This document shows positions 1-64,000 of a stretch of DNA of 64,000 nucleotides, piece by piece. The notes under the pieces were generated by a model that saw only the letters and a program-made list of their open reading frames with translations, searched no databases and was not told where the DNA came from. Position numbers and translations under genes: made by a program. Each line of letters starts with the position of its first letter. Position 1 is the first letter of the stretch. Source of the DNA: a virus; the IMG/VR virus record IMGVR_UViG_3300044732_000293, positions 36,842 to 100,841 of that record, one strand, 5' to 3'.

Positions 1-2
1 TG

Positions 3-1835
3 GGTGAACCAGATGAAATGGAATATGATTATAGAAACTATGGTAACGTAGCATACCCTAGATTCTGGGTAGATAGTAATAAAACTACATTTAGATTATT
101 TAATGCTGCTAGTAATAATAGACATTTAGATGAAAGAGAAAGTGATCTTTTCTATGTAAAGAAAGGATATTTCTATTTATTCTTTAACGGGGTAAAAGAT
201 TTCTTCTGTGAGTCTGAGGTTAATACAGCTAATAGAGATTGGGAAGATGTAATGAACAAGCGTCATTATGATCCGCATAGATTTACAGATTATAGAGCTT
301 TATTTAGATCCGACTTTATTAAAGATGGTAACTATTATAAGTATGACTATTCTTTAAGTGTATCTAAATTATACTCTAACTATATTTCTTGGGGTAATAT
401 ATTACCAAGAGACTATGATCCTAAAGTGGCTGAGACATGTTATGTGTACAGACCTAATAGAGTTATTTATTCTTTACCACAGGAATCAGAACTTAAAAAA
501 GATAATTGGAGAATATTCTTAGCTAATAACTATAAATCATTCCAATCTAAAGTTACAGCTATTAAACCTATAAATAAAACAGGTGCTTTGTTCATGATGA
601 ACTACATGAGTCCTATGCAGTTTGTAGGTGTAGATACGGTACAGACAGATGTTGGTACTAAACTTACTGTAGGAGATGGTGGTTTATTTAATCAAGCTCT
701 TCAAAATTTAGTTAACACAGATGACTCTTATGAGTATGGTTCTAACCAAAGTAAGTTTTCATCTGTATCAACTCCTTACGGTGTAACATGGGTTAGTCAG
801 AATCAAGGAAAGATATTTAACTATGCTGGCGGACTAGAAGAGATTTCTAAGAATGGGATGAAATGGTGGTTTGCTAAATACTTACCTAGTGATTTATTAA
901 AGGTGTATCCAAATTATCCTTTACATGATAATCCTGTAAAAGGTGTAGGTGTTCAAGTGATCTATGATAATACTAATGAGATTATATACATTACTAAAAA
1001 AGACTTTAAGCCTAAACGTAGTGATTACGTATATGATAGCGATGGTTGTTTTTATATATCATCTAATAATGTAAAGACTGAAATACATCTTACAAATAAG
1101 GAATACTTTGAAGATGCTAGCTGGACTATATCATATGATCCTAAAGCTAAGAGTTGGTTAAGTTTCCATGACTGGGAACCCACTTTTATGTTACCAGGTA
1201 AGTCTCATTTCATGTCTGTTAACAAGGATACTATATGGAAGCATAATATGAAAACAGATGAATTCTGTAACTTCTACGATATAGACTATCCATTTGAGGT
1301 TGAGTTTATTTCTGCAACAGGTCAGCAGGTTAATAGCCTTAGAAGTGTTGAATATATGTTAGAGGCTTATAAGTATTCTAATGATGGTAAAGATAAGTTC
1401 CATGTATTAGATGAAAACTTTGATCAGGCTATTATATATAATTCTGAGCAAGTATCTGGTCTTCTTGAATTAGAAATTAAACCTAAAGGAAATCCTTTCT
1501 TAGCATTAAGCTATCCTATAGTTAATAGTGATTATATTAAGATCTTATTTGCTAAAGAAGAAAATAAATATAGATTTAACCAATTTTTTGATATTACAAA
1601 AGACCGTGGTGAATTTGATACATCTGGTTTAGTTCATCCTTCTATGTTTAATACAAAGGCTAATGGTTATGAATTTAATATTAATCCTGCATATGTAAAC
1701 TATAAGAAGGCTGTAACAGAACGTAAGAAATTCCGTCATAATGTAAACAGAGTGTTTTTAAAGAAACATGTGAGTGGTGATGTTAAATTACTATTTAAAT
1801 TATCTAATCAGAAATTACAAAGTTCTTTACGATGA
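3..1835 (+). CDS. Muzzle / stabilization-type tail protein, 5' end missing
   Basis: The reading frame is open to the window edge: GEPDE codons precede the first ATG at position 18, so the true start lies upstream and only the C-terminal 611 residues are visible. The protein is rich in aromatic residues and in short beta-type stretches, with no signal peptide or membrane segment, as expected for a tail structural protein. Its position, directly upstream of the cargo and RNA polymerase genes, matches the crAss-like gene that encodes the tail muzzle (often named stabilization protein). Function rests on position and general sequence character, not on a catalytic motif. The stop overlaps the next start as ATGA. 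Confidence 0.6.
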   Translation, partial: GEPDEMEYDYRNYGNVAYPRFWVDSNKTTFRLFNAASNNRHLDERESDLFYVKKGYFYLFFNGVKDFFCESEVNTANRDWEDVMNKRHYDPHRFTDYRALFRSDFIKDGNYYKYDYSLSVSKLYSNYISWGNILPRDYDPKVAETCYVYRPNRVIYSLPQESELKKDNWRIFLANNYKSFQSKVTAIKPINKTGALFMMNYMSPMQFVGVDTVQTDVGTKLTVGDGGLFNQALQNLVNTDDSYEYGSNQSKFSSVSTPYGVTWVSQNQGKIFNYAGGLEEISKNGMKWWFAKYLPSDLLKVYPNYPLHDNPVKGVGVQVIYDNTNEIIYITKKDFKPKRSDYVYDSDGCFYISSNNVKTEIHLTNKEYFEDASWTISYDPKAKSWLSFHDWEPTFMLPGKSHFMSVNKDTIWKHNMKTDEFCNFYDIDYPFEVEFISATGQQVNSLRSVEYMLEAYKYSNDGKDKFHVLDENFDQAIIYNSEQVSGLLELEIKPKGNPFLALSYPIVNSDYIKILFAKEENKYRFNQFFDITKDRGEFDTSGLVHPSMFNTKANGYEFNINPAYVNYKKAVTERKKFRHNVNRVFLKKHVSGDVKLLFKLSNQKLQSSLR

Positions 1836-4336
1836 CCTATAATAAAACATTATTAAATAGTATACATAAACCTTTGAAAAAATCTCAGGGTGGTGGTACT
1901 TTTAATGGTAAACCTACTGTTAAACAAATCATGCAGATGCCTGATAAAAGGTATGCACCTAGTCCTGCAGTTATGAATACTAAAGCAGGTTTAGCAGCCG
2001 CTAGTATAATGAGTGGTCCTTTTTCATTTATACCTGGTACAGCATCTGCTGTATACGATCTTGGTACTTCAGCTCGTTATGCAATGGATGGTCAATGGGA
2101 TAATGCAAAAGAAGATTTAATATCTGCAGGTTTAAATGCAATTCCTACTGCTGGTGTATATGCTGCTTTAGCAGGTATGGGAAAGTTACAAAAAGCTGCT
2201 AGAGCCAGAGCTGCTATAAGAAGTGCAAAAGGTGCTATGAATGCAAAAGACATTGCAGGATCAAGTACTATCAGAAACAATATTACAGGTCTTGTCCAAG
2301 AGTTTGATAAAACTGGTAAAGAAATTAGTTCTATGAGACCTAGGTCAGCAGCTGAGGTTAAAGCTTATAATCAAAATTTAAAGAGTCAGTATAGAACAGG
2401 AGCTACTCCTGAAGGACCTGCTGAGCTTATGCCTTTTAGATCTCCTGATTTTGCAGGTGGCGGAATGATTGTAGATCCTATGGGACAGTGGGCTCATCCT
2501 GGAAAAAACACTCGTATACCTGGTGATGATGAAAATAATAAAACTAATATAACTATGAAAGGCGTTAACTATCCTGTACTTGGTATAGGTTCTAATGGTA
2601 AAAGTATGATGATGTATCCTGAACAAGATTATGAATTTGGTGGTGCCTCTTATGTAGATGAATATCCTATGATGGGTAAAGGTGGAGAAATGATACGTAG
2701 AGCTGATGGTTCATATTCTAAAAGAGGTTTATGGGATAATATTCGTGCCAATAAGGGTAGTGGTAAAAAGCCTACTAAACAAATGTTAGAACAAGAAAAG
2801 AAAATTAAAGCTAAAAATATGGCAAACGGTGGTACCAACAATCCTGGTTTTGAAGCCCTGCCTGAATATGTACAGGCTAAAATATTAAGTCAAATGGGTT
2901 ACGGTGGTTATTATAATCCTTATATGGAAGAGGGTGGTGAACCAAATGGTGGTATGGCATTAGGTCAGATTATGGCTGTAGCTGATAAGATGAATAAGTT
3001 ACGTGAGTTTGTTTCTCCTGAAGAAAACTTAGATCCATGGATTGCTTCTAAGTTAGCTGTAATGGATGATAGTGCAGCTGCTATTGCTGACTATATGATG
3101 TATAATCCTGAAGCTCAAGGAGAGGGTACTGAAGAAGAAATGGGAGAAGAGTATGAACAAGAGGGTGAAGAAGAAACAATGGCTAATGGTGGATACGTTG
3201 TAACTAGAAGTAATGATAGAAAAGGTAAGACACATAAAGTGACAGGTCCTGATGGAACTGTTAAATACTTTGGGGATTCTAAATTAGGACAACACCCTAA
3301 AGATCCTGAACGTAAAAAAGCTTTCTATGCTCGTCATAAAAAGAACTTAGAAAATAATCCTTTCTTTAGAGCATTTGCTAGAAAGACTTGGAAAGAAGGT
3401 GGTTCTACATTTAGTGGTAATGCATGGTATGGTAATGGCGGAACTAATAATGCAGGTTTTAAAGCTCTTCCTGATTATGTACAACATCAAATCTTATCTA
3501 ATATGGCCTACGGTGGACAACCTTGCTACGAATGTGGTGGTATGTACGCTGATGGCGGATACTACGATTGTCCTGATCAAGAAAAAGATCCTGTAACAGG
3601 TAAGTGTAGTGCTGAAGTAGCTCGTGGTAAACAAGCAGCGGCTGCTAATAAAGCAGCTAATGCTGATATGAATGCATGGGCTAAACAAGTAGCTGCTATA
3701 GATAAAGAAAATGCTAGACAAGATGCTGCTCAGTATGCTGGACAATTAGGATTTGATTATGATTGGATGCAGTCTCCTGTAGATAAAGCAGAGAAAAAAG
3801 CTGCTATGGCTCAATATAAACAATTCTTTCAGCAGAATCCTAAAACATTTGTAGCTGATGATACATCTGGATTTAGTCCTGAACAGAAATATATTATTGC
3901 TAGTAAGTTAAAACAGAAATCATCAACTCCTATGGGATCTAAAGCTTTTCAACAAAAGTTTAATCAAGATCCTAGGTTTATGGATTTAGGACGTTTACAG
4001 TCTGATATTGTACCAATGATGGGCGGATGGGATGCTACTAGAAATTATTTATTTGGTAATAAAGAATATGGTGGTATTCATATTAACCCAGCTAATAAAG
4101 GTAAGTTTACTGCATCAGCTAAAAGAGCAGGCATGGGTGTACAGGAATTTGCATCTCAAGTGCTAGCTAATAAGGAAGATTATTCTTCTACTCAAGTAAA
4201 AAGAGCTAACTTTGCACGTAATGCTGCAGGTTGGAATAAGGCTGATGGTGGTCCGATAGCTGGACAAGAAATGGATGTCACTCCAGAAGAGTTAGAAATG
4301 CTTCGTCAACAAGGTTATCAATTTGAAATATTATAA
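1832..4336 (+). CDS. Virion / cargo-type protein with duplicated Gly-rich modules
   Basis: This 834-residue protein starts by ATGA overlap with the tail gene. Residues about 50-110 contain Ala/Gly-rich hydrophobic stretches. From about residue 200 it is organised around repeated GG-containing motifs, including DYEFGGASYVDEYPMMGKGG at about 268-287. A roughly 30-residue module occurs twice, near residues 330 and 534, sharing GGTNN, a GF.ALP.YVQ core and a YGG end. Residues about 430-450 are very acidic and the C-terminus is hydrophilic. No enzymatic motif is visible. Position between a tail gene and the giant RNA polymerase genes suggests a packaged or ejected virion protein; this is inference. 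Confidence 0.7.
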   Translation: MTYNKTLLNSIHKPLKKSQGGGTFNGKPTVKQIMQMPDKRYAPSPAVMNTKAGLAAASIMSGPFSFIPGTASAVYDLGTSARYAMDGQWDNAKEDLISAGLNAIPTAGVYAALAGMGKLQKAARARAAIRSAKGAMNAKDIAGSSTIRNNITGLVQEFDKTGKEISSMRPRSAAEVKAYNQNLKSQYRTGATPEGPAELMPFRSPDFAGGGMIVDPMGQWAHPGKNTRIPGDDENNKTNITMKGVNYPVLGIGSNGKSMMMYPEQDYEFGGASYVDEYPMMGKGGEMIRRADGSYSKRGLWDNIRANKGSGKKPTKQMLEQEKKIKAKNMANGGTNNPGFEALPEYVQAKILSQMGYGGYYNPYMEEGGEPNGGMALGQIMAVADKMNKLREFVSPEENLDPWIASKLAVMDDSAAAIADYMMYNPEAQGEGTEEEMGEEYEQEGEEETMANGGYVVTRSNDRKGKTHKVTGPDGTVKYFGDSKLGQHPKDPERKKAFYARHKKNLENNPFFRAFARKTWKEGGSTFSGNAWYGNGGTNNAGFKALPDYVQHQILSNMAYGGQPCYECGGMYADGGYYDCPDQEKDPVTGKCSAEVARGKQAAAANKAANADMNAWAKQVAAIDKENARQDAAQYAGQLGFDYDWMQSPVDKAEKKAAMAQYKQFFQQNPKTFVADDTSGFSPEQKYIIASKLKQKSSTPMGSKAFQQKFNQDPRFMDLGRLQSDIVPMMGGWDATRNYLFGNKEYGGIHINPANKGKFTASAKRAGMGVQEFASQVLANKEDYSSTQVKRANFARNAAGWNKADGGPIAGQEMDVTPEELEMLRQQGYQFEIL
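2819..2908 (+). repeat. Protein-level repeat, copy 1
   Basis: Encodes residues 330-359 of the 834-residue virion protein, with GGTNNPGFEALPEYVQAKIL followed by SQM and a YGG end. It matches the copy at 3431-3517 at about 19 of 29 residues, while the DNA has drifted more, so the duplication is old or is maintained at protein level. Confidence 0.8.
3431..3517 (+). repeat. Protein-level repeat, copy 2
   Basis: Encodes residues 534-562 of the same protein, with GGTNNAGFKALPDYVQHQIL followed by SNM and a YGG end. The first copy is at 2819-2908. The spacing of about 200 residues suggests two equivalent binding or assembly modules. Confidence 0.8.
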
Positions 4337-4341
4337 GCATA

Positions 4342-7300
4342 ATGAAAATACGTATTACAGGAAAATCTTTACCTAAAGCTCAAAATGGAAAACCAATTAA
4401 TTATAAAAATTGGGTTGAGATTAATGGGACAAAAGTTTATGAGGGTGAAGCAGGATATGAAGAAGCTAGTAAAAAAGCTCAAGATGAATTTGCTCCAGCA
4501 AGAGCTCAGATAGCTGCGTGGAAAGCTAGTAAAGGTAAACCACCTGCTACAGTTACTGCACAAAGCAATCCACAAGCTGCAGGAACTTCTACACTTCAGA
4601 ATAATAATCCTTTTCAGGGAGTTACTAACTTTTTTAATAAGTCTGTTAAACCGTTATTCCAAAGAAATTCACAACAACCTACTGCTCCAGTTCAACAAAA
4701 TGTAAATACTGGTTTTAGTTTAGGTAATCCTGGTAACCAGACTTTTTTTACTCCAACGGGTAATAGTAGTAATCCTTATACATGGATGCCAACTGGTCAA
4801 AGTTTAGCTGCTCAACCTACACCACAAGCTTCACAGCCTGCTGCTCCTAGCAATCCATTACTAACCTGGAACAATCTTGGTTTACCTACAGATCCTGCTT
4901 ATATTAACAATGGTCTTATAGATAGTAAAAAAGGTTATGTAACAAAACAAGATACAGAGAAGTTGTTTAATGACATGAGATCACAAGGAAAGAATCTTCA
5001 GAACACTTTTGATACTGGATCTGCTAAAGATGTTAGACAAGCTATTGCTAATTATAATTCTCAATTTGGTACAGAGTTAAAAGATCCTAGATTGATTAAA
5101 CTAGGAGCTAAAGGTAGAAAAACTGTAGGACTTCTTGGAAAAGGAGCAGATGCTCTTCAACAAGGTATAGCTGTAACTAGTGCTCTTACTGACTTTATTG
5201 ATAATAAGAATCAGCAGAATAGATTTAACTCTTATATGAGAGATCAACAGATGTCTGATAATTTATATCCTGCTGTGCAAGGTTCTCGTGGAGATTATGT
5301 TCAGACAGGTACATCTTATGGTGCATTTAGACCAGATCAAATGGTTGTTAACAAAGGTATGTTTGCTCAAATGGGTGGAGAATTAAATATAGATAATATG
5401 AAAATACGTATAACATCTGGACCAAACAAAATGGAATATGGTGGTCAAGCTAAAAATGGCTATGGATTAGATCTAGGAAGTGGTCGTATCTATGAAGATA
5501 TGAATCAAAGTTCTTTTGATAATGCTAGCAATACTATGTCAGAAATTAAGAATCCTAATGAGCCGTATGTATTAGAAACAGAAGGTGATGAGGAAGTACT
5601 TCGTCCTGATGGAACTAAGTTTAGACTTAAAGGAAAGAGTCATGCTGAAGGTGGTATTAAAAATACTGCATCTCAGATACCAACAGGATCTTTTGTATAT
5701 TCTAAAAAACTTAAAGAAACTAATCCAGAAATCTTAGGAGCGTTTAATAAAACTTATAAGCGTGGTGGAGTATCTTATTCAGATATATCTAAGCAGTATG
5801 ATTTAAATAAGTTTAAAGCAATCTTAGATGATCCTAACGCAGATCCTTTAGCTAAGTCTACAGCTCAAATGATGAGTGATAATTATAAGAAGAAACTTGG
5901 TCAGTTAGCTTTAGCTCAAGAAAGTAAAAAAGGTTTTAAAGATGGTGTACCACAAGTGTATACAAACTCAGTTGAACAAGCTGCTTATGGTGGTTATATA
6001 GATACATTTGCATTAGGAGGTGCTTCTTATTTATTAGGAGCAGAACAAATAAATCCATATGCTGGTGGTAAAGAAAAAACTCCAACAGGAAAAAGTAATA
6101 AGTATGATCGTGGTAAAGAATATTTAGAAAACTGGGAGAAGTTTATTCCTGGTGTTAGTAAGTTATCTAATAAAGAAGCTCAGAGTAAAATCTATGATCT
6201 TATTTATGAACAGAATCCAGATGCTATTAATGAGATGTGGACAAAGTATGGTTTAACTAATGAGGGTAAGAAATATAAAGATTTAAGTGGTTTAACTAAA
6301 AATGGTAGATTTACTAAGCAACTTAGTGCAGATCAGTTAAAAAGTTTAAAGAAAGCTTATGTAGATGGATACTTTGGAGCTCGTCAATTAGATCCTAGTG
6401 CTATTCCACCTCCACCACCTCCTCCTCCGCCACCCCCTCCACCGCCTCCTCCACCACCACCGCCCCCTCCTCCTCCTCCATTGATTCCTCCTCCAATAGA
6501 GAGAGGTAAGATTCCTCCTGTTCCTTATGATTTTCTTGCTCCTGATAAGATGAGTATGTTGGCGGCTGGATTAAATCCTCCTAAGAAATACTTACCTTAT
6601 TATGCAAATTATAAGGCTAATTTACCTACTCCTACATTCTATAGTCCAGAACGTGAGCTAGCGGCTAATGCTGAACAAGCTAATATTATGACTCAGAGTC
6701 TTGCAAATTTTGCAAATCCTCAAGCATTTATGAGCAATGCATCTGCTGTACAAGGTAAGGCTGCTGAACAAGCTGCTAACACATTAGGTAAGTATAATAA
6801 CTTAAATGTTGGTGTAGCTAATCAGTTTTCTCCAATGATAGCTGAGACTTTGAATAAACAAGCTATGTATGCTGCTGAAAGAGCTAATGAGTTGTTTAAA
6901 GGTAATGTTATTGCTAATCAACAATATGATAACTCTAAACGAGCTTATGTTAATAATCTTGCTAAATCTTATGCTAATGCATGGAACAATCGTATGAACT
7001 TAGGAGATATTAATGATAGCATGGCTTATTATTATAAAGATCCTGCTACAGGAAGAAATGTATTTAAAGGTCCTGTTGGAAGTATAAAAGATTTAGGAAT
7101 GTATGGAAGTTCTTCAAACATGATGGGTATGAATCAACCAGCTCCTGTAGGTAATTTAGGTAATGCTTATAATAGTTTATATAAAGACTATTTAGCTCAG
7201 TTACAAGATTCTGACATGACTGCTGAGGAAAAAAAGAAACAAGCATCTAAATTAGCTAATTTAGGTATACAAAGTATGAGATCAACCAGAACAGTTAATT

Positions 7301-7392
7301 CAAGAAACCCTTTTCAATTTAATCAAAGAAACACACAGTATACTGGTTTAGAAAACTTCTCTGATGAAGATTTCATGGATGACCAAGAATAA
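4342..7392 (+). CDS. Large virion / cargo-type protein with 25-residue polyproline tract
   Basis: 1016 residues, starting 5 nt after the previous stop. Residues 1-170 are Gln/Pro/Asn-rich and probably disordered. Residues about 345-470 carry a region around LKGKSHAEGGI, a GK-x-H-x-x-GG-I motif that I recall from other phage virion proteins. YGG and LGG motifs (KMEYGGQAKNGYG, YGGYIDTFALGGASY) resemble those of the upstream gene, so the two proteins may share a partner. Residues 689-713 are 25 consecutive prolines, followed by LIPPPIERGKIPPVP. The C-terminal 250 residues are Ala/Asn-rich and helical. No enzyme motif is present; a packaged virion role is inferred from position. Confidence 0.7.
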   Translation: MKIRITGKSLPKAQNGKPINYKNWVEINGTKVYEGEAGYEEASKKAQDEFAPARAQIAAWKASKGKPPATVTAQSNPQAAGTSTLQNNNPFQGVTNFFNKSVKPLFQRNSQQPTAPVQQNVNTGFSLGNPGNQTFFTPTGNSSNPYTWMPTGQSLAAQPTPQASQPAAPSNPLLTWNNLGLPTDPAYINNGLIDSKKGYVTKQDTEKLFNDMRSQGKNLQNTFDTGSAKDVRQAIANYNSQFGTELKDPRLIKLGAKGRKTVGLLGKGADALQQGIAVTSALTDFIDNKNQQNRFNSYMRDQQMSDNLYPAVQGSRGDYVQTGTSYGAFRPDQMVVNKGMFAQMGGELNIDNMKIRITSGPNKMEYGGQAKNGYGLDLGSGRIYEDMNQSSFDNASNTMSEIKNPNEPYVLETEGDEEVLRPDGTKFRLKGKSHAEGGIKNTASQIPTGSFVYSKKLKETNPEILGAFNKTYKRGGVSYSDISKQYDLNKFKAILDDPNADPLAKSTAQMMSDNYKKKLGQLALAQESKKGFKDGVPQVYTNSVEQAAYGGYIDTFALGGASYLLGAEQINPYAGGKEKTPTGKSNKYDRGKEYLENWEKFIPGVSKLSNKEAQSKIYDLIYEQNPDAINEMWTKYGLTNEGKKYKDLSGLTKNGRFTKQLSADQLKSLKKAYVDGYFGARQLDPSAIPPPPPPPPPPPPPPPPPPPPPPPPPLIPPPIERGKIPPVPYDFLAPDKMSMLAAGLNPPKKYLPYYANYKANLPTPTFYSPERELAANAEQANIMTQSLANFANPQAFMSNASAVQGKAAEQAANTLGKYNNLNVGVANQFSPMIAETLNKQAMYAAERANELFKGNVIANQQYDNSKRAYVNNLAKSYANAWNNRMNLGDINDSMAYYYKDPATGRNVFKGPVGSIKDLGMYGSSSNMMGMNQPAPVGNLGNAYNSLYKDYLAQLQDSDMTAEEKKKQASKLANLGIQSMRSTRTVNSRNPFQFNQRNTQYTGLENFSDEDFMDDQE
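6406..6480 (+). repeat. Polyproline-coding tract (25 Pro codons)
   Basis: Seventy-five bases encode 25 uninterrupted prolines using a mixture of CCA, CCT, CCG and CCC codons. Codon mixing argues against simple strand slippage or a sequencing artefact and suggests selection for the peptide. It is the most C-rich stretch of this AT-rich window. Translation of such a run is expected to depend on elongation factor P. Confidence 0.95.
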
Positions 7393-7451
7393 ACCTATTA
7401 AGTTTAGTTTTAAACTTTAAAGATTTTATAGTATATTATTATGTAAACAAT

Positions 7452-8831
7452 ATGGCAAGTTATATCCCAAATATTACAGACGTCTTTCCAGAACCAGTGC
7501 TTTACAGTCCTGATTTTAATAGGATTGAAAGAATGCTGCAGCAGAGAGAAGGTATGTACAAGCAAGGAGCTCAACGAGTAAAAAACTTGTATGAGTCAGT
7601 TTTTAATTCCAGTATGTTAAGAAGTGATAACATCCAAAGAAGAGATGCTTATCTTAAAGCAATTGATGAAGGTCTTAAAACTGTCTCTGCTCTTGACTTA
7701 TCTCTTCCTCAAAATCAGGAAATAGCTAGTAAGTTATTTGAACCTGTTACTACAGATCAAAGTATAGTAAAAGATATTCAATTTACTAAACAGTATCAGA
7801 GTGAATCAGCTAAAGCTGAACAACTTAGATCTTCTCAAGATCCTGCTATTAGAAAACAATACTGGGATACAGGTATGAAAGCTTTGCAATATCAAGCAGA
7901 AGAGTTTAAGAATGCAAATAGTAATGAAGCATTAAGTATGGGTAGTCCTAGTTATACACCTAACGTAGATCTATTTGAGCTATCTCAGAAAATGTATAAA
8001 GATGCAGGTATTAGTATAACTCAGGATAGTGTAAATGGTGGTTATATAATTACTCAAAAGAATGGAGATAATGCTATGCCTCTTACTCAATCCATGGTTA
8101 ACATGATGTTTGATCAAGATCCAGCTATTAAGTCTATGATTCAAACTCAAGCTTATGTAAATCGTAAAGATGAGATAGGTGCTAGAGCTCCTAAGTATAA
8201 AGGTAATACTGCTTTAGCAGAACAAGAATATACTAATGAAATAATAACTGACCTAGCTTCTCAACAAAATGCTCAATTAGATATTGATACAGCTTCTTTA
8301 GGTATACTTAGATCTAATGTAGAAAAGTGGGAAAAAATGATTAAGTCTAAAGGTATTGTTCCAGGAAGTAAAGATCATGAAGAGTATATGATGGCAGTGG
8401 GCAAATTAGATATGATGGAGAAGACCGTTACTCATGGTAGAAATAATTTATTACAGATGCAGAATATTGATAAAACTAACTTAGCTGATTTAAGAACAGC
8501 TGCTGATGGTGCAATATCTTCTGTATTATATCAAAAGTTAACAGGTCAACTTTCTAAATTCTTGGCATTTAAAGATGCAAGTGTAAAAATAAAAGCTGAT
8601 CCTTTTGCTTTATCTAGTCATAATTCTAACTTATCTTTGGGAAGAGCTCAAATAATGGAATCTATTAGACAAGGTAATAGAATTAAAACATTAGAAAAGA
8701 GAAAAGAATTAGGACTTGGTAGTGGTAGTGGTGGTTCTGGTAAAACTGGACCTATTGTTATAGATGAAAAAGGAAATTCTACTGGACCTATTAATCCACA
8801 AGATATAATAGACGGACTAAAAAAAGATTAA
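7452..8831 (+). CDS. Virion-associated protein, helical, unknown role
   Basis: 459 residues, preceded by a 59-bp AT-only leader (7393-7451), the longest gap in this + strand block and therefore a possible promoter site. The N-terminus (ASYIPNITDVFPEPVLYSPD) is followed by predicted long helices containing many Gln, Lys and Glu residues. The C-terminus has a Gly/Ser linker (GLGSGSGGSG) and a short tail ending in DGLKKD. No signal peptide, membrane segment or enzymatic motif is seen. It lies in the crAss-like cargo/structural block; I do not recognise a specific family. Confidence 0.7.
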   Translation: MASYIPNITDVFPEPVLYSPDFNRIERMLQQREGMYKQGAQRVKNLYESVFNSSMLRSDNIQRRDAYLKAIDEGLKTVSALDLSLPQNQEIASKLFEPVTTDQSIVKDIQFTKQYQSESAKAEQLRSSQDPAIRKQYWDTGMKALQYQAEEFKNANSNEALSMGSPSYTPNVDLFELSQKMYKDAGISITQDSVNGGYIITQKNGDNAMPLTQSMVNMMFDQDPAIKSMIQTQAYVNRKDEIGARAPKYKGNTALAEQEYTNEIITDLASQQNAQLDIDTASLGILRSNVEKWEKMIKSKGIVPGSKDHEEYMMAVGKLDMMEKTVTHGRNNLLQMQNIDKTNLADLRTAADGAISSVLYQKLTGQLSKFLAFKDASVKIKADPFALSSHNSNLSLGRAQIMESIRQGNRIKTLEKRKELGLGSGSGGSGKTGPIVIDEKGNSTGPINPQDIIDGLKKD

Positions 8832-8835
8832 TATT

Positions 8836-10698
8836 ATGGCTGATATTATAGAAAACAATAGTTTTATGGAAACACCTCCATTGGAAAATCTTGATGAAAC
8901 AATGATTGACCAACCTACTATTGAAACAGAGGGTGGGGAAGGTGATCCTATCAAGAAAGGTGCTACTTCTGTAAAGAAGAATACCACTCCAAAGTATGAT
9001 AATGATTTTGGTCAATTAAATACCACTGCAGCTGAAACTAGTAAAAAACTAGCTGAGTTTGCTCAGATGGTGTTTAAAACTGCAGGAGTAACTCCTACAC
9101 ATAAAGGTAAACCTATTACAGATTTATCTACAATCTCTACTGTAGTATCAGATAGTAAAGCTGCTCAAGAATTATATACACAAGCCTTAAGTGCTTTAGA
9201 GTCTCCAGATTTAGATGAAGATTCTATAGCTAAATTCTATACACAAGTATTTGAAATAGAAAGTGGATTTAATCGTTCTGCTGCTATTAAGCAACAGATT
9301 AATAAAAATCAAAAGCTTGTTGCTAGTTCTTTAGATGCAAAACGTAAAAATGCAAGTCCTTATTATTCTTTACTTCTTGATGCTAATGGTGATTTTGTAT
9401 CTAAAGAACAATATAAGCGTAATGTAAGAAAGTATTATGAGGATGACCAAGCTCAGTTTCTTAAAAATAATCCTAGAGAAGCCACTTTTGATTATCGTGG
9501 AAATCCTACACAATGGATGAGAACTGATATGCCTAACCCAATGGCAGGTAAAATGTATAAAGATAAGTCTGGTAGATGGATACAACTAGATTCAAGACCT
9601 AAATTGCAAGGAACTACTGAAGGTTGGGATTTAACTTTCCAAGCCCGTATGATGAATAATGCTAAAGCAATGAGAGAAAGGATTGAAAGTTATGATGATG
9701 CTATACAGCAGATTAAAGATGATTATAATGTAAATAATCAAATTACTACAGTAAAAACTACAGAGGAAGGTGTATTTAAAGAGGGAGGTTCTGATGCTAC
9801 AACATCATTAAGTTCATCATTTAGTTTTGATGGTGATGATTTTTTAAATAGAGATGCTAAAGGAAATATTCTTAAAGTAGAAGATGCAAGTTCTAAAAGT
9901 AAAGAAGCTAATATATTTAAACCTGAATTTAAAAACTTATACAATCTAGTAGATAGAACTAAATCTATGGAAGGAGCTATTATTGTATCGGGATCTCCTG
10001 AAGATTATGCTAGTGGTGTACCTGATAAGACAGATGATAAAGTAAAAGCAAGTTTAAATCAGTTTAATATTGATTTAGATGAACATATTAAAACCTTTTT
10101 TTCTCATAGTAAGAAATTAACTGCTACTAAGTTAAAAGGAAGACCAGCTGGAAATGTAAGTTTTCAACCAATTGCTTCTGGAAATGAAAACTATCAAGCA
10201 TATCATATTACATTTGGTTCAGGTTATGCTGAAAAACATGCGGGTAGTGAAAAGAAAAAGAAGGAACATCCTGAGTATCAAAAAGGTATTACAATATTTG
10301 TTCCTAAAGATAAGGCAGGAGCAACTAGAATTGGTGCTGCATCTTTAAGAGGAAGTACTATTTCTAATACAGAAGCTGCTATAAACATGAGTAGTGATAA
10401 TACTTATAGATTTACTATACCTGGAGCAGGAACTATTGAAGCTTCTAAAATAGGTGATAGTGCATATACAGTTAGTGGTAATTTTGTAAACTACAATAGA
10501 AATACTGGTAAGTATGATACTATTGCCATTAATCCTAAAAAATTTGAAATAGGTGCAAGTATGGCACTTGATATGGACGGTCATATAAAAGAAAATGTAG
10601 ATAGTCTTATAAGTAATCTAATAAAAAATAGAACTATAAAAAACTTTCATAATTCTCAGAAAGGTGTTACTGATCCTAACTTATTAAAACGTAACTAA
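8836..10698 (+). CDS. Virion-associated protein, unknown role
   Basis: 620 residues starting 4 nt after the previous stop. The N-terminal 60 residues are acidic and low in hydrophobics. The middle (about 100-310) is helical and charged and includes RMNNAKAMRERIESYDDAIQ. The C-terminal third contains beta-rich sequence (GAGTIEASKIGDSAYTVSG). There are no cysteines in recognisable metal-binding arrangements and no export signal. Gene order places it immediately before the giant ejected-type proteins, so a packaged internal protein is the best guess; nothing in the sequence proves it. Confidence 0.65.
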   Translation: MADIIENNSFMETPPLENLDETMIDQPTIETEGGEGDPIKKGATSVKKNTTPKYDNDFGQLNTTAAETSKKLAEFAQMVFKTAGVTPTHKGKPITDLSTISTVVSDSKAAQELYTQALSALESPDLDEDSIAKFYTQVFEIESGFNRSAAIKQQINKNQKLVASSLDAKRKNASPYYSLLLDANGDFVSKEQYKRNVRKYYEDDQAQFLKNNPREATFDYRGNPTQWMRTDMPNPMAGKMYKDKSGRWIQLDSRPKLQGTTEGWDLTFQARMMNNAKAMRERIESYDDAIQQIKDDYNVNNQITTVKTTEEGVFKEGGSDATTSLSSSFSFDGDDFLNRDAKGNILKVEDASSKSKEANIFKPEFKNLYNLVDRTKSMEGAIIVSGSPEDYASGVPDKTDDKVKASLNQFNIDLDEHIKTFFSHSKKLTATKLKGRPAGNVSFQPIASGNENYQAYHITFGSGYAEKHAGSEKKKKEHPEYQKGITIFVPKDKAGATRIGAASLRGSTISNTEAAINMSSDNTYRFTIPGAGTIEASKIGDSAYTVSGNFVNYNRNTGKYDTIAINPKKFEIGASMALDMDGHIKENVDSLISNLIKNRTIKNFHNSQKGVTDPNLLKRN

Positions 10699-10701
10699 TT
10701 T

Positions 10702-13700
10702 ATGGCAGCATTAGAAAATAATAACTTAGGAATGTCTAGTTCTGAAGATCAAGCTGTCACAGAAAATCAAGTGGATCTATCATTAGATTTATCTACAGCT
10801 GATAGTCCTATTGATCCTTTGAATGATTATAATTTAGATAACATTCAAGCTCAGAATAATAGTGTAGAGCAAGGAACTCCTGCTGTTAATAATACTCCTC
10901 AAGATCCTCCTACTAAAAAGAAAGTATATACAGAAGCTGACATTGTAGCTTTAGAAAATCAACAGAGAAAGTCTACTAAAGAGTGGGCTGAGTATGGTTC
11001 AATGATGGCTACAAAAAAATATGTAGATCCTAATCAGGCTGCTAGAAAGATATCATTTGATTCTAAAAAAACAAGATTAGATAGATATTTAGGATATGGT
11101 ACAGAAACTTTTAACAAAGTAGGCTTTAGTCCATTTGCTAATAATGAAGAAGTATTTAATAAGAATACTACAATGTGGCAGGACTATAAAAGAATGTCAG
11201 GCAACGCTGCTGCTTTAACATGGTTAGGGTTTAAACAGAACTTTGCTTTTGGTGCATTAGATTTTAATACTGAAGAAGAAAATACTAGAAAATATCAAGA
11301 GCTTAGTGATATAGGTATGTCTAGTAAAGGTGGTGTAGGTGCCTTTGGTAATAATTTAATTCTTAATGGTGGATATGGTATTGGTGTTGGGTATAGCATA
11401 TTAACAGAAGAACTTCTTATGTTAGGAGCAGAAGGTTTAACTTTTGGTGGAGCAACTCCATTGGTTGCCGCTCGTACTGCTCAAAACTTAACTAAACTTG
11501 GAAAGCTTCGTGCAATGTTTAGTGGTGCTGCTAGTAGTGGTTTTAAAAGTGTTGAACTAGCTAGAACCGGTCTTAATGTATTTAAGTCATTGAAAGGTGC
11601 AGATAAAGCTAAAGATTTTTATACATCAATAAAAACTTTTGGTAAAGCTACAGGTAACTTTCTTAATCCTTTAGCTAGAGTTACTGATGATATTATGACA
11701 GGAAGTAATGTTGTTAGAAATGCTAGCAATATGGCTAAAATGTCTAAAACATTTGGTTCTTTCTATAGAGACGTAAGAGATATTAATGTAGCTCTTGGAG
11801 AATCTAAATTAGAAGGAGGTACTAAGAAACAAGAAGTTATTGACTTTGAAATTAATAAGTATAAGGAAGCTAATGGTAAAATGCCAGAGGGCAAAGACTT
11901 ACAAAACATATATGCTAAAGCTGAAGATGTATATCAAGGTGTTGTAGGTTTAAACTTACCTATTATATATTATACAAACCGTATTACGTTTGATGGTCTA
12001 TTTAAATTTAGAGGTTTTAAAACTTTAGAACAAGCTGGTAAAACTGTAGATCTTTCTAGCAAAGGTATTAAGTTTACAGCTGGTAAAGGATTTAGTGTTG
12101 AAGCAGCTAAGAAATGGTCACAAGTTAGTCTTAGAAAGTATCCAGGTATGATGTGGAACTATTCTAAACGTAATATATCTGAAGGTTTACAGGAGAACTT
12201 ACAGAATGTAATCTCTGACGGTGTTGGGGATTATTATGATGCTGTATATAAAGATCCTACATTAGGTGGATTTAACTTTGCAGCAGCAACTGCAGCTACC
12301 AATCTTAAAAAAGAATTTACTTCTGCTCGTGGTGCTGAAACTTTTCTTACAGGTTTCTTAATGGGAGCTGTAGCAGGTCCAGCACAAAGTGTATTCCTTA
12401 CTGAAACTCCAGGACTTTACTATAGAGGTAAAGATCTTGTAATGAAGACTAATGACTTTAAAGCTTATAAAGCTAAGAAGGCTGAACAAATTAAAGAGAA
12501 GGTAACTACACTTAATGAATTATACAAGAACCCATTAGATTTCTTTAGTGCTACTCAAGAGAATGCTGCTTCTCAGAATGCTGCATACACTACAATGATG
12601 CAGGCTGAGGATAATGGTGATGCTAAAACATACCAAGATACTAAAGATATTAGTTTATTTAATCATGTATTTACATCTATTAATAATGGAACATTTGATG
12701 ATCTTATAGATGGTTATAAGCAAATGGCTAAGTTAGATCCTAAGGAGCTAGCTGACTATCTTAAAGTGGAAGATGTAACTAAAGCTAAAGATAAGATACA
12801 AGAGGTTATTACAAGAGCTGAGCAGATTCAATCTACTTATAATAAGGTTAACTCTAAGTTTCAAAATCCATTTAATCCTTCTCAGTACAAGCCTGGTGAC
12901 CCAGAGCATGAAAGAGAAGCTATTGCTTATACAGCTTTTGAAAGAGCTAAAAGAAGTTTAGCTGTAGCTGAGCATGGCTTTGAACGTAGTATAGAAAGAA
13001 TGGAAAGTCTTTACCAAGATATTTCTACTAATCGTCCTATAGAGAAATCTAGTAATTCTGATTATAGTATATTGCTAAATGCTGAGTCTATTAAGAATGA
13101 GATATATACTCTTAGAAAAGAGATTGCATCATTTGGTCCGGAGTCTCAACAGAATCCTGAACAAAAGAAGTTAGCTAAACAAAAGCTTCAAAAGTTAGAA
13201 GACCTTCAAGAGTACAGAGATAATCTTGATAGTCATTTGGCAGCTATTAAAAGCCAAGAAAGCATTCAGAATGGTGAGTTTGTAATTCAACCTATTGCTG
13301 AATCATATGAGTCTTTAAGAAATAGTTATAAGAAGTATTTAAAAAATATTGCTAAGTTATCTGGTGATTATGTATTTGATAATAAAATAGATGATTCATT
13401 TGATAAGCTTGCAGATTACTATTCTTTAAATAATGATGCTAAGAATCTTAGTAATGTTATTAATACATTGTTAGATCCAACTAACTTATATGCTCATGCC
13501 GAGACTATAAATGACAAGCTTAATAAAATTTTTGAGGATAGAGGAAGAAGCTTTGAAGAGCAAATGGAAAGCTATTCTAGAATGGCAGAGATGAATGCTT
13601 TAATAGAAGAGTTGGCTAAAGCAGGAGTGGTAATTGATCAAGATGAATTTGTAGAATATATTAAAAGTGGTAAGCGTCCTACTAAGTTTTTAGATAAGGA

Positions 13701-15288
13701 TACAGGTAAACCTGTAGACCCAGAATCTGAAAAAGCTAAAGATGCTCAGCATGCATTTGATGTAGATGACCAAATCAAGAATAGACCTAGTCCTACTACT
13801 CCTAATGTAACTACAGAAGCTGCGGCTACTCCAACAGAAGCAGAACCTACTATAGAAGAAGAGTTAGTAGCTGCAGGAGTGTCAGAAGAAGAACAAGCTT
13901 TGCGTAAGGCTTACCGTGATTACTTATCTGAAAATCCAGATGCTGACGTTAGTTATGAAGACTTTGTAACTCAATCTGCTAAAGCTGCTAGAATTAAGAA
14001 AGACTTTGCTCAAAAGAAAGTTGAGCCAGTTGCTGTTGAACCAATAGAAGAAGCTCCAGCTGAACCTACTTCTGTAGCAGAAGCTCCGGTTGTAAAAGAA
14101 GAAGTTGCAGAAGCCGCTTCTGTAGTAGACTTAAATGCAGAACTAGAAAAACAGTTTACTGAAGAAAGAGATCAAAAGCTTTCAGATTTGATGCCTCTCT
14201 ACGCTACAGCTAGAAAGACTATGATGCAATTAGGGGATGAAGCGTTAGATCCAGAAGACCGTAATATTTTAGCAGATCCTGTTAAGTATTTAGAAGGTCG
14301 CATTGCACAAGGGGAATATAGTTTACAGCTAGATATAGATAAGTTAAAAGCACTTGATACTAATAATCCTGATAATGCTAAGAAAGCTGAAAACTTACAA
14401 CGTGATATTGATACAGAAAAAATTGTTTTAGAAAAGACAAACGTTAAACTTGAGCAGATAAAGGCTGTAATAGCTGAGTATAATGATAAGATGAGTAGAA
14501 TAGGAGAAACTGTTGTTACGTCTGCTCCAGATACGTTTAATTTAGATATTCGTACAACTGTTGCAGAGAATCTATACAAACAATTGCTAGCTGGTAAAGC
14601 TTATGCAGACTTTACTCCTAATGAGTTAAATCTTATAAATACTTTATCATTTGAAAGAAGAGAAGAAATTAAATCGGAGTATGAAGAAACGCAGAGATCG
14701 GCAGAAAAAACCGGTACCCAAAAAGCTCAGGATCTAATAAATTCCGTATCTTCTATTAGGGACTTGCCTAATCTTAACTCTAGTGTAGCTAATGGGGTAA
14801 CTGTCAAGATTATAGCTCTTATGAGAGATAATCCAGATATCAAAGCTTCAGATGTTACTACTATGATAGATGTTAAACGCAAGGAATTTATAGAAAATCT
14901 ACAAACTTCTGACTTAAAACCAGGGGATATTATTACCTTTGCTGATGGTAAAAAGGGTATGGTTAAAAAGTCATCTAACCAAGAGGTAAGTATTAAACTA
15001 CCTAGGGTTGCAGATGTTTTAGTCTTAAACCAAGAAGACCTATCAAAAAGAATAACTATGGTAGAAGCAGGAACAGTAGCAAAAGCTAAAGCAGAACCTC
15101 CAGTAGAGATTGCTGAAAGTGATAAGAAAGAAGTAGAAGCATCTAGAGATGCTGTAGATGGGTTTACGTCTAATGCTGCTAAAGTACAAGAGCTTAATAA
15201 AGAAATACTTGCTAACACTGGTAAGGATAATAGTGCTAATGTAAATAACTTAATTGACAAACTTGGTTGTAAGACCAATGCTAAATAA
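10702..15288 (+). CDS. Giant virion protein (1528 aa), possible ejection/cargo protein
   Basis: The first 100 residues are acidic and disordered-looking. Residues about 200-350 contain Gly/Ala-rich hydrophobic stretches (NLILNGGYGIGVGYSILTEE, LMLGAEGLTFGG). A second Gly/Ala segment (LTGFLMGAVAGPAQSVFL) lies near 550. These could be membrane-active helices. Residues about 750-1000 are charged coiled-coil-type helices. About 1030-1150 is a Pro/Glu/Ala-rich linker (AEPTIEEELVAAGVSEEEQA), and about 1410 has a short beta domain (LKPGDIITFADGKKGMVKK) resembling an SH3-like fold. It starts 3 nt after the previous stop. Size and place are typical of the large crAss-like proteins packaged with the RNA polymerase. 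Confidence 0.65.
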   Translation: MAALENNNLGMSSSEDQAVTENQVDLSLDLSTADSPIDPLNDYNLDNIQAQNNSVEQGTPAVNNTPQDPPTKKKVYTEADIVALENQQRKSTKEWAEYGSMMATKKYVDPNQAARKISFDSKKTRLDRYLGYGTETFNKVGFSPFANNEEVFNKNTTMWQDYKRMSGNAAALTWLGFKQNFAFGALDFNTEEENTRKYQELSDIGMSSKGGVGAFGNNLILNGGYGIGVGYSILTEELLMLGAEGLTFGGATPLVAARTAQNLTKLGKLRAMFSGAASSGFKSVELARTGLNVFKSLKGADKAKDFYTSIKTFGKATGNFLNPLARVTDDIMTGSNVVRNASNMAKMSKTFGSFYRDVRDINVALGESKLEGGTKKQEVIDFEINKYKEANGKMPEGKDLQNIYAKAEDVYQGVVGLNLPIIYYTNRITFDGLFKFRGFKTLEQAGKTVDLSSKGIKFTAGKGFSVEAAKKWSQVSLRKYPGMMWNYSKRNISEGLQENLQNVISDGVGDYYDAVYKDPTLGGFNFAAATAATNLKKEFTSARGAETFLTGFLMGAVAGPAQSVFLTETPGLYYRGKDLVMKTNDFKAYKAKKAEQIKEKVTTLNELYKNPLDFFSATQENAASQNAAYTTMMQAEDNGDAKTYQDTKDISLFNHVFTSINNGTFDDLIDGYKQMAKLDPKELADYLKVEDVTKAKDKIQEVITRAEQIQSTYNKVNSKFQNPFNPSQYKPGDPEHEREAIAYTAFERAKRSLAVAEHGFERSIERMESLYQDISTNRPIEKSSNSDYSILLNAESIKNEIYTLRKEIASFGPESQQNPEQKKLAKQKLQKLEDLQEYRDNLDSHLAAIKSQESIQNGEFVIQPIAESYESLRNSYKKYLKNIAKLSGDYVFDNKIDDSFDKLADYYSLNNDAKNLSNVINTLLDPTNLYAHAETINDKLNKIFEDRGRSFEEQMESYSRMAEMNALIEELAKAGVVIDQDEFVEYIKSGKRPTKFLDKDTGKPVDPESEKAKDAQHAFDVDDQIKNRPSPTTPNVTTEAAATPTEAEPTIEEELVAAGVSEEEQALRKAYRDYLSENPDADVSYEDFVTQSAKAARIKKDFAQKKVEPVAVEPIEEAPAEPTSVAEAPVVKEEVAEAASVVDLNAELEKQFTEERDQKLSDLMPLYATARKTMMQLGDEALDPEDRNILADPVKYLEGRIAQGEYSLQLDIDKLKALDTNNPDNAKKAENLQRDIDTEKIVLEKTNVKLEQIKAVIAEYNDKMSRIGETVVTSAPDTFNLDIRTTVAENLYKQLLAGKAYADFTPNELNLINTLSFERREEIKSEYEETQRSAEKTGTQKAQDLINSVSSIRDLPNLNSSVANGVTVKIIALMRDNPDIKASDVTTMIDVKRKEFIENLQTSDLKPGDIITFADGKKGMVKKSSNQEVSIKLPRVADVLVLNQEDLSKRITMVEAGTVAKAKAEPPVEIAESDKKEVEASRDAVDGFTSNAAKVQELNKEILANTGKDNSANVNNLIDKLGCKTNAK

Positions 15289-15293
15289 TAATT

Positions 15294-18200
15294 ATGGCTT
15301 GTAGATTATCAGATGAACAGGTAGAAGCGTTATATACAACAGTTCTTGGTGATATAGTTGCTACTAAGAATAGTGGTGGAATATATAATCCAGATACTGC
15401 TATACGTACATTATATCAAACTTTAATGGCAGCGGGTGCTGACCAGACAAATGCTCTTGACTATATTCAGCATGTTCCAAGAATGATCAATGCTGCTTAT
15501 GGTAGTTTAGAAGAGATAGCTGATTACTTACAGGATAGTAATGTAAGTATTGATAATCTAAATAAAATGAGAAGAGACTTTAAGGACATTAATAATGTTA
15601 TGTCTTTTCTTGATTTAAATAATAACACTATAGAGATTATAGAAGAGATTGTAGAAGATAGCAATCCTTCCACTCCTGTAGTTCCTACTGATGTATACAC
15701 TGAGATTGAGAACTCAGATGTTGAAAAGAAACAGAAGTTATATAATAATCGTTCCTTTATAGCTGCTCCTGAAACGGCATTAGCTGTTTTTAATCAGGAA
15801 GCTCAAGACTACGATGGTGCTGTAGCAGAAGATAACATTGCAGATCCTGATCCTAAGAAGAAAACTTACTATGCTGTAGTAAGAAAGATCAATGCTTTAA
15901 TGAACTTATTAAATGCTAGTACTGCTAACAATCTTAAAATGGGTACCACAACTGGTATCTTTATGAATTTAGTAAAGGCTTCATCTATTGATGAGGCTGA
16001 CTTATATGTTTCAGACACAAAATTTATTAACCAGAGTGAAGAAAACAGAGCATATCATAATGATTCTGCTTTGGCACTCGTATATACAGACAAAAATGGT
16101 AAAGTATTATATTTTGATGAAGAAGGTAATATCACAAGTAAAGAAGCTGGCGGTAAACTTGTTTACGGCAAAATAAGAAATGTTTACTCTGATGCTAGAA
16201 CAGGAAACAAGTATGTGCCTAGAGTACAAACTGTAGAGAGAAAGGTTGAGAAAGGTATGGGAACTCAAGAAGAGTTACAAGCTGAAAGACAAAAAGAGAT
16301 TGATGTTTTAGAAGGTGCTCGTAAATTTCTTAAAGAAAATCCTACAGGATCTTTAATGTTTTCTATTACTCCTGGTAGAAATGGATATGTTAATGAAGAC
16401 TTTAGTACTATTAATACTATTGGTTCTATACAATTACCTGATGGATTTAAACCTACAGTGGCTAAAGAAGATACTGGTATCTATAAGTCTGGTGGTGTAT
16501 ACTTTCATGTTCCAGGTTATTCTCTTCCTATTCTTGTACGTAGACCTAAGTTTAGCCAATTAAATAATAATCTAGCTGAGAACTTAGCTGACTTGTTATT
16601 TGATAATACTAATAATAAACAGTCTAATGCTGAAAAGATTGCTATTGTAAAACAGTTTACATATAGTAATGACACTAAAGTATTTGACCGTGACGGTAAG
16701 ATTTTTGTAAAGCAAGGAGAGCAAGAGTTAGATACCACTGTTGCTGCTAATCGTGAAGCATTCTTACAGAACTTAAATGGTCAAGTAGTAAACATTAATA
16801 AAGACTTAGTTAATGGTTACGTAGATATGCCTGTAAATCTAGATGGTAGTGTACAAGTTCAAAAGGAGTTATACAATAACTTTTTAACTAGTAACTTCTA
16901 TACTCACTTAGCTAAAAATGCTGAGGGTAAGGTGGTAAGCATGAATGCTTATAACAATATCTTTCCTACAGTAGAATCTCAAACTAAGTTATTTGGAGAA
17001 ACTAAGACTACTAAAACTGCTCCTGTTAGTTTAACGGAAGCTACTCCTACAGATAATAAGATTAGTCCTTTAGCTGAATTGCTAAAGAATACTGACTTCT
17101 CTTTAAAGAAATCTATATTAGAGAACAGTGATGCTACAGAAGAGCAGATTGAAAAAGCAAGAGCTTGGTATACTAGTAGCCCATTAGCTAAAGTGGTTCC
17201 TTTTGAAACTATGTTTCATGTAGTGAACTCAAATGCATTAGCTACATTTACTTTATCTGGTATTACTCTATTCCAAGGATCTAACTACACTGACTTATAC
17301 CATGAGGGATGGCATGCTTTCTCTCAATTGTTTTTAACTAGAGATCAGAAAGTTGATTTATATAATGAAACTAGAAAGCTTACAGGATCTTTTAAAACTG
17401 CTGATGGTAGAACTATAAAGTTCAGTGCAGCTAGTGATATTCAATTAGAAGAATTCTTAGCAGAAGACTACCGTAAATACGGTATGGCTGATGGTAAGTA
17501 TATAGTTGCTGGTAGAGGAACTCGTAATACATTATTTAGACGTATACTAAACTTCTTAAAGGCTGTATTTAAAGGATACAGTATTAAAGATGCTATTAGT
17601 GAAGCTACAGCTATTCCTAAGATAGGAGAGCTTTATGAAAAGCTTTACATAGGAAATATTAATGACTATAGTGCATCATTAAACAATGTACAGTTTAAGA
17701 TATTAAACAAAGGTGCTCAACCTTTAGATGATAAGAATATTGACGGTGGATTAAACTACCAAGATTCTATGACTCTTGTAGAAACTATTGATTCATTGAT
17801 GGCTTCTACATTACAAGACTATGGAGTTAATCTTGGTGTACTATTTACTAATCCAGAATTTACTGCTCCATTATATGCAGAGATTAAGAATAAATTAGAG
17901 AACATGTTAAATGCTCCTGATCTTTCTGAAAGCTCTAAAAGAATATTAAACTTTGCTTTAAATGAGTGGGGTGATTATACAGCTGTTAGCAAAGGAGAAC
18001 AGGAGTTAGGTGTTATTGCATTTCATAAGAAGAGATCTTCTTATTTAACTTTTGATGAAAAGTATTCAGATCTAACTGGAGCTGAACAAGATATTAATGA
18101 AAATGCAGCTGATGTAGTTAAAGATGAAGACAACCAATTATCTATTACAGAAAATGAAGCTCGTGAAAGTTTTGGAGCTAATGCTTTTGAACGCAAGGGT

Positions 18201-21200
18201 AATGAGTTATCAGTTAGAGAACTAGCTAGTAACCAAACTGTATATTTAATTAAGAGTCTTCCAGCTTTAGATAAGAACGGTAAGGTGGAAATGAATGCTT
18301 TAGGTGTTCCTAAATTAACTGACTTTAATAGAACCTGGGGAGTTGTTATAAATACTGTACAGGGAGCTATTGATGAGGTGGATATGTATAGAAAGCTTAG
18401 TGAAGCATCTACTAGATTTCCTGAATTAAAGGCTTTAGTTGAACGTCTAGGTGATCCTATGGAAAAGACTCAGACTTCAGACTGGCCGGCTATGAACATG
18501 TGGATTAACTTCCATCGTGATTTTAGTGTGTACCGTGTACCTGTTAGAGAAGTTCGTATAGTTAAAAGTGAAATTCCAGGAGAAGAAGGATCTACATTTA
18601 GTGTAGAGTTCACTGAAACTAACCCTACATTTAAGCAAGTTGAGAATACCTTTAAGTCTCAGTTTGATGCTGTAAGAAACAATAAGTATGTACGAAATAC
18701 TCCTCAAGGTAATCAATTAAATATAGAGTCTATACTTAATGATTTTCCTAAGAGCACTCTTATGAGTGGTACATCTAAACTTAACTCTGAGCAAGCTATT
18801 AAGTTTTTAAAAGCTATTGGTTTATACATGACTGATAACCAAGCAGTTAGAGAAAGTTTAAATGAAAATTATACAGCAGTTACTTATTTACATTCTGCTC
18901 TATCTAGAATTAACTATTTTAATTCTTCTAAAGAGGCTGGTAGTAAAATAACTATCAATAGTCCAATAGACTTTTTACGTAATGAATTAAAGAACGTTAC
19001 TACTAAAGATAGTAAGGGTAACACTACTCTTTTACATAAAGGGGAGTCTTCTAATATAGAAAAGCTTCTTAATATAGAAGGAACTAACTCTGGTAAGTAT
19101 AGTAATAATTCTGTAGAAAACGTTAATGGAGATTCTATATTTGATCTATCATTAAACAATACAGTTACTAAACAGTTTGCTGAGTTGAATGCTGCAGGAA
19201 AGAACTATAATGATGTAGTTGGAAAGCCTCACATGGCTCATTTAAATTTTAGAAATAATCCAGCTGCTAAATACAGCATTTGGATGAACAGTATGTTCCA
19301 TATTCCTACAGGTAACTTTGAGACAGCTAACATGAATCAAAGAAGAGTGGGTAAGACTAATGCTGAAACTGTTACTATTGATATAGTAAACTTAGATGGT
19401 ATTAAAGAAGTGGTTAGCAATGAGGCTAAAGCTCAATTTAGAGTGAATGGTATTAAGACTACTTCTGCTGACCCAGCTACTAAGTTTATAATGGACTTAC
19501 ATACTATGTTGATGAGAGGTGTGATTGAAGCCCCTAGACATGCTTCTAAATCTACAGCATATGGTTACTCAGTATCTTTACTCAATACACCATTTAATGC
19601 CAAATCTCGTCACTTATACATCAGTAGTGAGTACTTTGCAGATGATGCTGTAGCTAACAATGCTACGGTAGCTATGCTTAAGCCAAAGATTGCTGCTGAG
19701 ATGGAACGTATAGCTATGCTTAGGGCAGGTATGCTTCCTAATATTCCTGGGTTTAATGAAAGAGGTCAAACCTTTACAATGTTTGATGACATTCTTTCTG
19801 ATGGATTAAAGGCAGACTTAATAGAAATGGCTAATGCTGATGACTCATTAGTGCTTCTAGAAGATGCTGAGTTATCAAAAAGAATATCTAATGATATATC
19901 TAAGTATATAAATAGATTAACTCAAGAGAATCTAGATGTGTTTGGTGAAATGCCATTCATTTCTAAAGATATCTTAAGAGGTGGAGCTAGAGGATCTGCT
20001 AAAAGTATTGTGAGTTTAATAGGTGCCGGGGCTAATTTAACTGATGCTCAACTTAAGACAATAGCTCTTAAGTCATTCACTGTAAATGCTCTTATCCATA
20101 ATATGGAAAGCATGGCTATGGTCTATGGAGACTTAGCTATGTATAATCATAATAAAGAAGAGTTTCATAAGCGTAATGCTTCTATAGGATCTACTGGTAG
20201 AATTTTTGCTTCTGGTCAAGCTACTACTAACTTTGTAAATAACCTTGGTAGAGCCTATGCTAAAAAGATAGGAGCTACTGAAAGAACCTTTGATGGCAGT
20301 ATTAACTCAGTGATATTTAAAGATAATAACGTTGAATCAGTATATTATAATGAATATCTTGATGCTCTTGTTGCTAAAGGATATACTAAAGAACAAGCTG
20401 CTTCTGTATTAAAACCTTATTCAGAAATGAATGAAGGTGATGCTCAAGGATGGGTAACTTTTGATTCTTACCGTATGTTCTCTATTTTAGAAGGAGCATG
20501 GTCTGAGAAGCAGAATGATCTTTATAACAAGATTATTAATGAAGAAGAGGTTGATCCTAAAGAAATTAGTGAATTCTTCCCTACAAAGAAGTTTCAGTAT
20601 GCTGGTCCTGTTAAGAGTGACAAGTTACATTTACAAGCTTTTCATAAGTTCTCATTAGTACCGTTAATCCCTAGTTTAATTAAAGGGACTAATATGCAAA
20701 CCGTGCATGATAACTTAGTTAAACAACAAGTGGATTATGCTCTATTTGAATCTGGAAGTAAGTTAGCTACTATTACTAAAGATGGTCAGTATGATGATCT
20801 ATATGATAATAAAGAAGAGAGAACTACTAAGCCTTGGAATCAAGGAGATGCTGAGTACACTACTAATAAAGTGTTTATTCAGTATTTAAAAGATCAAGTG
20901 GATATTCAATCTACTTGGAAAAACAAAACTGTATTCTCCACTCAGCTTAGAAAGTTGATTATCAATGACTTATTTAAACAAGGTATAGCTACATCTAAAG
21001 ACTTTAACAAGTTAGTAACTGACTTTGAGGGTTTACTTGATGATCTTCAGACTAAAAAGAAGAATGAGTTACTTGCTGAAGCTGGTTGGACACAAGATAA
21101 AAAAGGAAACTATAACGGTAGTGTAAAAAGTCTAATGGACTTTGTTGAAAGAGAGTTAGCTCGTCAAGAACTACCTGAGCATGATGTAGACTTTGTAAGA

Positions 21201-24200
21201 GAGAGTTCTGATATTAATAGTATTAAGAGAGACTTAAGCTTTAGCCTTAACGCTGAGAAGATTGAAAAGTTGTTAAACTCTATCGTAATTAAACGATTAG
21301 TTCGTCAGAAGATGAACGGTGAGCAGTTAGTACAAGTTTCTGGAGCTGGCTTTGAGTCTAGTACTAAGTTAACTAACCCTACAGAAGAAGATATTAAGAA
21401 CTATCGTGGTACTAATGACTTACCTACATACCGTCCTGGTAAAGGAAAGAACGGTAAGACTAGTGCAATGAAAGTTAAGATTGCAATGAAAGGGGACTAT
21501 TATAAGTTACTTGAGCTTAAACATACTGACGGAGAAAAGATTGGTACAAGAGAGCGTTTGAATGAAGTGCTTAAAAATGATGAGTGGTTAGATAAAAACG
21601 ATAACCGTAAGCTTATTACTATGGTAGGTGTACGTATTCCTGTGCAAGGATTAAACTCTATGGAGTTTATGGAAGTGTATGAGTTCCTTCCTGAAGAAGC
21701 AGGGTCTATTGTTATACCTCCAGCTGAGATTGTGGCTAAATCTGGATCTGACTTTGATATTGATAAGTTAACTATATTCCAACCTAACTATTCTAAGAAT
21801 AGCAAGCAGGCTAAGTATAGTACAAATGATAATGTTAAAGGTACAGAGAATAAGATTATTGAAAAGATCCGTGAGATTTTAGAGCATCCTGATAACTTTG
21901 AAGCTCTTATTCGTCCAAACAATACTGATATTGTTAAAGGAGTAGCAGATAACTTAGCTAGTAAGAATGTTCAAGGATACAATCCTTTGGCTAATAAAAC
22001 TAGAGAAACTGCTAATAAGATTAGTCCTACTCGTACTTTAGAACCTAGATATAATCTATATAAGCATGAGTCTAATAACATTGGGAAAAAGACTTTAGGT
22101 ATTGGTGCTGTAGATAATGCCTACTCATCTATCTTTAAAAGAATAGGTGCTAGATTAGAGACTCAGTATACTCATTATCCAATTGATTTTGAAACTGGAG
22201 AATATAAGAGAGATAAAAAAACCGGTAAGATTGTACAACAAGTTCGTCCTATTAACATTAGAATGAAGCATAACAGTATGACTGTAGGTGGTAAATCTTA
22301 TATTTCTTTATCTGATATTAATACAGTTAGTGGTGAAAAGATTTCTGACTTAATCTCTCAATTGATGAACGGTTGGGTGGATATTGAAAAAGATGCTTGG
22401 ATCTTTAATATCAATGGTAACAATGTAGCTGGTCCAGTATTGTTATTCATGATTGAATCAGGTGTTGATTTTAAGACAGCTGCTCATTTTATATCTCAAC
22501 CTTTAATTGTTGATTATATCAAACAAAGAGCTGCTTCCAATAGTCCTTTCTTTGAAGCAAGTGGCAAAGGAGAGAATAAGGGTAAAGGACTTAATAAATT
22601 TAATATTAAGAAGCAGTTTATACTAGACAACTTTGAGGATGATTTACCTATTAATAAAAGTACAGGAGAACCTATTGTAAGCAATGATGGTATATATAAA
22701 ATCATTAATAAGTACAATGAGGGTGTTGAATATACTAGTGATAATCTATTAGGTGTTATTGAGAATAAAGACACTACTTCTTCTATGGCTAAAGCGGCTT
22801 TATTACATTTCTTTGAATTAGAAGACTTAATGAGTCAATTGACCAATATTAAACTAACGGTTAACTTAGATACAGCTCCTTCTAAATCATTGTTTTCTGC
22901 TCAAGAAAGACTTAGTAAAATATCTAAGTTAAATATTGTAGATGCTGTGCCAGCTGACATGGTTAGAAAGATATTGAATGAGTCTCCTATTAAGTCATTC
23001 CTTGTACAAGACTTTCAGTTAAAACTATGGGAGCCTTTAATGAAGCTTAGAGGAGATGCTAACATAAATAGCTTCTTAATAAATAAGATTGCTACTAAGT
23101 CTTATACAAATAGTTTTGATGATGCTGAGAAATATGTAGCTACATTTAAAAATGACCTTCCTTTATATCTTTTACAGAATCATTTAAAGGGGATGGACAT
23201 TACTAAGATTACTGAATACAAAGGCTTACTTATAGATAACGCTATTCCTGTACAAAATGTTCAGATTAAGAACGGTGCTTATGTAAAAGAAGGCGTAATG
23301 TATGTAGATATAGATCAGATAAAGTCTGACTTTGCAAGCATGGCTTATACAGATAAGGGTACTTATAAAGAATCAGGATTGGCTACTCTTCCTGCTCAAG
23401 CTTTTAAGATGGGTGAGACAAGTGCTAACTTCCAAGAGTATTCTAACTATGTACTAGAGCGTGAGTATTTAAGATCTATCCTTCCAGTAAGAGATAAAGA
23501 AAGCAGAGAAAGCTATGAGAATAGACTTAGAGATAGAGCTTTGGAAAGAACATTTAACTTCTATACTATGCTTAAGTCTGATAATAGTATTGCAGATGAG
23601 TTTAATAGAATTAAATCTAAGTATCCTGAGTTAGAAAAAGACTACATGATCTTTGATCAATTAGGTTATAGTCCAGGTAGCAAGTTTGATATGAACAAAC
23701 TTAAGACTCTTAAGTTAAAGTCAAGTAAGCTTGATGCTGATATGGCTAATGTTCTTCATGAAAATCTTCAGAGACTTGCTGACCCAGCAACAATTAAAGT
23801 AACTAATCCTGTAGCTAACGCTGAGATATCTAAGTTCTTTAGTAGAATGATTATATCAGAATACTTGAGAGCAGGTATTAGCAAGACTAATGATAGTATT
23901 GCAATGATTTTACCTTCAGAATCTTTAATGAAGCTTTTGGAAGAGCCTATGAGTAAGTTGACTAAAGAAGGATTGACTGATGAGTTTTTAGAAAAGTATT
24001 CTAATTTGTTTGATTCAAACTGGTCTAAGTCTGCTACAGCAGTTCGTAATAGATTCAGAAACTATATCCAAACTACTAAACCTACAATACAAGAACCTAT
24101 TACAGAAGCTACTGCGGTAACTCCTATCACTCCTTCTATAGCTAGTTTTAAAAATAAGTTTGCAAAGAGTGAGCTTGAGCCTATATTAAACGCTAATAAA

Positions 24201-24653
24201 AACACTATATTTGTATACCCTGTAAATGAAAACGGTACAGGTGATAACATTGCTAAAGTGTACAGTGACGCTGGAAATAGTGCGGGTGTAGTTTTAAAAG
24301 CTGTAGGAAAGAACTGGACAGATGCCACTTATGATTCTAACATTAGTTTTATAAACCAATCATTAGATGTTATTGGTGCTCATTTAAGTAATGGTTTCCA
24401 AGTAGCATTCCCTGAGTTTGGTTTAAACTTAACTAAGGTTAAAGAGGAATCAGTAGATTTTTTAACTAAGTCTGCTCCTAAAACGTTTGACTATTTGGCT
24501 ACAGAGTTATATAAAAGATTTGGATACGTTCATCCTGGAGCTGAGCAAATGCTAGGCTTTAGAAAAGAGTTCCAATCCAATCAACCTATATCAGACCAAG
24601 AGATTGATGCTGCTATTAATAAGAAATTTGAAGATTCTAAAAACTGTAATTAA
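15294..24653 (+). CDS. Giant virion RNA polymerase with zincin protease motif (3119 aa)
   Basis: The key evidence is DFDID at residues 2153-2157, preceded by VRIPVQGLNSMEF (near 2113) and IVIPPAEIVAKSGS. This is the same arrangement as the beta-prime NADFDGD active-site region with its upstream R.P segment, and as the DFDID active site of the crAss-like virion RNA polymerase (phi14:2 gp66 type). The three Asp would bind the catalytic Mg2+. Residues 670-674 are HEGWH, a HEXXH zincin motif, with a possible downstream third ligand in LEEFLAEDYRKYG, suggesting an embedded metalloprotease. In the known relatives such a polymerase is packaged, ejected and transcribes early genes. At 3119 residues it is longer than the single-chain phi14:2 enzyme as I recall it. 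It starts MAC, like its downstream neighbour. Confidence 0.85.
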   Translation: MACRLSDEQVEALYTTVLGDIVATKNSGGIYNPDTAIRTLYQTLMAAGADQTNALDYIQHVPRMINAAYGSLEEIADYLQDSNVSIDNLNKMRRDFKDINNVMSFLDLNNNTIEIIEEIVEDSNPSTPVVPTDVYTEIENSDVEKKQKLYNNRSFIAAPETALAVFNQEAQDYDGAVAEDNIADPDPKKKTYYAVVRKINALMNLLNASTANNLKMGTTTGIFMNLVKASSIDEADLYVSDTKFINQSEENRAYHNDSALALVYTDKNGKVLYFDEEGNITSKEAGGKLVYGKIRNVYSDARTGNKYVPRVQTVERKVEKGMGTQEELQAERQKEIDVLEGARKFLKENPTGSLMFSITPGRNGYVNEDFSTINTIGSIQLPDGFKPTVAKEDTGIYKSGGVYFHVPGYSLPILVRRPKFSQLNNNLAENLADLLFDNTNNKQSNAEKIAIVKQFTYSNDTKVFDRDGKIFVKQGEQELDTTVAANREAFLQNLNGQVVNINKDLVNGYVDMPVNLDGSVQVQKELYNNFLTSNFYTHLAKNAEGKVVSMNAYNNIFPTVESQTKLFGETKTTKTAPVSLTEATPTDNKISPLAELLKNTDFSLKKSILENSDATEEQIEKARAWYTSSPLAKVVPFETMFHVVNSNALATFTLSGITLFQGSNYTDLYHEGWHAFSQLFLTRDQKVDLYNETRKLTGSFKTADGRTIKFSAASDIQLEEFLAEDYRKYGMADGKYIVAGRGTRNTLFRRILNFLKAVFKGYSIKDAISEATAIPKIGELYEKLYIGNINDYSASLNNVQFKILNKGAQPLDDKNIDGGLNYQDSMTLVETIDSLMASTLQDYGVNLGVLFTNPEFTAPLYAEIKNKLENMLNAPDLSESSKRILNFALNEWGDYTAVSKGEQELGVIAFHKKRSSYLTFDEKYSDLTGAEQDINENAADVVKDEDNQLSITENEARESFGANAFERKGNELSVRELASNQTVYLIKSLPALDKNGKVEMNALGVPKLTDFNRTWGVVINTVQGAIDEVDMYRKLSEASTRFPELKALVERLGDPMEKTQTSDWPAMNMWINFHRDFSVYRVPVREVRIVKSEIPGEEGSTFSVEFTETNPTFKQVENTFKSQFDAVRNNKYVRNTPQGNQLNIESILNDFPKSTLMSGTSKLNSEQAIKFLKAIGLYMTDNQAVRESLNENYTAVTYLHSALSRINYFNSSKEAGSKITINSPIDFLRNELKNVTTKDSKGNTTLLHKGESSNIEKLLNIEGTNSGKYSNNSVENVNGDSIFDLSLNNTVTKQFAELNAAGKNYNDVVGKPHMAHLNFRNNPAAKYSIWMNSMFHIPTGNFETANMNQRRVGKTNAETVTIDIVNLDGIKEVVSNEAKAQFRVNGIKTTSADPATKFIMDLHTMLMRGVIEAPRHASKSTAYGYSVSLLNTPFNAKSRHLYISSEYFADDAVANNATVAMLKPKIAAEMERIAMLRAGMLPNIPGFNERGQTFTMFDDILSDGLKADLIEMANADDSLVLLEDAELSKRISNDISKYINRLTQENLDVFGEMPFISKDILRGGARGSAKSIVSLIGAGANLTDAQLKTIALKSFTVNALIHNMESMAMVYGDLAMYNHNKEEFHKRNASIGSTGRIFASGQATTNFVNNLGRAYAKKIGATERTFDGSINSVIFKDNNVESVYYNEYLDALVAKGYTKEQAASVLKPYSEMNEGDAQGWVTFDSYRMFSILEGAWSEKQNDLYNKIINEEEVDPKEISEFFPTKKFQYAGPVKSDKLHLQAFHKFSLVPLIPSLIKGTNMQTVHDNLVKQQVDYALFESGSKLATITKDGQYDDLYDNKEERTTKPWNQGDAEYTTNKVFIQYLKDQVDIQSTWKNKTVFSTQLRKLIINDLFKQGIATSKDFNKLVTDFEGLLDDLQTKKKNELLAEAGWTQDKKGNYNGSVKSLMDFVERELARQELPEHDVDFVRESSDINSIKRDLSFSLNAEKIEKLLNSIVIKRLVRQKMNGEQLVQVSGAGFESSTKLTNPTEEDIKNYRGTNDLPTYRPGKGKNGKTSAMKVKIAMKGDYYKLLELKHTDGEKIGTRERLNEVLKNDEWLDKNDNRKLITMVGVRIPVQGLNSMEFMEVYEFLPEEAGSIVIPPAEIVAKSGSDFDIDKLTIFQPNYSKNSKQAKYSTNDNVKGTENKIIEKIREILEHPDNFEALIRPNNTDIVKGVADNLASKNVQGYNPLANKTRETANKISPTRTLEPRYNLYKHESNNIGKKTLGIGAVDNAYSSIFKRIGARLETQYTHYPIDFETGEYKRDKKTGKIVQQVRPINIRMKHNSMTVGGKSYISLSDINTVSGEKISDLISQLMNGWVDIEKDAWIFNINGNNVAGPVLLFMIESGVDFKTAAHFISQPLIVDYIKQRAASNSPFFEASGKGENKGKGLNKFNIKKQFILDNFEDDLPINKSTGEPIVSNDGIYKIINKYNEGVEYTSDNLLGVIENKDTTSSMAKAALLHFFELEDLMSQLTNIKLTVNLDTAPSKSLFSAQERLSKISKLNIVDAVPADMVRKILNESPIKSFLVQDFQLKLWEPLMKLRGDANINSFLINKIATKSYTNSFDDAEKYVATFKNDLPLYLLQNHLKGMDITKITEYKGLLIDNAIPVQNVQIKNGAYVKEGVMYVDIDQIKSDFASMAYTDKGTYKESGLATLPAQAFKMGETSANFQEYSNYVLEREYLRSILPVRDKESRESYENRLRDRALERTFNFYTMLKSDNSIADEFNRIKSKYPELEKDYMIFDQLGYSPGSKFDMNKLKTLKLKSSKLDADMANVLHENLQRLADPATIKVTNPVANAEISKFFSRMIISEYLRAGISKTNDSIAMILPSESLMKLLEEPMSKLTKEGLTDEFLEKYSNLFDSNWSKSATAVRNRFRNYIQTTKPTIQEPITEATAVTPITPSIASFKNKFAKSELEPILNANKNTIFVYPVNENGTGDNIAKVYSDAGNSAGVVLKAVGKNWTDATYDSNISFINQSLDVIGAHLSNGFQVAFPEFGLNLTKVKEESVDFLTKSAPKTFDYLATELYKRFGYVHPGAEQMLGFRKEFQSNQPISDQEIDAAINKKFEDSKNCN

Positions 24654-24659
24654 TAAAAT

Positions 24660-27600
24660 ATGGCTTGTAGTATAATCCGTAATAAAGAAACTAATCAACT
24701 TGAACAAGTATTGGCTCCTAATGGTAAGGAGTCTTTACTATTTAACGGTATTTTAGATATTCAATATGATCCTGAGCAATCTTTAAGATTGTGGGCTCAA
24801 GTGTATACTGATTCTTTTAAGAAAGAAAAAGGTGATTGGGAAACAAACAAGGAAGAGTCAGGTGTACAGTTAGATCAAAATGGTGAACCTCTTATCCAAT
24901 ATATCACTGGACTAAATGAGGTGCCCCCTACAGATACAGAAGATTTTAATAAAGCTCCAAGTATTGAGAGTCAAAAGAAGACCATTGGTAATAACATTGC
25001 AGCTGAACTTGCCTTTACAATATCTAATAACTTAAATATTCCTTATAGTAATATTACTGCTAATGAAGCACGTGAAATAACTGAAGCTGCTAAAAACCCA
25101 TGGAATGGTGAACCAGCTTTCTTCTTTGGAGGTAAAGTGTTCTTTGTACAAGATGGCTTTACAACTGATAGTGTATTACATGAATTCTCTCACCCACTAA
25201 TAGCTGCAGTGTTTACTCAGAATAAAGACTTGTTTAATAAGTTATATTCTGACATCTTAATGACTGAAGAGGGTAAAGCTATTTTAGAACAAGTTAAAGC
25301 TCTATATCCTGAGCTAGTAGAAGACGATACTCACTTTCAGCAAGAGATTCTTACTAGAGGATTGGCTAAAGAAGCTGAGAATGAAACTAATCAGATCAAG
25401 AACTCTAAGTCTTTTACAGACTTTATCAATAAGATGATCTTTGCTTTTAAACAAGCTTTACGTAAGATCTTTGGAAAAGATGTAAAGATTGAAAAGCTTT
25501 CTACCAAAACCAATCTTTCTGAGTTAGCAGATATGCTAAGAAATGATCAGTTCAATATAAACACTGAGATATTTACAGAAGAAGATATGGTGGACTACCT
25601 GCGTGATATCTCTAACTTTACTAAAGAGTTGATGGCCGTAGAACAAAGTGAAATGGCTATGGCTTCTAAAAGATTCTATAGCGTAGTTAGTAGTCAGATA
25701 AGACGTATTAGAGAAAATGGCAACTATAGTGAAGCCCGCAAGTTTTTAGTAGATGAGTACACTAAACGTGGTGATCTTCAAGAACTTAAAGACACTCTTT
25801 CTAGTGCAGATATTGATAAATTACTAGATGAAATGTATGAAGATGTGCAAGCTCGTGAAAAAGCTGTACAAAGTTTTGTACATGCAACTCATCAATTAGA
25901 TAAAGTTGCAAATAAAATTTATAGTCATATACAAGAGTTAGCTACTAAAGGTGATTCTCAAGAAGTTATTAAAGATATTTTTTATTATGACTTGTTAATG
26001 AGAAACTGGAGTACATTTATAGATCAAACTATAGATGGTCTTAGTGATGCTGGACTTCCTCCTAGTTCTGACTTTTCAAAATTAGCTTCAAGTATTAAAA
26101 ATACAATTGATCAAAGTAGTAGAGCTATTAGTAAGATCTATGCTAATGCTCTTGATGGTGTAATGCTTGAGCACTTAAAACCGCTAGCTGAGGAAATAGA
26201 TAGATACTATTCAGATATTATTAAACAGCTTACCGATACTAATCAGAAACAATCTGAGATTGATAGAGTCCAAAAGAAGTGGGATGCTCATAAGTTAACT
26301 AAAGAAAGAGTTAATGATTTACTTACAGGTAATGCTAAAGATACTAATATTTTTTCCGCTTTTCTTGAATCATATACTAATAGTCCTGACCCTATAGTTG
26401 GTGGATTTGCTATGTTCTTAAAATCTTCTTACAATGATGTGGATGCTGAAATGCTTCGTTTAAGTAATGAAATGTCTACGGAGTTAGGTCCTTTATTAGA
26501 TGCTGCTGGTTATAGTAATACAAACTTTGCTAAACTAATGAAAGAATTAGTTTATGAAGAAAATAAACCTTATCTAGATTCAAAAGATGGTTTAATGAAG
26601 ACTAGAAAAGTTTTTGCTTTTAAGTCTCAATTTAAAGATCATTTAGTACAAGTTGCTAATTTGCAACATGATTATAATTTAGCAGTAGCATCTGGTGATC
26701 AAGCTTTAGCTGATCAAAAGATTAAAGAAATTAGACAGCATAAAAGAGATTACTTCCACCAAGAATACCTTGATGAGTATTATAACCGTGAGCAAATATA
26801 TGATTCTGAAGAAGGTAAAGAAGCTTATAGAAGAAAACATGAGCTTTTAAATGAGATTAAAAATCTTACAGACCAAGAATATGACGTTGAGCATCTTCAA
26901 GAAATCTTATCTCAGAAGAAAATTTTATGGAGACAGTATTCTCAATTAGCTTCTTTAACAGATGAGAACGGTAATCCTAAAGTTGGACGTGATCTTGAGA
27001 TAGCTAAAATAGAACGTCAATATAGAAAAGAATCTAAAAAGTTCTTTGAATGGCTTCCTACTAATAAGTTTGAATCCACATTAAGAAGAATGGAACAAGA
27101 CTTGGTAGACCAAGGTATTGCTCCAGATAGTCAAGAGTTTAAGATAGCTAGAGATAAATGGATTAAAGAGAATACAGTTATTGCGTATACTCCTGAGTTC
27201 TTTGAAGAAAGAAATCAGATTATTGCTGACTTAAGAGCTTTTATGGAAAAGCTTCCTAAATCTACACAGGACCTAGTAGATTCATCTGAAGAGATGGAAA
27301 ACATGTTAGATCTTGCTGTTGGGTTTAGAGACCAAGATGGTCAGATTATTGGGGGAGATTTTAGTCAAACCTCTAAGGATAAAGTAAAAGCGTATCAGAA
27401 ATCTATACAAGATAAAAGAAAGAGTTTATATAACGGGCTTACAGATGATGAGCAATCAGAACTTGATTCTCTATTTACTAGAAAGGATTTTGCAGTAGGT
27501 AAAAGACTGTCTCCAGAAGATGACGCTAGACTAAGCGAGCTTATTGATAAGGGTATTAGTCTTAGAATCAACGTTCTTCAGAAAGCAGAGTTGGCTACTT

Positions 27601-30125
27601 TATATCAAAGATTATCTGAAATTCAATCTAAAGAGGCTACTGACTACTATAAAGACATAGTTAATAACTATTTAGACAAGATGGGTGAAACTCCTTTTGA
27701 TGAGAATAACGAGATTAGTATTGATACTTTATTAGATCCTAGTAACTACGTAAGATTATTTAGTAAAAGCCCTGAGTTTGAAAAGTGGTTTAAAGAAAAT
27801 CATATTACTAAAGAAGTATATGATAGAGAGTCTGGTGAAATTATAACCAAGTATGAACGTTTATTTATATGGAATCGTAACCGTCCTAATAATGAAGAGC
27901 ATTATGAAAAGATTACTCTTTCAGATGGTGAGCAAATTTTAGGTAAACCTAGCTTATCCTACTTCTTTAGATCTGTTAAAAAAGAATATAGAACTAAGAA
28001 AGTAGTTGGAGAAACTGTAGACAATAAAGGTAACTTTTTACCTAAGACAATTGAGCAAGGAGCCAGAGATGATAGGTATTATAATCCTGAGTATATTAAA
28101 CTACAGAGAGAAAATCCTAATGCTTTTGCTTTAATGGAAAAGATGAAAGAACTTCATCTTAAACATCAAGCTAATTTACCTAGAGAAAGTCGTCTGTATT
28201 TAGAAATTCCTAGGTATGGTAAAGAGAATTTGGAATATTTACAAGATACCTCTGTAGGTAAAGAGACTAATAAATTTAAAGAATGGTTTAAAGGTTTAAA
28301 AGAATCTGTATTAGGTGCTGCTGATGATGCTGAATCTACAGGCTTTAACTTTGATACTAGTAAGTTAATGTATACTGATGTATTTGGAGAAGATATTCAA
28401 AGAGTTCCTATTACGGGTATGTATTCATTAGACACTGATCAAGTAAGTTTAAATATACTTGACGGTATGAGAAGATATATGCAGTCTGGATTAAAGCAGA
28501 AAAAGCTTATTGAGTTAAATCCTTTTGCTCAAGCTTTACAAAACGTTACAGCTCAACGTATTGTAAAACGTAATAAAGTTGCTGCCGCAGCTGCCGCTGC
28601 TATGGGTAAGTTCTTTAATGTTGATGAAAGAACTACTAGAGGAAAAGCTATTGCAAATCTTATACAAAGAGAGTTTCAAGGAATTCATACTAATAGCTGG
28701 GTTGGTCATAGTAAGTTTAATGCAGTAAATGCGGTAACTCCTCTTATTAAAAAAACATTAAGTAAAGCAGGAAGTATTTCTAGCTTTGGTATGTTTGCCG
28801 CTAATATTCTTCCTTCTGCTGTTAAAAACAGAATGGGAGCACTAGTACAGAATCTTATAGAATCCTCTGGAGGTAGATTTATATCTTTAGAAAGCTATAA
28901 CAGGGCTAAGTTGAGGGCTTTAGGTATGTTAAGAGCTCATACTATGTCTATATATCAGACAGGTAATAAATCTTTAGATGGTCAATTAATGTTATTATTT
29001 GATCCAGGACAAGGTATATTTGAAAAGTTTTTAAAACAACAGTTTGGTAGAAGCTTGGCAGGTGATGCTGCAGGACTTAGTTTCTTTACATCTCCAAGAC
29101 AGTTCTTAGATCTTGAAGTACAAACTGAATTACTTGCTGGTATGCTATATCATCAAAGAGTAACACAAACTATAGATGGTGTACCAACCGAAATTAAATA
29201 CATAAACGCTTGGGAAATACGTAATGGACAAATAGAACTTAAAGAAGGTATTGATAAAGAGTGGGCTCAAGGAGGTGCTAAATTTAATCAGTTTAAGAAT
29301 AGATCTCATGAGTTAAATAATAGACTAGTTGGTACTTATGCTAAAATGGACCAACCAGAGGTAATGAGGTATGCTTTGGGCAGACTCTTCTTCTTCTTAA
29401 AAAGATATTTTATATCTATGGCAGCAAATAGATTTGCTACAACAAGAACTAGTAATGCTTTAGGTACTGTTAGTACGGGTTATTATGTTAGTACTCTTCA
29501 AGCTGCTGCTAAGCTAGCAAGAACTAGAAGTTTTGGATCAATTACTAGTGAAGAAAAAACTAATGCTAAAAAGTTTGCTGCAGATGCTGCCTTACAGATG
29601 TTTATGTCATTCTTATTAGTAAATCTATTTAAATGGTATGGAGCGGAAGATCCTGATAAGTATGATAGAATGAAAGAGCGTAGTGGTGCACTTAATGAAG
29701 ATGACTTTGATCTGCAAGGTTGGCTGTTTAATCATTCATTAGTAGCTACCTTAGCAACTTTAAGTGAAACAGAAACTTTTGGAATATTAAATCCTGTAGA
29801 ATATAATGCTAAAAAAGGAGAATGGAATCTTAGCTTTGGTCGTAGAACAGTAAAACAAGGAACTAGTACCGTAGTAAATATGGGAGATCCATCTGCTTTA
29901 TTTAAAACTACAGCTGTAAGAATAGGTGATGCTTATAGTAACTTTGCTCTATATTTAGAAGATAAGCCTAATGCTTATTGGAAAAAAGATACAGGTCCCT
30001 ATTGGTTCCAGAAAGCAGATCAACCTAAGTTTTGGAAAGATATATTTGCCATCTTTGGCATCACTGGAACTCAAGTGAGTCCAGTGGAAGCCGCAGAAAA
30101 GGAGGCATATAAACAAAGAAAGTAA
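24660..30125 (+). CDS. Giant ejected-type virion protein with zincin motif (1821 aa)
   Basis: Residues 174-178 are HEFSH within a hydrophobic-flanked VLHEFSHPLIAAVF, a HEXXH metalloprotease signature, with QEILTRGL downstream as a possible third-ligand region. The N-terminus (WAQVYTDSFKKEKGDWE, then DQNGEPLIQYITG) resembles the GDW...NGEPL segment of large polyvalent proteins of phages and mobile elements. Residues about 350-1000 are highly charged and helical. The C-terminal third has an Ala run (AAAAAAAMGKF), hydrophobic stretches (LFFFLKRYFISMAA, LQMFMSFLLVNLFKWYG) and could insert into membranes. Neighbour of the RNA polymerase gene, 6 nt away; a co-ejected partner is the likeliest role. 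Confidence 0.7.
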   Translation: MACSIIRNKETNQLEQVLAPNGKESLLFNGILDIQYDPEQSLRLWAQVYTDSFKKEKGDWETNKEESGVQLDQNGEPLIQYITGLNEVPPTDTEDFNKAPSIESQKKTIGNNIAAELAFTISNNLNIPYSNITANEAREITEAAKNPWNGEPAFFFGGKVFFVQDGFTTDSVLHEFSHPLIAAVFTQNKDLFNKLYSDILMTEEGKAILEQVKALYPELVEDDTHFQQEILTRGLAKEAENETNQIKNSKSFTDFINKMIFAFKQALRKIFGKDVKIEKLSTKTNLSELADMLRNDQFNINTEIFTEEDMVDYLRDISNFTKELMAVEQSEMAMASKRFYSVVSSQIRRIRENGNYSEARKFLVDEYTKRGDLQELKDTLSSADIDKLLDEMYEDVQAREKAVQSFVHATHQLDKVANKIYSHIQELATKGDSQEVIKDIFYYDLLMRNWSTFIDQTIDGLSDAGLPPSSDFSKLASSIKNTIDQSSRAISKIYANALDGVMLEHLKPLAEEIDRYYSDIIKQLTDTNQKQSEIDRVQKKWDAHKLTKERVNDLLTGNAKDTNIFSAFLESYTNSPDPIVGGFAMFLKSSYNDVDAEMLRLSNEMSTELGPLLDAAGYSNTNFAKLMKELVYEENKPYLDSKDGLMKTRKVFAFKSQFKDHLVQVANLQHDYNLAVASGDQALADQKIKEIRQHKRDYFHQEYLDEYYNREQIYDSEEGKEAYRRKHELLNEIKNLTDQEYDVEHLQEILSQKKILWRQYSQLASLTDENGNPKVGRDLEIAKIERQYRKESKKFFEWLPTNKFESTLRRMEQDLVDQGIAPDSQEFKIARDKWIKENTVIAYTPEFFEERNQIIADLRAFMEKLPKSTQDLVDSSEEMENMLDLAVGFRDQDGQIIGGDFSQTSKDKVKAYQKSIQDKRKSLYNGLTDDEQSELDSLFTRKDFAVGKRLSPEDDARLSELIDKGISLRINVLQKAELATLYQRLSEIQSKEATDYYKDIVNNYLDKMGETPFDENNEISIDTLLDPSNYVRLFSKSPEFEKWFKENHITKEVYDRESGEIITKYERLFIWNRNRPNNEEHYEKITLSDGEQILGKPSLSYFFRSVKKEYRTKKVVGETVDNKGNFLPKTIEQGARDDRYYNPEYIKLQRENPNAFALMEKMKELHLKHQANLPRESRLYLEIPRYGKENLEYLQDTSVGKETNKFKEWFKGLKESVLGAADDAESTGFNFDTSKLMYTDVFGEDIQRVPITGMYSLDTDQVSLNILDGMRRYMQSGLKQKKLIELNPFAQALQNVTAQRIVKRNKVAAAAAAAMGKFFNVDERTTRGKAIANLIQREFQGIHTNSWVGHSKFNAVNAVTPLIKKTLSKAGSISSFGMFAANILPSAVKNRMGALVQNLIESSGGRFISLESYNRAKLRALGMLRAHTMSIYQTGNKSLDGQLMLLFDPGQGIFEKFLKQQFGRSLAGDAAGLSFFTSPRQFLDLEVQTELLAGMLYHQRVTQTIDGVPTEIKYINAWEIRNGQIELKEGIDKEWAQGGAKFNQFKNRSHELNNRLVGTYAKMDQPEVMRYALGRLFFFLKRYFISMAANRFATTRTSNALGTVSTGYYVSTLQAAAKLARTRSFGSITSEEKTNAKKFAADAALQMFMSFLLVNLFKWYGAEDPDKYDRMKERSGALNEDDFDLQGWLFNHSLVATLATLSETETFGILNPVEYNAKKGEWNLSFGRRTVKQGTSTVVNMGDPSALFKTTAVRIGDAYSNFALYLEDKPNAYWKKDTGPYWFQKADQPKFWKDIFAIFGITGTQVSPVEAAEKEAYKQRK

Positions 30126-30128
30126 TAA

Positions 30129-30299
30129 TTACTTTTTAGTTTTATGATACCACATTAAGTCTAAGGTTAGGAATATCAATCCTAACCTTAGTCGTGTAAA
30201 AGGTACCCATACTTCTTTTGTTCTTTCATACTCTCCTTGGTCCATCATTAGACCAAGTAGTGTTTCATTTTTACTTAATAGTGCTAAGCTTATTTGCAT
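30129..30299 (-). CDS. Small protein (56 aa) ending the minus-strand block
   Basis: An ATG at 30299 follows the stop of the upstream gene by 2 nt (TAA AC ATG) and reads 56 codons to TAA at 30129. The middle (EYERTKEVWVPFTRLRLG) looks like genuine protein and the end is hydrophobic (LIFLTLDLMWYHK). It overlaps the perfect inverted repeat at 30161-30191, so the palindrome would be translated. It fills most of the space between two convergent blocks. Function unknown; coding status is likely but not certain. Confidence 0.55.
   Translation of the reverse strand: MQISLALLSKNETLLGLMMDQGEYERTKEVWVPFTRLRLGLIFLTLDLMWYHKTKK
30161..30191. terminator. Perfect 12-bp inverted repeat between convergent blocks
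   Basis: CTAAGGTTAGGA and its exact reverse complement are separated by a 7-nt loop (atatcaa). It sits 36 bp after the end of the + strand virion block and inside the last small - strand ORF, so it could end transcription from both sides. No strong T run follows on the + strand, so a bidirectional or RNA-end-protecting hairpin is more accurate than a classical intrinsic terminator. Confidence 0.6.
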
Positions 30300-30301
30300 G
30301 T

Positions 30302-30736
30302 TTATTTATTTTCTGTAGTGAATGGTACTCTGCCTATATAACAATCTTCATCCCAGCCCATATGGCGTTTAAAACCATTCAGTAGGCTATGTAAATTTGC
30401 TGCTCCTACTGGATTATGAGAATGTACTGCACAGCGTCCTAACTTAATGTTATTCATCTGACAGTATTCTACTAACCAATTAGCACAGTCTATACCTGTT
30501 TTCTCTTTATACTCTGTATACTTAGGATGTTGATATCCCTGCTGAGCAAGCTGACTAAAATAGTCATTAGTATGCTCATCAGCTAAGTCATGATCAAAGC
30601 TTATAAAGTCTGGCATTCCATTTTTAGTTATCCATTTTACAAACTCATCGTAGTTTCTTACTACATACCATGGTTTATACCCCGGAAGAGTTTCTGTAGG
30701 TGTTCTTACATCATCAAGATATAATGCTTTTTTCAT
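30302..30736 (-). CDS. Cyclic-phosphate processing receiver domain protein (cREC-like)
   Basis: 144 residues. LYLDDVRTP at 5-13, ISFDHDLA at about 45-51, and VHSHNPVGAANL at about 103-114 match the receiver-like family predicted to process cyclic phosphates, with D8/D9, D47, D49, H104 and H106 as likely metal or catalytic residues. The ATG at 30736 is chosen over an upstream TTG because it overlaps the stop of the preceding small gene as ATGA. In this phage it could act on 2',3'-cyclic phosphate RNA ends or on nucleotide signals of host defence; that is speculation. Family assignment is by motif recall. Confidence 0.75.
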   Translation of the reverse strand: MKKALYLDDVRTPTETLPGYKPWYVVRNYDEFVKWITKNGMPDFISFDHDLADEHTNDYFSQLAQQGYQHPKYTEYKEKTGIDCANWLVEYCQMNNIKLGRCAVHSHNPVGAANLHSLLNGFKRHMGWDEDCYIGRVPFTTENK

Positions 30737-30894
30737 AACCAATCTATATTAAGTAGTGATTCTTTAGTTTGTCTTATAACCAATCTAATACCTTTACATC
30801 TAAGTCTTCTAACAGCTCTTTTAAGAATTCTTTTTATGTAAAGATCTTCTATATGCGTAGATGAAAGTCTATTGATTATCTGTTCCTTTTTCAT
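30733..30894 (-). CDS. Small basic protein (53 aa)
   Basis: ATG at 30894 lies inside the end of the upstream gene (26-nt overlap) and the stop TGA overlaps the ATG of the cREC gene. These two overlaps make translation likely. The sequence is strongly basic (YIKRILKRAVRRLRCKGIRL) and probably a helix pair, possibly nucleic-acid binding. No family recognised. Confidence 0.6.
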   Translation of the reverse strand: MKKEQIINRLSSTHIEDLYIKRILKRAVRRLRCKGIRLVIRQTKESLLNIDWL

Positions 30895-31327
30895 TTAATT
30901 TACTTTTAAGTTCTACAAGTTCATTCTGCATAACTACTTGGTTATTAACTAGTTGAGCTATTTCTGAACCTATCTTTTGGTTATTAATTTTCATAGCTTC
31001 TTCTAACCAATTGACTCTAGTAATTAAGCTCTGAATAACTTTAGTATGATTTGTTAAATCTATATAAGAAGAAGTAGATGGACCTATCTGTTTTCCTTCT
31101 ATTAAACATTTATTGTCTACAATAAAATGAGTTGGTATTTCTATATACTCAGTTGAATATGTTTGTCCATAAGCATCTATATATGGTAGAGTTATTCCTT
31201 GTCTACCTTCTGGACGTATACTAGTAGTAAAATAACAAGTATCAGATAACCAACTTATCATTTCATCATGTAAAAAGAATCTAGGTTTTTGATCTACTTC
31301 TCTTTCTTTTAATATATCAGTTATCAT
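30869..31327 (-). CDS. Hypothetical protein with C-terminal coiled coil (152 aa)
   Basis: The N-terminal 100 residues look globular (FFLHDEMISWLSDTCYFTTS; YIEIPTHFIVDNKCLI). Residues about 105-150 form heptad-like hydrophobic spacing (VIQSLITRVNWLEEAMKINN and on), suggesting an oligomerising coiled coil. It starts 1 nt from the stop of the dCTP deaminase gene, so it is co-transcribed with it. No family recognised. Confidence 0.6.
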   Translation of the reverse strand: MITDILKEREVDQKPRFFLHDEMISWLSDTCYFTTSIRPEGRQGITLPYIDAYGQTYSTEYIEIPTHFIVDNKCLIEGKQIGPSTSSYIDLTNHTKVIQSLITRVNWLEEAMKINNQKIGSEIAQLVNNQVVMQNELVELKSKLNEKGTDNQ

Positions 31328-31328
31328 A

Positions 31329-31862
31329 TTAAAAGTTTTTATGCATTAAACTCTCTTGTACACCAGTTTGATTATGGTATTTAGATCCAGCTTTTTGATC
31401 GTAAGTCTCACCAATCTCTCCTTCTACTCTAGCAAACTCTACTTGACATATCTTCATATTAGGATATATCATGATAGGTCTAGTAGCTACTAACTCTAAT
31501 ACCAAGCTTCCTTCAAAGCCTGTATCAATAAAGCCTGCTGTAACGTGTATAAATAGACCTAAACGTCCTAAGCTAGACTTTCCTTCAACCTTGCCTCTAA
31601 TATTATTTTTGACTCCAATACGTTCATTACAAGCGTATAGATAAACTTCTCCTGGTTCTAATAAGAAACCATGTTCGGGTATTACTAAGTCAATAGTTGG
31701 ATTAGGTTTGCGTGGGTCAAGTATACCTTGTTGGTACACTTTAAACTCTGGAGCTAATGTAAGGTCTACACTGTTTGGGTTAACATGTTTCTCTACTAAA
31801 GGAGAAATAACAATGTTACCATTCTCAATCTCTTTTAGGATTGTCTTGTCTGATAGTATCAT
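31329..31862 (-). CDS. dcd: dCTP deaminase
   Basis: 177 residues, near the usual length of Dcd. VEGKSSLGRLGLFIHVTAGF at 92-111 with IDTGFEG following, then VLEL, match the trimeric dCTP deaminase/dUTPase fold; E123 fits the catalytic glutamate of the deaminase, and the C-terminal KYHNQTGVQ matches the conserved lid segment. The enzyme would convert dCTP to dUTP, feeding dTTP synthesis in the infected cell. Together with dNMP kinase (35863-36549) and uracil-DNA glycosylase (61118-61834) it forms a nucleotide supply and quality set. The start lies within the end of the upstream DUF5522-like gene. Confidence 0.9.
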   Translation of the reverse strand: MILSDKTILKEIENGNIVISPLVEKHVNPNSVDLTLAPEFKVYQQGILDPRKPNPTIDLVIPEHGFLLEPGEVYLYACNERIGVKNNIRGKVEGKSSLGRLGLFIHVTAGFIDTGFEGSLVLELVATRPIMIYPNMKICQVEFARVEGEIGETYDQKAGSKYHNQTGVQESLMHKNF

Positions 31863-32013
31863 ACTGTTGTTGTTTTATTGTGTTGTTTTTTATATGTTTA
31901 GGCTCATAAGGACAATGTCTACAGCCATTACCACAACAGCTTCCCCTTTTTACGTGGAAAGCTGCAGTGAATATGACTCTATCATTTTCTGTATAGAAAT
32001 ACTCTGGTTTCAT
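31825..32013 (-). CDS. DUF5522-like Cys-rich small protein
   Basis: 62 residues. RGSCCGNGCRHCPYEPKH in the middle matches the CCGNGCRHCPY signature of DUF5522, a small family I associate with Bacteroidota; the four Cys could bind a metal. The ATG at 32013 shares its A with the upstream stop (TAATG), which favours it over a GTG two codons upstream. The last 38 nt overlap the dcd gene. Function unknown. Confidence 0.8.
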   Translation of the reverse strand: MKPEYFYTENDRVIFTAAFHVKRGSCCGNGCRHCPYEPKHIKNNTIKQQQYDTIRQDNPKRD

Positions 32014-32270
32014 TACCACTTTTTTCCTATTCCAATATTATGAATAATACGGTCAGTTGTACGCCATCCAATTACTCTCATACCGTCTCGGTAACCTGGT
32101 GCACAGGCAGTCCATTTCATATACTCTTGTTTACGTATATAAATAGATAACCAGATTATATACTCTTGATTATTCTCATCTACGTTTATAACCGAAGTAG
32201 GAAGCCAAGCAAAACGTATCTGCTCTCTTTTATCTCCTACATTTGGATCACTATTAATTTTCCATCTCAT
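32013..32270 (-). CDS. Hypothetical protein (85 aa)
   Basis: A compact, aromatic-rich protein with REQIRFAWLPTSV and WLSIYIRKQEYMKW stretches, which look like paired beta strands. It overlaps the HAD-type gene by 4 nt (ATGA) and its own stop overlaps the DUF5522-like start (TAATG). Small proteins with an IRFAWLPT strand recur in phages, to my recollection, without a known role. Confidence 0.6.
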   Translation of the reverse strand: MRWKINSDPNVGDKREQIRFAWLPTSVINVDENNQEYIIWLSIYIRKQEYMKWTACAPGYRDGMRVIGWRTTDRIIHNIGIGKKW

Positions 32271-32701
32271 AATAAATCTTTATTTTCTTCTGTTTTATTA
32301 GCTTCTATTTCTTTAGCTTTAACTTTAAGTAATCTTTCACATTTATCTTCCCAGCCATTACCAAAAACGTCAATCATAGGAACACTGCAACCTTCTGTTT
32401 TTTTACATACTGAAAATTCTTGATCATTATCATCTAAGTGCCAAACAAATTTTGTTCCTTTTAGATAAGTAGCTTTCCATTCCATACATGTAAATCTTAC
32501 ACGCCATCTAGGTATACCTAATCTATCTACTACTTCCCATAAATCATCTAGCGTAGCATTCATAGGATATTTATGTTTATGATTTTCATCCCAGCGTGTA
32601 GTTACTACCCATACTTCTATACCACGTTTTATAAGTTTAGCGGCATATTCTTGTACAATAGCTTGTTCTAGTGTACCATCAAAGTCAAAACTTACTTTCA
32701 T
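32267..32701 (-). CDS. HAD-like phosphatase
   Basis: 144 residues. DFDGT at 6-10 supplies the nucleophile Asp and the general acid of HAD motif I; VVTTR at about 32-36 fits motif II (Thr); a Lys in the KATYLKGTK segment could be motif III; HLDDND at about 87-92 fits motif IV. The small size leaves little room for a cap, as in phage nucleotidases and polynucleotide phosphatases. The substrate is unknown; neighbours in nucleotide metabolism suggest a nucleotide or nucleic-acid end. Overlaps the thioredoxin gene by 4 nt. Confidence 0.8.
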   Translation of the reverse strand: MKVSFDFDGTLEQAIVQEYAAKLIKRGIEVWVVTTRWDENHKHKYPMNATLDDLWEVVDRLGIPRWRVRFTCMEWKATYLKGTKFVWHLDDNDQEFSVCKKTEGCSVPMIDVFGNGWEDKCERLLKVKAKEIEANKTEENKDLL

Positions 32702-32958
32702 AGATATTTTTTTATTGAGTCTTCATAGACAATGCGGGGACGTTCTCCAACCATTCTATCTACTTCAACTCCATTTTTTAAAAAAATTACAGTGGGTACT
32801 GATGATACTTGTAACTGAGGGCCATCTGTATCTACATTTAAATTTTCCCAATCTACTATATTTCTATATACGCTTTCTAGATTAACCAAGTCTGGCTTTA
32901 CTTTTTGACAAGTGTGACACCAGTCTTCTAAAAAGACTTTTACATTTACATTACTCAT
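32698..32958 (-). CDS. Thioredoxin-like protein
   Basis: 86 residues, slightly short for thioredoxin. EDWCHTCQKVKP at 11-22 contains the redox pair C14-H-T-C17, and VSSVPTVIFLKNG contains the cis-proline before the central strand. It probably reduces disulfides in the cytoplasm, perhaps as electron donor to a ribonucleotide reductase (no such gene is in this window). The CHTC active site differs from the common CGPC. Its start lies inside the end of the small membrane gene upstream. Confidence 0.88.
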   Translation of the reverse strand: MSNVNVKVFLEDWCHTCQKVKPDLVNLESVYRNIVDWENLNVDTDGPQLQVSSVPTVIFLKNGVEVDRMVGERPRIVYEDSIKKYL

Positions 32959-33079
32959 AAATTGCTTTTATAAAATTAATTATTACATTCCATAATAAAT
33001 AAGATACCATTAATATTGTTGTCCATACCACAAGGAATGTCCAATTATATTTCTTTATTTTCTTAAACCACTGTTTCAT
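32951..33079 (-). CDS. Small single-pass membrane protein (42 aa)
   Basis: A short basic N-terminus (MKQWFKKIKKYN) is followed by a hydrophobic helix, WTFLVVWTTILMVSYLLW, then a short tail. The start is 1 nt after the upstream stop, and the stop overlaps the thioredoxin start by 8 nt. Both boundaries support translation. Inner membrane location is inferred; function unknown. Confidence 0.6.
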   Translation of the reverse strand: MKQWFKKIKKYNWTFLVVWTTILMVSYLLWNVIINFIKAIYE

Positions 33080-33080
33080 A

Positions 33081-33350
33081 TTATTCAGTTTGAGTGTTTA
33101 AAAAGTTTTCAAAATCTTTAGCAGCTTTGGGATTAACTTCTTTTAAATGCTCTAGACTTAATTCATATCTACCATTTTCTACCTCATTTATGAAATTAAC
33201 TTCGTATAAACTATCTTTTATAATACTTACACTATCTAATTGATGTTCCAACATCGGTATCTGTTTTACTTGATTCTTTAAATCAAATAAAGTATAGAAC
33301 AGTATTGCTACTGTTCCTATACTTAAAATTGCTCCAATATACTTTTTCAT
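33081..33350 (-). CDS. Membrane-anchored small protein (89 aa)
   Basis: One N-terminal hydrophobic helix (YIGAILSIGTVAILFYTLF) followed by a charged, coiled-coil-like segment (LKNQVKQIPMLEHQLDSV). This i-spanin-like topology could also be a simple membrane-anchored helper. It is not next to the lysis genes, which weakens the spanin idea. Overlaps the upstream gene by 4 nt. Confidence 0.6.
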   Translation of the reverse strand: MKKYIGAILSIGTVAILFYTLFDLKNQVKQIPMLEHQLDSVSIIKDSLYEVNFINEVENGRYELSLEHLKEVNPKAAKDFENFLNTQTE

Positions 33351-33625
33351 TTTTTTAACTGTTTCGTTGTTAAGTACTTTTCAGTTTGTTCTATTAACTC
33401 TTTGTCACCGGGTTTCATAACACCTATTCTACAAGCTACCTCTCTATTTAAAATAGGAGAGAACATTCTACGCTTAGATTCACACTTATGTTGAACTGTT
33501 GAATGTCCTACTCCTAATTTATTGGATGCTTTAGAAAATGTTTTAAATACTGCTATTAACTCTTTCTTTTCTGGATCATACACTCTAATGCATGTATCCT
33601 CATATAAAACTTCTGCTTTGTACAT
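33347..33625 (-). CDS. Small helix-turn-helix-like protein
   Basis: 92 residues from the ATG at 33625 (a TTG two codons upstream is less likely). The IRVYDPEKKELIAVFKTFSK segment followed by ASNKLGVGHSTVQHKCESK resembles a short beta hairpin plus helix-turn-helix (NUMOD1/IENR1-like modules of homing nucleases and phage regulators). A DNA-binding role is possible; no nuclease domain is attached. Confidence 0.55.
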   Translation of the reverse strand: MYKAEVLYEDTCIRVYDPEKKELIAVFKTFSKASNKLGVGHSTVQHKCESKRRMFSPILNREVACRIGVMKPGDKELIEQTEKYLTTKQLKK

Positions 33626-33640
33626 ACGCAAATTTACTAA

Positions 33641-33871
33641 TTAATCTGTTATATTATAATACAATTCTCTCACTTTAGCACCTAACTCAGCATCGTTAGA
33701 TGTATTATATACTAAACTATGTGGTACTAAGAAATGTCTTCTATCTGTACCTTTCATCCAGCATGCATGACATAACTGTCCTGCACCTTCTATATAACCA
33801 ACTCTCATGTCTACATGGGTGGTATTATCATATGCTGTTTCAGCATCACATAAAATACATCTGTCTTTCAT
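33641..33871 (-). CDS. Small Cys-rich, possible zinc-binding protein (76 aa)
   Basis: Two Cys pairs, CILC near the N-terminus and CHAC at about 34-37, plus nearby His, could form a zinc ribbon. The rest is a short helical tail. It lies between the HTH-like gene and the metallophosphoesterase in the same orientation. Function unknown. Confidence 0.6.
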   Translation of the reverse strand: MKDRCILCDAETAYDNTTHVDMRVGYIEGAGQLCHACWMKGTDRRHFLVPHSLVYNTSNDAELGAKVRELYYNITD

Positions 33872-33874
33872 ATG

Positions 33875-34567
33875 TTAGATTTTAAATTTATTACCAAATG
33901 ATACAAGACCTAAATCAAAACGTCCATCATATACACAAGCTGCATTAGAAAATGCTGTATTAGTATGTGCAAAACGAGATATACCTTGATTAGTTGGTAC
34001 ACCATCCATATTATGAATATGTCCAAAACATACTAACTTAAGAGTATCTTTTAACTGCATGCATCTTTTATAAAGAGCCATATCTCCACAGAACTCTAGT
34101 TGACCATGTCTATCAAATGATAAATCACGTATACCTTTTGGAGGACCGTGTACTATAAGTACATCAGTATCTTCTGGTACAGCCTGCCATACATTATGCA
34201 TCTTATCACGAGCTTTCATAAATGCCCACTGACCAAATGTTGGTGTATAAGGAGAACCATAAAACTTAATACCATCTATATTTGTAAATCCATCTTCTAA
34301 ATAGATGATACCACGTTTTTCAAAGTCTTCCTTAGTTATTCTCTTTCTTTCTATACAGGTATCATGGTTACCCGCTACGTATATTTTATACTTTACGGGC
34401 ACAAGTTCATACCAGTTGAGGAAGTTAGTTACTTCCTGCTCGTTTCTAAATACATCATAGTAGTTAGAACAGTCTCCACTATGGACTACTACATCAATAC
34501 CCTCCCAGGTTGTTTCTGGGAAGGCATTGTGGAATCCATGGGTATCTGAAATATGTAGTATTTTCAT
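33875..34567 (-). CDS. Calcineurin-like metallophosphoesterase
   Basis: 230 residues from ATG 34567, chosen because it begins MKILHISDTHG and lies 1 nt from the upstream stop; the longer frame would overlap that gene. The family metal ligands are visible in order: SDTHG (D8, H10), HSGDCSN, AGNHDT, VHGPPKG and FGHIHN. The protein is probably a cytoplasmic phosphodiesterase or phosphatase. FGHIHN/GNHD spacing is typical of stand-alone phage and bacterial enzymes acting on nucleotides or nucleic acids; the substrate cannot be told from sequence. Neighbours suggest a nucleotide-related role. Confidence 0.88.
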   Translation of the reverse strand: MKILHISDTHGFHNAFPETTWEGIDVVVHSGDCSNYYDVFRNEQEVTNFLNWYELVPVKYKIYVAGNHDTCIERKRITKEDFEKRGIIYLEDGFTNIDGIKFYGSPYTPTFGQWAFMKARDKMHNVWQAVPEDTDVLIVHGPPKGIRDLSFDRHGQLEFCGDMALYKRCMQLKDTLKLVCFGHIHNMDGVPTNQGISRFAHTNTAFSNAACVYDGRFDLGLVSFGNKFKI

Positions 34568-34568
34568 A

Positions 34569-35423
34569 TTAAAATATATATCTAATGTTACTTGGGTTAA
34601 AAAATTCTGAGTATAAAGATACAAAATCTTTTACCATTTCTTTCTTTAGTATGTGTTTATATCTAATGTTATCAGGAGCATATTGGGAGTCTTTAGACTC
34701 TTGAATATCTGGTCTCCATATTAGATCTTGTACAATCTCAGAGTTACGCTGATGCTGCTGTATATTATGTGTAAGGAATATACATTCACATTTAACATCT
34801 ACACCTGCGTCTTTAAGCTGTTGGAATAACTTACGGTATTCACCTAGCCAACCATCTGTATAGATAATAGGACTAAAGTTAATATGTACTTCCATGTATT
34901 GCTGTAATCTAGGAATTTCAGCTATACGACGAGCTATACTATCTGTACCTGGTTCTAATATATCAGAATATATCTGAGGCATTAAGCTTACCCGGATACG
35001 GTGTTTATCAGGATGGAATACAAACTTTTCATTAGGACGGAACATACTAGGATACTTAGTAGCAAAAGTAGACTTAGCCATTGCATGACAGTCAAACCAG
35101 TCAAATACATTTTGCCAATTATAATGTTTACTCATTAAAGCTACATCAGTACTGCAGCCTATATCTATAGTATAATACTTTTCATCACACTGATTAGGAA
35201 CTTTAGGCCATGGTTTATCTACTAGCCAATCATAAACAGAGTGTAGAATGGCATCAGTATTCTTATTAACATATACCTTATCATGGTTGTATCTTCCTAC
35301 ATAACAGTAGGACTTCATACAGCCACCTAGACATCCATAAATGAAGTTTGGGCTTACAGCATCAGAGCTTCTGCCATTATCTCTTGTCTTTAGAGTCTTC
35401 GTAGACTGTTCTATTATTTGCAT
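34569..35423 (-). CDS. Radical-SAM protein resembling spore photoproduct lyase
   Basis: 284 residues. C31-LGG-C35-MKSY-C40-YVGRY near the N-terminus looks like a radical-SAM cluster motif but with spacing CX3CX4C instead of CX3CX2C. Downstream, INFSPIIYTDGWLGEYRKLF resembles the F.P....GW...Y..L segment of the SPL/SplB family. SPL repairs a thymine lesion in spore DNA; here a role in phage DNA repair or base chemistry is inferred. The altered spacing and a Cys-poor remainder leave the assignment moderate. It precedes the metallophosphoesterase by 1 nt. Confidence 0.6.
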   Translation of the reverse strand: MQIIEQSTKTLKTRDNGRSSDAVSPNFIYGCLGGCMKSYCYVGRYNHDKVYVNKNTDAILHSVYDWLVDKPWPKVPNQCDEKYYTIDIGCSTDVALMSKHYNWQNVFDWFDCHAMAKSTFATKYPSMFRPNEKFVFHPDKHRIRVSLMPQIYSDILEPGTDSIARRIAEIPRLQQYMEVHINFSPIIYTDGWLGEYRKLFQQLKDAGVDVKCECIFLTHNIQQHQRNSEIVQDLIWRPDIQESKDSQYAPDNIRYKHILKKEMVKDFVSLYSEFFNPSNIRYIF

Positions 35424-35508
35424 AGACCACTTTATTATCTTTAATACTCACCTTTACATAAGGTATTTTAAATCTCTTTCTTTTCTTCGGAGACGTATCC
35501 TGCGTCAA
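35377..35508 (-). CDS. Possible TTG-start small basic peptide (43 aa)
   Basis: A frame beginning with TTG at 35508 encodes a basic N-terminus (PKKRKRFKIPYVKVSI) and ends at 35377. It overlaps the ends of both neighbouring genes and covers the only 44-bp gap between them. The sequence looks protein-like, but the non-ATG start and the overlaps on both sides make it weak. Confidence 0.25.
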   Translation of the reverse strand: MTQDTSPKKRKRFKIPYVKVSIKDNKVVYANNRTVYEDSKDKR

Positions 35509-35863
35509 GAAATTCTTGTCTAAGTTCTTCATCATTATCTATTATAAATTTTACTATTTGAGCATCATGGTCATCCATAGGATAATCATATTGACATTCT
35601 CTATTTTCAATAAGACTTTCTAAAGTGAGTTCACCCTTTATTACCATAAGAGCATGATCATGACATGGTATAAAACCATGATTATCAAGTACTTGTTCTT
35701 GTGCTGGTGTAAGATTAAGATCTACTCTATTACAAAAAGCATCTATACAGCATTGAGGATATCCATAGTACTTACCTTTTTCTTTCCAATGATCAATATC
35801 TTCTTGAGTAACTTCAAGAAATTCATTATCATCTAGTTCATAGTTTACGCATTGTTCACACAT
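35468..35863 (-). CDS. Hypothetical protein with GYPQCC motif (131 aa)
   Basis: YYGYPQCCIDAF at about 32-43 matches the GYPxCC-x3-F motif seen in several uncharacterised bacterial and phage proteins (DUF483-like). An N-terminal CEQC, the central CC and a later PCHDH segment could bind a metal. The remainder is acidic. Its start overlaps the dNMP kinase stop (TAATG), so the two are coupled. Function unknown. Confidence 0.6.
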   Translation of the reverse strand: MCEQCVNYELDDNEFLEVTQEDIDHWKEKGKYYGYPQCCIDAFCNRVDLNLTPAQEQVLDNHGFIPCHDHALMVIKGELTLESLIENRECQYDYPMDDHDAQIVKFIIDNDEELRQEFLDAGYVSEEKKEI

Positions 35864-36549
35864 TATAGTATATTTTCTTTTAATAATATTGTCTCTACTG
35901 TTCCAGTAAGAGCTCTAAGATCAGATACGTTAGCTATCTTATAATCAAAATCCCAGTTATCTAATCCAACTTCTGAAGGATGATTATTGATAGGTTTAAC
36001 ACCTGGTCTATCTACACGGATAACTAAACCTCCTACATCTTTGATAGCTTGAGCTTCATTAGGAAATCTAGTATCTGTTATAATCCAAGTAGGATATAAA
36101 GGATGACCAGGTAATGTTCTTAAATCAAAAAGAGTACCGTCTTCTAATACGTATGATTTATCTGATATAGGTTGATAATCAACCATAAGAGCATTTACCC
36201 ATGCGTTACCATGTAATCCATCTCTAATAGCATCAGTACCTAACTTTTGTAAAAAGTCTCTTACTGACATATTCCATTCAGAACCAAGCATAGTTTTCTT
36301 AAACTCTTGGTCTTCAAACTTTTCTACAGGTATACCTGTTAACATACTTGCAATAACTTTAAGTTTGCCTGCCCATTTTTTAATCTTCCAACCAGACTGT
36401 TCTTCTAACCATCGTTGATGAGTAAGAGGAAATTCTAATACATCTTCTAAAGATACAATTGTATCAGAAATATTTGTCTTTAAATACTGTATGATAGTAC
36501 CGACAGTGTCTTTTCCACTGCCGGCATATCCGTTAATTCCTATAATCAT
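35863..36549 (-). CDS. Deoxynucleoside monophosphate kinase
   Basis: 228 residues. GINGYAGSGKDT at 4-15 is the P-loop of the phage T4 gp1-type dNMP kinase group, with the Asp after the Lys typical of that family. IITDTRFPNEAQAIKDVGG in the second half matches the conserved RFPNEA segment of these enzymes. It would phosphorylate dNMPs to dNDPs for phage DNA synthesis. Overlaps the preceding gene by ATGA and the following one by TAATG. Confidence 0.88.
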   Translation of the reverse strand: MIIGINGYAGSGKDTVGTIIQYLKTNISDTIVSLEDVLEFPLTHQRWLEEQSGWKIKKWAGKLKVIASMLTGIPVEKFEDQEFKKTMLGSEWNMSVRDFLQKLGTDAIRDGLHGNAWVNALMVDYQPISDKSYVLEDGTLFDLRTLPGHPLYPTWIITDTRFPNEAQAIKDVGGLVIRVDRPGVKPINNHPSEVGLDNWDFDYKIANVSDLRALTGTVETILLKENIL

Positions 36550-36866
36550 ATTTCTTCAGTTGGGTTTATACCTTGTTCAAGGCAGTTAACAATTCTGTCA
36601 TGTCCAGCTTTAGCTTCTTCCCATGTACAGTATCTCCACATTTCTTCATCGTACTCTCCACCAAAGATCATGGTTTCAAATAATACCGGTTTACCACCTG
36701 GGTCCCAGTTATGATCTAAATGTAAAAACACTGTAGATATTCTTTGGTCATTTACAACATTATCTCCTATGTGTTTAATAGGACTACGTAAATCTCCATT
36801 CAAAGGATACTCTCCTTCAGGTAGCATTTCTGTAGTGTGGTCTTCATTTAACTTATACCATCTCAT
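36546..36866 (-). CDS. Hypothetical phage protein (106 aa)
   Basis: The second half, PVLFETMIFGGEYDEEMWRY followed by CTWEEAKAGHDR, matches a small protein common in tailed phages (LDHN, FETM.FGG, Y.TWEEA..GH pattern). The family has no known role. Starts inside the end of the zinc-ribbon gene (14-nt overlap) and ends by ATGA overlap with the dNMP kinase gene. Confidence 0.7.
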   Translation of the reverse strand: MRWYKLNEDHTTEMLPEGEYPLNGDLRSPIKHIGDNVVNDQRISTVFLHLDHNWDPGGKPVLFETMIFGGEYDEEMWRYCTWEEAKAGHDRIVNCLEQGINPTEEI

Positions 36867-37209
36867 TGTTATTAGTTTTAGTTTCAGGAAATGGCAAAGA
36901 GTCTTTTCTCCACTCTTCTGCCTCTTGCTTATTTTTTACCAGAGTCTTAGTTGACTCTATTCTTTCTTTAAATATCTTTTCTCTTTTCTTTTGACCTAAA
37001 GGAGCATCATTACTAGTCATATGATAACCATTACAATGACAACAGTAGTAGTATCTACATTGCTTTACTTTACCTACTCTTCTATTTACTCTTTTACCTG
37101 TTGTATCATAATATCTTACGGCTGTCTTGAGACTGTTCATAGCTTCTTTAGCATCTCCAGGTGTTGGAAACCTGGATTTACCCGTTGCTTTACACTTCTC
37201 CCTTACCAT
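36853..37209 (-). CDS. Zinc-ribbon-like small protein (118 aa)
   Basis: A very basic protein with QCRYYYCCHCNGYHMTS at about 49-65, a Cys/His cluster (C-x4-CC-x-C-x3-H) like the short zinc ribbon of many phage proteins with the K..Y.C..CG.WH.T pattern. The C-terminal half is charged and helical. Nucleic-acid binding is plausible. Overlaps the upstream gene by 20 nt. Confidence 0.6.
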   Translation of the reverse strand: MVREKCKATGKSRFPTPGDAKEAMNSLKTAVRYYDTTGKRVNRRVGKVKQCRYYYCCHCNGYHMTSNDAPLGQKKREKIFKERIESTKTLVKNKQEAEEWRKDSLPFPETKTNNNEMV

Positions 37210-37528
37210 ATTTTTTATTAAGATGATTATCTATTAATTCTACTACTTCTTCTATGTCTTCACTACCAAGATCATATAGTTGCTCTGTTAGTAACATTAT
37301 ATAAACTAGATGTTCACTATCTAATTCTTTCTTTACTTCCATTGCACCAGATGAACTTGGTAATAAATCACATAAATGATTGATAGCTATCTTTACTTTT
37401 TGTACAGCATTACCTAAAGCGTATTTTTGTTTCTGACTAGTCAGAGCTTTTGCAAAGTCTAGTCTCACTTCAATACACTTTAGATGTTGCAGCACTGCTT
37501 TAAATACTGAACCAATACTATCTTCCAT
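37190..37528 (-). CDS. Hypothetical helical protein (112 aa)
   Basis: An all-helical, Leu-rich sequence (VFKAVLQHLKCIEVRLDFAK; LVYIMLLTEQLYDLG). No metal site, signal or membrane segment. It follows the DUF932-like gene by 6 nt, in the polymerase-proximal part of the block. Not recognised. Confidence 0.6.
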   Translation of the reverse strand: MEDSIGSVFKAVLQHLKCIEVRLDFAKALTSQKQKYALGNAVQKVKIAINHLCDLLPSSSGAMEVKKELDSEHLVYIMLLTEQLYDLGSEDIEEVVELIDNHLNKKYGKGEV

Positions 37529-37534
37529 AGATTA

Positions 37535-38338
37535 TTATAAAAAGATTACACCATTAGCTGCTTCAAAACTTGTTACTTGTTTTTCTTCAGTAAAGTCTAA
37601 TTCAGGTTGCACATACTTCTTAATGTTACCAAACTGGTCTATAAAGAAGCTGTGTAATTTTTGGTGATCTGTCAAATAACTCATAGGATGTGAATCCTTT
37701 AGAGCTAATGTAACATGATTGTATAATGTCCACGCTGAATCAGCTGTAGCATTATATGTATGTGTAGGAGTTTCTATCTCACGCTTAACAATACCCACTT
37801 GACTAAGTGTTAGGATTTCTTGCTCTATTAATAACTGACCCACTATTGCAGCTTGCTCACTTTTTGTAAGAGTGATGTTTTTTAATAGTTCTTTGTCTTT
37901 AACTAACTGATCATAGAATGTTCTAGCATTAGCAATTTGATGTCTAATAGTATCTGTAGCTTCCTGTAAAGCATTTCCTGTATGTTTTCTAGCATAGTTG
38001 GATAAGTCTCCAGATACTACACCATTCATACAAATAAATACTTGGGCTCCTACAGCACATTTAAACTTCATCATTTTATTATAGCTGTTAGACCATGCAA
38101 ACATAAGTCCCATGTCTGAATCAGTTCCATGATTTAAATGATAGATACCTTGTGCCACTTCACCGTTAAGGTTAGTTTTATATAATTCTTTAACCACTTC
38201 AAACCCTGCAGCTTGAAGTTCTTTTCTTGTTTCATCTATAACATATCCGTGTGGAATAACTGTATATGTCTTACCGTGATTAGGCAAACTAGCTGCTCTA
38301 ATTCTCTGTTCTGTTGTAAATTCTGTTTTAACTGGCAT
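37535..38338 (-). CDS. DUF932/DUF945-like phage protein
   Basis: 267 residues. FKCAVGAQVFICMNGVVSGD followed by LSNYARKHTGN closely parallels the conserved core of the DUF932 family (G.Q.FVC.N...SG......RHT). A later segment, SAWTLYNHVTLALKD, fits the C-terminal conserved part. Members are frequent in large plasmids and phages and are of unknown molecular function. It sits just downstream of the DNA polymerase gene (11 nt), which suggests a replication-linked role. Confidence 0.7.
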   Translation of the reverse strand: MPVKTEFTTEQRIRAASLPNHGKTYTVIPHGYVIDETRKELQAAGFEVVKELYKTNLNGEVAQGIYHLNHGTDSDMGLMFAWSNSYNKMMKFKCAVGAQVFICMNGVVSGDLSNYARKHTGNALQEATDTIRHQIANARTFYDQLVKDKELLKNITLTKSEQAAIVGQLLIEQEILTLSQVGIVKREIETPTHTYNATADSAWTLYNHVTLALKDSHPMSYLTDHQKLHSFFIDQFGNIKKYVQPELDFTEEKQVTSFEAANGVIFL

Positions 38339-38349
38339 GTCATTTTGTT

Positions 38350-40290
38350 TTAAAATAATGATAATTGTGTGAAAGATGCATGACTAACTTTATTAATCTG
38401 CTCTATTTGCTTATATATGTTTTCTAAATAATATTCTGTATCTACATCATATACTTCATAAGAAACATTAGGATCAATTTCATTTACAGTTTTCTGCATC
38501 CATTGTCCTGCTTCTACTTGCATTTCTCTACCGTCTGGGTGACGTTTTAATATCTTGTTACCGGACTTAGTAATATAATATCTTACTATCTTTTGTAGTT
38601 TATTTGTTACTAGCTCTCCTTTTACAAGACTTCTTTCTTCATAATACCAACCACCTTTAGCTTTTACGCCTGCACAGTAATCATAAAATGATCTGTTTTG
38701 AGCTAAAAACTCTTCTGGAGGAATACCATTTACAAAGTATGCATAGATAGCTTTAGGAATAATTAAGAAACTTTTATTCTTATGTAGCATTGCTACTTTT
38801 TTCTTTTCAAGGTCTTCCCATTCAAACTTACCCTTACACTTTACTTTACCATTCTTATAGACAGCTATGTAGTTATTTACGTCTGCAATAACCATCTTAG
38901 AATATTCATCATGCTCTAACTGGAGCTGTGTTAACAGACACCACTTATCACATACTTCCATATACTTACTAACTGCAGATGTAGGAATCATCATCTCTAA
39001 ACCATCTGTATTTTGCATAAGGGGAATACCTTCAGGAATTTCTAGACATAACATCTCATACAGCATTGATAACAATAGCTGACCATTAATAGTAATCTGC
39101 ATAGTCATTTGCGGATCGTACAAGAAACTGTTTTCATCACCAGTTAGACCATATGTACTATTAAGAATAATCTTGTATACATAGTTTTTTGGATCTGTCT
39201 TAGGAATCTTTTTACGCTCTTCAAAGAACCATTCATACAGGTCCCCAAATTCTTTTTGTGGTAAATGAGCAGGATGAAACTTGTTCTTAATAGCTAGATT
39301 AGGATAGAATGATGTAACATCTGAAGTCATGATAGTCCACCCTGGGTGAGCTTCATATACACCAGAGTCTTTAGCACCATGGATACCACCAAGACCGTAG
39401 TCAGTTTTTACGCCTTTATAATCAAGCGTAAACTTTAACTTGTCTTTAGTAGATGTAACTACCTTAGTTCTAAAATAGTCATGTATTTTTTGAAATTCAG
39501 GAGTCTGAAATTTTACATATGGAAGTATACATTGACCAAGATAAATTTCGTCACGTTTAGTTCTAAGTCTTTTGATCTCTGCTTTATCCCATCCTAACTT
39601 TTGTTCAAGGAAAAATAAGAATAGCTCTTTAGATATTCTAGGCTCAGATGCTGAGTAAAGATCTATACCATATTCGTTGGTAAGAGTCTTTCTTAACTCT
39701 ATTTGCTCTTTAGAATGCTCTAATATCTTTTTAGTAGATAATACGTCATTGATACAATACTGGATTATATCCTGCAATTGTTCAGCACTTTCAACAGGTT
39801 TACTATGATGATGGGGCATCTCTTCTACATTTTCCCAATCCATAGAATACTGTATCCATTTTAGAGAAGACATCTTAGCTTTATTATCCCAGTGATTCAT
39901 TTTAAATAAATCAATCTGTCTAATTTTAAGTTGTCTTGGAGCAAATTCTTGGAACTCACCACGATCACTACGGGTGATAATATCTTGAGCTAGTTTATGA
40001 ATATACTGAGCTACTTCTAATCCTGTAAGGGATAATAATTTACGTTGATTCTTAATAATATGTTGACTAATCTGAGCATCAAATGCTAGACCATTATAAG
40101 ATATGTGCCACTGATTTAGCTGAACACACTTGTTTAAGAACTCAATAAACTTAGGAAGATCGTTTTGATCCTGATTAATAACAAATATCTCACTGATACT
40201 GTCATCTTTATAATGTTGGAATACGCCTACAAAACAGTTTACAAGTGTTTCATAGTCCATTACCCAATGTGTAGGCATGTCTTTCTTCAT
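38350..40290 (-). CDS. Family B DNA polymerase with 3'-5' exonuclease
   Basis: 646 residues. Exonuclease motifs: D12-Y-E14 (Exo I), YNGLAFD at 65-71 (Exo II) and YCIND at 178-182 (Exo III). Polymerase motifs: DVTSFYP at 324-330 (motif A), KIILNSTYG at 373-381 (motif B) and MQNTDG at 425-430 (motif C). Motif C is unusual: the common DTD is NTD, so one Asp is Asn while D429 remains. The protein is compact, without room for a large thumb insertion. It should be the main replicative polymerase, working with the primase and helicase of the same block. An intrinsic terminator lies just upstream, so this gene may have its own promoter at about 40291-40331. Confidence 0.9.
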   Translation of the reverse strand: MKKDMPTHWVMDYETLVNCFVGVFQHYKDDSISEIFVINQDQNDLPKFIEFLNKCVQLNQWHISYNGLAFDAQISQHIIKNQRKLLSLTGLEVAQYIHKLAQDIITRSDRGEFQEFAPRQLKIRQIDLFKMNHWDNKAKMSSLKWIQYSMDWENVEEMPHHHSKPVESAEQLQDIIQYCINDVLSTKKILEHSKEQIELRKTLTNEYGIDLYSASEPRISKELFLFFLEQKLGWDKAEIKRLRTKRDEIYLGQCILPYVKFQTPEFQKIHDYFRTKVVTSTKDKLKFTLDYKGVKTDYGLGGIHGAKDSGVYEAHPGWTIMTSDVTSFYPNLAIKNKFHPAHLPQKEFGDLYEWFFEERKKIPKTDPKNYVYKIILNSTYGLTGDENSFLYDPQMTMQITINGQLLLSMLYEMLCLEIPEGIPLMQNTDGLEMMIPTSAVSKYMEVCDKWCLLTQLQLEHDEYSKMVIADVNNYIAVYKNGKVKCKGKFEWEDLEKKKVAMLHKNKSFLIIPKAIYAYFVNGIPPEEFLAQNRSFYDYCAGVKAKGGWYYEERSLVKGELVTNKLQKIVRYYITKSGNKILKRHPDGREMQVEAGQWMQKTVNEIDPNVSYEVYDVDTEYYLENIYKQIEQINKVSHASFTQLSLF

Positions 40291-40331
40291 ATACGGTTCA
40301 GTTAAGCTGTTCCCCCTGATTTGTAAAGCTG

Positions 40332-40355
40332 AAAAAAGGGAAGATTTCTCTTCCC
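40332..40355 (-). terminator. Intrinsic terminator, minus strand
   Basis: Read on the - strand: GGGAAGA, loop GAAA, TCTTCCC, then six T. This is a strong hairpin with T tract about 27 nt after the stop of the gene at 40382-40783, and it separates that operon from the DNA polymerase gene. Confidence 0.88.
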
Positions 40356-40381
40356 TATTCCAGTCTTTGTTTTGGGTTAGA

Positions 40382-40783
40382 TTATACGGTCACAATGCTA
40401 CTTGGCGTAGCTGGTTTTTCTACTACAAAATATTGCTTGTAATCAAAGCTGTCTGCATTAATTGCAAACATATTGATAAAGTTTTCTACTTCAGAAACGT
40501 TCTCTACATAATATTCATAGAATGTTTCTAGTGTTTTACGCTCTTCTGCATAGTCTTTACCATTAGATCTCTTACCAATTTTCATTGTTTGAGGATCTCC
40601 AAACTCATTTAGCTTGGCAAGCATGTGTAATGACTCTTTCTTTTCTTTAGAGATAACAGCTAACACTTTATTATCTGCATCAAAAATAGCCTCATTATAA
40701 GGGCATTCTATTGTTACAGGTATTAACTTAAATGTTTTCTTACTTCCCCATGTTGAAGTAACTAACATCATTGATTTATTCAT
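40382..40783 (-). CDS. Hypothetical protein (133 aa)
   Basis: Begins with beta-type sequence (SMMLVTSTWGSKKTFKLIPV) and has a central KVLAVISKEKKESLHMLAKL segment. No catalytic motif, membrane helix or signal. It is the last gene before the terminator at 40332-40355. I recall similar proteins in crAss-like replication regions but know of no function. Confidence 0.6.
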   Translation of the reverse strand: MNKSMMLVTSTWGSKKTFKLIPVTIECPYNEAIFDADNKVLAVISKEKKESLHMLAKLNEFGDPQTMKIGKRSNGKDYAEERKTLETFYEYYVENVSEVENFINMFAINADSFDYKQYFVVEKPATPSSIVTV

Positions 40784-40803
40784 ATTGTTGGTTTTTTACA
40801 AAG

Positions 40804-41364
40804 TTAATTAGTCTTTTCCAATAATTCCAAATCTTCTATTGGAATTTTTAAAGTTTCTTTTTCTATATCACATGGATCACATAGTTCCTTTATAGACTTT
40901 AAAGTATCTATATCTACATCTAGTAATTTAGAATAGACTCCGTGATATTTTTCAGGATATAGGTATGTATCCATATATTTATACTCTGAGGAACTTTCCC
41001 CGTAGTAAGTTTTAATAGCTCTTTTAAGAACTACGGAAAGCTTAGAGTATTTACCTAATAGAAAGTTAAACCAATCATCTTTATACATTTCAAAGTTAAA
41101 TATATAAAGTGTATATTCTTTAACATCTATTTTACTTTCAAACAAAGGATTAGTCGTAAGCATTTGATTCTCAAACGTTTTAAATCCCTCATCTTCTGTT
41201 GCTTTGAACGCTACTATTAATTTCATGTCCTCAGGATCTACCTTTCCTTCTAAAGAAAGGTAGGTTCCTGTTGGACTAATATTACTAGTACGTCTAATCC
41301 CAAGAGCTGGATACAGAAATGATCGTGATTTTTGAAAATACTTTCCATAAAGGCTCTCTATCAT
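40804..41364 (-). CDS. Hypothetical protein (186 aa)
   Basis: Mixed alpha/beta protein with a Tyr-rich middle (YYGESSSEYKYMDTYLYPEK) and a C-terminal pair of Cys (LCDPCDIE). No recognised motif. Encoded between the RecB-like nuclease gene and the terminator-proximal gene in the same orientation, 11 nt from the nuclease gene. Confidence 0.6.
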   Translation of the reverse strand: MIESLYGKYFQKSRSFLYPALGIRRTSNISPTGTYLSLEGKVDPEDMKLIVAFKATEDEGFKTFENQMLTTNPLFESKIDVKEYTLYIFNFEMYKDDWFNFLLGKYSKLSVVLKRAIKTYYGESSSEYKYMDTYLYPEKYHGVYSKLLDVDIDTLKSIKELCDPCDIEKETLKIPIEDLELLEKTN

Positions 41365-41375
41365 AGTGTTTTTAT

Positions 41376-42404
41376 TTATAAAACTATACTACCTGTTGCA
41401 AATTCATAAGGTAACTCATAGTTCTTATTATCATAATGCCATTTAGCTTTATCTAGCACTTCAAAGAATCTGTTTGCCCAGTTACTTAGTGTTGAATTAG
41501 ACACCGGGAAAGCATATGTTTGAAATGATCTATCTATAACTACAAAGTGGAACTTAACAGTATATCCTTTCTCTATCAATTCTTTATAGACTGTAGCTAC
41601 CATTGTTACATAAACTGCAGCTTGCATCCAATAAGAGTAGAATTCAATAGTTTCTGGAAAGTCTTTTAACTCTTTACTTGTGGTCTTGATATCGTTAACA
41701 AATATAGTCTTTTTATCATGATCTATTACTAGATTGTCTATAATTCCTTTTAAGCCAAATGGATGATTAGAAAGTTCTACATCTAGTGGTAACTCGTTAC
41801 TAACTTCTATATTACTAAAATCATTAATACTACACCCAATTAGATCACAAACAGATTTATTAGTCTTAATTAAATCTACAGCATTTTTACAATAATCATA
41901 CGTTTCTTGGTCAATTAATGTTTTACTACCTTTTGTCTTAAGAAAGGCCCAGTAATTAATAGCATCTGCTGTAATTACTTTATCAAGACGTTGTTGGTCT
42001 GTCTTTAAAGATTGGTGATAGTTCATATCTTTCATTACGTCAAGAATAGCTTGATCAAACTCTTGTAGCTCAGTTCTTTGATCACCGTTTTGAGCTAGCT
42101 CTACGTGATGACTATATATTCTGTCTACAATAATTTTAATACTATCACCTGGAAGTTTACCAGGGCTAACTATAAATTCTTGATTAAACTTTTCTTCTTC
42201 TAAAAGAAGACAGTGTATAATCTTACCCTGTACTAAGTGTGCATCTGTACGCTCTTCTTTATTACCTAAAACATACATCTGGTAGAACACTGCAGGGTTC
42301 CACATAAGCTTATTCAAGCTACTATAAGAGAAGTTAAACTTCTTACTATAAAAGTCATCTTGTAATTTGATGACTGTCTCTTCCATTAACGCTTCTAATT
42401 CCAT
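41376..42404 (-). CDS. RecB-like PD-(D/E)XK nuclease
   Basis: 342 residues. FGLKGIIDNLVID around D223 and FVNDIKTTS with D238-x-K240 form the D...DxK core of the RecB/Cas4/lambda-exonuclease-like fold. VQGKIIHCLLLEE at about 59-71 fits the N-terminal G..H motif, and YWMQAAVYV fits the conserved Q..Y helix. It is probably a phage exonuclease for recombination or end resection; the Sak4-like ATPase and putative SSB upstream would be partners. Overlaps the upstream gene by 10 nt. Confidence 0.82.
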   Translation of the reverse strand: MELEALMEETVIKLQDDFYSKKFNFSYSSLNKLMWNPAVFYQMYVLGNKEERTDAHLVQGKIIHCLLLEEEKFNQEFIVSPGKLPGDSIKIIVDRIYSHHVELAQNGDQRTELQEFDQAILDVMKDMNYHQSLKTDQQRLDKVITADAINYWAFLKTKGSKTLIDQETYDYCKNAVDLIKTNKSVCDLIGCSINDFSNIEVSNELPLDVELSNHPFGLKGIIDNLVIDHDKKTIFVNDIKTTSKELKDFPETIEFYSYWMQAAVYVTMVATVYKELIEKGYTVKFHFVVIDRSFQTYAFPVSNSTLSNWANRFFEVLDKAKWHYDNKNYELPYEFATGSIVL

Positions 42405-42730
42405 CCTTCTGAGTTTTCTTGTTTTAATAATTTCTGAGCTGTTTCACAGATCATCATACCTGAAATTTGATTACCACTGTCAAGTCCTTGTTCTATACAG
42501 AATTCAGGGTACTTTTCATAGAAAGAATGTGCTACAGCCCTCCATGTATAATCATCATCACATCTCCACTGTCTAACGTCTGACGCCATATCAGCTGTCA
42601 TGTTATCTTCTATTTTTTGCATAGCCACATCCCAGCGTTTTTTAAATTGTACTCTTGCTGCAGCCAATTCAGGATCATTCCATATTGTTTTAAAGTTAGG
42701 AGTGTTATCCAGTTCTTGATTATCTTCCAT
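42395..42730 (-). CDS. Hypothetical protein (111 aa)
   Basis: Helical protein with conserved-looking aromatic stretches (WRAVAHSFYEKYPEF) and a C-terminal helix (MMICETAQKLL). The RQWRCDDDYTWRAVA segment resembles a small domain I have seen in phage proteins, without a known role. Its end overlaps the nuclease start. Confidence 0.55.
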   Translation of the reverse strand: MEDNQELDNTPNFKTIWNDPELAAARVQFKKRWDVAMQKIEDNMTADMASDVRQWRCDDDYTWRAVAHSFYEKYPEFCIEQGLDSGNQISGMMICETAQKLLKQENSEGWN

Positions 42731-42742
42731 ATTATTAATTTA

Positions 42743-42949
42743 TTATTTTGAAGGCCATAATCCTAGCTCTATAAGTTTTTCACTCATACGTTGCTGAGAT
42801 CTAGTATCTACTGTCATAGCTTCCTCATATTCAAGAAAGTGAACTAATTCTCTAATTAGGTCATTACAGTTTTTAAGTTTTTGAGCTACACTAGTTAACT
42901 CGGCTTGACAGTCTTCAGCTTTGAAACTATCTTTATGTAAATCATCCAT
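42743..42949 (-). CDS. Small hypothetical protein (68 aa)
   Basis: An acidic helical protein (VAQKLKNCNDLIRELVHFLE) lying 1 nt from the end of the HNH nuclease gene. No recognised family. Coding status is supported by tight packing. Confidence 0.55.
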   Translation of the reverse strand: MDDLHKDSFKAEDCQAELTSVAQKLKNCNDLIRELVHFLEYEEAMTVDTRSQQRMSEKLIELGLWPSK

Positions 42950-42950
42950 A

Positions 42951-43349
42951 TTACTTTTGTTTTTCTAGTTTTGTTTTATAATCATGACAGTCTGTACACA
43001 AGACTTGTAAATTACCCACTTCACAAAATAGTACAGATACAAATCCAGGAAGGTCTCCTGCACAATTTAAAGATCCTGCTGGTACAATATGATCTACATT
43101 TATTTTCTTTTCAGGAAACCAGTTTTTACAGTTATTACATTGATACTCAAACTTTTGTCTTTTTAGTGGACCTTTATATGCTCTACGAGCTTTCATTTTA
43201 CATTCTGTAATAGGTTTCCACCATCTAGACTTCTGTCTGAGTGCACTGCGTATAAAGCTCCAGAAAGCTGATTCAGTCATAGTACCAGAGTTTCTAGTTT
43301 TGGGTGCTCCTCTACTTACTGTTTTAGTAGATTTCTTTTTAGTTGCCAT
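42951..43349 (-). CDS. HNH endonuclease
   Basis: 132 residues. A basic N-terminus is followed by C-NN-C (YQCNNCKNWF), NVDHIVPAGSL and LQVLCTDCHDYKT, the HNH/zinc-finger nuclease core, with the DH pair as catalytic candidate. The two Cys pairs probably bind structural zinc. It may process replication or recombination intermediates, or be a free-standing homing-type nuclease. Its start overlaps the primase stop (TAATG), so it is coupled to primase translation, which favours a replication role. Confidence 0.88.
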   Translation of the reverse strand: MATKKKSTKTVSRGAPKTRNSGTMTESAFWSFIRSALRQKSRWWKPITECKMKARRAYKGPLKRQKFEYQCNNCKNWFPEKKINVDHIVPAGSLNCAGDLPGFVSVLFCEVGNLQVLCTDCHDYKTKLEKQK

Positions 43350-44317
43350 TATAATTTTTTATTTATTAATGGAACTAGTCTGTCTCTAACAGCTTTAGCT
43401 CCATGGTCTTTAATTGAGTCAGATAAATCTTTACTCATAGGAAGAAGAAGTACTTCTACTGCTGGATAAGTAGCTTTATACTTTTCCATAGCTTTAATAC
43501 CTGCTTCATCATTATCAAACATCACTATTACTTTCTTATACTCTTCAATAAACTCTTCCATAGTGTCTTTCTTAATCATAGAATTCTCACTATCTGGAGC
43601 TACAATATTTATATTAGATAACTTAAGGGACCTAAGAGACATCATATCTTTTAGACTAGATAATATCATTAGATAATCATTATCTTCAAGATGCTGCTCA
43701 CCCTGCAAATAGTCTCTAATTTTTAAGAATTTCTTATCAAAAGTTTTAGGCTGATATATTTTATAAAGCTCACCACCTTTAGTAAAATAACCATATATAT
43801 AGTTACCACTAATGACTAGTTCTTTATTATCTTTTACCATTGTATAGTATGCTAAAGGTCTTACACAATACTCTTCTAATATTCTAGATCCAATATTAAA
43901 CTGTGTCCAGAAATACTGATCTTGTGTAGTCCATTGTCTAAAAGCATATTTATCTACTTTGTATTTAGACTGCTCCTTGAATTCTTTTACGTCGTATCCT
44001 CCATTATTATGAAGGACATAATCATTATATTGCTCTACAATTACATTGCAGGCTTTATGATAAGATAAATTATTTAAATCTTTTACAAGATCTATGGCTG
44101 ATCCGCCTTTACCTGTAGAGAAATCTTTGTATTTGTATAATTTAACTTTGGTGTCAAAGTATATACACATACTTGGAGTGCGTTCTTTACTATTAAACAA
44201 GCTTTTAATCTTTATATCTTCACCCTGTAATTTTTCTTTTAGCTTGCAAAAATGTTCAAATATCCAAGGTGTTGGTACATCTTTTACATCATGTACCAGA
44301 TTTTTAGTTTTAAACAT
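43349..44317 (-). CDS. Toprim DNA primase
   Basis: 322 residues. The N-terminal part (SLFNSKERTPSMCIYFDTKV, YKDFSTGKGGSAIDLVKDL) matches the DnaG/gp4 primase N-terminal region, but the zinc-finger Cys are not evident. A Toprim fold follows: LMILSSLKDMMSL in place of the common Glu motif, then VIVMFDNDEAG with D268 and D270. In this family SLKD replaces the usual EG..D. It should synthesise primers together with the DnaB-like helicase (46348-47409). A terminator lies just upstream, so the gene may have its own promoter. Confidence 0.85.
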   Translation of the reverse strand: MFKTKNLVHDVKDVPTPWIFEHFCKLKEKLQGEDIKIKSLFNSKERTPSMCIYFDTKVKLYKYKDFSTGKGGSAIDLVKDLNNLSYHKACNVIVEQYNDYVLHNNGGYDVKEFKEQSKYKVDKYAFRQWTTQDQYFWTQFNIGSRILEEYCVRPLAYYTMVKDNKELVISGNYIYGYFTKGGELYKIYQPKTFDKKFLKIRDYLQGEQHLEDNDYLMILSSLKDMMSLRSLKLSNINIVAPDSENSMIKKDTMEEFIEEYKKVIVMFDNDEAGIKAMEKYKATYPAVEVLLLPMSKDLSDSIKDHGAKAVRDRLVPLINKKL

Positions 44318-44329
44318 ATTTATTAATTT

Positions 44330-44360
44330 AAAAAAATTGGGGAGAGTAGAAACCCTCCCC
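44330..44360 (-). terminator. Intrinsic terminator, minus strand
   Basis: Read on the - strand: GGGGAG, a 10-nt loop, CTCCCC, AA, then a run of seven T. It lies about 30 nt after the putative SSB gene stop and is one of the few GC-rich spots in the block. It divides the SSB/Sak4/helicase unit from the primase unit. Confidence 0.85.
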
Positions 44361-44389
44361 GCTTGTTTGTATGTATATGAAAGAAAAGC

Positions 44390-45001
44390 TTACATATTAA
44401 AATCATCATTTACAGGTTCAAAACCAGCTACTGGCTTATTCTGTAAAGCTTTGTAATGATATTGATTGTTTTTGTCAAACTTATCTAATTTAGTTTCATC
44501 TGCATTAGCAAATTTAAACTTAGGAAGTGATAATTTAACAATAGTTTTACCATTGTATTCTTCTTCTTGTCCTTTAAGGAAGAAATATAAATCTTTTCCT
44601 TGTAACAATTTAGATACTTGAGCAACCCAATCTTCAATACTAGATGCACTGATAGCGTCTAACTCATCTTTTAAACCTAATTCTACAGCAATAATGCTTA
44701 GCTTGTTCATGATCTCATTCTTAGACGGACTTGTCTCGTTATAAGTGTCAATCCACATACTTGCAGATACTCTTGCTGATTGGCCCTTAAATTTAGGGCC
44801 ATTCTCGTTGCCTTTCTCAATAGTCCATCCCTCAAAGTTTTCTAATGCAGGGCCCTCTAAAACTAATTCTAGAGCTTTCTTTCCTGTATTTTTAGATTCT
44901 CTTACTGATGCACTAAAGATGTGTGCATAATTTACTCCTGGTTGTAGAGACTTCTGTACTCCACCACCTTGTTTTACTTCTTGTCCTTTTGTACTAAACA
45001 T
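44390..45001 (-). CDS. Putative single-stranded DNA-binding protein
   Basis: 203 residues. The N-terminal half is beta-rich (KKALELVLEGPALENFEGW) and the C-terminus is acidic and ends NDDFNM, resembling the acidic hydrophobic-tipped tails of SSB proteins. A later strand set (YFFLKGQEEEYNGKTIVKLS) fits an OB-type fold. Its place next to a Sak4-like ATPase and upstream of a primase supports the call. There is no unique signature, so confidence is moderate. It ends with a strong terminator, as expected for a highly expressed gene. Confidence 0.5.
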   Translation of the reverse strand: MFSTKGQEVKQGGGVQKSLQPGVNYAHIFSASVRESKNTGKKALELVLEGPALENFEGWTIEKGNENGPKFKGQSARVSASMWIDTYNETSPSKNEIMNKLSIIAVELGLKDELDAISASSIEDWVAQVSKLLQGKDLYFFLKGQEEEYNGKTIVKLSLPKFKFANADETKLDKFDKNNQYHYKALQNKPVAGFEPVNDDFNM

Positions 45002-45019
45002 ACGTGTTGTTTTATAAAT

Positions 45020-45033
45020 GTTAAACGTTTAAC
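45020..45033. promoter_or_regulatory. 14-bp perfect palindrome between recombination genes
   Basis: GTTAAACGTTTAAC is a perfect palindrome in the 31-bp gap between the Sak4-like gene stop and the putative SSB start. It could be an operator or a promoter element for the SSB gene. Short AT-rich palindromes can arise by chance here. Confidence 0.3.
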
Positions 45034-45716
45034 TAATTTTCAAAATCTGTGATTGCTTTCTTTACTAAACCTAAATCGTTTGGTATCTCAAAGGTATCAA
45101 ACATTCCTTTAGGTGACTTACATGTGTTATCACCTGTAGTCTGAGTTTCAAAAACATATCTAATTACATCATCTTTACCTTTCTTTACTTTACCATAAAG
45201 TACAATAGAGAATAGACCTTCTAAAGTAAGCTTTTCATCAACCATTTTACCAATAGTCTTTGCTTTTAACTTACGCTTACCGTCCATGTCTGTAGATTCT
45301 TCAGCATGAGTTAAAAAGAATACAGTTAAGTCTTCTCTCAAGTCTTTAGGCATTCTAGCTATACGAGCTAAACCTGCACCAATCTGAGTAAATTTCTCAT
45401 AACCTTTTTCGTCTACTCTTTCAAAGAACTCAAATGAGCTCATATACTGAAAATCATCTATTACTATAGTTTTGATTTCAGGACGTTTGTCACTAACATA
45501 CTGTAATGCAGCATAGATTTGTGCCGTACCAGATTTATCATACATATTACCAGTTGGGTTATCTTTAGACCAAACTGAATACTTTGATTTCCAGCCTTTA
45601 AATGGTAGTGGTTTATTAGCTACATTAATAATAAATGTTTCCTTTGGGTTCAGTGTCTCAATAGCTGTAGACTTACCTGCACCACTTTCTGCAATAATTA
45701 ATACTCCTTGTGCCAT
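45033..45716 (-). CDS. Sak4-like RecA-fold ATPase
   Basis: 227 residues. ESGAGKST at 10-17 is the Walker A motif and TIVIDDFQYM is the Walker B strand; VFFLTHAEE fits a sensor region. The length, the short N-terminus and the neighbourhood (SSB-like gene downstream, nuclease further on) match phage Sak4/AAA_24 single-strand annealing ATPases. It would promote homologous recombination on ssDNA with the phage SSB. Another P-loop role cannot be excluded. Confidence 0.78.
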   Translation of the reverse strand: MAQGVLIIAESGAGKSTAIETLNPKETFIINVANKPLPFKGWKSKYSVWSKDNPTGNMYDKSGTAQIYAALQYVSDKRPEIKTIVIDDFQYMSSFEFFERVDEKGYEKFTQIGAGLARIARMPKDLREDLTVFFLTHAEESTDMDGKRKLKAKTIGKMVDEKLTLEGLFSIVLYGKVKKGKDDVIRYVFETQTTGDNTCKSPKGMFDTFEIPNDLGLVKKAITDFEN

Positions 45717-45733
45717 GTGATTGTTATTATGTG

Positions 45734-46336
45734 TTATTTAGATTTTATAAGTTCATTTAACCAAGTTTTGGCACTTACAGCTTTACCTGTATGGATAGCA
45801 TAGTAATCTCTTATAGTCATCTCACTATATGGAGCATCTGACATATCCATAGAAGCTGGGGCATTATAAACTGGAACATTTTTTAAATTAGGATTGGTGT
45901 TAGTTGTAAATACTATTGGCTCTGTGTTTTCTGTACTTTCAACTGATGCATACTTAGTAACAGCAATTGACTGAGGATCTATAGATCTAAGCTCTTCAAT
46001 AGGAACTAAGTAAGATCCTTTTTCATTTAACTCATACTCTTCTTCAAAAGCTGCGTTATATGGTATTCTATACACTGTGCGTTTTACATCAACTGGATCT
46101 AGTTCTCTAGTTACCAGTTCAAAGTAGAAACCTTTTTCTTTTTTAAACTCTGATGAAAAGATACCTACTACTAGTTTACCAGATTTATTATGAAAAGGCA
46201 TTTTCATATTAAAATCAGTAACGCTAATACCAAGGTCTTTTATCAATTCTATATGGTAGGTTCGTATAGCTTCTAGCTTACTACGCTTCCATTCTTTCTT
46301 CTGCTCTTCTGCAGACTGTAAATTGAAACTTGTCAT
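45734..46336 (-). CDS. Hypothetical replication-block protein (200 aa)
   Basis: The C-terminus, SEMTIRDYYAIHTGKAVSAK followed by TWLNELI, resembles a short motif (RD..AI....VS.K.WLN.LI) that I recall from other Bacteroidota phages. The middle is beta-rich (KRTVYRIPYNAAFEEEYELN). Lies between helicase and Sak4-like genes in one operon. No molecular function known to me. Confidence 0.6.
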   Translation of the reverse strand: MTSFNLQSAEEQKKEWKRSKLEAIRTYHIELIKDLGISVTDFNMKMPFHNKSGKLVVGIFSSEFKKEKGFYFELVTRELDPVDVKRTVYRIPYNAAFEEEYELNEKGSYLVPIEELRSIDPQSIAVTKYASVESTENTEPIVFTTNTNPNLKNVPVYNAPASMDMSDAPYSEMTIRDYYAIHTGKAVSAKTWLNELIKSK

Positions 46337-46347
46337 TTGTATTATTG

Positions 46348-47409
46348 TTAGGGTTGAAATGTATTTAAACTACTAAAAGTTTGTGGTTGCTGTTGTTGAT
46401 TTCTAGCTGAACGTCTTTGATATCCACCAGTAGGATTTTGAGAGTTAAACTCTGCTACTTCTATTAGCTTTTGTCTATCAAAGTTTGCTTCCATGAATAA
46501 TATATTATTATCATCAGATCCGTTTCTCACCTTAAGTAAGTGCATAAAAATATGATTCTTTTTAACATCATATTCCTTAGGACCATATAGAGGTATGTTA
46601 GCTTTAAATGGATTATTTAATGCTAATAACATATCTGATCCTTGCATAAGGGCGTCACCACCAAATACATCTGATGACACTGGATAGTTACCAATTTTAC
46701 CTGGCTCCTTTCTAGAAGGTTCATCAATTGTACGGTTTAACTGAGTAATCATAAAAATAATAACAGGAAGTTCTTTCTTGATCTGCATTAAAGCTTCTAC
46801 AGTGTTGTATAATGTGGCAATCTTCTCTTTCTCATCTGGAGCTTTTTTAATTAACCAGCTGTGATCAATTGTTATAATTAAAGGTTTATTACCAAGAGTA
46901 ACATAAACTTGTTTAATTGCATCTATAATCTCTCTATTGTTAATTGGAGTGTTTATCTGCAGTCTATGAATACCTACCGCTTCTAATGCCTCAACTTCTT
47001 TAGTATATTGTAGTAACAAATCATAATTATAATCATCAAGAGCTTTATCAGTACTTAATATTTGATTATAGTCAAGAGCAGTTTCAGCAGCAAAGGCTCT
47101 AGAACCTGACTGTTTAGCTCCCATCTCAAATTGGAACTCTAAAATATTAAAATCTTGTGTAGGATTTAATTTACGAGCTTCTCTTAAAATCTGACTTACA
47201 ATTAAAGTTTTACCTGCACCAGGTCTTGCTCCAATTGTAACAAGAGAGCCCCATTCTATACCATTAACACCTGCTTTATTAAGTCCAGGCCATGGAGTAA
47301 GTAAGGATTTAATTTTACCTTTACGTCTATCATCAACGTATTGAATAGTTTCTCTCAGAATTTCTGAGTATCTTCTAGTACCGTAAGGTCTTTCTGGTGA
47401 TGTAGACAT
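46348..47409 (-). CDS. DnaB-like replicative helicase
   Basis: 353 residues. LVTIGARPGAGKTLIVSQIL contains the Walker A of superfamily 4 (60-68). PLIITIDHSW is the Walker B strand and PVIIFMITQLNRTID is the family's conserved Q-L-N-R motif. It lacks the DnaB N-terminal domain, so it is closer to short T7 gp4-type or phage SF4 helicases. It should unwind the fork with the separate primase (43349-44317). The Gln-rich tail (QQQQPQTF) is probably disordered. Start overlaps the small upstream gene (TAATG). Confidence 0.88.
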   Translation of the reverse strand: MSTSPERPYGTRRYSEILRETIQYVDDRRKGKIKSLLTPWPGLNKAGVNGIEWGSLVTIGARPGAGKTLIVSQILREARKLNPTQDFNILEFQFEMGAKQSGSRAFAAETALDYNQILSTDKALDDYNYDLLLQYTKEVEALEAVGIHRLQINTPINNREIIDAIKQVYVTLGNKPLIITIDHSWLIKKAPDEKEKIATLYNTVEALMQIKKELPVIIFMITQLNRTIDEPSRKEPGKIGNYPVSSDVFGGDALMQGSDMLLALNNPFKANIPLYGPKEYDVKKNHIFMHLLKVRNGSDDNNILFMEANFDRQKLIEVAEFNSQNPTGGYQRRSARNQQQQPQTFSSLNTFQP

Positions 47410-47612
47410 TATATAGAAGTTATAAGGTTTTTAAGATCCGTTCTAACTTCTTCTAAAGCTTCTACCTTACCTTGTAAATAAGCTTTATTTAATAATTTTT
47501 CAGCTGCTAGTTTAAAACCATCTAGACTAATACCGTAAATTGTTTTCTTCTCATTAAGAGGAAGAGTAATTTGATAGAATAGGCTTTCTATCTCTTGTTC
47601 TTGTTCTGACAT
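47409..47612 (-). CDS. Small hypothetical protein (67 aa)
   Basis: Acidic helical protein (SEQEQEIESLFYQI; LNKAYLQGKVEALEEVRTDL). It is coupled to the helicase by a TAATG overlap, suggesting a helicase partner or loader, although no loader motif is visible. Confidence 0.55.
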   Translation of the reverse strand: MSEQEQEIESLFYQITLPLNEKKTIYGISLDGFKLAAEKLLNKAYLQGKVEALEEVRTDLKNLITSI

Positions 47613-47681
47613 ACACTGTTATTTTTGTAATTTTGAGGGATGTGAAGTTACTAAAACTATTATTTTAATCCAAATATTTTT

Positions 47682-48239
47682 TTAAATATTTAATAATTTT
47701 GGATTGTCTATAATAGCTTGGCAAGTATCAGCTAATTTAGATGTGTCATTTTTCATTATAAAATAACTACTACAAGCCATGTATTTAAAGTCTGTCTTCT
47801 TATAATAATTTACGTAATAATCTGCTGCATCCAAAACTAATTCCCAGTCATACTGAGGATATTGTTTAAAGAACAGTACAAACTTTTTACATAGTTCAAC
47901 AGTACTTTGCCTACCTAACTCCTTGGAAGGCAATCTAATATCAGGGAAAATTTCCCTATATTCATTAACGTATTTCATAAAATCTTCACCTAAAATTTCT
48001 TTTGTAACTCTAGATTTAGTTTTCTTTAAAAACGTTTCAAACTCATCTAAAATGAATAAAGCTCCTGAAGTTAAGTTTCCTTCAGTGTCTACCCATCCTC
48101 TTTGCTGACATATAACTCTTTGTGCATCAGCATTTATTACATTACTAGGTACAATCTTTTCTCTACAACTGTCTAGGAAGTAAAGCTGATTGGGACTAAT
48201 ATTGTACTTCCTGCAAACGTTCCATAATTGGTGACCCAT
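47682..48239 (-). CDS. Hypothetical replication-associated protein (185 aa)
   Basis: Overlaps the DnaA-like gene by 44 nt in another frame. The N-terminus (LWNVCRKYNISPNQLYFLDS) looks like a short DNA-binding or winged-helix-type segment, and the middle (ILDEFETFLKKTKSRV) is charged. Position between a DnaA-like gene and the helicase gene is where a helicase-loader or initiator partner would sit. This is inferred from position only. Confidence 0.6.
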   Translation of the reverse strand: MGHQLWNVCRKYNISPNQLYFLDSCREKIVPSNVINADAQRVICQQRGWVDTEGNLTSGALFILDEFETFLKKTKSRVTKEILGEDFMKYVNEYREIFPDIRLPSKELGRQSTVELCKKFVLFFKQYPQYDWELVLDAADYYVNYYKKTDFKYMACSSYFIMKNDTSKLADTCQAIIDNPKLLNI

Positions 48240-48687
48240 CTTCTATATTATTTATTTGTTTAATATGATCTAATACTTTGTAATATTTTTCTCTGAAAGT
48301 GCCACAAGTTTCAATTAAGTCTTTAAAACTGTTAACCGAATGAATAACTGTAGTATGATCTCTGCCATTAAGGTATTCACCTATAGTTTTAAGAGAGTAT
48401 CTCATATTTCTAGCTAAATAGCAGAAAATAGATCTTAATTCAGTAATCTCTCTTATTCTAATCTTATTCTTTAAAGGTACTATTTTACCATGTTTTGTAG
48501 GTAAAAACGGGTTAAAATAAGATTCTAACTGCTCTAAAGTCATTAGAGGAGATTTGTCTTCTTCACCCATAACTAAGTTGATTTTGGTTAAAACTACAGG
48601 ATAATACTCAAATTTTTGAAAGAATTCCTCTTTAAACTGATCAATAAGTTTCTTTTCTAGGCGGCTTGCATAATCTTGTTGGTTCAT
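48196..48687 (-). CDS. DnaA domain IV-like protein, candidate replication initiator
   Basis: 163 residues. LRSIFCYLARNMRYSLKTIG followed by EYLNGRDHTTVIHSV at about 104-118 is the DnaA DNA-binding domain, with GRDHTTVIHS matching the R-x-H-x-TV-x-H signature that reads DnaA boxes. No AAA+ domain is present; the N-terminal 80 residues are unrelated and basic. It could bind the phage origin or a promoter, acting as initiator or regulator. It is the first gene of the - strand replication block and faces the divergent control region. Confidence 0.82.
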   Translation of the reverse strand: MNQQDYASRLEKKLIDQFKEEFFQKFEYYPVVLTKINLVMGEEDKSPLMTLEQLESYFNPFLPTKHGKIVPLKNKIRIREITELRSIFCYLARNMRYSLKTIGEYLNGRDHTTVIHSVNSFKDLIETCGTFREKYYKVLDHIKQINNIEDGSPIMERLQEVQY

Positions 48688-48801
48688 ATTTCTATTTTAT
48701 GTTCACAAATGTAGATAATTTCAGGGATATTTTGTATATTATAATGTAGGGTTTACTAAAATTCTACATATCCTAAGTTTATATTTTAAATTATTTATAC
48801 A
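48688..48801. promoter_or_regulatory. Divergent control region between replication and lysis blocks
   Basis: The 114 bp contain the promoters of both blocks or a candidate origin. TACATTTG on the - strand (48713-48706) fits the Bacteroidota -7 element TAnnTTTG, 19 nt before the DnaA-like start codon; no clear -33 TTTG was seen. ATGTAG occurs at 48709 and 48744, and inverted as CTACAT at 48764; GGATAT at 48725 pairs with ATATCC at 48768. These repeats could be binding sites of the DnaA-like protein. No consensus DnaA box was noticed. Confidence 0.5.
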
Positions 48802-49077
48802 ATGGCTAAAAAATTTTATGCCCAAAAAGACGCTTTAGGATTTCCGGTTCCGGGAACTATGATGTCTGTTGCTAGTACAGCTAAAACTCCTGTTGACACT
48901 ATTGTTATTCCTGCAACAAATGTAGCTCCAGGAGCAGGTCAATCAGTGGTAGCTCAACCTTCAGGTTTACGTTATTTTGTACGTAAAGACTTAAAAGGAA
49001 ATATTGTGCCTAACACATTGACTGTCAGTCTAAAGAAACCAGCAGGTTCTGTTTATGAGTTCAAACTTTTAAAATAG
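48802..49077 (+). CDS. Small conserved-looking protein (91 aa), unknown
   Basis: First gene of the + strand lysis block. A basic N-terminus (AKKFYAQKDALGFPVPGT) mirrors the C-terminal half (YFVRKDLKGNIVPNTLTVSL), suggesting two related beta units of the pattern YxxKDxxGxxVPxT. No signal or membrane segment. It could be a small virion or fibre-associated protein; not established. Confidence 0.6.
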   Translation: MAKKFYAQKDALGFPVPGTMMSVASTAKTPVDTIVIPATNVAPGAGQSVVAQPSGLRYFVRKDLKGNIVPNTLTVSLKKPAGSVYEFKLLK

Positions 49078-49085
49078 AACACTAA

Positions 49086-49364
49086 ATGATTAAAGAGAAT
49101 CCTTCTATAGCTGCTTTTAAAGTGTGGATATTCCCATCTTTAGTATCACTAGTTAGTCTTTTGATATGGAATGATGTCAATGAGATAAAAGCTGATGTTA
49201 AGCTTCTTATGGCTCAGTCTAATATAGACAAAACAAGGATTGATAATATAGAAAGACAGCTATATAAAGCTGCTCCTGTAGCTTCTTTTCCAAGCATTCC
49301 TCAAAAGGAACATGAGGTTATGTATGCTGTTTTACCTGATAACAAGATAAAATACATAAAATGA
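49086..49364 (+). CDS. Membrane-anchored coiled-coil protein (92 aa), lysis block
   Basis: One hydrophobic helix (FKVWIFPSLVSLVSLLIW) is followed by an XhlA-like coiled coil (VNEIKADVKLLMAQSNIDKT) and a short soluble tail. Next to the holin-like gene, with ATGA overlap, so it probably assists lysis. Confidence 0.65.
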   Translation: MIKENPSIAAFKVWIFPSLVSLVSLLIWNDVNEIKADVKLLMAQSNIDKTRIDNIERQLYKAAPVASFPSIPQKEHEVMYAVLPDNKIKYIK

Positions 49365-49609
49365 ATTTTAAAGACTGGGTTTTAGATCTTTTTAAAGATG
49401 AGCGTGGTTCTACCTCTATTAAACCTGTAGTAGGTTTTATGTGTGCATTATTCTTATGTGTAACATTAACTGCTAACAGTTTTAGTCATGGAGATATTAA
49501 ACCTTCAGATGCTTTGGTAGAGTCTGTAATGTATATCTGTATAGCAGCTTTACTTGGTGATACCGGTGATAAGTTTTCATTAAAAAAGAAGTCAGATGAA
49601 ATATCTTAG
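49361..49609 (+). CDS. Holin-like protein (82 aa)
   Basis: Two hydrophobic helices, PVVGFMCALFLCVTLTANSF and ESVMYICIAALLGDTGDKFS, with charged ends (DLFKDERGST; LKKKSDEIS). Size, topology and position before an endolysin fit a small holin of the inner membrane. Overlaps the neighbouring genes by 4 and 14 nt. Confidence 0.7.
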   Translation: MNFKDWVLDLFKDERGSTSIKPVVGFMCALFLCVTLTANSFSHGDIKPSDALVESVMYICIAALLGDTGDKFSLKKKSDEIS

Positions 49610-50216
49610 TATAATTATCGTAATATTAATTGTAGTGGTATTCTTTCAGCAAGGAGGATGCGGTTATGTTAATTTTGATGGTAAGAAGTCAGATACTACA
49701 GTTGTCCATGATACTACATGGTCTGTACATGATACTACCATTTATAAAACACTAACTTTAAAAGGTAAAGTGTTACATGATACAATTGCTACTCCTCCAG
49801 AGTATATAGCTGATACAAACTATCCTAAGCTTTTAGCTCAATATAATGATTTGTTAAGTAAATATATGGCTCTTGTAGAGTTTAAAGATACAATTAGAAT
49901 AGATACTCTTGGTTATGTGGCTATTACAGATACAGTAAACCAAAATAGTCTTAAAGGTAGATCGGTTAGAACTAACTATAAGATTCCTACAATAACTAAT
50001 ACTGTTACTATACAGCATTATGAAAAGCCTAAAACTCAAATGTTTTTTGGTGGTGGTATAAACGGTAATCAAACTCTTGGAATTACAGGAGCAAGTGCCG
50101 GGGTGTTATTAAAGAATAAAAAAGATCATATATATGGATTGAATATAGGTACTGAAATTAACGGTCCTATTACTTATGGTATTCAATCTTATTGGAAGAT
50201 AAAACTAAAAAAATAG
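49596..50216 (+). CDS. Spanin-like exported protein (206 aa)
   Basis: Starts with a hydrophobic segment (LSIIIVILIVVVFFQQGGCG) that could be a membrane anchor or a weak lipobox (QGGC). The middle is Thr/Asp-rich beta sequence (TTVVHDTTWSVHDTTIYKTL) and the C-terminus is a beta-rich, Gly-containing region (MFFGGGINGNQTLGITGASA). A single protein linking inner membrane to outer layer, like a u-spanin, is the best idea given its place between holin and endolysin. Confidence 0.5.
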   Translation: MKYLSIIIVILIVVVFFQQGGCGYVNFDGKKSDTTVVHDTTWSVHDTTIYKTLTLKGKVLHDTIATPPEYIADTNYPKLLAQYNDLLSKYMALVEFKDTIRIDTLGYVAITDTVNQNSLKGRSVRTNYKIPTITNTVTIQHYEKPKTQMFFGGGINGNQTLGITGASAGVLLKNKKDHIYGLNIGTEINGPITYGIQSYWKIKLKK

Positions 50217-50217
50217 T

Positions 50218-50391
50218 ATGAAAAAAGTAATTGCATTTTTTAAGAGCTTATTTTCTACACCTGTAGAACCAGTTGTGGCTCCTGCTCCAGTGGTAGTAGA
50301 AGAAGCTCCTAAAGTTAAAGAAGTAGTTGTTGCTGAAGAAGCAGCTCCTAAAAAGAAGAAAAGATATTATAAACCTAAAAATAAGGCTTAG
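50218..50391 (+). CDS. Small Ala/Val/Lys-rich protein (57 aa)
   Basis: Starts 1 nt after the previous stop and ends 2 nt before the endolysin start. The amphipathic basic N-terminus (KKVIAFFKSLFS) precedes an Ala/Val/Pro/Glu linker (VVAPAPVVVEEAPKVKE) and a basic end (KKKKRYYKPKNKA). It could interact with membranes or DNA. Unknown. Confidence 0.65.
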   Translation: MKKVIAFFKSLFSTPVEPVVAPAPVVVEEAPKVKEVVVAEEAAPKKKKRYYKPKNKA

Positions 50392-50393
50392 TT

Positions 50394-51011
50394 ATGGACT
50401 TATCTCGTTTAAAAGGACATGTTCCTGACACAGTTATTGCTCAGATTCCTTCTATACAAGAAAAGTTTGGTATCAACACTGCATTAAGACTTGCACATTT
50501 TTTAGCTCAAGCTGGACATGAATCTGCTGGATTTAGAGTTACACAAGAAAACCTTAACTATTCAGGTAAAGGTCTTAAAGGAATCTTTGGTAAGTATTTT
50601 AAAAGACCTGATAAGACTTTTGATGAACCAAAGGTACTAGCTTATGCTAAAAAACCTGAGAAGATTGCAAATCTTGTTTATGGTGGTAGAATGGGTAACG
50701 GTCCTGAGGCATCAGGTGATGGTTATAAGTTCAGAGGCCGTGGTTATATCCAGTTAACTGGTAAAGATAACTATACAGCGTTTGGTAAATCAATTGGTGT
50801 AGATATGGCTGCTAATCCTGATTCAGTAGCTACAACTCATGCTTTATCTTCTGCAGCTTGGTTCTGGAGTAAAAATGGTTTAAATGCCATTGCTGATCAA
50901 GGAGCTACAGATGAAGTAGTTACTAAGATTACAAAAAGAGTTAACGGTGGTACAATTGGTTTAGCTGATCGTATCAAACACTTTAAAGAGTATCATACAC
51001 TACTTGTTTAA
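50394..51011 (+). CDS. GH19 endolysin (chitinase-like lysozyme)
   Basis: 205 residues, the size of single-domain GH19 phage endolysins. AHFLAQAGHESAGF places the catalytic Glu at E43 and QENLNYS places the second acidic residue near E52. YGGRMGNGPEASGDGYKF and RGRGYIQLTGKDNY are the classical GH19 substrate-cleft motifs, and NGGTIGLADR is the conserved C-terminal segment. No signal peptide, so release depends on a holin such as the protein at 49361-49609. It cleaves peptidoglycan glycan strands. Confidence 0.95.
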   Translation: MDLSRLKGHVPDTVIAQIPSIQEKFGINTALRLAHFLAQAGHESAGFRVTQENLNYSGKGLKGIFGKYFKRPDKTFDEPKVLAYAKKPEKIANLVYGGRMGNGPEASGDGYKFRGRGYIQLTGKDNYTAFGKSIGVDMAANPDSVATTHALSSAAWFWSKNGLNAIADQGATDEVVTKITKRVNGGTIGLADRIKHFKEYHTLLV

Positions 51012-51027
51012 TTCTAAATAAATCAAA

Positions 51028-51159
51028 ATGGCTGTAAAGAAAGGTTCTAAATCTGACAACAGAAAAGTCTCTTTTGGTAAACGCAAAGGAGGAAAGGCTT
51101 CAAAAACATCTGGCCCTAAAGCTAAGAAAGTTAGTAAGTACAGAGGTCAGGGTAGATAA
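51028..51159 (+). CDS. Small basic protein (43 aa)
   Basis: Lys/Gly/Ser-rich throughout (KKGSKSDNRKVSFGKRKGGK, then KAKKVSKYRG). ATG 51028 lies 16 nt after the endolysin and the stop is inside the terminator stem. Such composition suggests nucleic-acid binding; function unknown. Confidence 0.65.
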   Translation: MAVKKGSKSDNRKVSFGKRKGGKASKTSGPKAKKVSKYRGQGR

Positions 51160-51179
51160 TTTCTACCCTTTCTTTTTTT
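51150..51179 (+). terminator. Intrinsic terminator after lysis cassette
   Basis: GGGTAGA, loop taatt, TCTACCC, followed by TTTCTTTTTTT. The stem includes the end of the small basic gene. It separates the lysis cassette from the surface-protein genes. Confidence 0.92.
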
Positions 51180-51192
51180 AAAAATTTATACT

Positions 51193-51822
51193 ATGTTAAT
51201 ATTAACTAAATTCCGAGAGTATATACTCTACGGTTTTATGACCTTTGTAGGTGCTTGGCTAATTTTTGCTTTAAGTTTTATGCTCTACTGTTTATTTTTA
51301 GAATTTACAGGAGGTCAAGAAAAACTTCAGCAAATGTCTAATGAGTTTTCCTGGAAGTTTGATGGTACATTTAAAAATCATCCAGGTAATATTTGGTATG
51401 AAGAGCCTAAGACAATTGCTATAGGAATGATTACTAACAAGATTCAAATTGGAAACTTAGCTGGTAATAGAAAACTAGAATTTGGTATAAAGAATGTCTT
51501 AGAAGAAGTGTATCAAGCTGAAGGCTACGATTTAGATCATGCTTCTGACAATGTTTTAAAAGTTGATATAGTATATCTAGACGTATTAAAGACACAATCT
51601 AGTTTTTCTATAGTGCATAATAACAAAGAATCTGTAGTTATTAGACTGCAAGGTTTCTTGTATAAAGGTGATAAGCTCGTTAAAAAGATTCTTGTAGAAG
51701 AATCTGCAGATGAGATATCAATGTCCACTCTTCTTATAGATGAGGGAGGTAAATTTAACAATCAAAATTTATCTACTGCTATTAAAAAAGCATGTAGTTC
51801 ACTTGTAAAGAAACTTAATTAA
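51193..51822 (+). CDS. Membrane-anchored periplasmic-type protein (209 aa), secretion module
   Basis: An N-terminal hydrophobic helix (MTFVGAWLIFALSFMLYCLF) anchors a roughly 165-residue domain. Its second half, NVLKVDIVYLDVLKTQSSFS then VVIRLQGFLYKGDKLVKKIL, has the strand pattern of small outer-membrane-assembly or auxiliary lipoproteins (YajG/LptE/CsgG-like alpha-beta folds). It is the first gene after the terminator and ends in TAATG overlap with the exported cohesin/dockerin-like gene, so it likely helps that protein. Family is uncertain. Confidence 0.55.
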   Translation: MLILTKFREYILYGFMTFVGAWLIFALSFMLYCLFLEFTGGQEKLQQMSNEFSWKFDGTFKNHPGNIWYEEPKTIAIGMITNKIQIGNLAGNRKLEFGIKNVLEEVYQAEGYDLDHASDNVLKVDIVYLDVLKTQSSFSIVHNNKESVVIRLQGFLYKGDKLVKKILVEESADEISMSTLLIDEGGKFNNQNLSTAIKKACSSLVKKLN

Positions 51823-53927
51823 TGAAGAAACTGTTATTTTTTCTTACTCTTTTATTTGTTATTCAAGCCTCAGCTCAACAAAAGTTTAAAGCTGCTGCAT
51901 CAGTAGGTGGTCCATCTCTTAATAGAGGTGGTGAGTTTGACTATGTAATTTATGGTAATGGTATGAACAATGCTACTACTCGTCAGTTACTATTTGATTT
52001 ACAATATGATAGAAACAATTTTGAGATTGTATCTGTAAATCATACTGGTACAGGTGGTAATGGTGGCATTCTCCCTCAAGGTTCTACTATTAATCTTTCT
52101 TATTATGATTATCCTGGATATAACTTTCTTACAGTGAGCTCAGGATCTAGTGCTAATAATACAACTAATGGTACTACTAACTATCAATATGCACAGTATA
52201 ATTATAGCAATACCAATCCATATGCTATATTAAGAGTTACTCTTACTTGGTCTACTAATTCAGCAATGCCCTATAGTGGTTATAGTGACTTTATAAAAAT
52301 TAAATATAGACTTAAAGCTACATCTACTGCTTATACATTTAATCCTATTAAACTAAACTTTGTAGCTGGTTGGACTGCTGCTGGTGCCTATGACGCTACA
52401 GTAATGGAAGCTCCATTAACTACAGCTGTAGCCATGAACCAAAACTTTGGTAAATATGTAACAGCTAAGGTAGATTTAAATTCTAACTTATTTAATCTTT
52501 CTAATCTTAAAGTATCTTTTAGAGATACTATTACAAATACTGGAGTGATGTTTCCTGTAACTTCTACAGGAGATGTAGATGTAAATCAATCTCAGTTAGC
52601 TGCAAATAAAGTTTATGAAGTTAGTTTAATGCATGACATGGATAAATTATATGATATCTATGGTAATGCAATCACTATATCTGATTTTACTACAGCTCAG
52701 AATGAATTTACTTCAATGGGACTGGATGGATCTAACGGTCAAAACTTAAAGACTGGACAATCTTTATATGCTGCTGACATTAATAGAAACCAAAAGATAG
52801 ATGGAGGTGACTTACCTAGATTACTAGGTCAAGTAGCTAATATAGATACACTAACAAAACTTCCTAGTACTTATGTTGCAGGTAGTGCTGGATATATGAG
52901 TATTCCTACTTGGAATGCAGCTGAAATACGTACACTTGCTGGTCAAGTTGAATGGGTGTATGTCAATGTTGGAACATCAAATAGTACTCTGTATATTGAT
53001 ATGAGAAAGTTTCCTAGTGGAACTGTAGCTAGTACTTTAAAAAGTATACAATTATTTGATGTATACACAGGACCTATAGAATATATAACAGAAGATGCTG
53101 CTTGGGCTCAGTATAAAATTCCTACTACTATACCAAAAGCTGTAGATGGTAGTTCATTATACTCTGTATATATAAGAAAGAATAATAATGATTATATGTT
53201 CCAAGCTGAACCTAGTTTTAATACTTCTGTAAATAGTTCATGGGGAGCTATAAGTACTACTAACTGGAAGAATATAACATATCCTAGAACTTATTTAACT
53301 ACAGGAACTCTTGGTACAAATGCTGTGTTGGATCTTAAATATCTTTTATGGGGTGACGTAAATAGATCTCACTCTTCTCAAGTTGTGACTGTTTCAGGTG
53401 GATCTTCTACTGTACAAACAAATGCCGTTAATAGTTTACAAACTAACACTGCGTTTAGAAATATGTCTACATTCTCTACAGGAGGATTTATTAACACTCC
53501 ATATGATGTAAGTTCTGTAGATATAAACTTAACAAATCTAACTGTTACAAGCAATACTATAGAAATACCTGTAGGTTTAGACACTAAAGGTTTAAATGTA
53601 TCTGGTTTACAGTTTGAGTTCACATACGATCCTAAAAAGATTAAGTTTGAAGAGCTTATCCCTACACTTCCTGCTACTTGGTATATTTTTGCAAATGATA
53701 ACAATGGTAGAGTTAAATTCGGAGCATTAGATCAAAATAAATCAGTTGCTTTATCTGGTATAAGCACACCATTTAAACTTAAGTTTAGTACAATTGGTGA
53801 AGGTGTAAATATTATTACATCTGTAAAAGTATCAACTCTTATGGATGCTAGTGACGCTAAAGGTAATCAATTAGGTATCAATCTAAATTCTACACAAATT
53901 AAATTAACCGGTTATAACAACTTTTAG
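51822..53927 (+). CDS. Exported protein with cohesin-like and dockerin-like parts (701 aa)
   Basis: The N-terminus (KKLLFFLTLLFVIQASAQQ) is a signal peptide with likely cleavage after ASA. Residues about 30-215 look like a beta-sandwich similar to cohesin. DINRNQKIDGGD at 319-330 fits a 12-residue calcium loop (D1, N3, N5, I8, D12) as in dockerin, and GDVNRSHSS near 510 is a degenerate second loop. The C-terminal 130 residues (LNVSGLQFEFTYDPKKIKFE; FKLKFSTIGEGVNIITS) are another cohesin-like sandwich. Self-association by cohesin-dockerin type contacts is plausible. Exported proteins of this type are unusual for a phage. Confidence 0.72.
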   Translation: MKKLLFFLTLLFVIQASAQQKFKAAASVGGPSLNRGGEFDYVIYGNGMNNATTRQLLFDLQYDRNNFEIVSVNHTGTGGNGGILPQGSTINLSYYDYPGYNFLTVSSGSSANNTTNGTTNYQYAQYNYSNTNPYAILRVTLTWSTNSAMPYSGYSDFIKIKYRLKATSTAYTFNPIKLNFVAGWTAAGAYDATVMEAPLTTAVAMNQNFGKYVTAKVDLNSNLFNLSNLKVSFRDTITNTGVMFPVTSTGDVDVNQSQLAANKVYEVSLMHDMDKLYDIYGNAITISDFTTAQNEFTSMGLDGSNGQNLKTGQSLYAADINRNQKIDGGDLPRLLGQVANIDTLTKLPSTYVAGSAGYMSIPTWNAAEIRTLAGQVEWVYVNVGTSNSTLYIDMRKFPSGTVASTLKSIQLFDVYTGPIEYITEDAAWAQYKIPTTIPKAVDGSSLYSVYIRKNNNDYMFQAEPSFNTSVNSSWGAISTTNWKNITYPRTYLTTGTLGTNAVLDLKYLLWGDVNRSHSSQVVTVSGGSSTVQTNAVNSLQTNTAFRNMSTFSTGGFINTPYDVSSVDINLTNLTVTSNTIEIPVGLDTKGLNVSGLQFEFTYDPKKIKFEELIPTLPATWYIFANDNNGRVKFGALDQNKSVALSGISTPFKLKFSTIGEGVNIITSVKVSTLMDASDAKGNQLGINLNSTQIKLTGYNNF

Positions 53928-53928
53928 A

Positions 53929-54300
53929 ATGAATAAATTAGAAAAATTATTAAACTTAGGCTTTTTACTAACTCTTGTAGTTGCAAGTTGTAGAAAAGTA
54001 GAACCTGTACCGTTTCAAGTAATTGATTTAGGTAAACAGTCTACATCTACAAGTATTAAGTCTATTGTACAGAATGGTACTACAGTAACTGCAGAGTTTG
54101 TAACAACTCCGGGAGCCAAATATTCTGTACAGATAATTCCATTTGGCTCAGAAGAGCCTGCTAAGAAAGATGGATTTACAGCTAAAGATAGTTTAACTGT
54201 TAAATCTTATAGCTTAGTTGATTTACCTAAAAAGCACTATGATTTCATATTTATAGACATTAGCGGTAAAGAAGTAAAGTTTCCTATATTAATTAAATAA
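53929..54300 (+). CDS. Lipoprotein with beta domain (123 aa)
   Basis: GFLLTLVVASC gives a lipobox with C21 as the lipidated residue, followed by a beta-rich domain (TTVTAEFVTTPGAKYSVQII; KKHYDFIFIDISGKEVKFP) resembling an Ig/FN3-type fold. It starts 1 nt after the cohesin-like gene. Predicted location is outer or inner membrane, facing the periplasm or surface. Confidence 0.7.
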   Translation: MNKLEKLLNLGFLLTLVVASCRKVEPVPFQVIDLGKQSTSTSIKSIVQNGTTVTAEFVTTPGAKYSVQIIPFGSEEPAKKDGFTAKDSLTVKSYSLVDLPKKHYDFIFIDISGKEVKFPILIK

Positions 54301-54318
54301 ACTATAAAAACATACATT

Positions 54319-54624
54319 ATGTCAGAAGAAGTAGAACAAGAATCAACCGGTAAGTCCTTTAAAGGAATTCTTATCACTTTAGTAAGCACCGTTACACTAG
54401 GTGTAGGCGGATTTGTTACTAACAAATTAACAGGTGGTGGTGATGAGAAAGAAACTCCTGCTGCTGCAGCCCCAGTTATTAACATTACCAACTCTAACCA
54501 GCAAGCTGCTGCTAGTGGTGGTAAAACTGTTATTATTAAGGAGAAAGAAGTTGCAGCTAAACCTGCTGCTCCTGTTAAAAAGAAAGAAGGAGACGAGTTT
54601 AAAGAAGAAGCTCCTAAATGGTAA
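54319..54624 (+). CDS. Small membrane protein with low-complexity tail (101 aa)
   Basis: One hydrophobic segment (GILITLVSTVTLGVGGFVT) is followed by a Gly/Ala/Asn/Gln/Lys-rich tail (NITNSNQQAAASGGK; KEKEVAAKPAAPVKKKEGDE). A TonB- or linker-like periplasmic reach is conceivable, but no motif proves it. Confidence 0.6.
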   Translation: MSEEVEQESTGKSFKGILITLVSTVTLGVGGFVTNKLTGGGDEKETPAAAAPVINITNSNQQAAASGGKTVIIKEKEVAAKPAAPVKKKEGDEFKEEAPKW

Positions 54625-54651
54625 TATATTATTAAGAATTAAAAAGTTTTC

Positions 54652-55239
54652 ATGGAAGATAAAAAACAACCAGAAGCTGGTGGGTTCAAGGAACTCTTAG
54701 GCTCAATGATGAGAAGACGCTGGTTTATTACAGCGTTAGTATTAGGATCATTTATGATGATCATTGTAGCTATTTTTATAGCTGTATCTAATAATGCCTC
54801 TATGGCTGGAGAATGGAAAGAGTTATTAATGTTATTATTAGGAGCTTTTATTGGCTCTTATGGTAAGATTATAGATTACTGGTTCTCTGATACAGATAAA
54901 GATAAAATGCTTGTACAGAAGATGGATGAAGAAGATGGTACTACTCTTTCTCATACTAATGATATGAAAGAGTCTAACAAGCCATATGCTCCAACTATTC
55001 CTGATGCATTTGTTCAAGCTGCTATAAAGACTGCAGATAGAACTCATGAGTATAATAGAGATGAACAAGAACATCGTCAAGTTTTAGAAGCTGATCAACA
55101 AGAGCATAAACAAGAGATGGAAAAGTTAGAATTCTTGCATCATGAGCACAAACAGTGTGTGCATGAGTGGGGTGATACTGACGGTGATGGAGACTTAGAG
55201 TGTATCCATTGTGGCAGAATCAAGGATGAACATTGTTAA
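54652..55239 (+). CDS. Second holin-like membrane protein with Cys/His tail (195 aa)
   Basis: Two hydrophobic helices (WFITALVLGSFMMIIVAIFI; ELLMLLLGAFIGSYGKIID) resemble holin topology. A long charged helix rich in His/Glu (HEYNRDEQEHRQVLEADQQE) leads to a C-terminal CVHEWGDTDGDGDLECIHCG, a possible metal-binding ribbon. It lies outside the endolysin cluster, so it could instead be a channel or scaffold of the export module. Confidence 0.6.
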   Translation: MEDKKQPEAGGFKELLGSMMRRRWFITALVLGSFMMIIVAIFIAVSNNASMAGEWKELLMLLLGAFIGSYGKIIDYWFSDTDKDKMLVQKMDEEDGTTLSHTNDMKESNKPYAPTIPDAFVQAAIKTADRTHEYNRDEQEHRQVLEADQQEHKQEMEKLEFLHHEHKQCVHEWGDTDGDGDLECIHCGRIKDEHC

Positions 55240-55263
55240 CTTAACTAAACACTATGGATTCTG

Positions 55264-55482
55264 ATGACCAAAAGACAGAGACTAAAAATACTTCGTTCCT
55301 CACGGGATGCCAGCTTAATGGCAGCCATGTTCTTCCTGCCATTAGGATACGATCTCTTGTTCAAGACGCTCTTAGATTACACTGGGAGCTTTTGGGCTAC
55401 AGATATCATATTTTATTGTCTATCAGGAGTATTTTGGCTCTCATACTTCTTGCTGTCCAAATCTTTAAAGACTAAAACATGA
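55264..55482 (+). CDS. Small two-helix membrane protein (72 aa)
   Basis: Basic N-terminus (MTKRQRLKILRSSRD), then two hydrophobic helices (AAMFFLPLGYDLLF; IIFYCLSGVFWLSYFLL) and a Lys-rich end. The stop overlaps the CsgG-like start by ATGA, so translation is coupled to that gene. ATG 55264 is preferred over another frame starting at 55254, which lacks a coherent protein pattern. Function unknown. Confidence 0.6.
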   Translation: MTKRQRLKILRSSRDASLMAAMFFLPLGYDLLFKTLLDYTGSFWATDIIFYCLSGVFWLSYFLLSKSLKTKT

Positions 55483-56192
55483 AATATTTTGTAATACTAG
55501 CTTGTTTACTATTTACTATTGGTAGTAAAGCACAAATTGCATCTACTAAAACAGAAAACTATAAAGCTTCTTTTGAAAAAGCTATAGATATTTCTGATTT
55601 CTTAGACTATGATGGCCCACAAATACCTATACAGATATTAAAGTGTGGCATATCAGACGAAATGTATGAGATGTATCCTGAGCTTAAAGAAAAGCGTGTA
55701 GGTCTTGGCGTAGCCAACATCTCTATGGAATATTTAGAGAATCTTAATAGATTCAAGTTTACAGAGGATAAAACTGAGATCAAGAACAGGATGGTTAAAC
55801 AATTCCAAGCATCGGCTGCTGGAATATCTGAGAACAAACTGGATGGTCGTGGTAAGATCAATCTTGCCAAATACTTTGTAACAATTGAATGTTATGATTA
55901 TAGTATATCAGAAGATGAAAGTGTTAGCCTTAAAGATGGTACAAAACAGCTTATGGTTACGAGGATTGGTTTACAGGTTAGATTCACTGATGCTGAAACT
56001 GGTGTGGTTTTTAGTGGTTCTGGACTTGGAGAAGCAAAGACTACTAAAGAGACTTCAGGATTATCAGATGCAGCCTTAGATCCTGTTAAATTTAATCAAT
56101 CTACTATCAGTATTTCTACTAAAAAGGCATTGGATATAGCTTGTGCTCGTATCCTAGATCGTATGATTAAGAAAGGTATATTTACTAAATAA
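55479..56192 (+). CDS. CsgG-like outer-membrane secretion channel protein
   Basis: 237 residues. A signal peptide (KYFVILACLLFTIGSKAQ) precedes the mature chain. RVGLGVANISMEYLENLNRF followed by KFTEDKTEIKNRMVKQF, AKYFVTIECYDYSISEDESV and IGLQVRFTDAETGVVFSGSG give the alpha/beta pattern of CsgG, including the VNVSTGEI-like strand turn. E. coli CsgG forms a nonameric outer-membrane pore for curli subunits; this protein is slightly shorter and lacks the lipobox Cys. With a signal-peptide protein on either side of its operon, a dedicated export pore is plausible. Confidence in CsgG kinship is moderate to good, in pore function lower. Confidence 0.65.
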   Translation: MKYFVILACLLFTIGSKAQIASTKTENYKASFEKAIDISDFLDYDGPQIPIQILKCGISDEMYEMYPELKEKRVGLGVANISMEYLENLNRFKFTEDKTEIKNRMVKQFQASAAGISENKLDGRGKINLAKYFVTIECYDYSISEDESVSLKDGTKQLMVTRIGLQVRFTDAETGVVFSGSGLGEAKTTKETSGLSDAALDPVKFNQSTISISTKKALDIACARILDRMIKKGIFTK

Positions 56193-56200
56193 TTACTATT

Positions 56201-56308
56201 ATGGCAAACGCTAAGAAAAAGAAAAGAGCTATGAGATCAGTTAAATCTGGAGTTAAAACTGCAGCTTTAATCAAATCTAATTTAGTCATCTTAAATAAGT
56301 TAAAGTGA
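56201..56308 (+). CDS. Tiny basic protein (35 aa)
   Basis: ATG 56201 gives ANAKKKKRAMRSVKSGVKTA and a short hydrophobic end. The stop TGA abuts the TTG start of the next gene. The composition matches the two other tiny basic proteins of this block (50218 and 51028). Confidence 0.55.
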   Translation: MANAKKKKRAMRSVKSGVKTAALIKSNLVILNKLK

Positions 56309-57565
56309 TTGAAACAGTTTATATTTGTTCTATTTTTAGTAGTATTACTACCGTTTTATGCGTATAGCCAAACTCTTATACAGACGTTTCAAGACCCTTG
56401 TACTAAAGTTATTAGTACGTTTAGCATTCCTATTAGTGGTAGCACTGTTATTGTGTTTTATAATAAGTCTAGGACTTTTACTGCCGCTGATATATCTTCT
56501 GGTGCATTTCAGACTTGGATTAATCAGGTATATGAAGATTATCGTAGATTATCTCCCTGCTCTGTGGCTCAGACTGCACAAACTAGCACTACAGTTACAG
56601 CCAATGCTGTCTCTGCTGCAGTAGGTGCTGCTGTAAGCTCTGCAACATCATCTGCTGCCTCTAGTGCGGCTTCTTCTGCTGCTTCTGCAGCTGCAGCATC
56701 TTCTGCTCCTCCACCTACTAGTAGCTCTGCTCCTAGTTCAAGCAATTCTCAAGGATCGAGCTCGGAGTCTAGTAGCAGCAGCTCTAGTAGTTCATCAGAA
56801 TCTAAATCTGAATCTAAGAGTGAAAGTAGTTCTGAATCTAAATCAGAAGAAAAATCAGAGTCTAAGTCTGAATCTAAATCTGAAAAGAAGTCTGAGTCTA
56901 AAAAGGATTCTAAATCCTCTAATAAGTCTCAGGCTAGGATGAATCCTATATTATTTAATTCTGATCTCACTGCAGGTCAAAATGTTGATGCTAGTGTAGC
57001 ATTAGTGCTTACAGGAGGTATATCACAGTCTTCTATGACTGGAGCTAGCTCATGGGGCGTCACTGGTATGGTATGGAGTAATCTAAAACAGTTTGTTGTC
57101 TCTTCTAGATATACTAAAATGAATTTCAATGGAGGGAAGTTAGAGTCTATATCTAACTATGGTTTTACTACAGCAGTGATGTTTGGAAACGTTTCTAGTT
57201 TCTTAACATATGCTTACATCTACCCTTTGGGTAAATGGGGTGTTACGGGTGCTAACTACACATTGGCTTTTAGTAAGGACAATGTAATGCACAATCTTCT
57301 ACTCTTCTACACTAAGCCTTTTTCTGTTAATAGAAGGCTAAATCTATCTCCTGAGCTTTATATCTCAGGGAGTCCTGTTATGTACATGTTTGATACTAAG
57401 GACTTTGTTATATCCGAGGATATGGGTTTTATCACAGGTGTGTCCGGTGATTATTCTTTTACTAAACGTTTTAAATTAAATGTAGGATTGAGGACTAGTC
57501 TTTCAACTAATCCTCAAATTCCTATATTATTATTTATGGTGGTAGGTTCTAAAATTAATCTTTAG
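56309..57565 (+). CDS. Exported Ser-rich protein with C-terminal beta-barrel (418 aa)
   Basis: TTG start, since TGA lies directly upstream in frame and the first residues form a signal peptide (KQFIFVLFLVVLLPFYAYSQ). Residues about 21-90 are a small domain with two Cys (QTFQDPCTKVISTF; YEDYRRLSPCS). About 95-160 is Ala/Ser-rich. About 160-205 is a Ser/Glu/Lys repeat region (SESKSESKSESS type). The last 200 residues alternate hydrophobic and polar as in outer-membrane beta-strands (VVSSRYTKMNFNGGK; FLTYAYIYPLGKWG), and end in VVGSKINL. It probably sits in the outer membrane. Shares its operon with the CsgG-like gene. Confidence 0.7.
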   Translation: MKQFIFVLFLVVLLPFYAYSQTLIQTFQDPCTKVISTFSIPISGSTVIVFYNKSRTFTAADISSGAFQTWINQVYEDYRRLSPCSVAQTAQTSTTVTANAVSAAVGAAVSSATSSAASSAASSAASAAAASSAPPPTSSSAPSSSNSQGSSSESSSSSSSSSSESKSESKSESSSESKSEEKSESKSESKSEKKSESKKDSKSSNKSQARMNPILFNSDLTAGQNVDASVALVLTGGISQSSMTGASSWGVTGMVWSNLKQFVVSSRYTKMNFNGGKLESISNYGFTTAVMFGNVSSFLTYAYIYPLGKWGVTGANYTLAFSKDNVMHNLLLFYTKPFSVNRRLNLSPELYISGSPVMYMFDTKDFVISEDMGFITGVSGDYSFTKRFKLNVGLRTSLSTNPQIPILLFMVVGSKINL

Positions 57566-59073
57566 TATTTACCTTTTGAATCTACATTAAATATTCTTGC
57601 ACCATCAAATACTACTGCTTGACCAGCTTCAGAATACTTTTTCATAGTTTCTTTGTTAAAGTGATCAAATCTTGCTCCTTTAACACCTATAAAGAAAGCT
57701 TTTTCTGAATAACTATGACAGCTATCTTCAGCATCTGTAATAACTAATGCATTATCAGGATGTCTCTTGATATGATCTACTACTACATTAATTGATGTTC
57801 CACCACTAGTTCCTAGATTTGCTATTGAAAATAAGTCTGTTTTAAGTTCTCTTACCGAGTTGTTAAATATGTAAATCTTATTTAACATACCTAAATCTTG
57901 CATCTTAAGAGCAAATGCTTTACAGAAGTCTAGCTTATCTATTCTTGTTCCATCAACAGCTCCTACGCCACAACTATCAGACATTGAACCAGATACGTCT
58001 ATATAGATATTAATCTTACCTATAGACTTAGTATCTTTAATCATAATGTCTTCAATCATGAACTTTCTTAGTTTTGGATGTAAAAATACAAATTCATCTA
58101 ATCCTGCTATATTATCAGAGTTAAATAAGTCTTCATGGATTGTTTCTTTCTTAGCAGAAAAATAGTTTTTGGACTTATCCATTAACTTCTTAATCTTGTC
58201 TTTAAGAGAGCCCATAGACATGTTTATTCTTCTAATATCTGCAGCAACTTCTTTAATATATTCAGGACTTAGTTTACCTGCACCACCACCTTCTTTAACG
58301 TTATTAAACATTTCATCTTGAAGGTCTTGTGGAATAGACTCATCCATTGCTTTACACGTATCTTGAGCGTCTTGTATAGCGTCATCCATCATATTTTTAG
58401 ATAATCTATTGTCAAGCATTTTGTTTATAAGGTCATCCATACCTTGATTATCAAAGTCTGAATCACCGTTAAGACCGCTCATTAATTGCTTAGCTGCATC
58501 TGGATCTATATATTCTAACATAGTCATCTGCATAATATAATAATGCATCAGATTTCTAGTAAAGACTGCTGACTTAAGGCTGCTTGTTTCTGTCATAATT
58601 TTACCTACTGGATTATTAGAACGTTCTAAAAACTTATACTGTGTATAGTTTTTATCTGTACGCTCTTCAAACTCTAGTTTGTCCATTTTATGATAGAACA
58701 TTTTAAAGATATCATTCTTTACATGAGTTGGAAACTTTTTATAAGTCTCTGACATCTTTTTGTGAAATGCTTGCCAGTCAGGCTTTTGATCATCTTGTAA
58801 ACTACTAAATCCTGCACTTTTTGCAAATCTTTGATAGTATTTACTAGTATTATTAGGGTCATTTACATGAGTATCAACTACTGTCTTTAATCTTTTCTCA
58901 TCTATATAATGCATGTGAGGTTTGATAAGATCCATCTTTTTATAAAAGTTTAACTTACCAAATAAACCTTCACTATCTTTATAATGAGATTGTATTTCTC
59001 CCTTTTTTACTTTCTCTAGGATGGTATAAACATTCTTATACTGCTTTCCTGTACTGAGACTTCTTAGTGCCAT
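57562..59073 (-). CDS. VWA-domain protein, partner of MoxR-type ATPase
   Basis: 503 residues. The C-terminal 150 residues form a von Willebrand A domain with a complete MIDAS: DVSGSMS at 359-365, TSGGTS and ITDAED. The N-terminal 330 residues are helical and charged, as in CoxE/BatA/RavA-partner proteins. The gene lies directly downstream of the MoxR-type AAA+ gene (59218-60873), the usual pair in which the ATPase and the VWA protein act as a remodelling chaperone. Its stop overlaps the convergent + gene by 3 bp within TTAG, leaving no space for a terminator. Confidence 0.88.
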   Translation of the reverse strand: MALRSLSTGKQYKNVYTILEKVKKGEIQSHYKDSEGLFGKLNFYKKMDLIKPHMHYIDEKRLKTVVDTHVNDPNNTSKYYQRFAKSAGFSSLQDDQKPDWQAFHKKMSETYKKFPTHVKNDIFKMFYHKMDKLEFEERTDKNYTQYKFLERSNNPVGKIMTETSSLKSAVFTRNLMHYYIMQMTMLEYIDPDAAKQLMSGLNGDSDFDNQGMDDLINKMLDNRLSKNMMDDAIQDAQDTCKAMDESIPQDLQDEMFNNVKEGGGAGKLSPEYIKEVAADIRRINMSMGSLKDKIKKLMDKSKNYFSAKKETIHEDLFNSDNIAGLDEFVFLHPKLRKFMIEDIMIKDTKSIGKINIYIDVSGSMSDSCGVGAVDGTRIDKLDFCKAFALKMQDLGMLNKIYIFNNSVRELKTDLFSIANLGTSGGTSINVVVDHIKRHPDNALVITDAEDSCHSYSEKAFFIGVKGARFDHFNKETMKKYSEAGQAVVFDGARIFNVDSKGKY

Positions 59074-59077
59074 TTTA

Positions 59078-59227
59078 TTAATTTTTAGGGTTATTATTTA
59101 GAGTGGGCTCACCAGCCATAGAAAATACTTCTTTCATTTGACCAGTGAGCTCATCTAAACGATATACTATTCCGTCCTTTAAATAGACGTAACCTCTTAT
59201 ATGTATATAACCCTGTTCTAAAAAGGG
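59078..59227 (-). CDS. Possible -1 frameshift extension of the MoxR-type gene (46 extra residues)
   Basis: The ATPase gene ends ATC CCT TTT TAG. C CCT TTT is a canonical X XXY YYZ -1 slippery heptamer (59227-59221) directly before the stop. A slip would continue as L then EQGYIHIRGYVYLKDGIVYR and on to a TAA at 59078, giving about 598 residues. This -1 frame looks protein-like, has no ATG, GTG or TTG start of its own, and fills most of the 144-bp gap before the VWA gene. A homopolymer indel in the assembly is the alternative. Confidence 0.4.
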   Translation of the reverse strand, partial: PFLEQGYIHIRGYVYLKDGIVYRLDELTGQMKEVFSMAGEPTLNNNPKN

Positions 59228-60873
59228 ATAGTAATATTTGTTTGCATCATAGCATCAGTTACTACTTCAGATGCTACTTCTCCTTCAGCCATCATAGCTT
59301 CAAAGTCTTCAGTCACTTGATTTTCTCTAGCAGGATGACTTTGTAAAATATACTGCATTGATAATTCAATTTCTTCTACTTGACCTTCATCCATGATACC
59401 ACGAGAAGTGTATGTATTGATTAAACCTTCAATCTCAGCAATAGCTAGTTCTAATTGCTCATTAGAGCTATGAGAATGTAACATCTCTACCTTAGACATA
59501 ACTGCTTTAATTTCTGGACTCATCAACTTATTTTGTAACTCTGAACCTGCGGCTTGAGAAATCATAATCTGAGCTGTCTTTACAAGAGCTTTATCAAGAC
59601 TAATATCCCAGATGTAACTAACAGCCTTAGTTAAACTAGGTACAAATGTTAATGTACGATCTGAGCTATTTTGATAACCTACTTCTAGATACTTCTCTAA
59701 TTTGTTTGGTGGTACTTCTAAGCTTTCAATTTCTTGCTTATTAGGTACACCAATAGAGAATTTCTCTTTATAGTTACGAGCTCCCTTGCTAAAGTATTTA
59801 GCTAATTCACCTGCAGATACACGGTTAACAGTCATCTTCAACATGAAACGGTCCCAGAATGGAGATCCAATCTCATCTTTAGGAATTTCATTACATGTAG
59901 CTACAAATAATTTCCACTTACATGGAATCTTGTGCTTACCGTTAAATAAGAACTTCTCGTTCATTACACCTAACATAGCATTTCTAATACCAGAGCTAGC
60001 TTTATCTACCTCATTGATGATAACAATCTCTGCATCAGCAATTGGTGTATTAAGATCATACTCATTATTAGTAAATAACTTACCTAAATCAGGCATACCC
60101 TTGATCTCTGAAGCCTTAGTACCTTCGTCTGTCTCAAGAATATAAATCTTGTTTGCAAAGTCTTCTGGAGACATATTACCGTCTCTGTTTAACCATGCTT
60201 TGGCATAGTCAATAATTGTTTTAGTTTTAGCTACTCCCGGTTGACCTACAAGAAGACATGGTAATCCTGTAGCTTCTGCTAGTGCTAGCATTTTAAACAC
60301 TTCTTCTTTATTGATTAATGAAGTGTCAATTGTTCTTACTTCCTGAGTAGTTTTCTTTGTAATAGATTTTACTTTAGACATGTTATTTTGTTTGTATTTG
60401 AAATTTTGTGGAGCATTGGGATCAACGCTAATATCTGATATTTGTGATTCTATAGTAGGTGTACTAAAAACTATATTAGGAGAAACAGTTCCTGATATAA
60501 CATATTTAGCTTTAACCCAACGTTGTACACCTGTAGAGGAAGATCTAACTTCCCATGTATTACCATCATTACCTGTCATTTGTGTACCTACTGGATACAT
60601 TGTAGCACTAGCCGTAGGACTAGGTCTACTTTGTAAAGGAGGATTTATCTTTACAGGAGTTCTTAATGCCGGATTAGAGGCTTGCAAAAGCTGAGAGGTC
60701 TGAGGTTGCTCCTGCATGGACTTCTGCTTTTCCTCGTTCAGCATTTGTGTTACTGTCTCTAGATAAGCTTGTACTTCCTTGGTTCCCATCATCAAATCTT
60801 TCGTCAATCTTAGGTAAGCTTTCCATATTGAATGCATCTGAGGAGTTGTTAGCTCCATTGGCGGTTGTTCCAT
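59218..60873 (-). CDS. MoxR-type AAA+ ATPase
   Basis: 551 residues. GQPGVAKT (210-217) is Walker A, EIVIINEVDKASSG the Walker B region (INEVD instead of the usual DE), VATCNE the sensor-1 segment and WDRF a likely Arg-finger neighbourhood. The N-terminal 165 residues are Pro/Ser/Gln-rich, with a small domain around NDGNTWEVRSSSTGVQRWVK. An internal ATG at 60381 (MSKVKS) would give a classical-length MoxR. It should remodel a target together with the VWA protein encoded next. The first 200 bp overlap another ORF in a different frame. See the frameshift candidate at its end. Confidence 0.85.
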   Translation of the reverse strand: MEQPPMELTTPQMHSIWKAYLRLTKDLMMGTKEVQAYLETVTQMLNEEKQKSMQEQPQTSQLLQASNPALRTPVKINPPLQSRPSPTASATMYPVGTQMTGNDGNTWEVRSSSTGVQRWVKAKYVISGTVSPNIVFSTPTIESQISDISVDPNAPQNFKYKQNNMSKVKSITKKTTQEVRTIDTSLINKEEVFKMLALAEATGLPCLLVGQPGVAKTKTIIDYAKAWLNRDGNMSPEDFANKIYILETDEGTKASEIKGMPDLGKLFTNNEYDLNTPIADAEIVIINEVDKASSGIRNAMLGVMNEKFLFNGKHKIPCKWKLFVATCNEIPKDEIGSPFWDRFMLKMTVNRVSAGELAKYFSKGARNYKEKFSIGVPNKQEIESLEVPPNKLEKYLEVGYQNSSDRTLTFVPSLTKAVSYIWDISLDKALVKTAQIMISQAAGSELQNKLMSPEIKAVMSKVEMLHSHSSNEQLELAIAEIEGLINTYTSRGIMDEGQVEEIELSMQYILQSHPARENQVTEDFEAMMAEGEVASEVVTDAMMQTNITIPF

Positions 60874-61099
60874 TAGTTTGTTTGTTTCTATTAGTAATTA
60901 CAAATACTTTAGCTATTGTATCTACATCTTTTAAATCAGGATGTTTTTGAATAGTTTTGATATGAATATCTAGAGCATTAAATTTCTCTTGGATAGAACC
61001 ATATCCTAAATCGTCTTTCTTAAACCAAGTGTAACCACTGTGTAATAGTTCAATAATGTCTTGTACATCTACTGAAACGTTTTCTTTTTGAATAGCCAT
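60674..61099 (-). CDS. Hypothetical protein (141 aa) overlapping the ATPase gene
   Basis: The first 75 residues (VSVDVQDIIELLHSGYTWFK; IQEKFNALDIHIKTI) look like a folded helical domain. The last 65 residues, read from the 200-bp overlap with the ATPase gene, are Ser/Thr/Asn/Gly-rich and may be a by-product of the other frame. Starts 18 nt after the uracil-DNA glycosylase stop. Function unknown. Confidence 0.6.
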   Translation of the reverse strand: MAIQKENVSVDVQDIIELLHSGYTWFKKDDLGYGSIQEKFNALDIHIKTIQKHPDLKDVDTIAKVFVITNRNKQTNGTTANGANNSSDAFNMESLPKIDERFDDGNQGSTSLSRDSNTNAERGKAEVHAGATSDLSAFASL

Positions 61100-61117
61100 A
61101 AATTTGTTTTTAATTGA

Positions 61118-61834
61118 TTACCAATTGATTGTAAATTGTGGACCATTACATTTTGTAATAATCTCATTAACCTTATTGAAAAGATCATTGCATTCCCATA
61201 CTGTTTTAGTATAGGCAGCTGATGCTGGATGGCTAGCTTTAATTATGTAATGATTAGGACCTATAAAGTTTTCAAACTCTTGTGAAGGTTTTCCTAATAA
61301 TACAAATATCAAACCACTATCTGTAAAATTTAGCATGTCTAATACATACATTACAAAGTCATTCCATACATCATAATGAGAACCTATCTTATCTACCTCA
61401 CAAGTGAGAGCTTTATTTAATAAAAGCACACCTTGATTGGCCCAACGTGTAAGATTTGGATCTTGATAAGTTGGAAACTCTTGATATACAGTCTTTTCAA
61501 TGGCCTCAAACATGTTTCGTAGACTAGGCTGAGGTTTATCTGTGTTACCACATGAAAAAGCTAGTCCGTCTGCTACACCTAGTTGAGGGTAAGGATCTTG
61601 TCCTATTATAATTACACGCAATTTGTCTACAGGGCATTCTTCAAATGCTCTAAAGACTTGTTTAAGAGGAGGAGTAAATCTTTTACCTGACTCTCTTAAA
61701 TCATATAAATTTTGAAGTATTTTATCAAAATCAGAGGACTGTATAAAACCTTTAAGTTTATCTGCCCAACCTGATTCTTTTAACTTTTCTATAAGTTTGC
61801 ACTTTATATCTGCTAGATCTACTGTTTGTAACAT
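61118..61834 (-). CDS. ung: Uracil-DNA glycosylase (family 1)
   Basis: 238 residues, typical length. GQDPYPQLGVADGLAFS contains the water-activating motif with D80; LLLNKALTCE and the GSH-x-x-W region follow; FVLLGKPSQEF is the Gly-Lys loop; HPASAAY contains the catalytic H202, shorter than the common HPSPLSA, so the DNA-intercalating Leu appears to be missing. It removes uracil from DNA and, with dCTP deaminase and dNMP kinase, fits control of uracil during replication. Adjacent + strand gene starts 31 bp away, so a divergent promoter must lie between. Confidence 0.95.
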   Translation of the reverse strand: MLQTVDLADIKCKLIEKLKESGWADKLKGFIQSSDFDKILQNLYDLRESGKRFTPPLKQVFRAFEECPVDKLRVIIIGQDPYPQLGVADGLAFSCGNTDKPQPSLRNMFEAIEKTVYQEFPTYQDPNLTRWANQGVLLLNKALTCEVDKIGSHYDVWNDFVMYVLDMLNFTDSGLIFVLLGKPSQEFENFIGPNHYIIKASHPASAAYTKTVWECNDLFNKVNEIITKCNGPQFTINW

Positions 61835-61865
61835 AAATTAGTTATTTTTGTATAAATACACCCAT

Positions 61866-62162
61866 ATGGCTACATACACCGCAATTAAAAGAGATACTAC
61901 GTTTCCAATTGAAGTTGGAGGTAACACTTTAGTCAATCTTCAGAAACTTTTACTATATGTTATAGAAGGAAAGACTGAAGAACAGATTCTTAAAGCACAA
62001 GAGCTTATAATGAAGAATCAGTATCCTGAAGAATGGATTGAACATTTTGCTTTCTTATCTTTTTTTGTAAGACACTTAGAAGTAGTTGCTCAAACTAAAG
62101 GATTAACTGTTCAAGAAGATCTTGATAAATCTACATCAACGGGTGATTTACCTCTTGACTAA
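61866..62162 (+). CDS. Lone plus-strand small protein (98 aa)
   Basis: ATG 61866 is preferred to an upstream TTG. The protein is mixed alpha/beta (TTFPIEVGGNTLVNLQKLL; EEQILKAQELIMKNQYPEEW). It is the only + strand gene in this - strand block. Its last 32 bp overlap the 3' end of the convergent gene at 62131-62526. I recall similar small proteins in crAss-like phages, with unknown function. Confidence 0.65.
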   Translation: MATYTAIKRDTTFPIEVGGNTLVNLQKLLLYVIEGKTEEQILKAQELIMKNQYPEEWIEHFAFLSFFVRHLEVVAQTKGLTVQEDLDKSTSTGDLPLD

Positions 62163-62526
62163 TTTCTATTGCTGCTTGTATAGCTAGTGATAGCTCATCT
62201 TTAGAACATTCTGCAAAGCTTTTGGCTAAGAAGTATTCTTTGCCTGCTACTTCTCTGGCTATACATAATCCAGCTCTATCTTTTACTAAGATCTTCATAT
62301 TTTCTACAGTCTCACCAATGTGTGTTGCTAACTGTTTTAACATTACATGTAACTTAGCAAGCTGAGGAAGTGTACCATCATCGTGTGTCACTTCATAAAA
62401 GAATTCTACTATACTATTCTCAGGTACATTTGATACAAATAGCTCAAACTGTTTAGATGTTGCAAGACTACTAAAATCTAAACGTCCACCTTTTTTAATA
62501 AATTTACCTGTTAAATGATTACTCAT
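62131..62526 (-). CDS. NinB-like hypothetical protein (131 aa)
   Basis: The C-terminal part, KLHVMLKQLATHIGETVENM with MKILVKDRAGLC and FAECSKDELSLAIQAA, resembles a small phage family (KSF..CSKDEL.LAIQ) sometimes annotated as NinB-type recombination protein. That label is tentative. It overlaps the helicase gene start by 8 nt, which suggests a DNA-transaction role. Confidence 0.5.
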   Translation of the reverse strand: MSNHLTGKFIKKGGRLDFSSLATSKQFELFVSNVPENSIVEFFYEVTHDDGTLPQLAKLHVMLKQLATHIGETVENMKILVKDRAGLCIAREVAGKEYFLAKSFAECSKDELSLAIQAAIEISQEVNHPLM

Positions 62527-63625
62527 ACTCTTCTGTATTTATATCAAAGTATTTAATTTTTCTATCATCCAAATCTTTTAAAGCTTCCATTACCCATCTT
62601 TCATCTACAGTACCACTATAACATAGTATGTGTATATATGCAGTGTCATTTGGGTTAAGTCTCAATAATCTACCAATTCTTTGTGAAGATTTTCTTTCGT
62701 TACCATAAGCATGCATAATTATACCTGCTCTAAGATTAGGAATATTAACACCTTCATTAAGTTGCATCACACAAGATAGTTCTTCAATGTTTCCATCTTT
62801 AAACTGCTGTAAATTATTTTCAGACTCTGGATTAGTAGAATGATAAGAATATTTACATATTCTATCTGCTTGGTCTTGTGTATTGCAAAAGACAATACAC
62901 TTGTCTTCTATATCTTGTAAAAGCTTTTTAGCATAATCTTCCTTGGTTCTAAATTCCATTAAAGCTCTCATTCTCATTACAGAAGCAATCTGCTCTTGTT
63001 TTTTGGATTGAGAGTCCATAATTCTTTTAGTCCAGTATTCATAGTTCTTACGTTCTGATGTATAAAATCTGCTGGCTTTTGTTTCTACAAGCATGTTATT
63101 TCTTGTAGATATAGGCATCTTATGTACTATAATTCTATAGTCATTAAGAATATCATCATCTACAGCATCATCAGTAATATATTTATATTGCACAGGACAG
63201 TATTTAGACACCATCTCACCTTTTTCAGATTTTGCATATCTAGGAGGTGTGCCGGTAAGGCCTAATATTCTACCTGTAAAATTAGCTAAGAATATTTCAT
63301 GAGTGTATAGTAAACTATGACATTCATCTAATACAAGCATATCGTAGTCATTAGGATTGAACTTGTTTAAAGATAGATACGTAGTAAATTCTACATTAGC
63401 TATACTAATATTAAACTTAACAGCATCATCTTTCCATGATTCAAAAATAGATAGCTTAGGAGCTACCACTAACACTTTTAAATGTAAGTTGGTAGCTCTA
63501 AAATTATCTATATATTTTAATCCTATGAGAGTTTTACCAACACCCATAGATATACCTAAACCACAGCGTTTATGCTTGATAGCCATATCTAAAGCTTCTT
63601 GTTGGATACTTTCTCTTTTAGACAT
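62519..63625 (-). CDS. SF2 DEAD/SNF2-like helicase
   Basis: 368 residues. MGVGKT (27-32) is motif I, LDECHS (D100-H103) motif II, GLTGTPPRY motif III, and QRIGRLLRL motif VI; CIVFCNT and VMQLNEGVNI fit motifs IV-V. It is a compact two-domain superfamily 2 enzyme similar to the phage SNF2/UvsW/DEXH group. It could aid replication, recombination or fork repair. The start overlaps the upstream gene stop (TAATG). Confidence 0.92.
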   Translation of the reverse strand: MSKRESIQQEALDMAIKHKRCGLGISMGVGKTLIGLKYIDNFRATNLHLKVLVVAPKLSIFESWKDDAVKFNISIANVEFTTYLSLNKFNPNDYDMLVLDECHSLLYTHEIFLANFTGRILGLTGTPPRYAKSEKGEMVSKYCPVQYKYITDDAVDDDILNDYRIIVHKMPISTRNNMLVETKASRFYTSERKNYEYWTKRIMDSQSKKQEQIASVMRMRALMEFRTKEDYAKKLLQDIEDKCIVFCNTQDQADRICKYSYHSTNPESENNLQQFKDGNIEELSCVMQLNEGVNIPNLRAGIIMHAYGNERKSSQRIGRLLRLNPNDTAYIHILCYSGTVDERWVMEALKDLDDRKIKYFDINTEEYE

Positions 63626-63942
63626 TATAACGTTGTTTGATTTTGTTTTTCTAACTCGTCTTTAAACGCTTTAGCTTGATAATAAGTATCTATATTCTGA
63701 TAAGCTTGATAGATAATTCTTAAGTTATCCATTACTTGATTATCAGCATATCTAATTACATCATGTAGATTATTTTTCATAAAAGCTTGTACAAAGCTTC
63801 CACCATGATCAATAATCTTATCTCTATGTAATAAGATGTTAATGATTATAAACTGTACATGATCTGAGATTGTATACTGATTTCTTGAAGCCCAATCAAT
63901 TACTAGATGAGCATACGTCTCTTTTAATTTTTCAAATGTCAT
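63625..63942 (-). CDS. Hypothetical protein (105 aa)
   Basis: Helical protein (VQFIIINILLHRDKII; MDNLRIIYQAYQNIDTYYQA). Coupled to the helicase gene by TAATG overlap. No recognised family; I recall related small proteins next to this helicase in crAss-like genomes. Confidence 0.6.
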   Translation of the reverse strand: MTFEKLKETYAHLVIDWASRNQYTISDHVQFIIINILLHRDKIIDHGGSFVQAFMKNNLHDVIRYADNQVMDNLRIIYQAYQNIDTYYQAKAFKDELEKQNQTTL

Positions 63943-63944
63943 AT

Positions 63945-64000
63945 TTAATTGTTTAAACGTGATTCAGATAGTCCTAGTTCTTTAGCTTCATTTGGATTTT
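63945..64000 (-). CDS. C-terminal end of a gene running past the window
   Basis: The frame NPNEAKELGLSESRLNN then TAA (63945) comes in from beyond the right edge. Spacing of 2 nt to the next start supports a real gene end. Nothing can be said about function. Confidence 0.55.
   Translation of the reverse strand, partial: NPNEAKELGLSESRLNN

Follow-up and report, generated by a model that had tools for sequence, protein, structure and literature searches.

In the reading that we favour and consider reasonably probable, the genes at 51193–57565 of the window (the whole 64,000-nucleotide stretch of viral DNA analysed) form a conserved, horizontally transferred cassette, probably a late one, by which the phage would remodel the outside of its Bacteroidota host cell with adhesins. 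Computed were the gene set and its fixed order, fold matches and export signals, the occurrence in two phage classes, carbohydrate-binding domains that can be exchanged, and type IX tails in many relatives of the type found in phage immuto. The phage-borne export and surface module of the original prediction was supported by synteny, by the export signals, and by the presence of the same genes beside unrelated capsids.

Layout of the cassette and its flanks

Eight plus-strand ORFs of more than 70 codons each lie at 51193–57565, as predicted, past a hairpin between the module and the endolysin gene (50394–51011) directly upstream:

51149–51178, + strand: terminator-like hairpin, 8-pair stem (hairpin 51149–51169), T-rich tail; TTCTTTTTTT
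51193–51822, + strand: membrane-anchored periplasmic protein, distantly YajG/TraT-like; transmembrane (TM) helix 18–36
51822–53927, + strand: secreted protein of the adhesin slot; signal peptide, Ca loops resembling those of dockerin, cohesin domain at the C terminus
53929–54300, + strand: small lipoprotein; lipobox Cys21
54319–54624, + strand: small membrane protein; one TM helix (16–34), Ala/Lys-rich tail
54652–55239, + strand: probable two-TM inner-membrane protein; invariant core YWFSDTDKDKMLVQKMDEEDG, Cys/His motif
55264–55482, + strand: small hydrophobic protein; 20 loci
55479–56192, + strand: exported protein of CsgG fold, better conserved than any other member; AlphaFold2/Foldseek and bacterial relative L086
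56309–57565, + strand: outer-membrane protein; a signal peptide, then an N-domain and helix, a disordered Ser/Ala/Lys linker, and a FapF-like barrel of 12 strands at the C terminus

Signal-peptide-like N-termini in the 51822, 55479, and 56309 proteins and the lipobox of 53929 account for the four export signals expected; of the four genes said to encode membrane helices, 51193, 54319, and 54652 were confirmed by hydropathy, and 55264 has hydrophobic stretches that stay under the simple threshold. In 54652, with 491 viral relatives, some with added EF-hand-like loops, one TM helix was called by hydropathy and the second was read from the sequence. The 54319 gene is kept in 71/82 and 45/56 loci. 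An alternative frame at 55254–55475 is also open and overlaps the 55264 ORF; the start codon of 56309 is TTG, 116 nt past the preceding stop.

Relatives of 51193 matched Lipoprotein_16 (31/40, best E 1.7e-6) and TraT (4/40); the match of the window copy is weak (E 5e-4, below cut-off), and a PDB search with the 51193 profile returned nothing meaningful. TraT and YajG lipoproteins are lipidated, whereas the window protein is TM-anchored. No match to 54652 or 51193 was obtained by tblastn against cultured phages.

Across loci, lysis genes lie beside the cassette or are interspersed with it, and a small holin-like protein (49361) is found near it in 47 of 56 loci. That neighbourhood, the position directly downstream of the endolysin gene, the resemblance of 54652, as read from its alignment, to a two-TM holin that has both termini inside, and the lysis role that the Melnitz authors proposed for phage CsgG (PMC9004378) are consistent with a lysis accessory, in which the cassette would break or gate the outer membrane late; ring and barrel would be the factors acting on that membrane, and 54652, 54319, and 55264 would act like holins. 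We regard this as unlikely: a terminator lies between lysis and module genes, no module gene had a PHROG lysis match, and adhesins of the lectin, PA14, cohesin, and LCCL types, as well as type IX tails, would be unexpected in a lysis device.

Exported proteins and a proposed display of adhesins

The cohesin domain and dockerin-like calcium loops of 51822 are both real. Cohesin (PF00963) falls just under the cut-off in the window copy (E 8e-5, 23.2 bits against 24.1) and lies over it in the immuto homologue; among 65 adhesin-slot proteins, cohesin was found in 31, C-type lectin in 17, LCCL in 6, PA14 in 5, and a type IX secretion system (T9SS) tail in 4. The dockerin-like loop pattern is kept in 51/65 relatives and a second motif, GD[VI]NxSHS, in 57/65, against 0.0 and 0.1, respectively, in shuffled sequences. 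Cohesin–dockerin features (cohesin domain and Ca loops) are present in the module, and the two may bind each other. SPI-like sites occur in 139/148 adhesin proteins and in 113/126 barrel proteins.

A C-terminal type IX sorting domain (PF18962) was not detected in window 51822 by Pfam; in immuto gp015 this domain is over the Pfam cut-off, and 48 of 80 immuto-type loci encode a T9SS tail, mostly C-terminal. Relatives of the 53929 lipoprotein, 115/138 of which have a lipobox-like motif, resemble a stand-alone T9SS C-terminal domain, as judged from PF18962 matches in 4/17 (best E 7.2e-6) and from a match to the immuto T9SS tail at 8.6e-7; the window copy had no significant Pfam match, PF18962 included.

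The CsgG-like call for 55479 holds at the level of fold. With its AlphaFold2 model (pLDDT 75), the best Foldseek match was CsgG (4uv2; E 8e-7, probability 1.00), and L086, which is 37% identical to the 55479 protein, lies over the Pfam CsgG cut-off (E 1.1e-6). The assignment is made solely by fold and through this intermediate: Pfam CsgG did not match the window copy itself, CsgG was not recovered in a PDB profile search, and tblastn and hhalign gave no link to E. coli CsgG, which is too distant. Shared ancestry of the 55479 and 51193 proteins found no support (hhalign 11.6%).

A curli-type pore, by contrast, was not supported. By pattern, a lipobox-like motif occurs in just 1/105 homologues of the 55479 protein, most of which have an SPI-like AQ/SQ/GQ site instead; no membrane-inserting CsgG hairpins are evident, the lipid-facing scores being −0.17 and 0.04, where E. 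coli CsgG gives −0.61 and −0.89, and the second hairpin being about 9 residues shorter (simple score, hand-aligned segments); and neither Pfam nor PHROG matched CsgE, CsgF, or curlin in any module gene.

The predicted outer-membrane barrel was recovered as 12 strands in the structure model of 56309. Its best solved structure match by Foldseek is FapF, exporter of the Pseudomonas Fap amyloid (E 5e-7), barely above generic porins; the sugar porins KdgM and NanC are also among the barrel matches. An outer-membrane protein associated with L086 was considered as a relative of 56309 and showed no detectable kinship. The porin matches fit an uptake device, with barrel and CsgG-like ring importing nutrients or cofactors during infection, a function that has also been weighed for the curli pores of phages (PMC7029224, PMC9599517); this reading would leave the swappable surface adhesins and the sorting tails unexplained, and we deem it highly improbable.

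For the favoured surface remodelling, we propose that 51822 adhesins of the cohesin/dockerin/lectin type would be exported onto the infected cell, where they would be kept in place by an envelope assembly of a CsgG-fold periplasmic ring (55479) and a FapF-like outer-membrane barrel (56309), together with the anchored YajG/TraT-like 51193, the sorting-domain-like lipoprotein 53929, and the small inner-membrane proteins 54319, 54652, and 55264; that these parts form one assembly is inferred. Immuto-type phages would export through the type IX secretion system of the host, and the window clade through a route of the module's own or a shared one. The adhesins may bind one another by cohesin–dockerin contacts and bind cell-surface sugars, and the benefit could be superinfection exclusion, or aggregation or the holding of host cells near the burst. 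A more specific proposal, which we put forward only tentatively, is that ring and barrel are a separate phage surface-display machine, neither curli, Fap, nor T9SS, that exports and assembles cohesin–dockerin fibres with exchangeable lectin domains, some phages diverting the same cargo via the host T9SS.

Spread among unrelated phages

Hundreds of viral loci carry homologues of each main component, for the most part in a conserved order, which goes beyond chance: two independent scans gave 486 and 491 viral loci, and of the 56 loci picked up with a single gene, 54 have the CsgG-like gene, so that the expected synteny in relatives proved very strong. Among 84,980 bacterial and archaeal genomes, only one relative was found. 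The window phage is crAss-like; the crAss ring protein was found in 9 of 24 cassette records and gp23 in 10 others, the T4-like (gp23) carriers including the cultured Flavobacterium phage immuto. The 55479 protein is 79–97% identical to 45 aligned viral homologues, 82–85% to those of the nine gp23 phages other than immuto, and 54% to that of immuto. The eight-gene cassette is present in hundreds of phages of at least two unrelated classes, with Bacteroidota as their probable hosts, and the best reading is a late module transferred horizontally between the crAss-like and the T4-like phages.

Tail fibres and capsid decorations typically have carbohydrate-binding domains, and C-type lectin folds are found on virions. 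Both occur in the adhesin slot, which is compatible with adhesins that form or decorate the virion and let particles attach, for instance, to mucus or other surfaces. Because the cassette is found in both crAss-like and T4-like phages, it is probably not part of the virion. The traits of virion proteins (cytoplasmic, in the structural block, tied to one virion type) are absent: module proteins have Sec and lipoprotein signals, the cassette lies away from the structural genes, and it accompanies unrelated virions. We therefore rejected the virion-component reading, on the two virion classes and the export signals, as improbable; the proteins do not look like the ordinary virion components that would have spoken against the original prediction.

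Comparison with known systems

The original prediction knew of no described phage system with this set. The exact gene set was indeed not found in the literature searched; phage CsgG/curli modules, in pelagiphages and Melnitz (PMC7029224, PMC9004378, PMC9599517), and T9SS cargo proteins, in the Bacteroidetes phage Cryophage with a PA14 protein included (PMC7468147), had been described. The pelagiphage and Melnitz curli (type VIII secretion) modules are likewise phage-borne and multigene, with a CsgG-family protein and conserved order, are carried by both podovirus-like and T4-like phages, and have been proposed to act at the surface or in aggregation. They comprise CsgG, CsgF, curlin repeats (genes present in Melnitz), FecR, and adenylate cyclase, whereas no CsgF, CsgE, curlin, FecR, or cyclase was found in the window module, its CsgG-like protein is not lipidated, its cargo is of the cohesin/lectin type, and its hosts are likely Bacteroidota.

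Like FapF, 56309 has a signal peptide, helical N-part, linker, and C-terminal 12-strand barrel; identity is 6–8%, generic porins match nearly as well, and FapC-like amyloid repeats or a Fap amyloid subunit were not seen among the module proteins. Cassette relatives encode T9SS-tailed proteins, as Cryophage does, but in Cryophage these are variable single genes without a CsgG-like/barrel/lipoprotein cassette, and the window adhesin has no T9SS tail.

These comparisons indicate that adhesive resurfacing of infected cells is not peculiar to SAR11/OM43 phages, that abundant phages whose hosts are likely Bacteroidota have reached the same outcome with other parts, and that one multigene module has been passed between the crAss-like and the T4-like phages; they also suggest that phages exploit the type IX secretion system of the host. 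What phage secretion and adhesion modules are for is a long-standing question, and it is directly testable since the cultured immuto carries the core of the cassette. In immuto (NC_055915), gp013–gp018 encode the same core of lectin, cohesin with T9SS tail, small TM protein, CsgG-like protein, and barrel, with a YajG-like gene beside it as in the window module; unlike the window phage, immuto is T4-like and has the T9SS tail fused to the cohesin protein instead of a separate lipoprotein. Most of gp013–gp018 are annotated as hypothetical.

Gene layout and phage identity

The window is taken from a virus record of 100,841 bp, of which it covers bases 36842-100841. The record is crAss-like, since it encodes CrAss_Ring_2 (PF25702; E 1.7e-21) and, at 15294-24653, a 3,119-aa protein with a DFDID motif, which is also that of crAss-like virion RNA polymerases; this protein is a candidate for such an enzyme. 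The A/S/G-Q ends of the signal peptides and the Flavobacterium host of the cultured T4-like relative immuto (NC_055915) suggest a Bacteroidota host. Eight genes of more than 70 codons, named here by their start coordinates, follow the lysis region.

50394-51011, endolysin gene (GH19; PHROG endolysin, E 7.6e-73), preceding the hairpin
51149, terminator-like hairpin between the endolysin gene and the cassette
51193-57565, + strand, eight-gene cassette

The original prediction had placed a phage-encoded export and surface module here, and its export and membrane calls agree with our inspection of hydropathy, signals and lipoboxes: signal peptides start 51822, 55479, and 56309, a lipobox is present in 53929, and 51193, 54319, 54652, and 55264 encode membrane proteins or, at the least, hydrophobic ones. 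Relatives of 51193 matched YajG (Lipoprotein_16; 31 of 40) or TraT (4 of 40). An invariant membrane-proximal core, YWFSDTDKDKMLVQKMDEEDG, characterizes 54652 (54652-55239), most relatives of which have EF-hand-like loops and a Cys/His motif; no known family was found for it, and searches with 54319, 54652, and 55264 yielded no known function. Two reading frames, 55254 and 55264, overlap at 55254-55482; neither is interrupted, and each has relatives in about 16-20 loci.

Predicted folds of the CsgG-like and barrel proteins

No Pfam match was obtained for 55479 itself. For its AlphaFold2 model (pLDDT 75, from 46 homologues), Foldseek ranks CsgG first (4uv2; E 8e-7, probability 1.00) and PelC a close second. 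Conserved peptides of the family, searched against 84,980 bacterial and archaeal genomes, turned up a single relative, encoded by an Ignavibacteriales MAG; at 37% identity (hhalign 99.9%), this protein passes the Pfam CsgG cut-off and has a lipobox by eye. Given the Foldseek match and this relative, 55479 is predicted to be a CsgG-family protein at fold level; as far as the peptide search shows, its lineage is almost confined to phages. The lipid anchor is absent (lipobox-like motif in 1 of 105 homologues), and the stretches equivalent to the CsgG membrane hairpins are polar, with the second one also shortened; the protein would be as likely to form a ring on the inner side of the outer membrane as a pore. 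Besides two CsgG-like proteins, the operon of the MAG relative (L086:9992-17428) encodes a transglutaminase/TPR protein of 825 aa, a CHASE2 cyclase, and an exported protein of 428 aa; it is reminiscent of the pelagiphage CsgG/FecR/cyclase operon.

In the model of 56309, the signal peptide and a small N-domain are followed by a long helix and a disordered Ser/Ala/Lys linker, which leads into a 12-strand barrel. FapF, which exports functional amyloid in Pseudomonas, takes the first twelve places among the PDB matches (E 5e-7), ahead of OmpG and KdgM-type porins (3e-6); the modelled architecture is FapF-like, FapF not being singled out by E-values alone.

Putative secreted adhesin and type IX tails

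The cohesin domain of 51822 scored just below cut-off (23.2 vs. 24.1 bits). Among 65 family members, a dockerin-type loop pattern occurs in 51 (0.0 in shuffled sequences) and GD[VI]NxSHS in 57 (0.1 in shuffled sequences); Pfam domains are cohesin (31), C-type lectin (17), LCCL (6), PA14 (5), and T9SS sorting tail (4). The slot thus retains a Ca-loop/cohesin chassis and exchanges carbohydrate-binding domains. In immuto (cassette core gp013-gp018), gp015 combines cohesin with a T9SS tail scoring 34.6 bits (cut-off 27). With immuto gp017 as seed, a scan gave 113 relatives; 48 of the 80 loci checked have a T9SS tail, which in 46 sits on the cohesin protein, and of the 59 tails in all sets together, 56 lie at the C terminus. 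In the window clade, 51822 has no such tail and is followed by lipoprotein 53929, relatives of which match the immuto tail (8.6e-7) and the Pfam sorting domain (7.2e-6); the window copy itself stays below significance. Since the tail is fused in one arrangement and a separate gene in the other, 51822 and 53929 are probably functionally linked. A T9SS cargo of a phage has been reported in Cryophage (PMC7468147). At L084:13980-14849, a signal-peptide protein encoded after that phage's tail-fibre-like genes is a second candidate exported protein.

Spread of the cassette and its possible role

Scans of IMG/VR gave 486 relatives with 55479 and 491 with 54652 alone; contigs are partly redundant, and locus counts do not equal independent phages. 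The CsgG-like gene and the adhesin are each present in 54 of the 56 loci from the 54652 scan with at least 6 kb on either side, the barrel in 53, 51193 in 52, 53929 in 48, and 54319 in 45; the usual gene order is 51193, 51822, 53929, 54319, 54652, 55479, 56309; the expected synteny of the CsgG-like gene with adhesin and barrel was thus borne out. Among 24 larger records, nine encode the crAss ring protein; the T4-like capsid protein gp23 (over family cut-off) is encoded by another 10. This sharing between crAss-like and T4-like phages argues against a virion role. The 55479 of the window phage is 82-85% identical to those of the nine gp23 phages other than immuto (54% to immuto); within T4-likes, identity reaches 84% where that of the capsid is 37% and of the terminase 30%. 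crAss-like copies form one group beside T4-like copies (support 83/99), a tree compatible with a single cross-class transfer. Two cassette contigs, L095/G015 (335 kb) and L093/G009 (269 kb), contain additional gp23-like fragments and may therefore be chimeric or repeat-bearing.

CsgG is already known in phages: pelagimyophages carry CsgG/CsgF ('sibling capture', PMC7029224), Melnitz has CsgGF with a proposed lysis control (PMC9004378), pelagiphage podoviruses and myoviruses have in common, through cross-family transfer, a complete curli module that includes FecR and adenylate cyclase (PMC9599517), and a marine phage survey names csgG first in its list of the most abundant virulence genes (PMC7003362). 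The cassette family is separate, since E. coli CsgG as tblastn query retrieves the pelagiphage and Melnitz proteins (37-40%) but misses that of immuto. In the papers searched, no description of this cassette was found.

Gene content, folds, signals, and synteny were computed; assembly, export route, and purpose we infer. Late in infection, the adhesin would be exported by Sec and cross the outer membrane via the module's own parts or, if tagged, the host type IX system. Barrel, lipoprotein, and CsgG-fold ring would hold it at the surface, where cohesin-dockerin contacts may polymerise it into a coat that either excludes competitor phages or holds cells together near the burst. The main rival to this surface coat is help in lysis, as the cassette borders on lysis genes or is interspersed with them. 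Many crAss-like cassette copies also neighbour a gene pair resembling a VWA protein and an AAA (MoxR-like) ATPase (window 57562-60873, - strand) and, beyond it, a likely uracil-DNA glycosylase gene.
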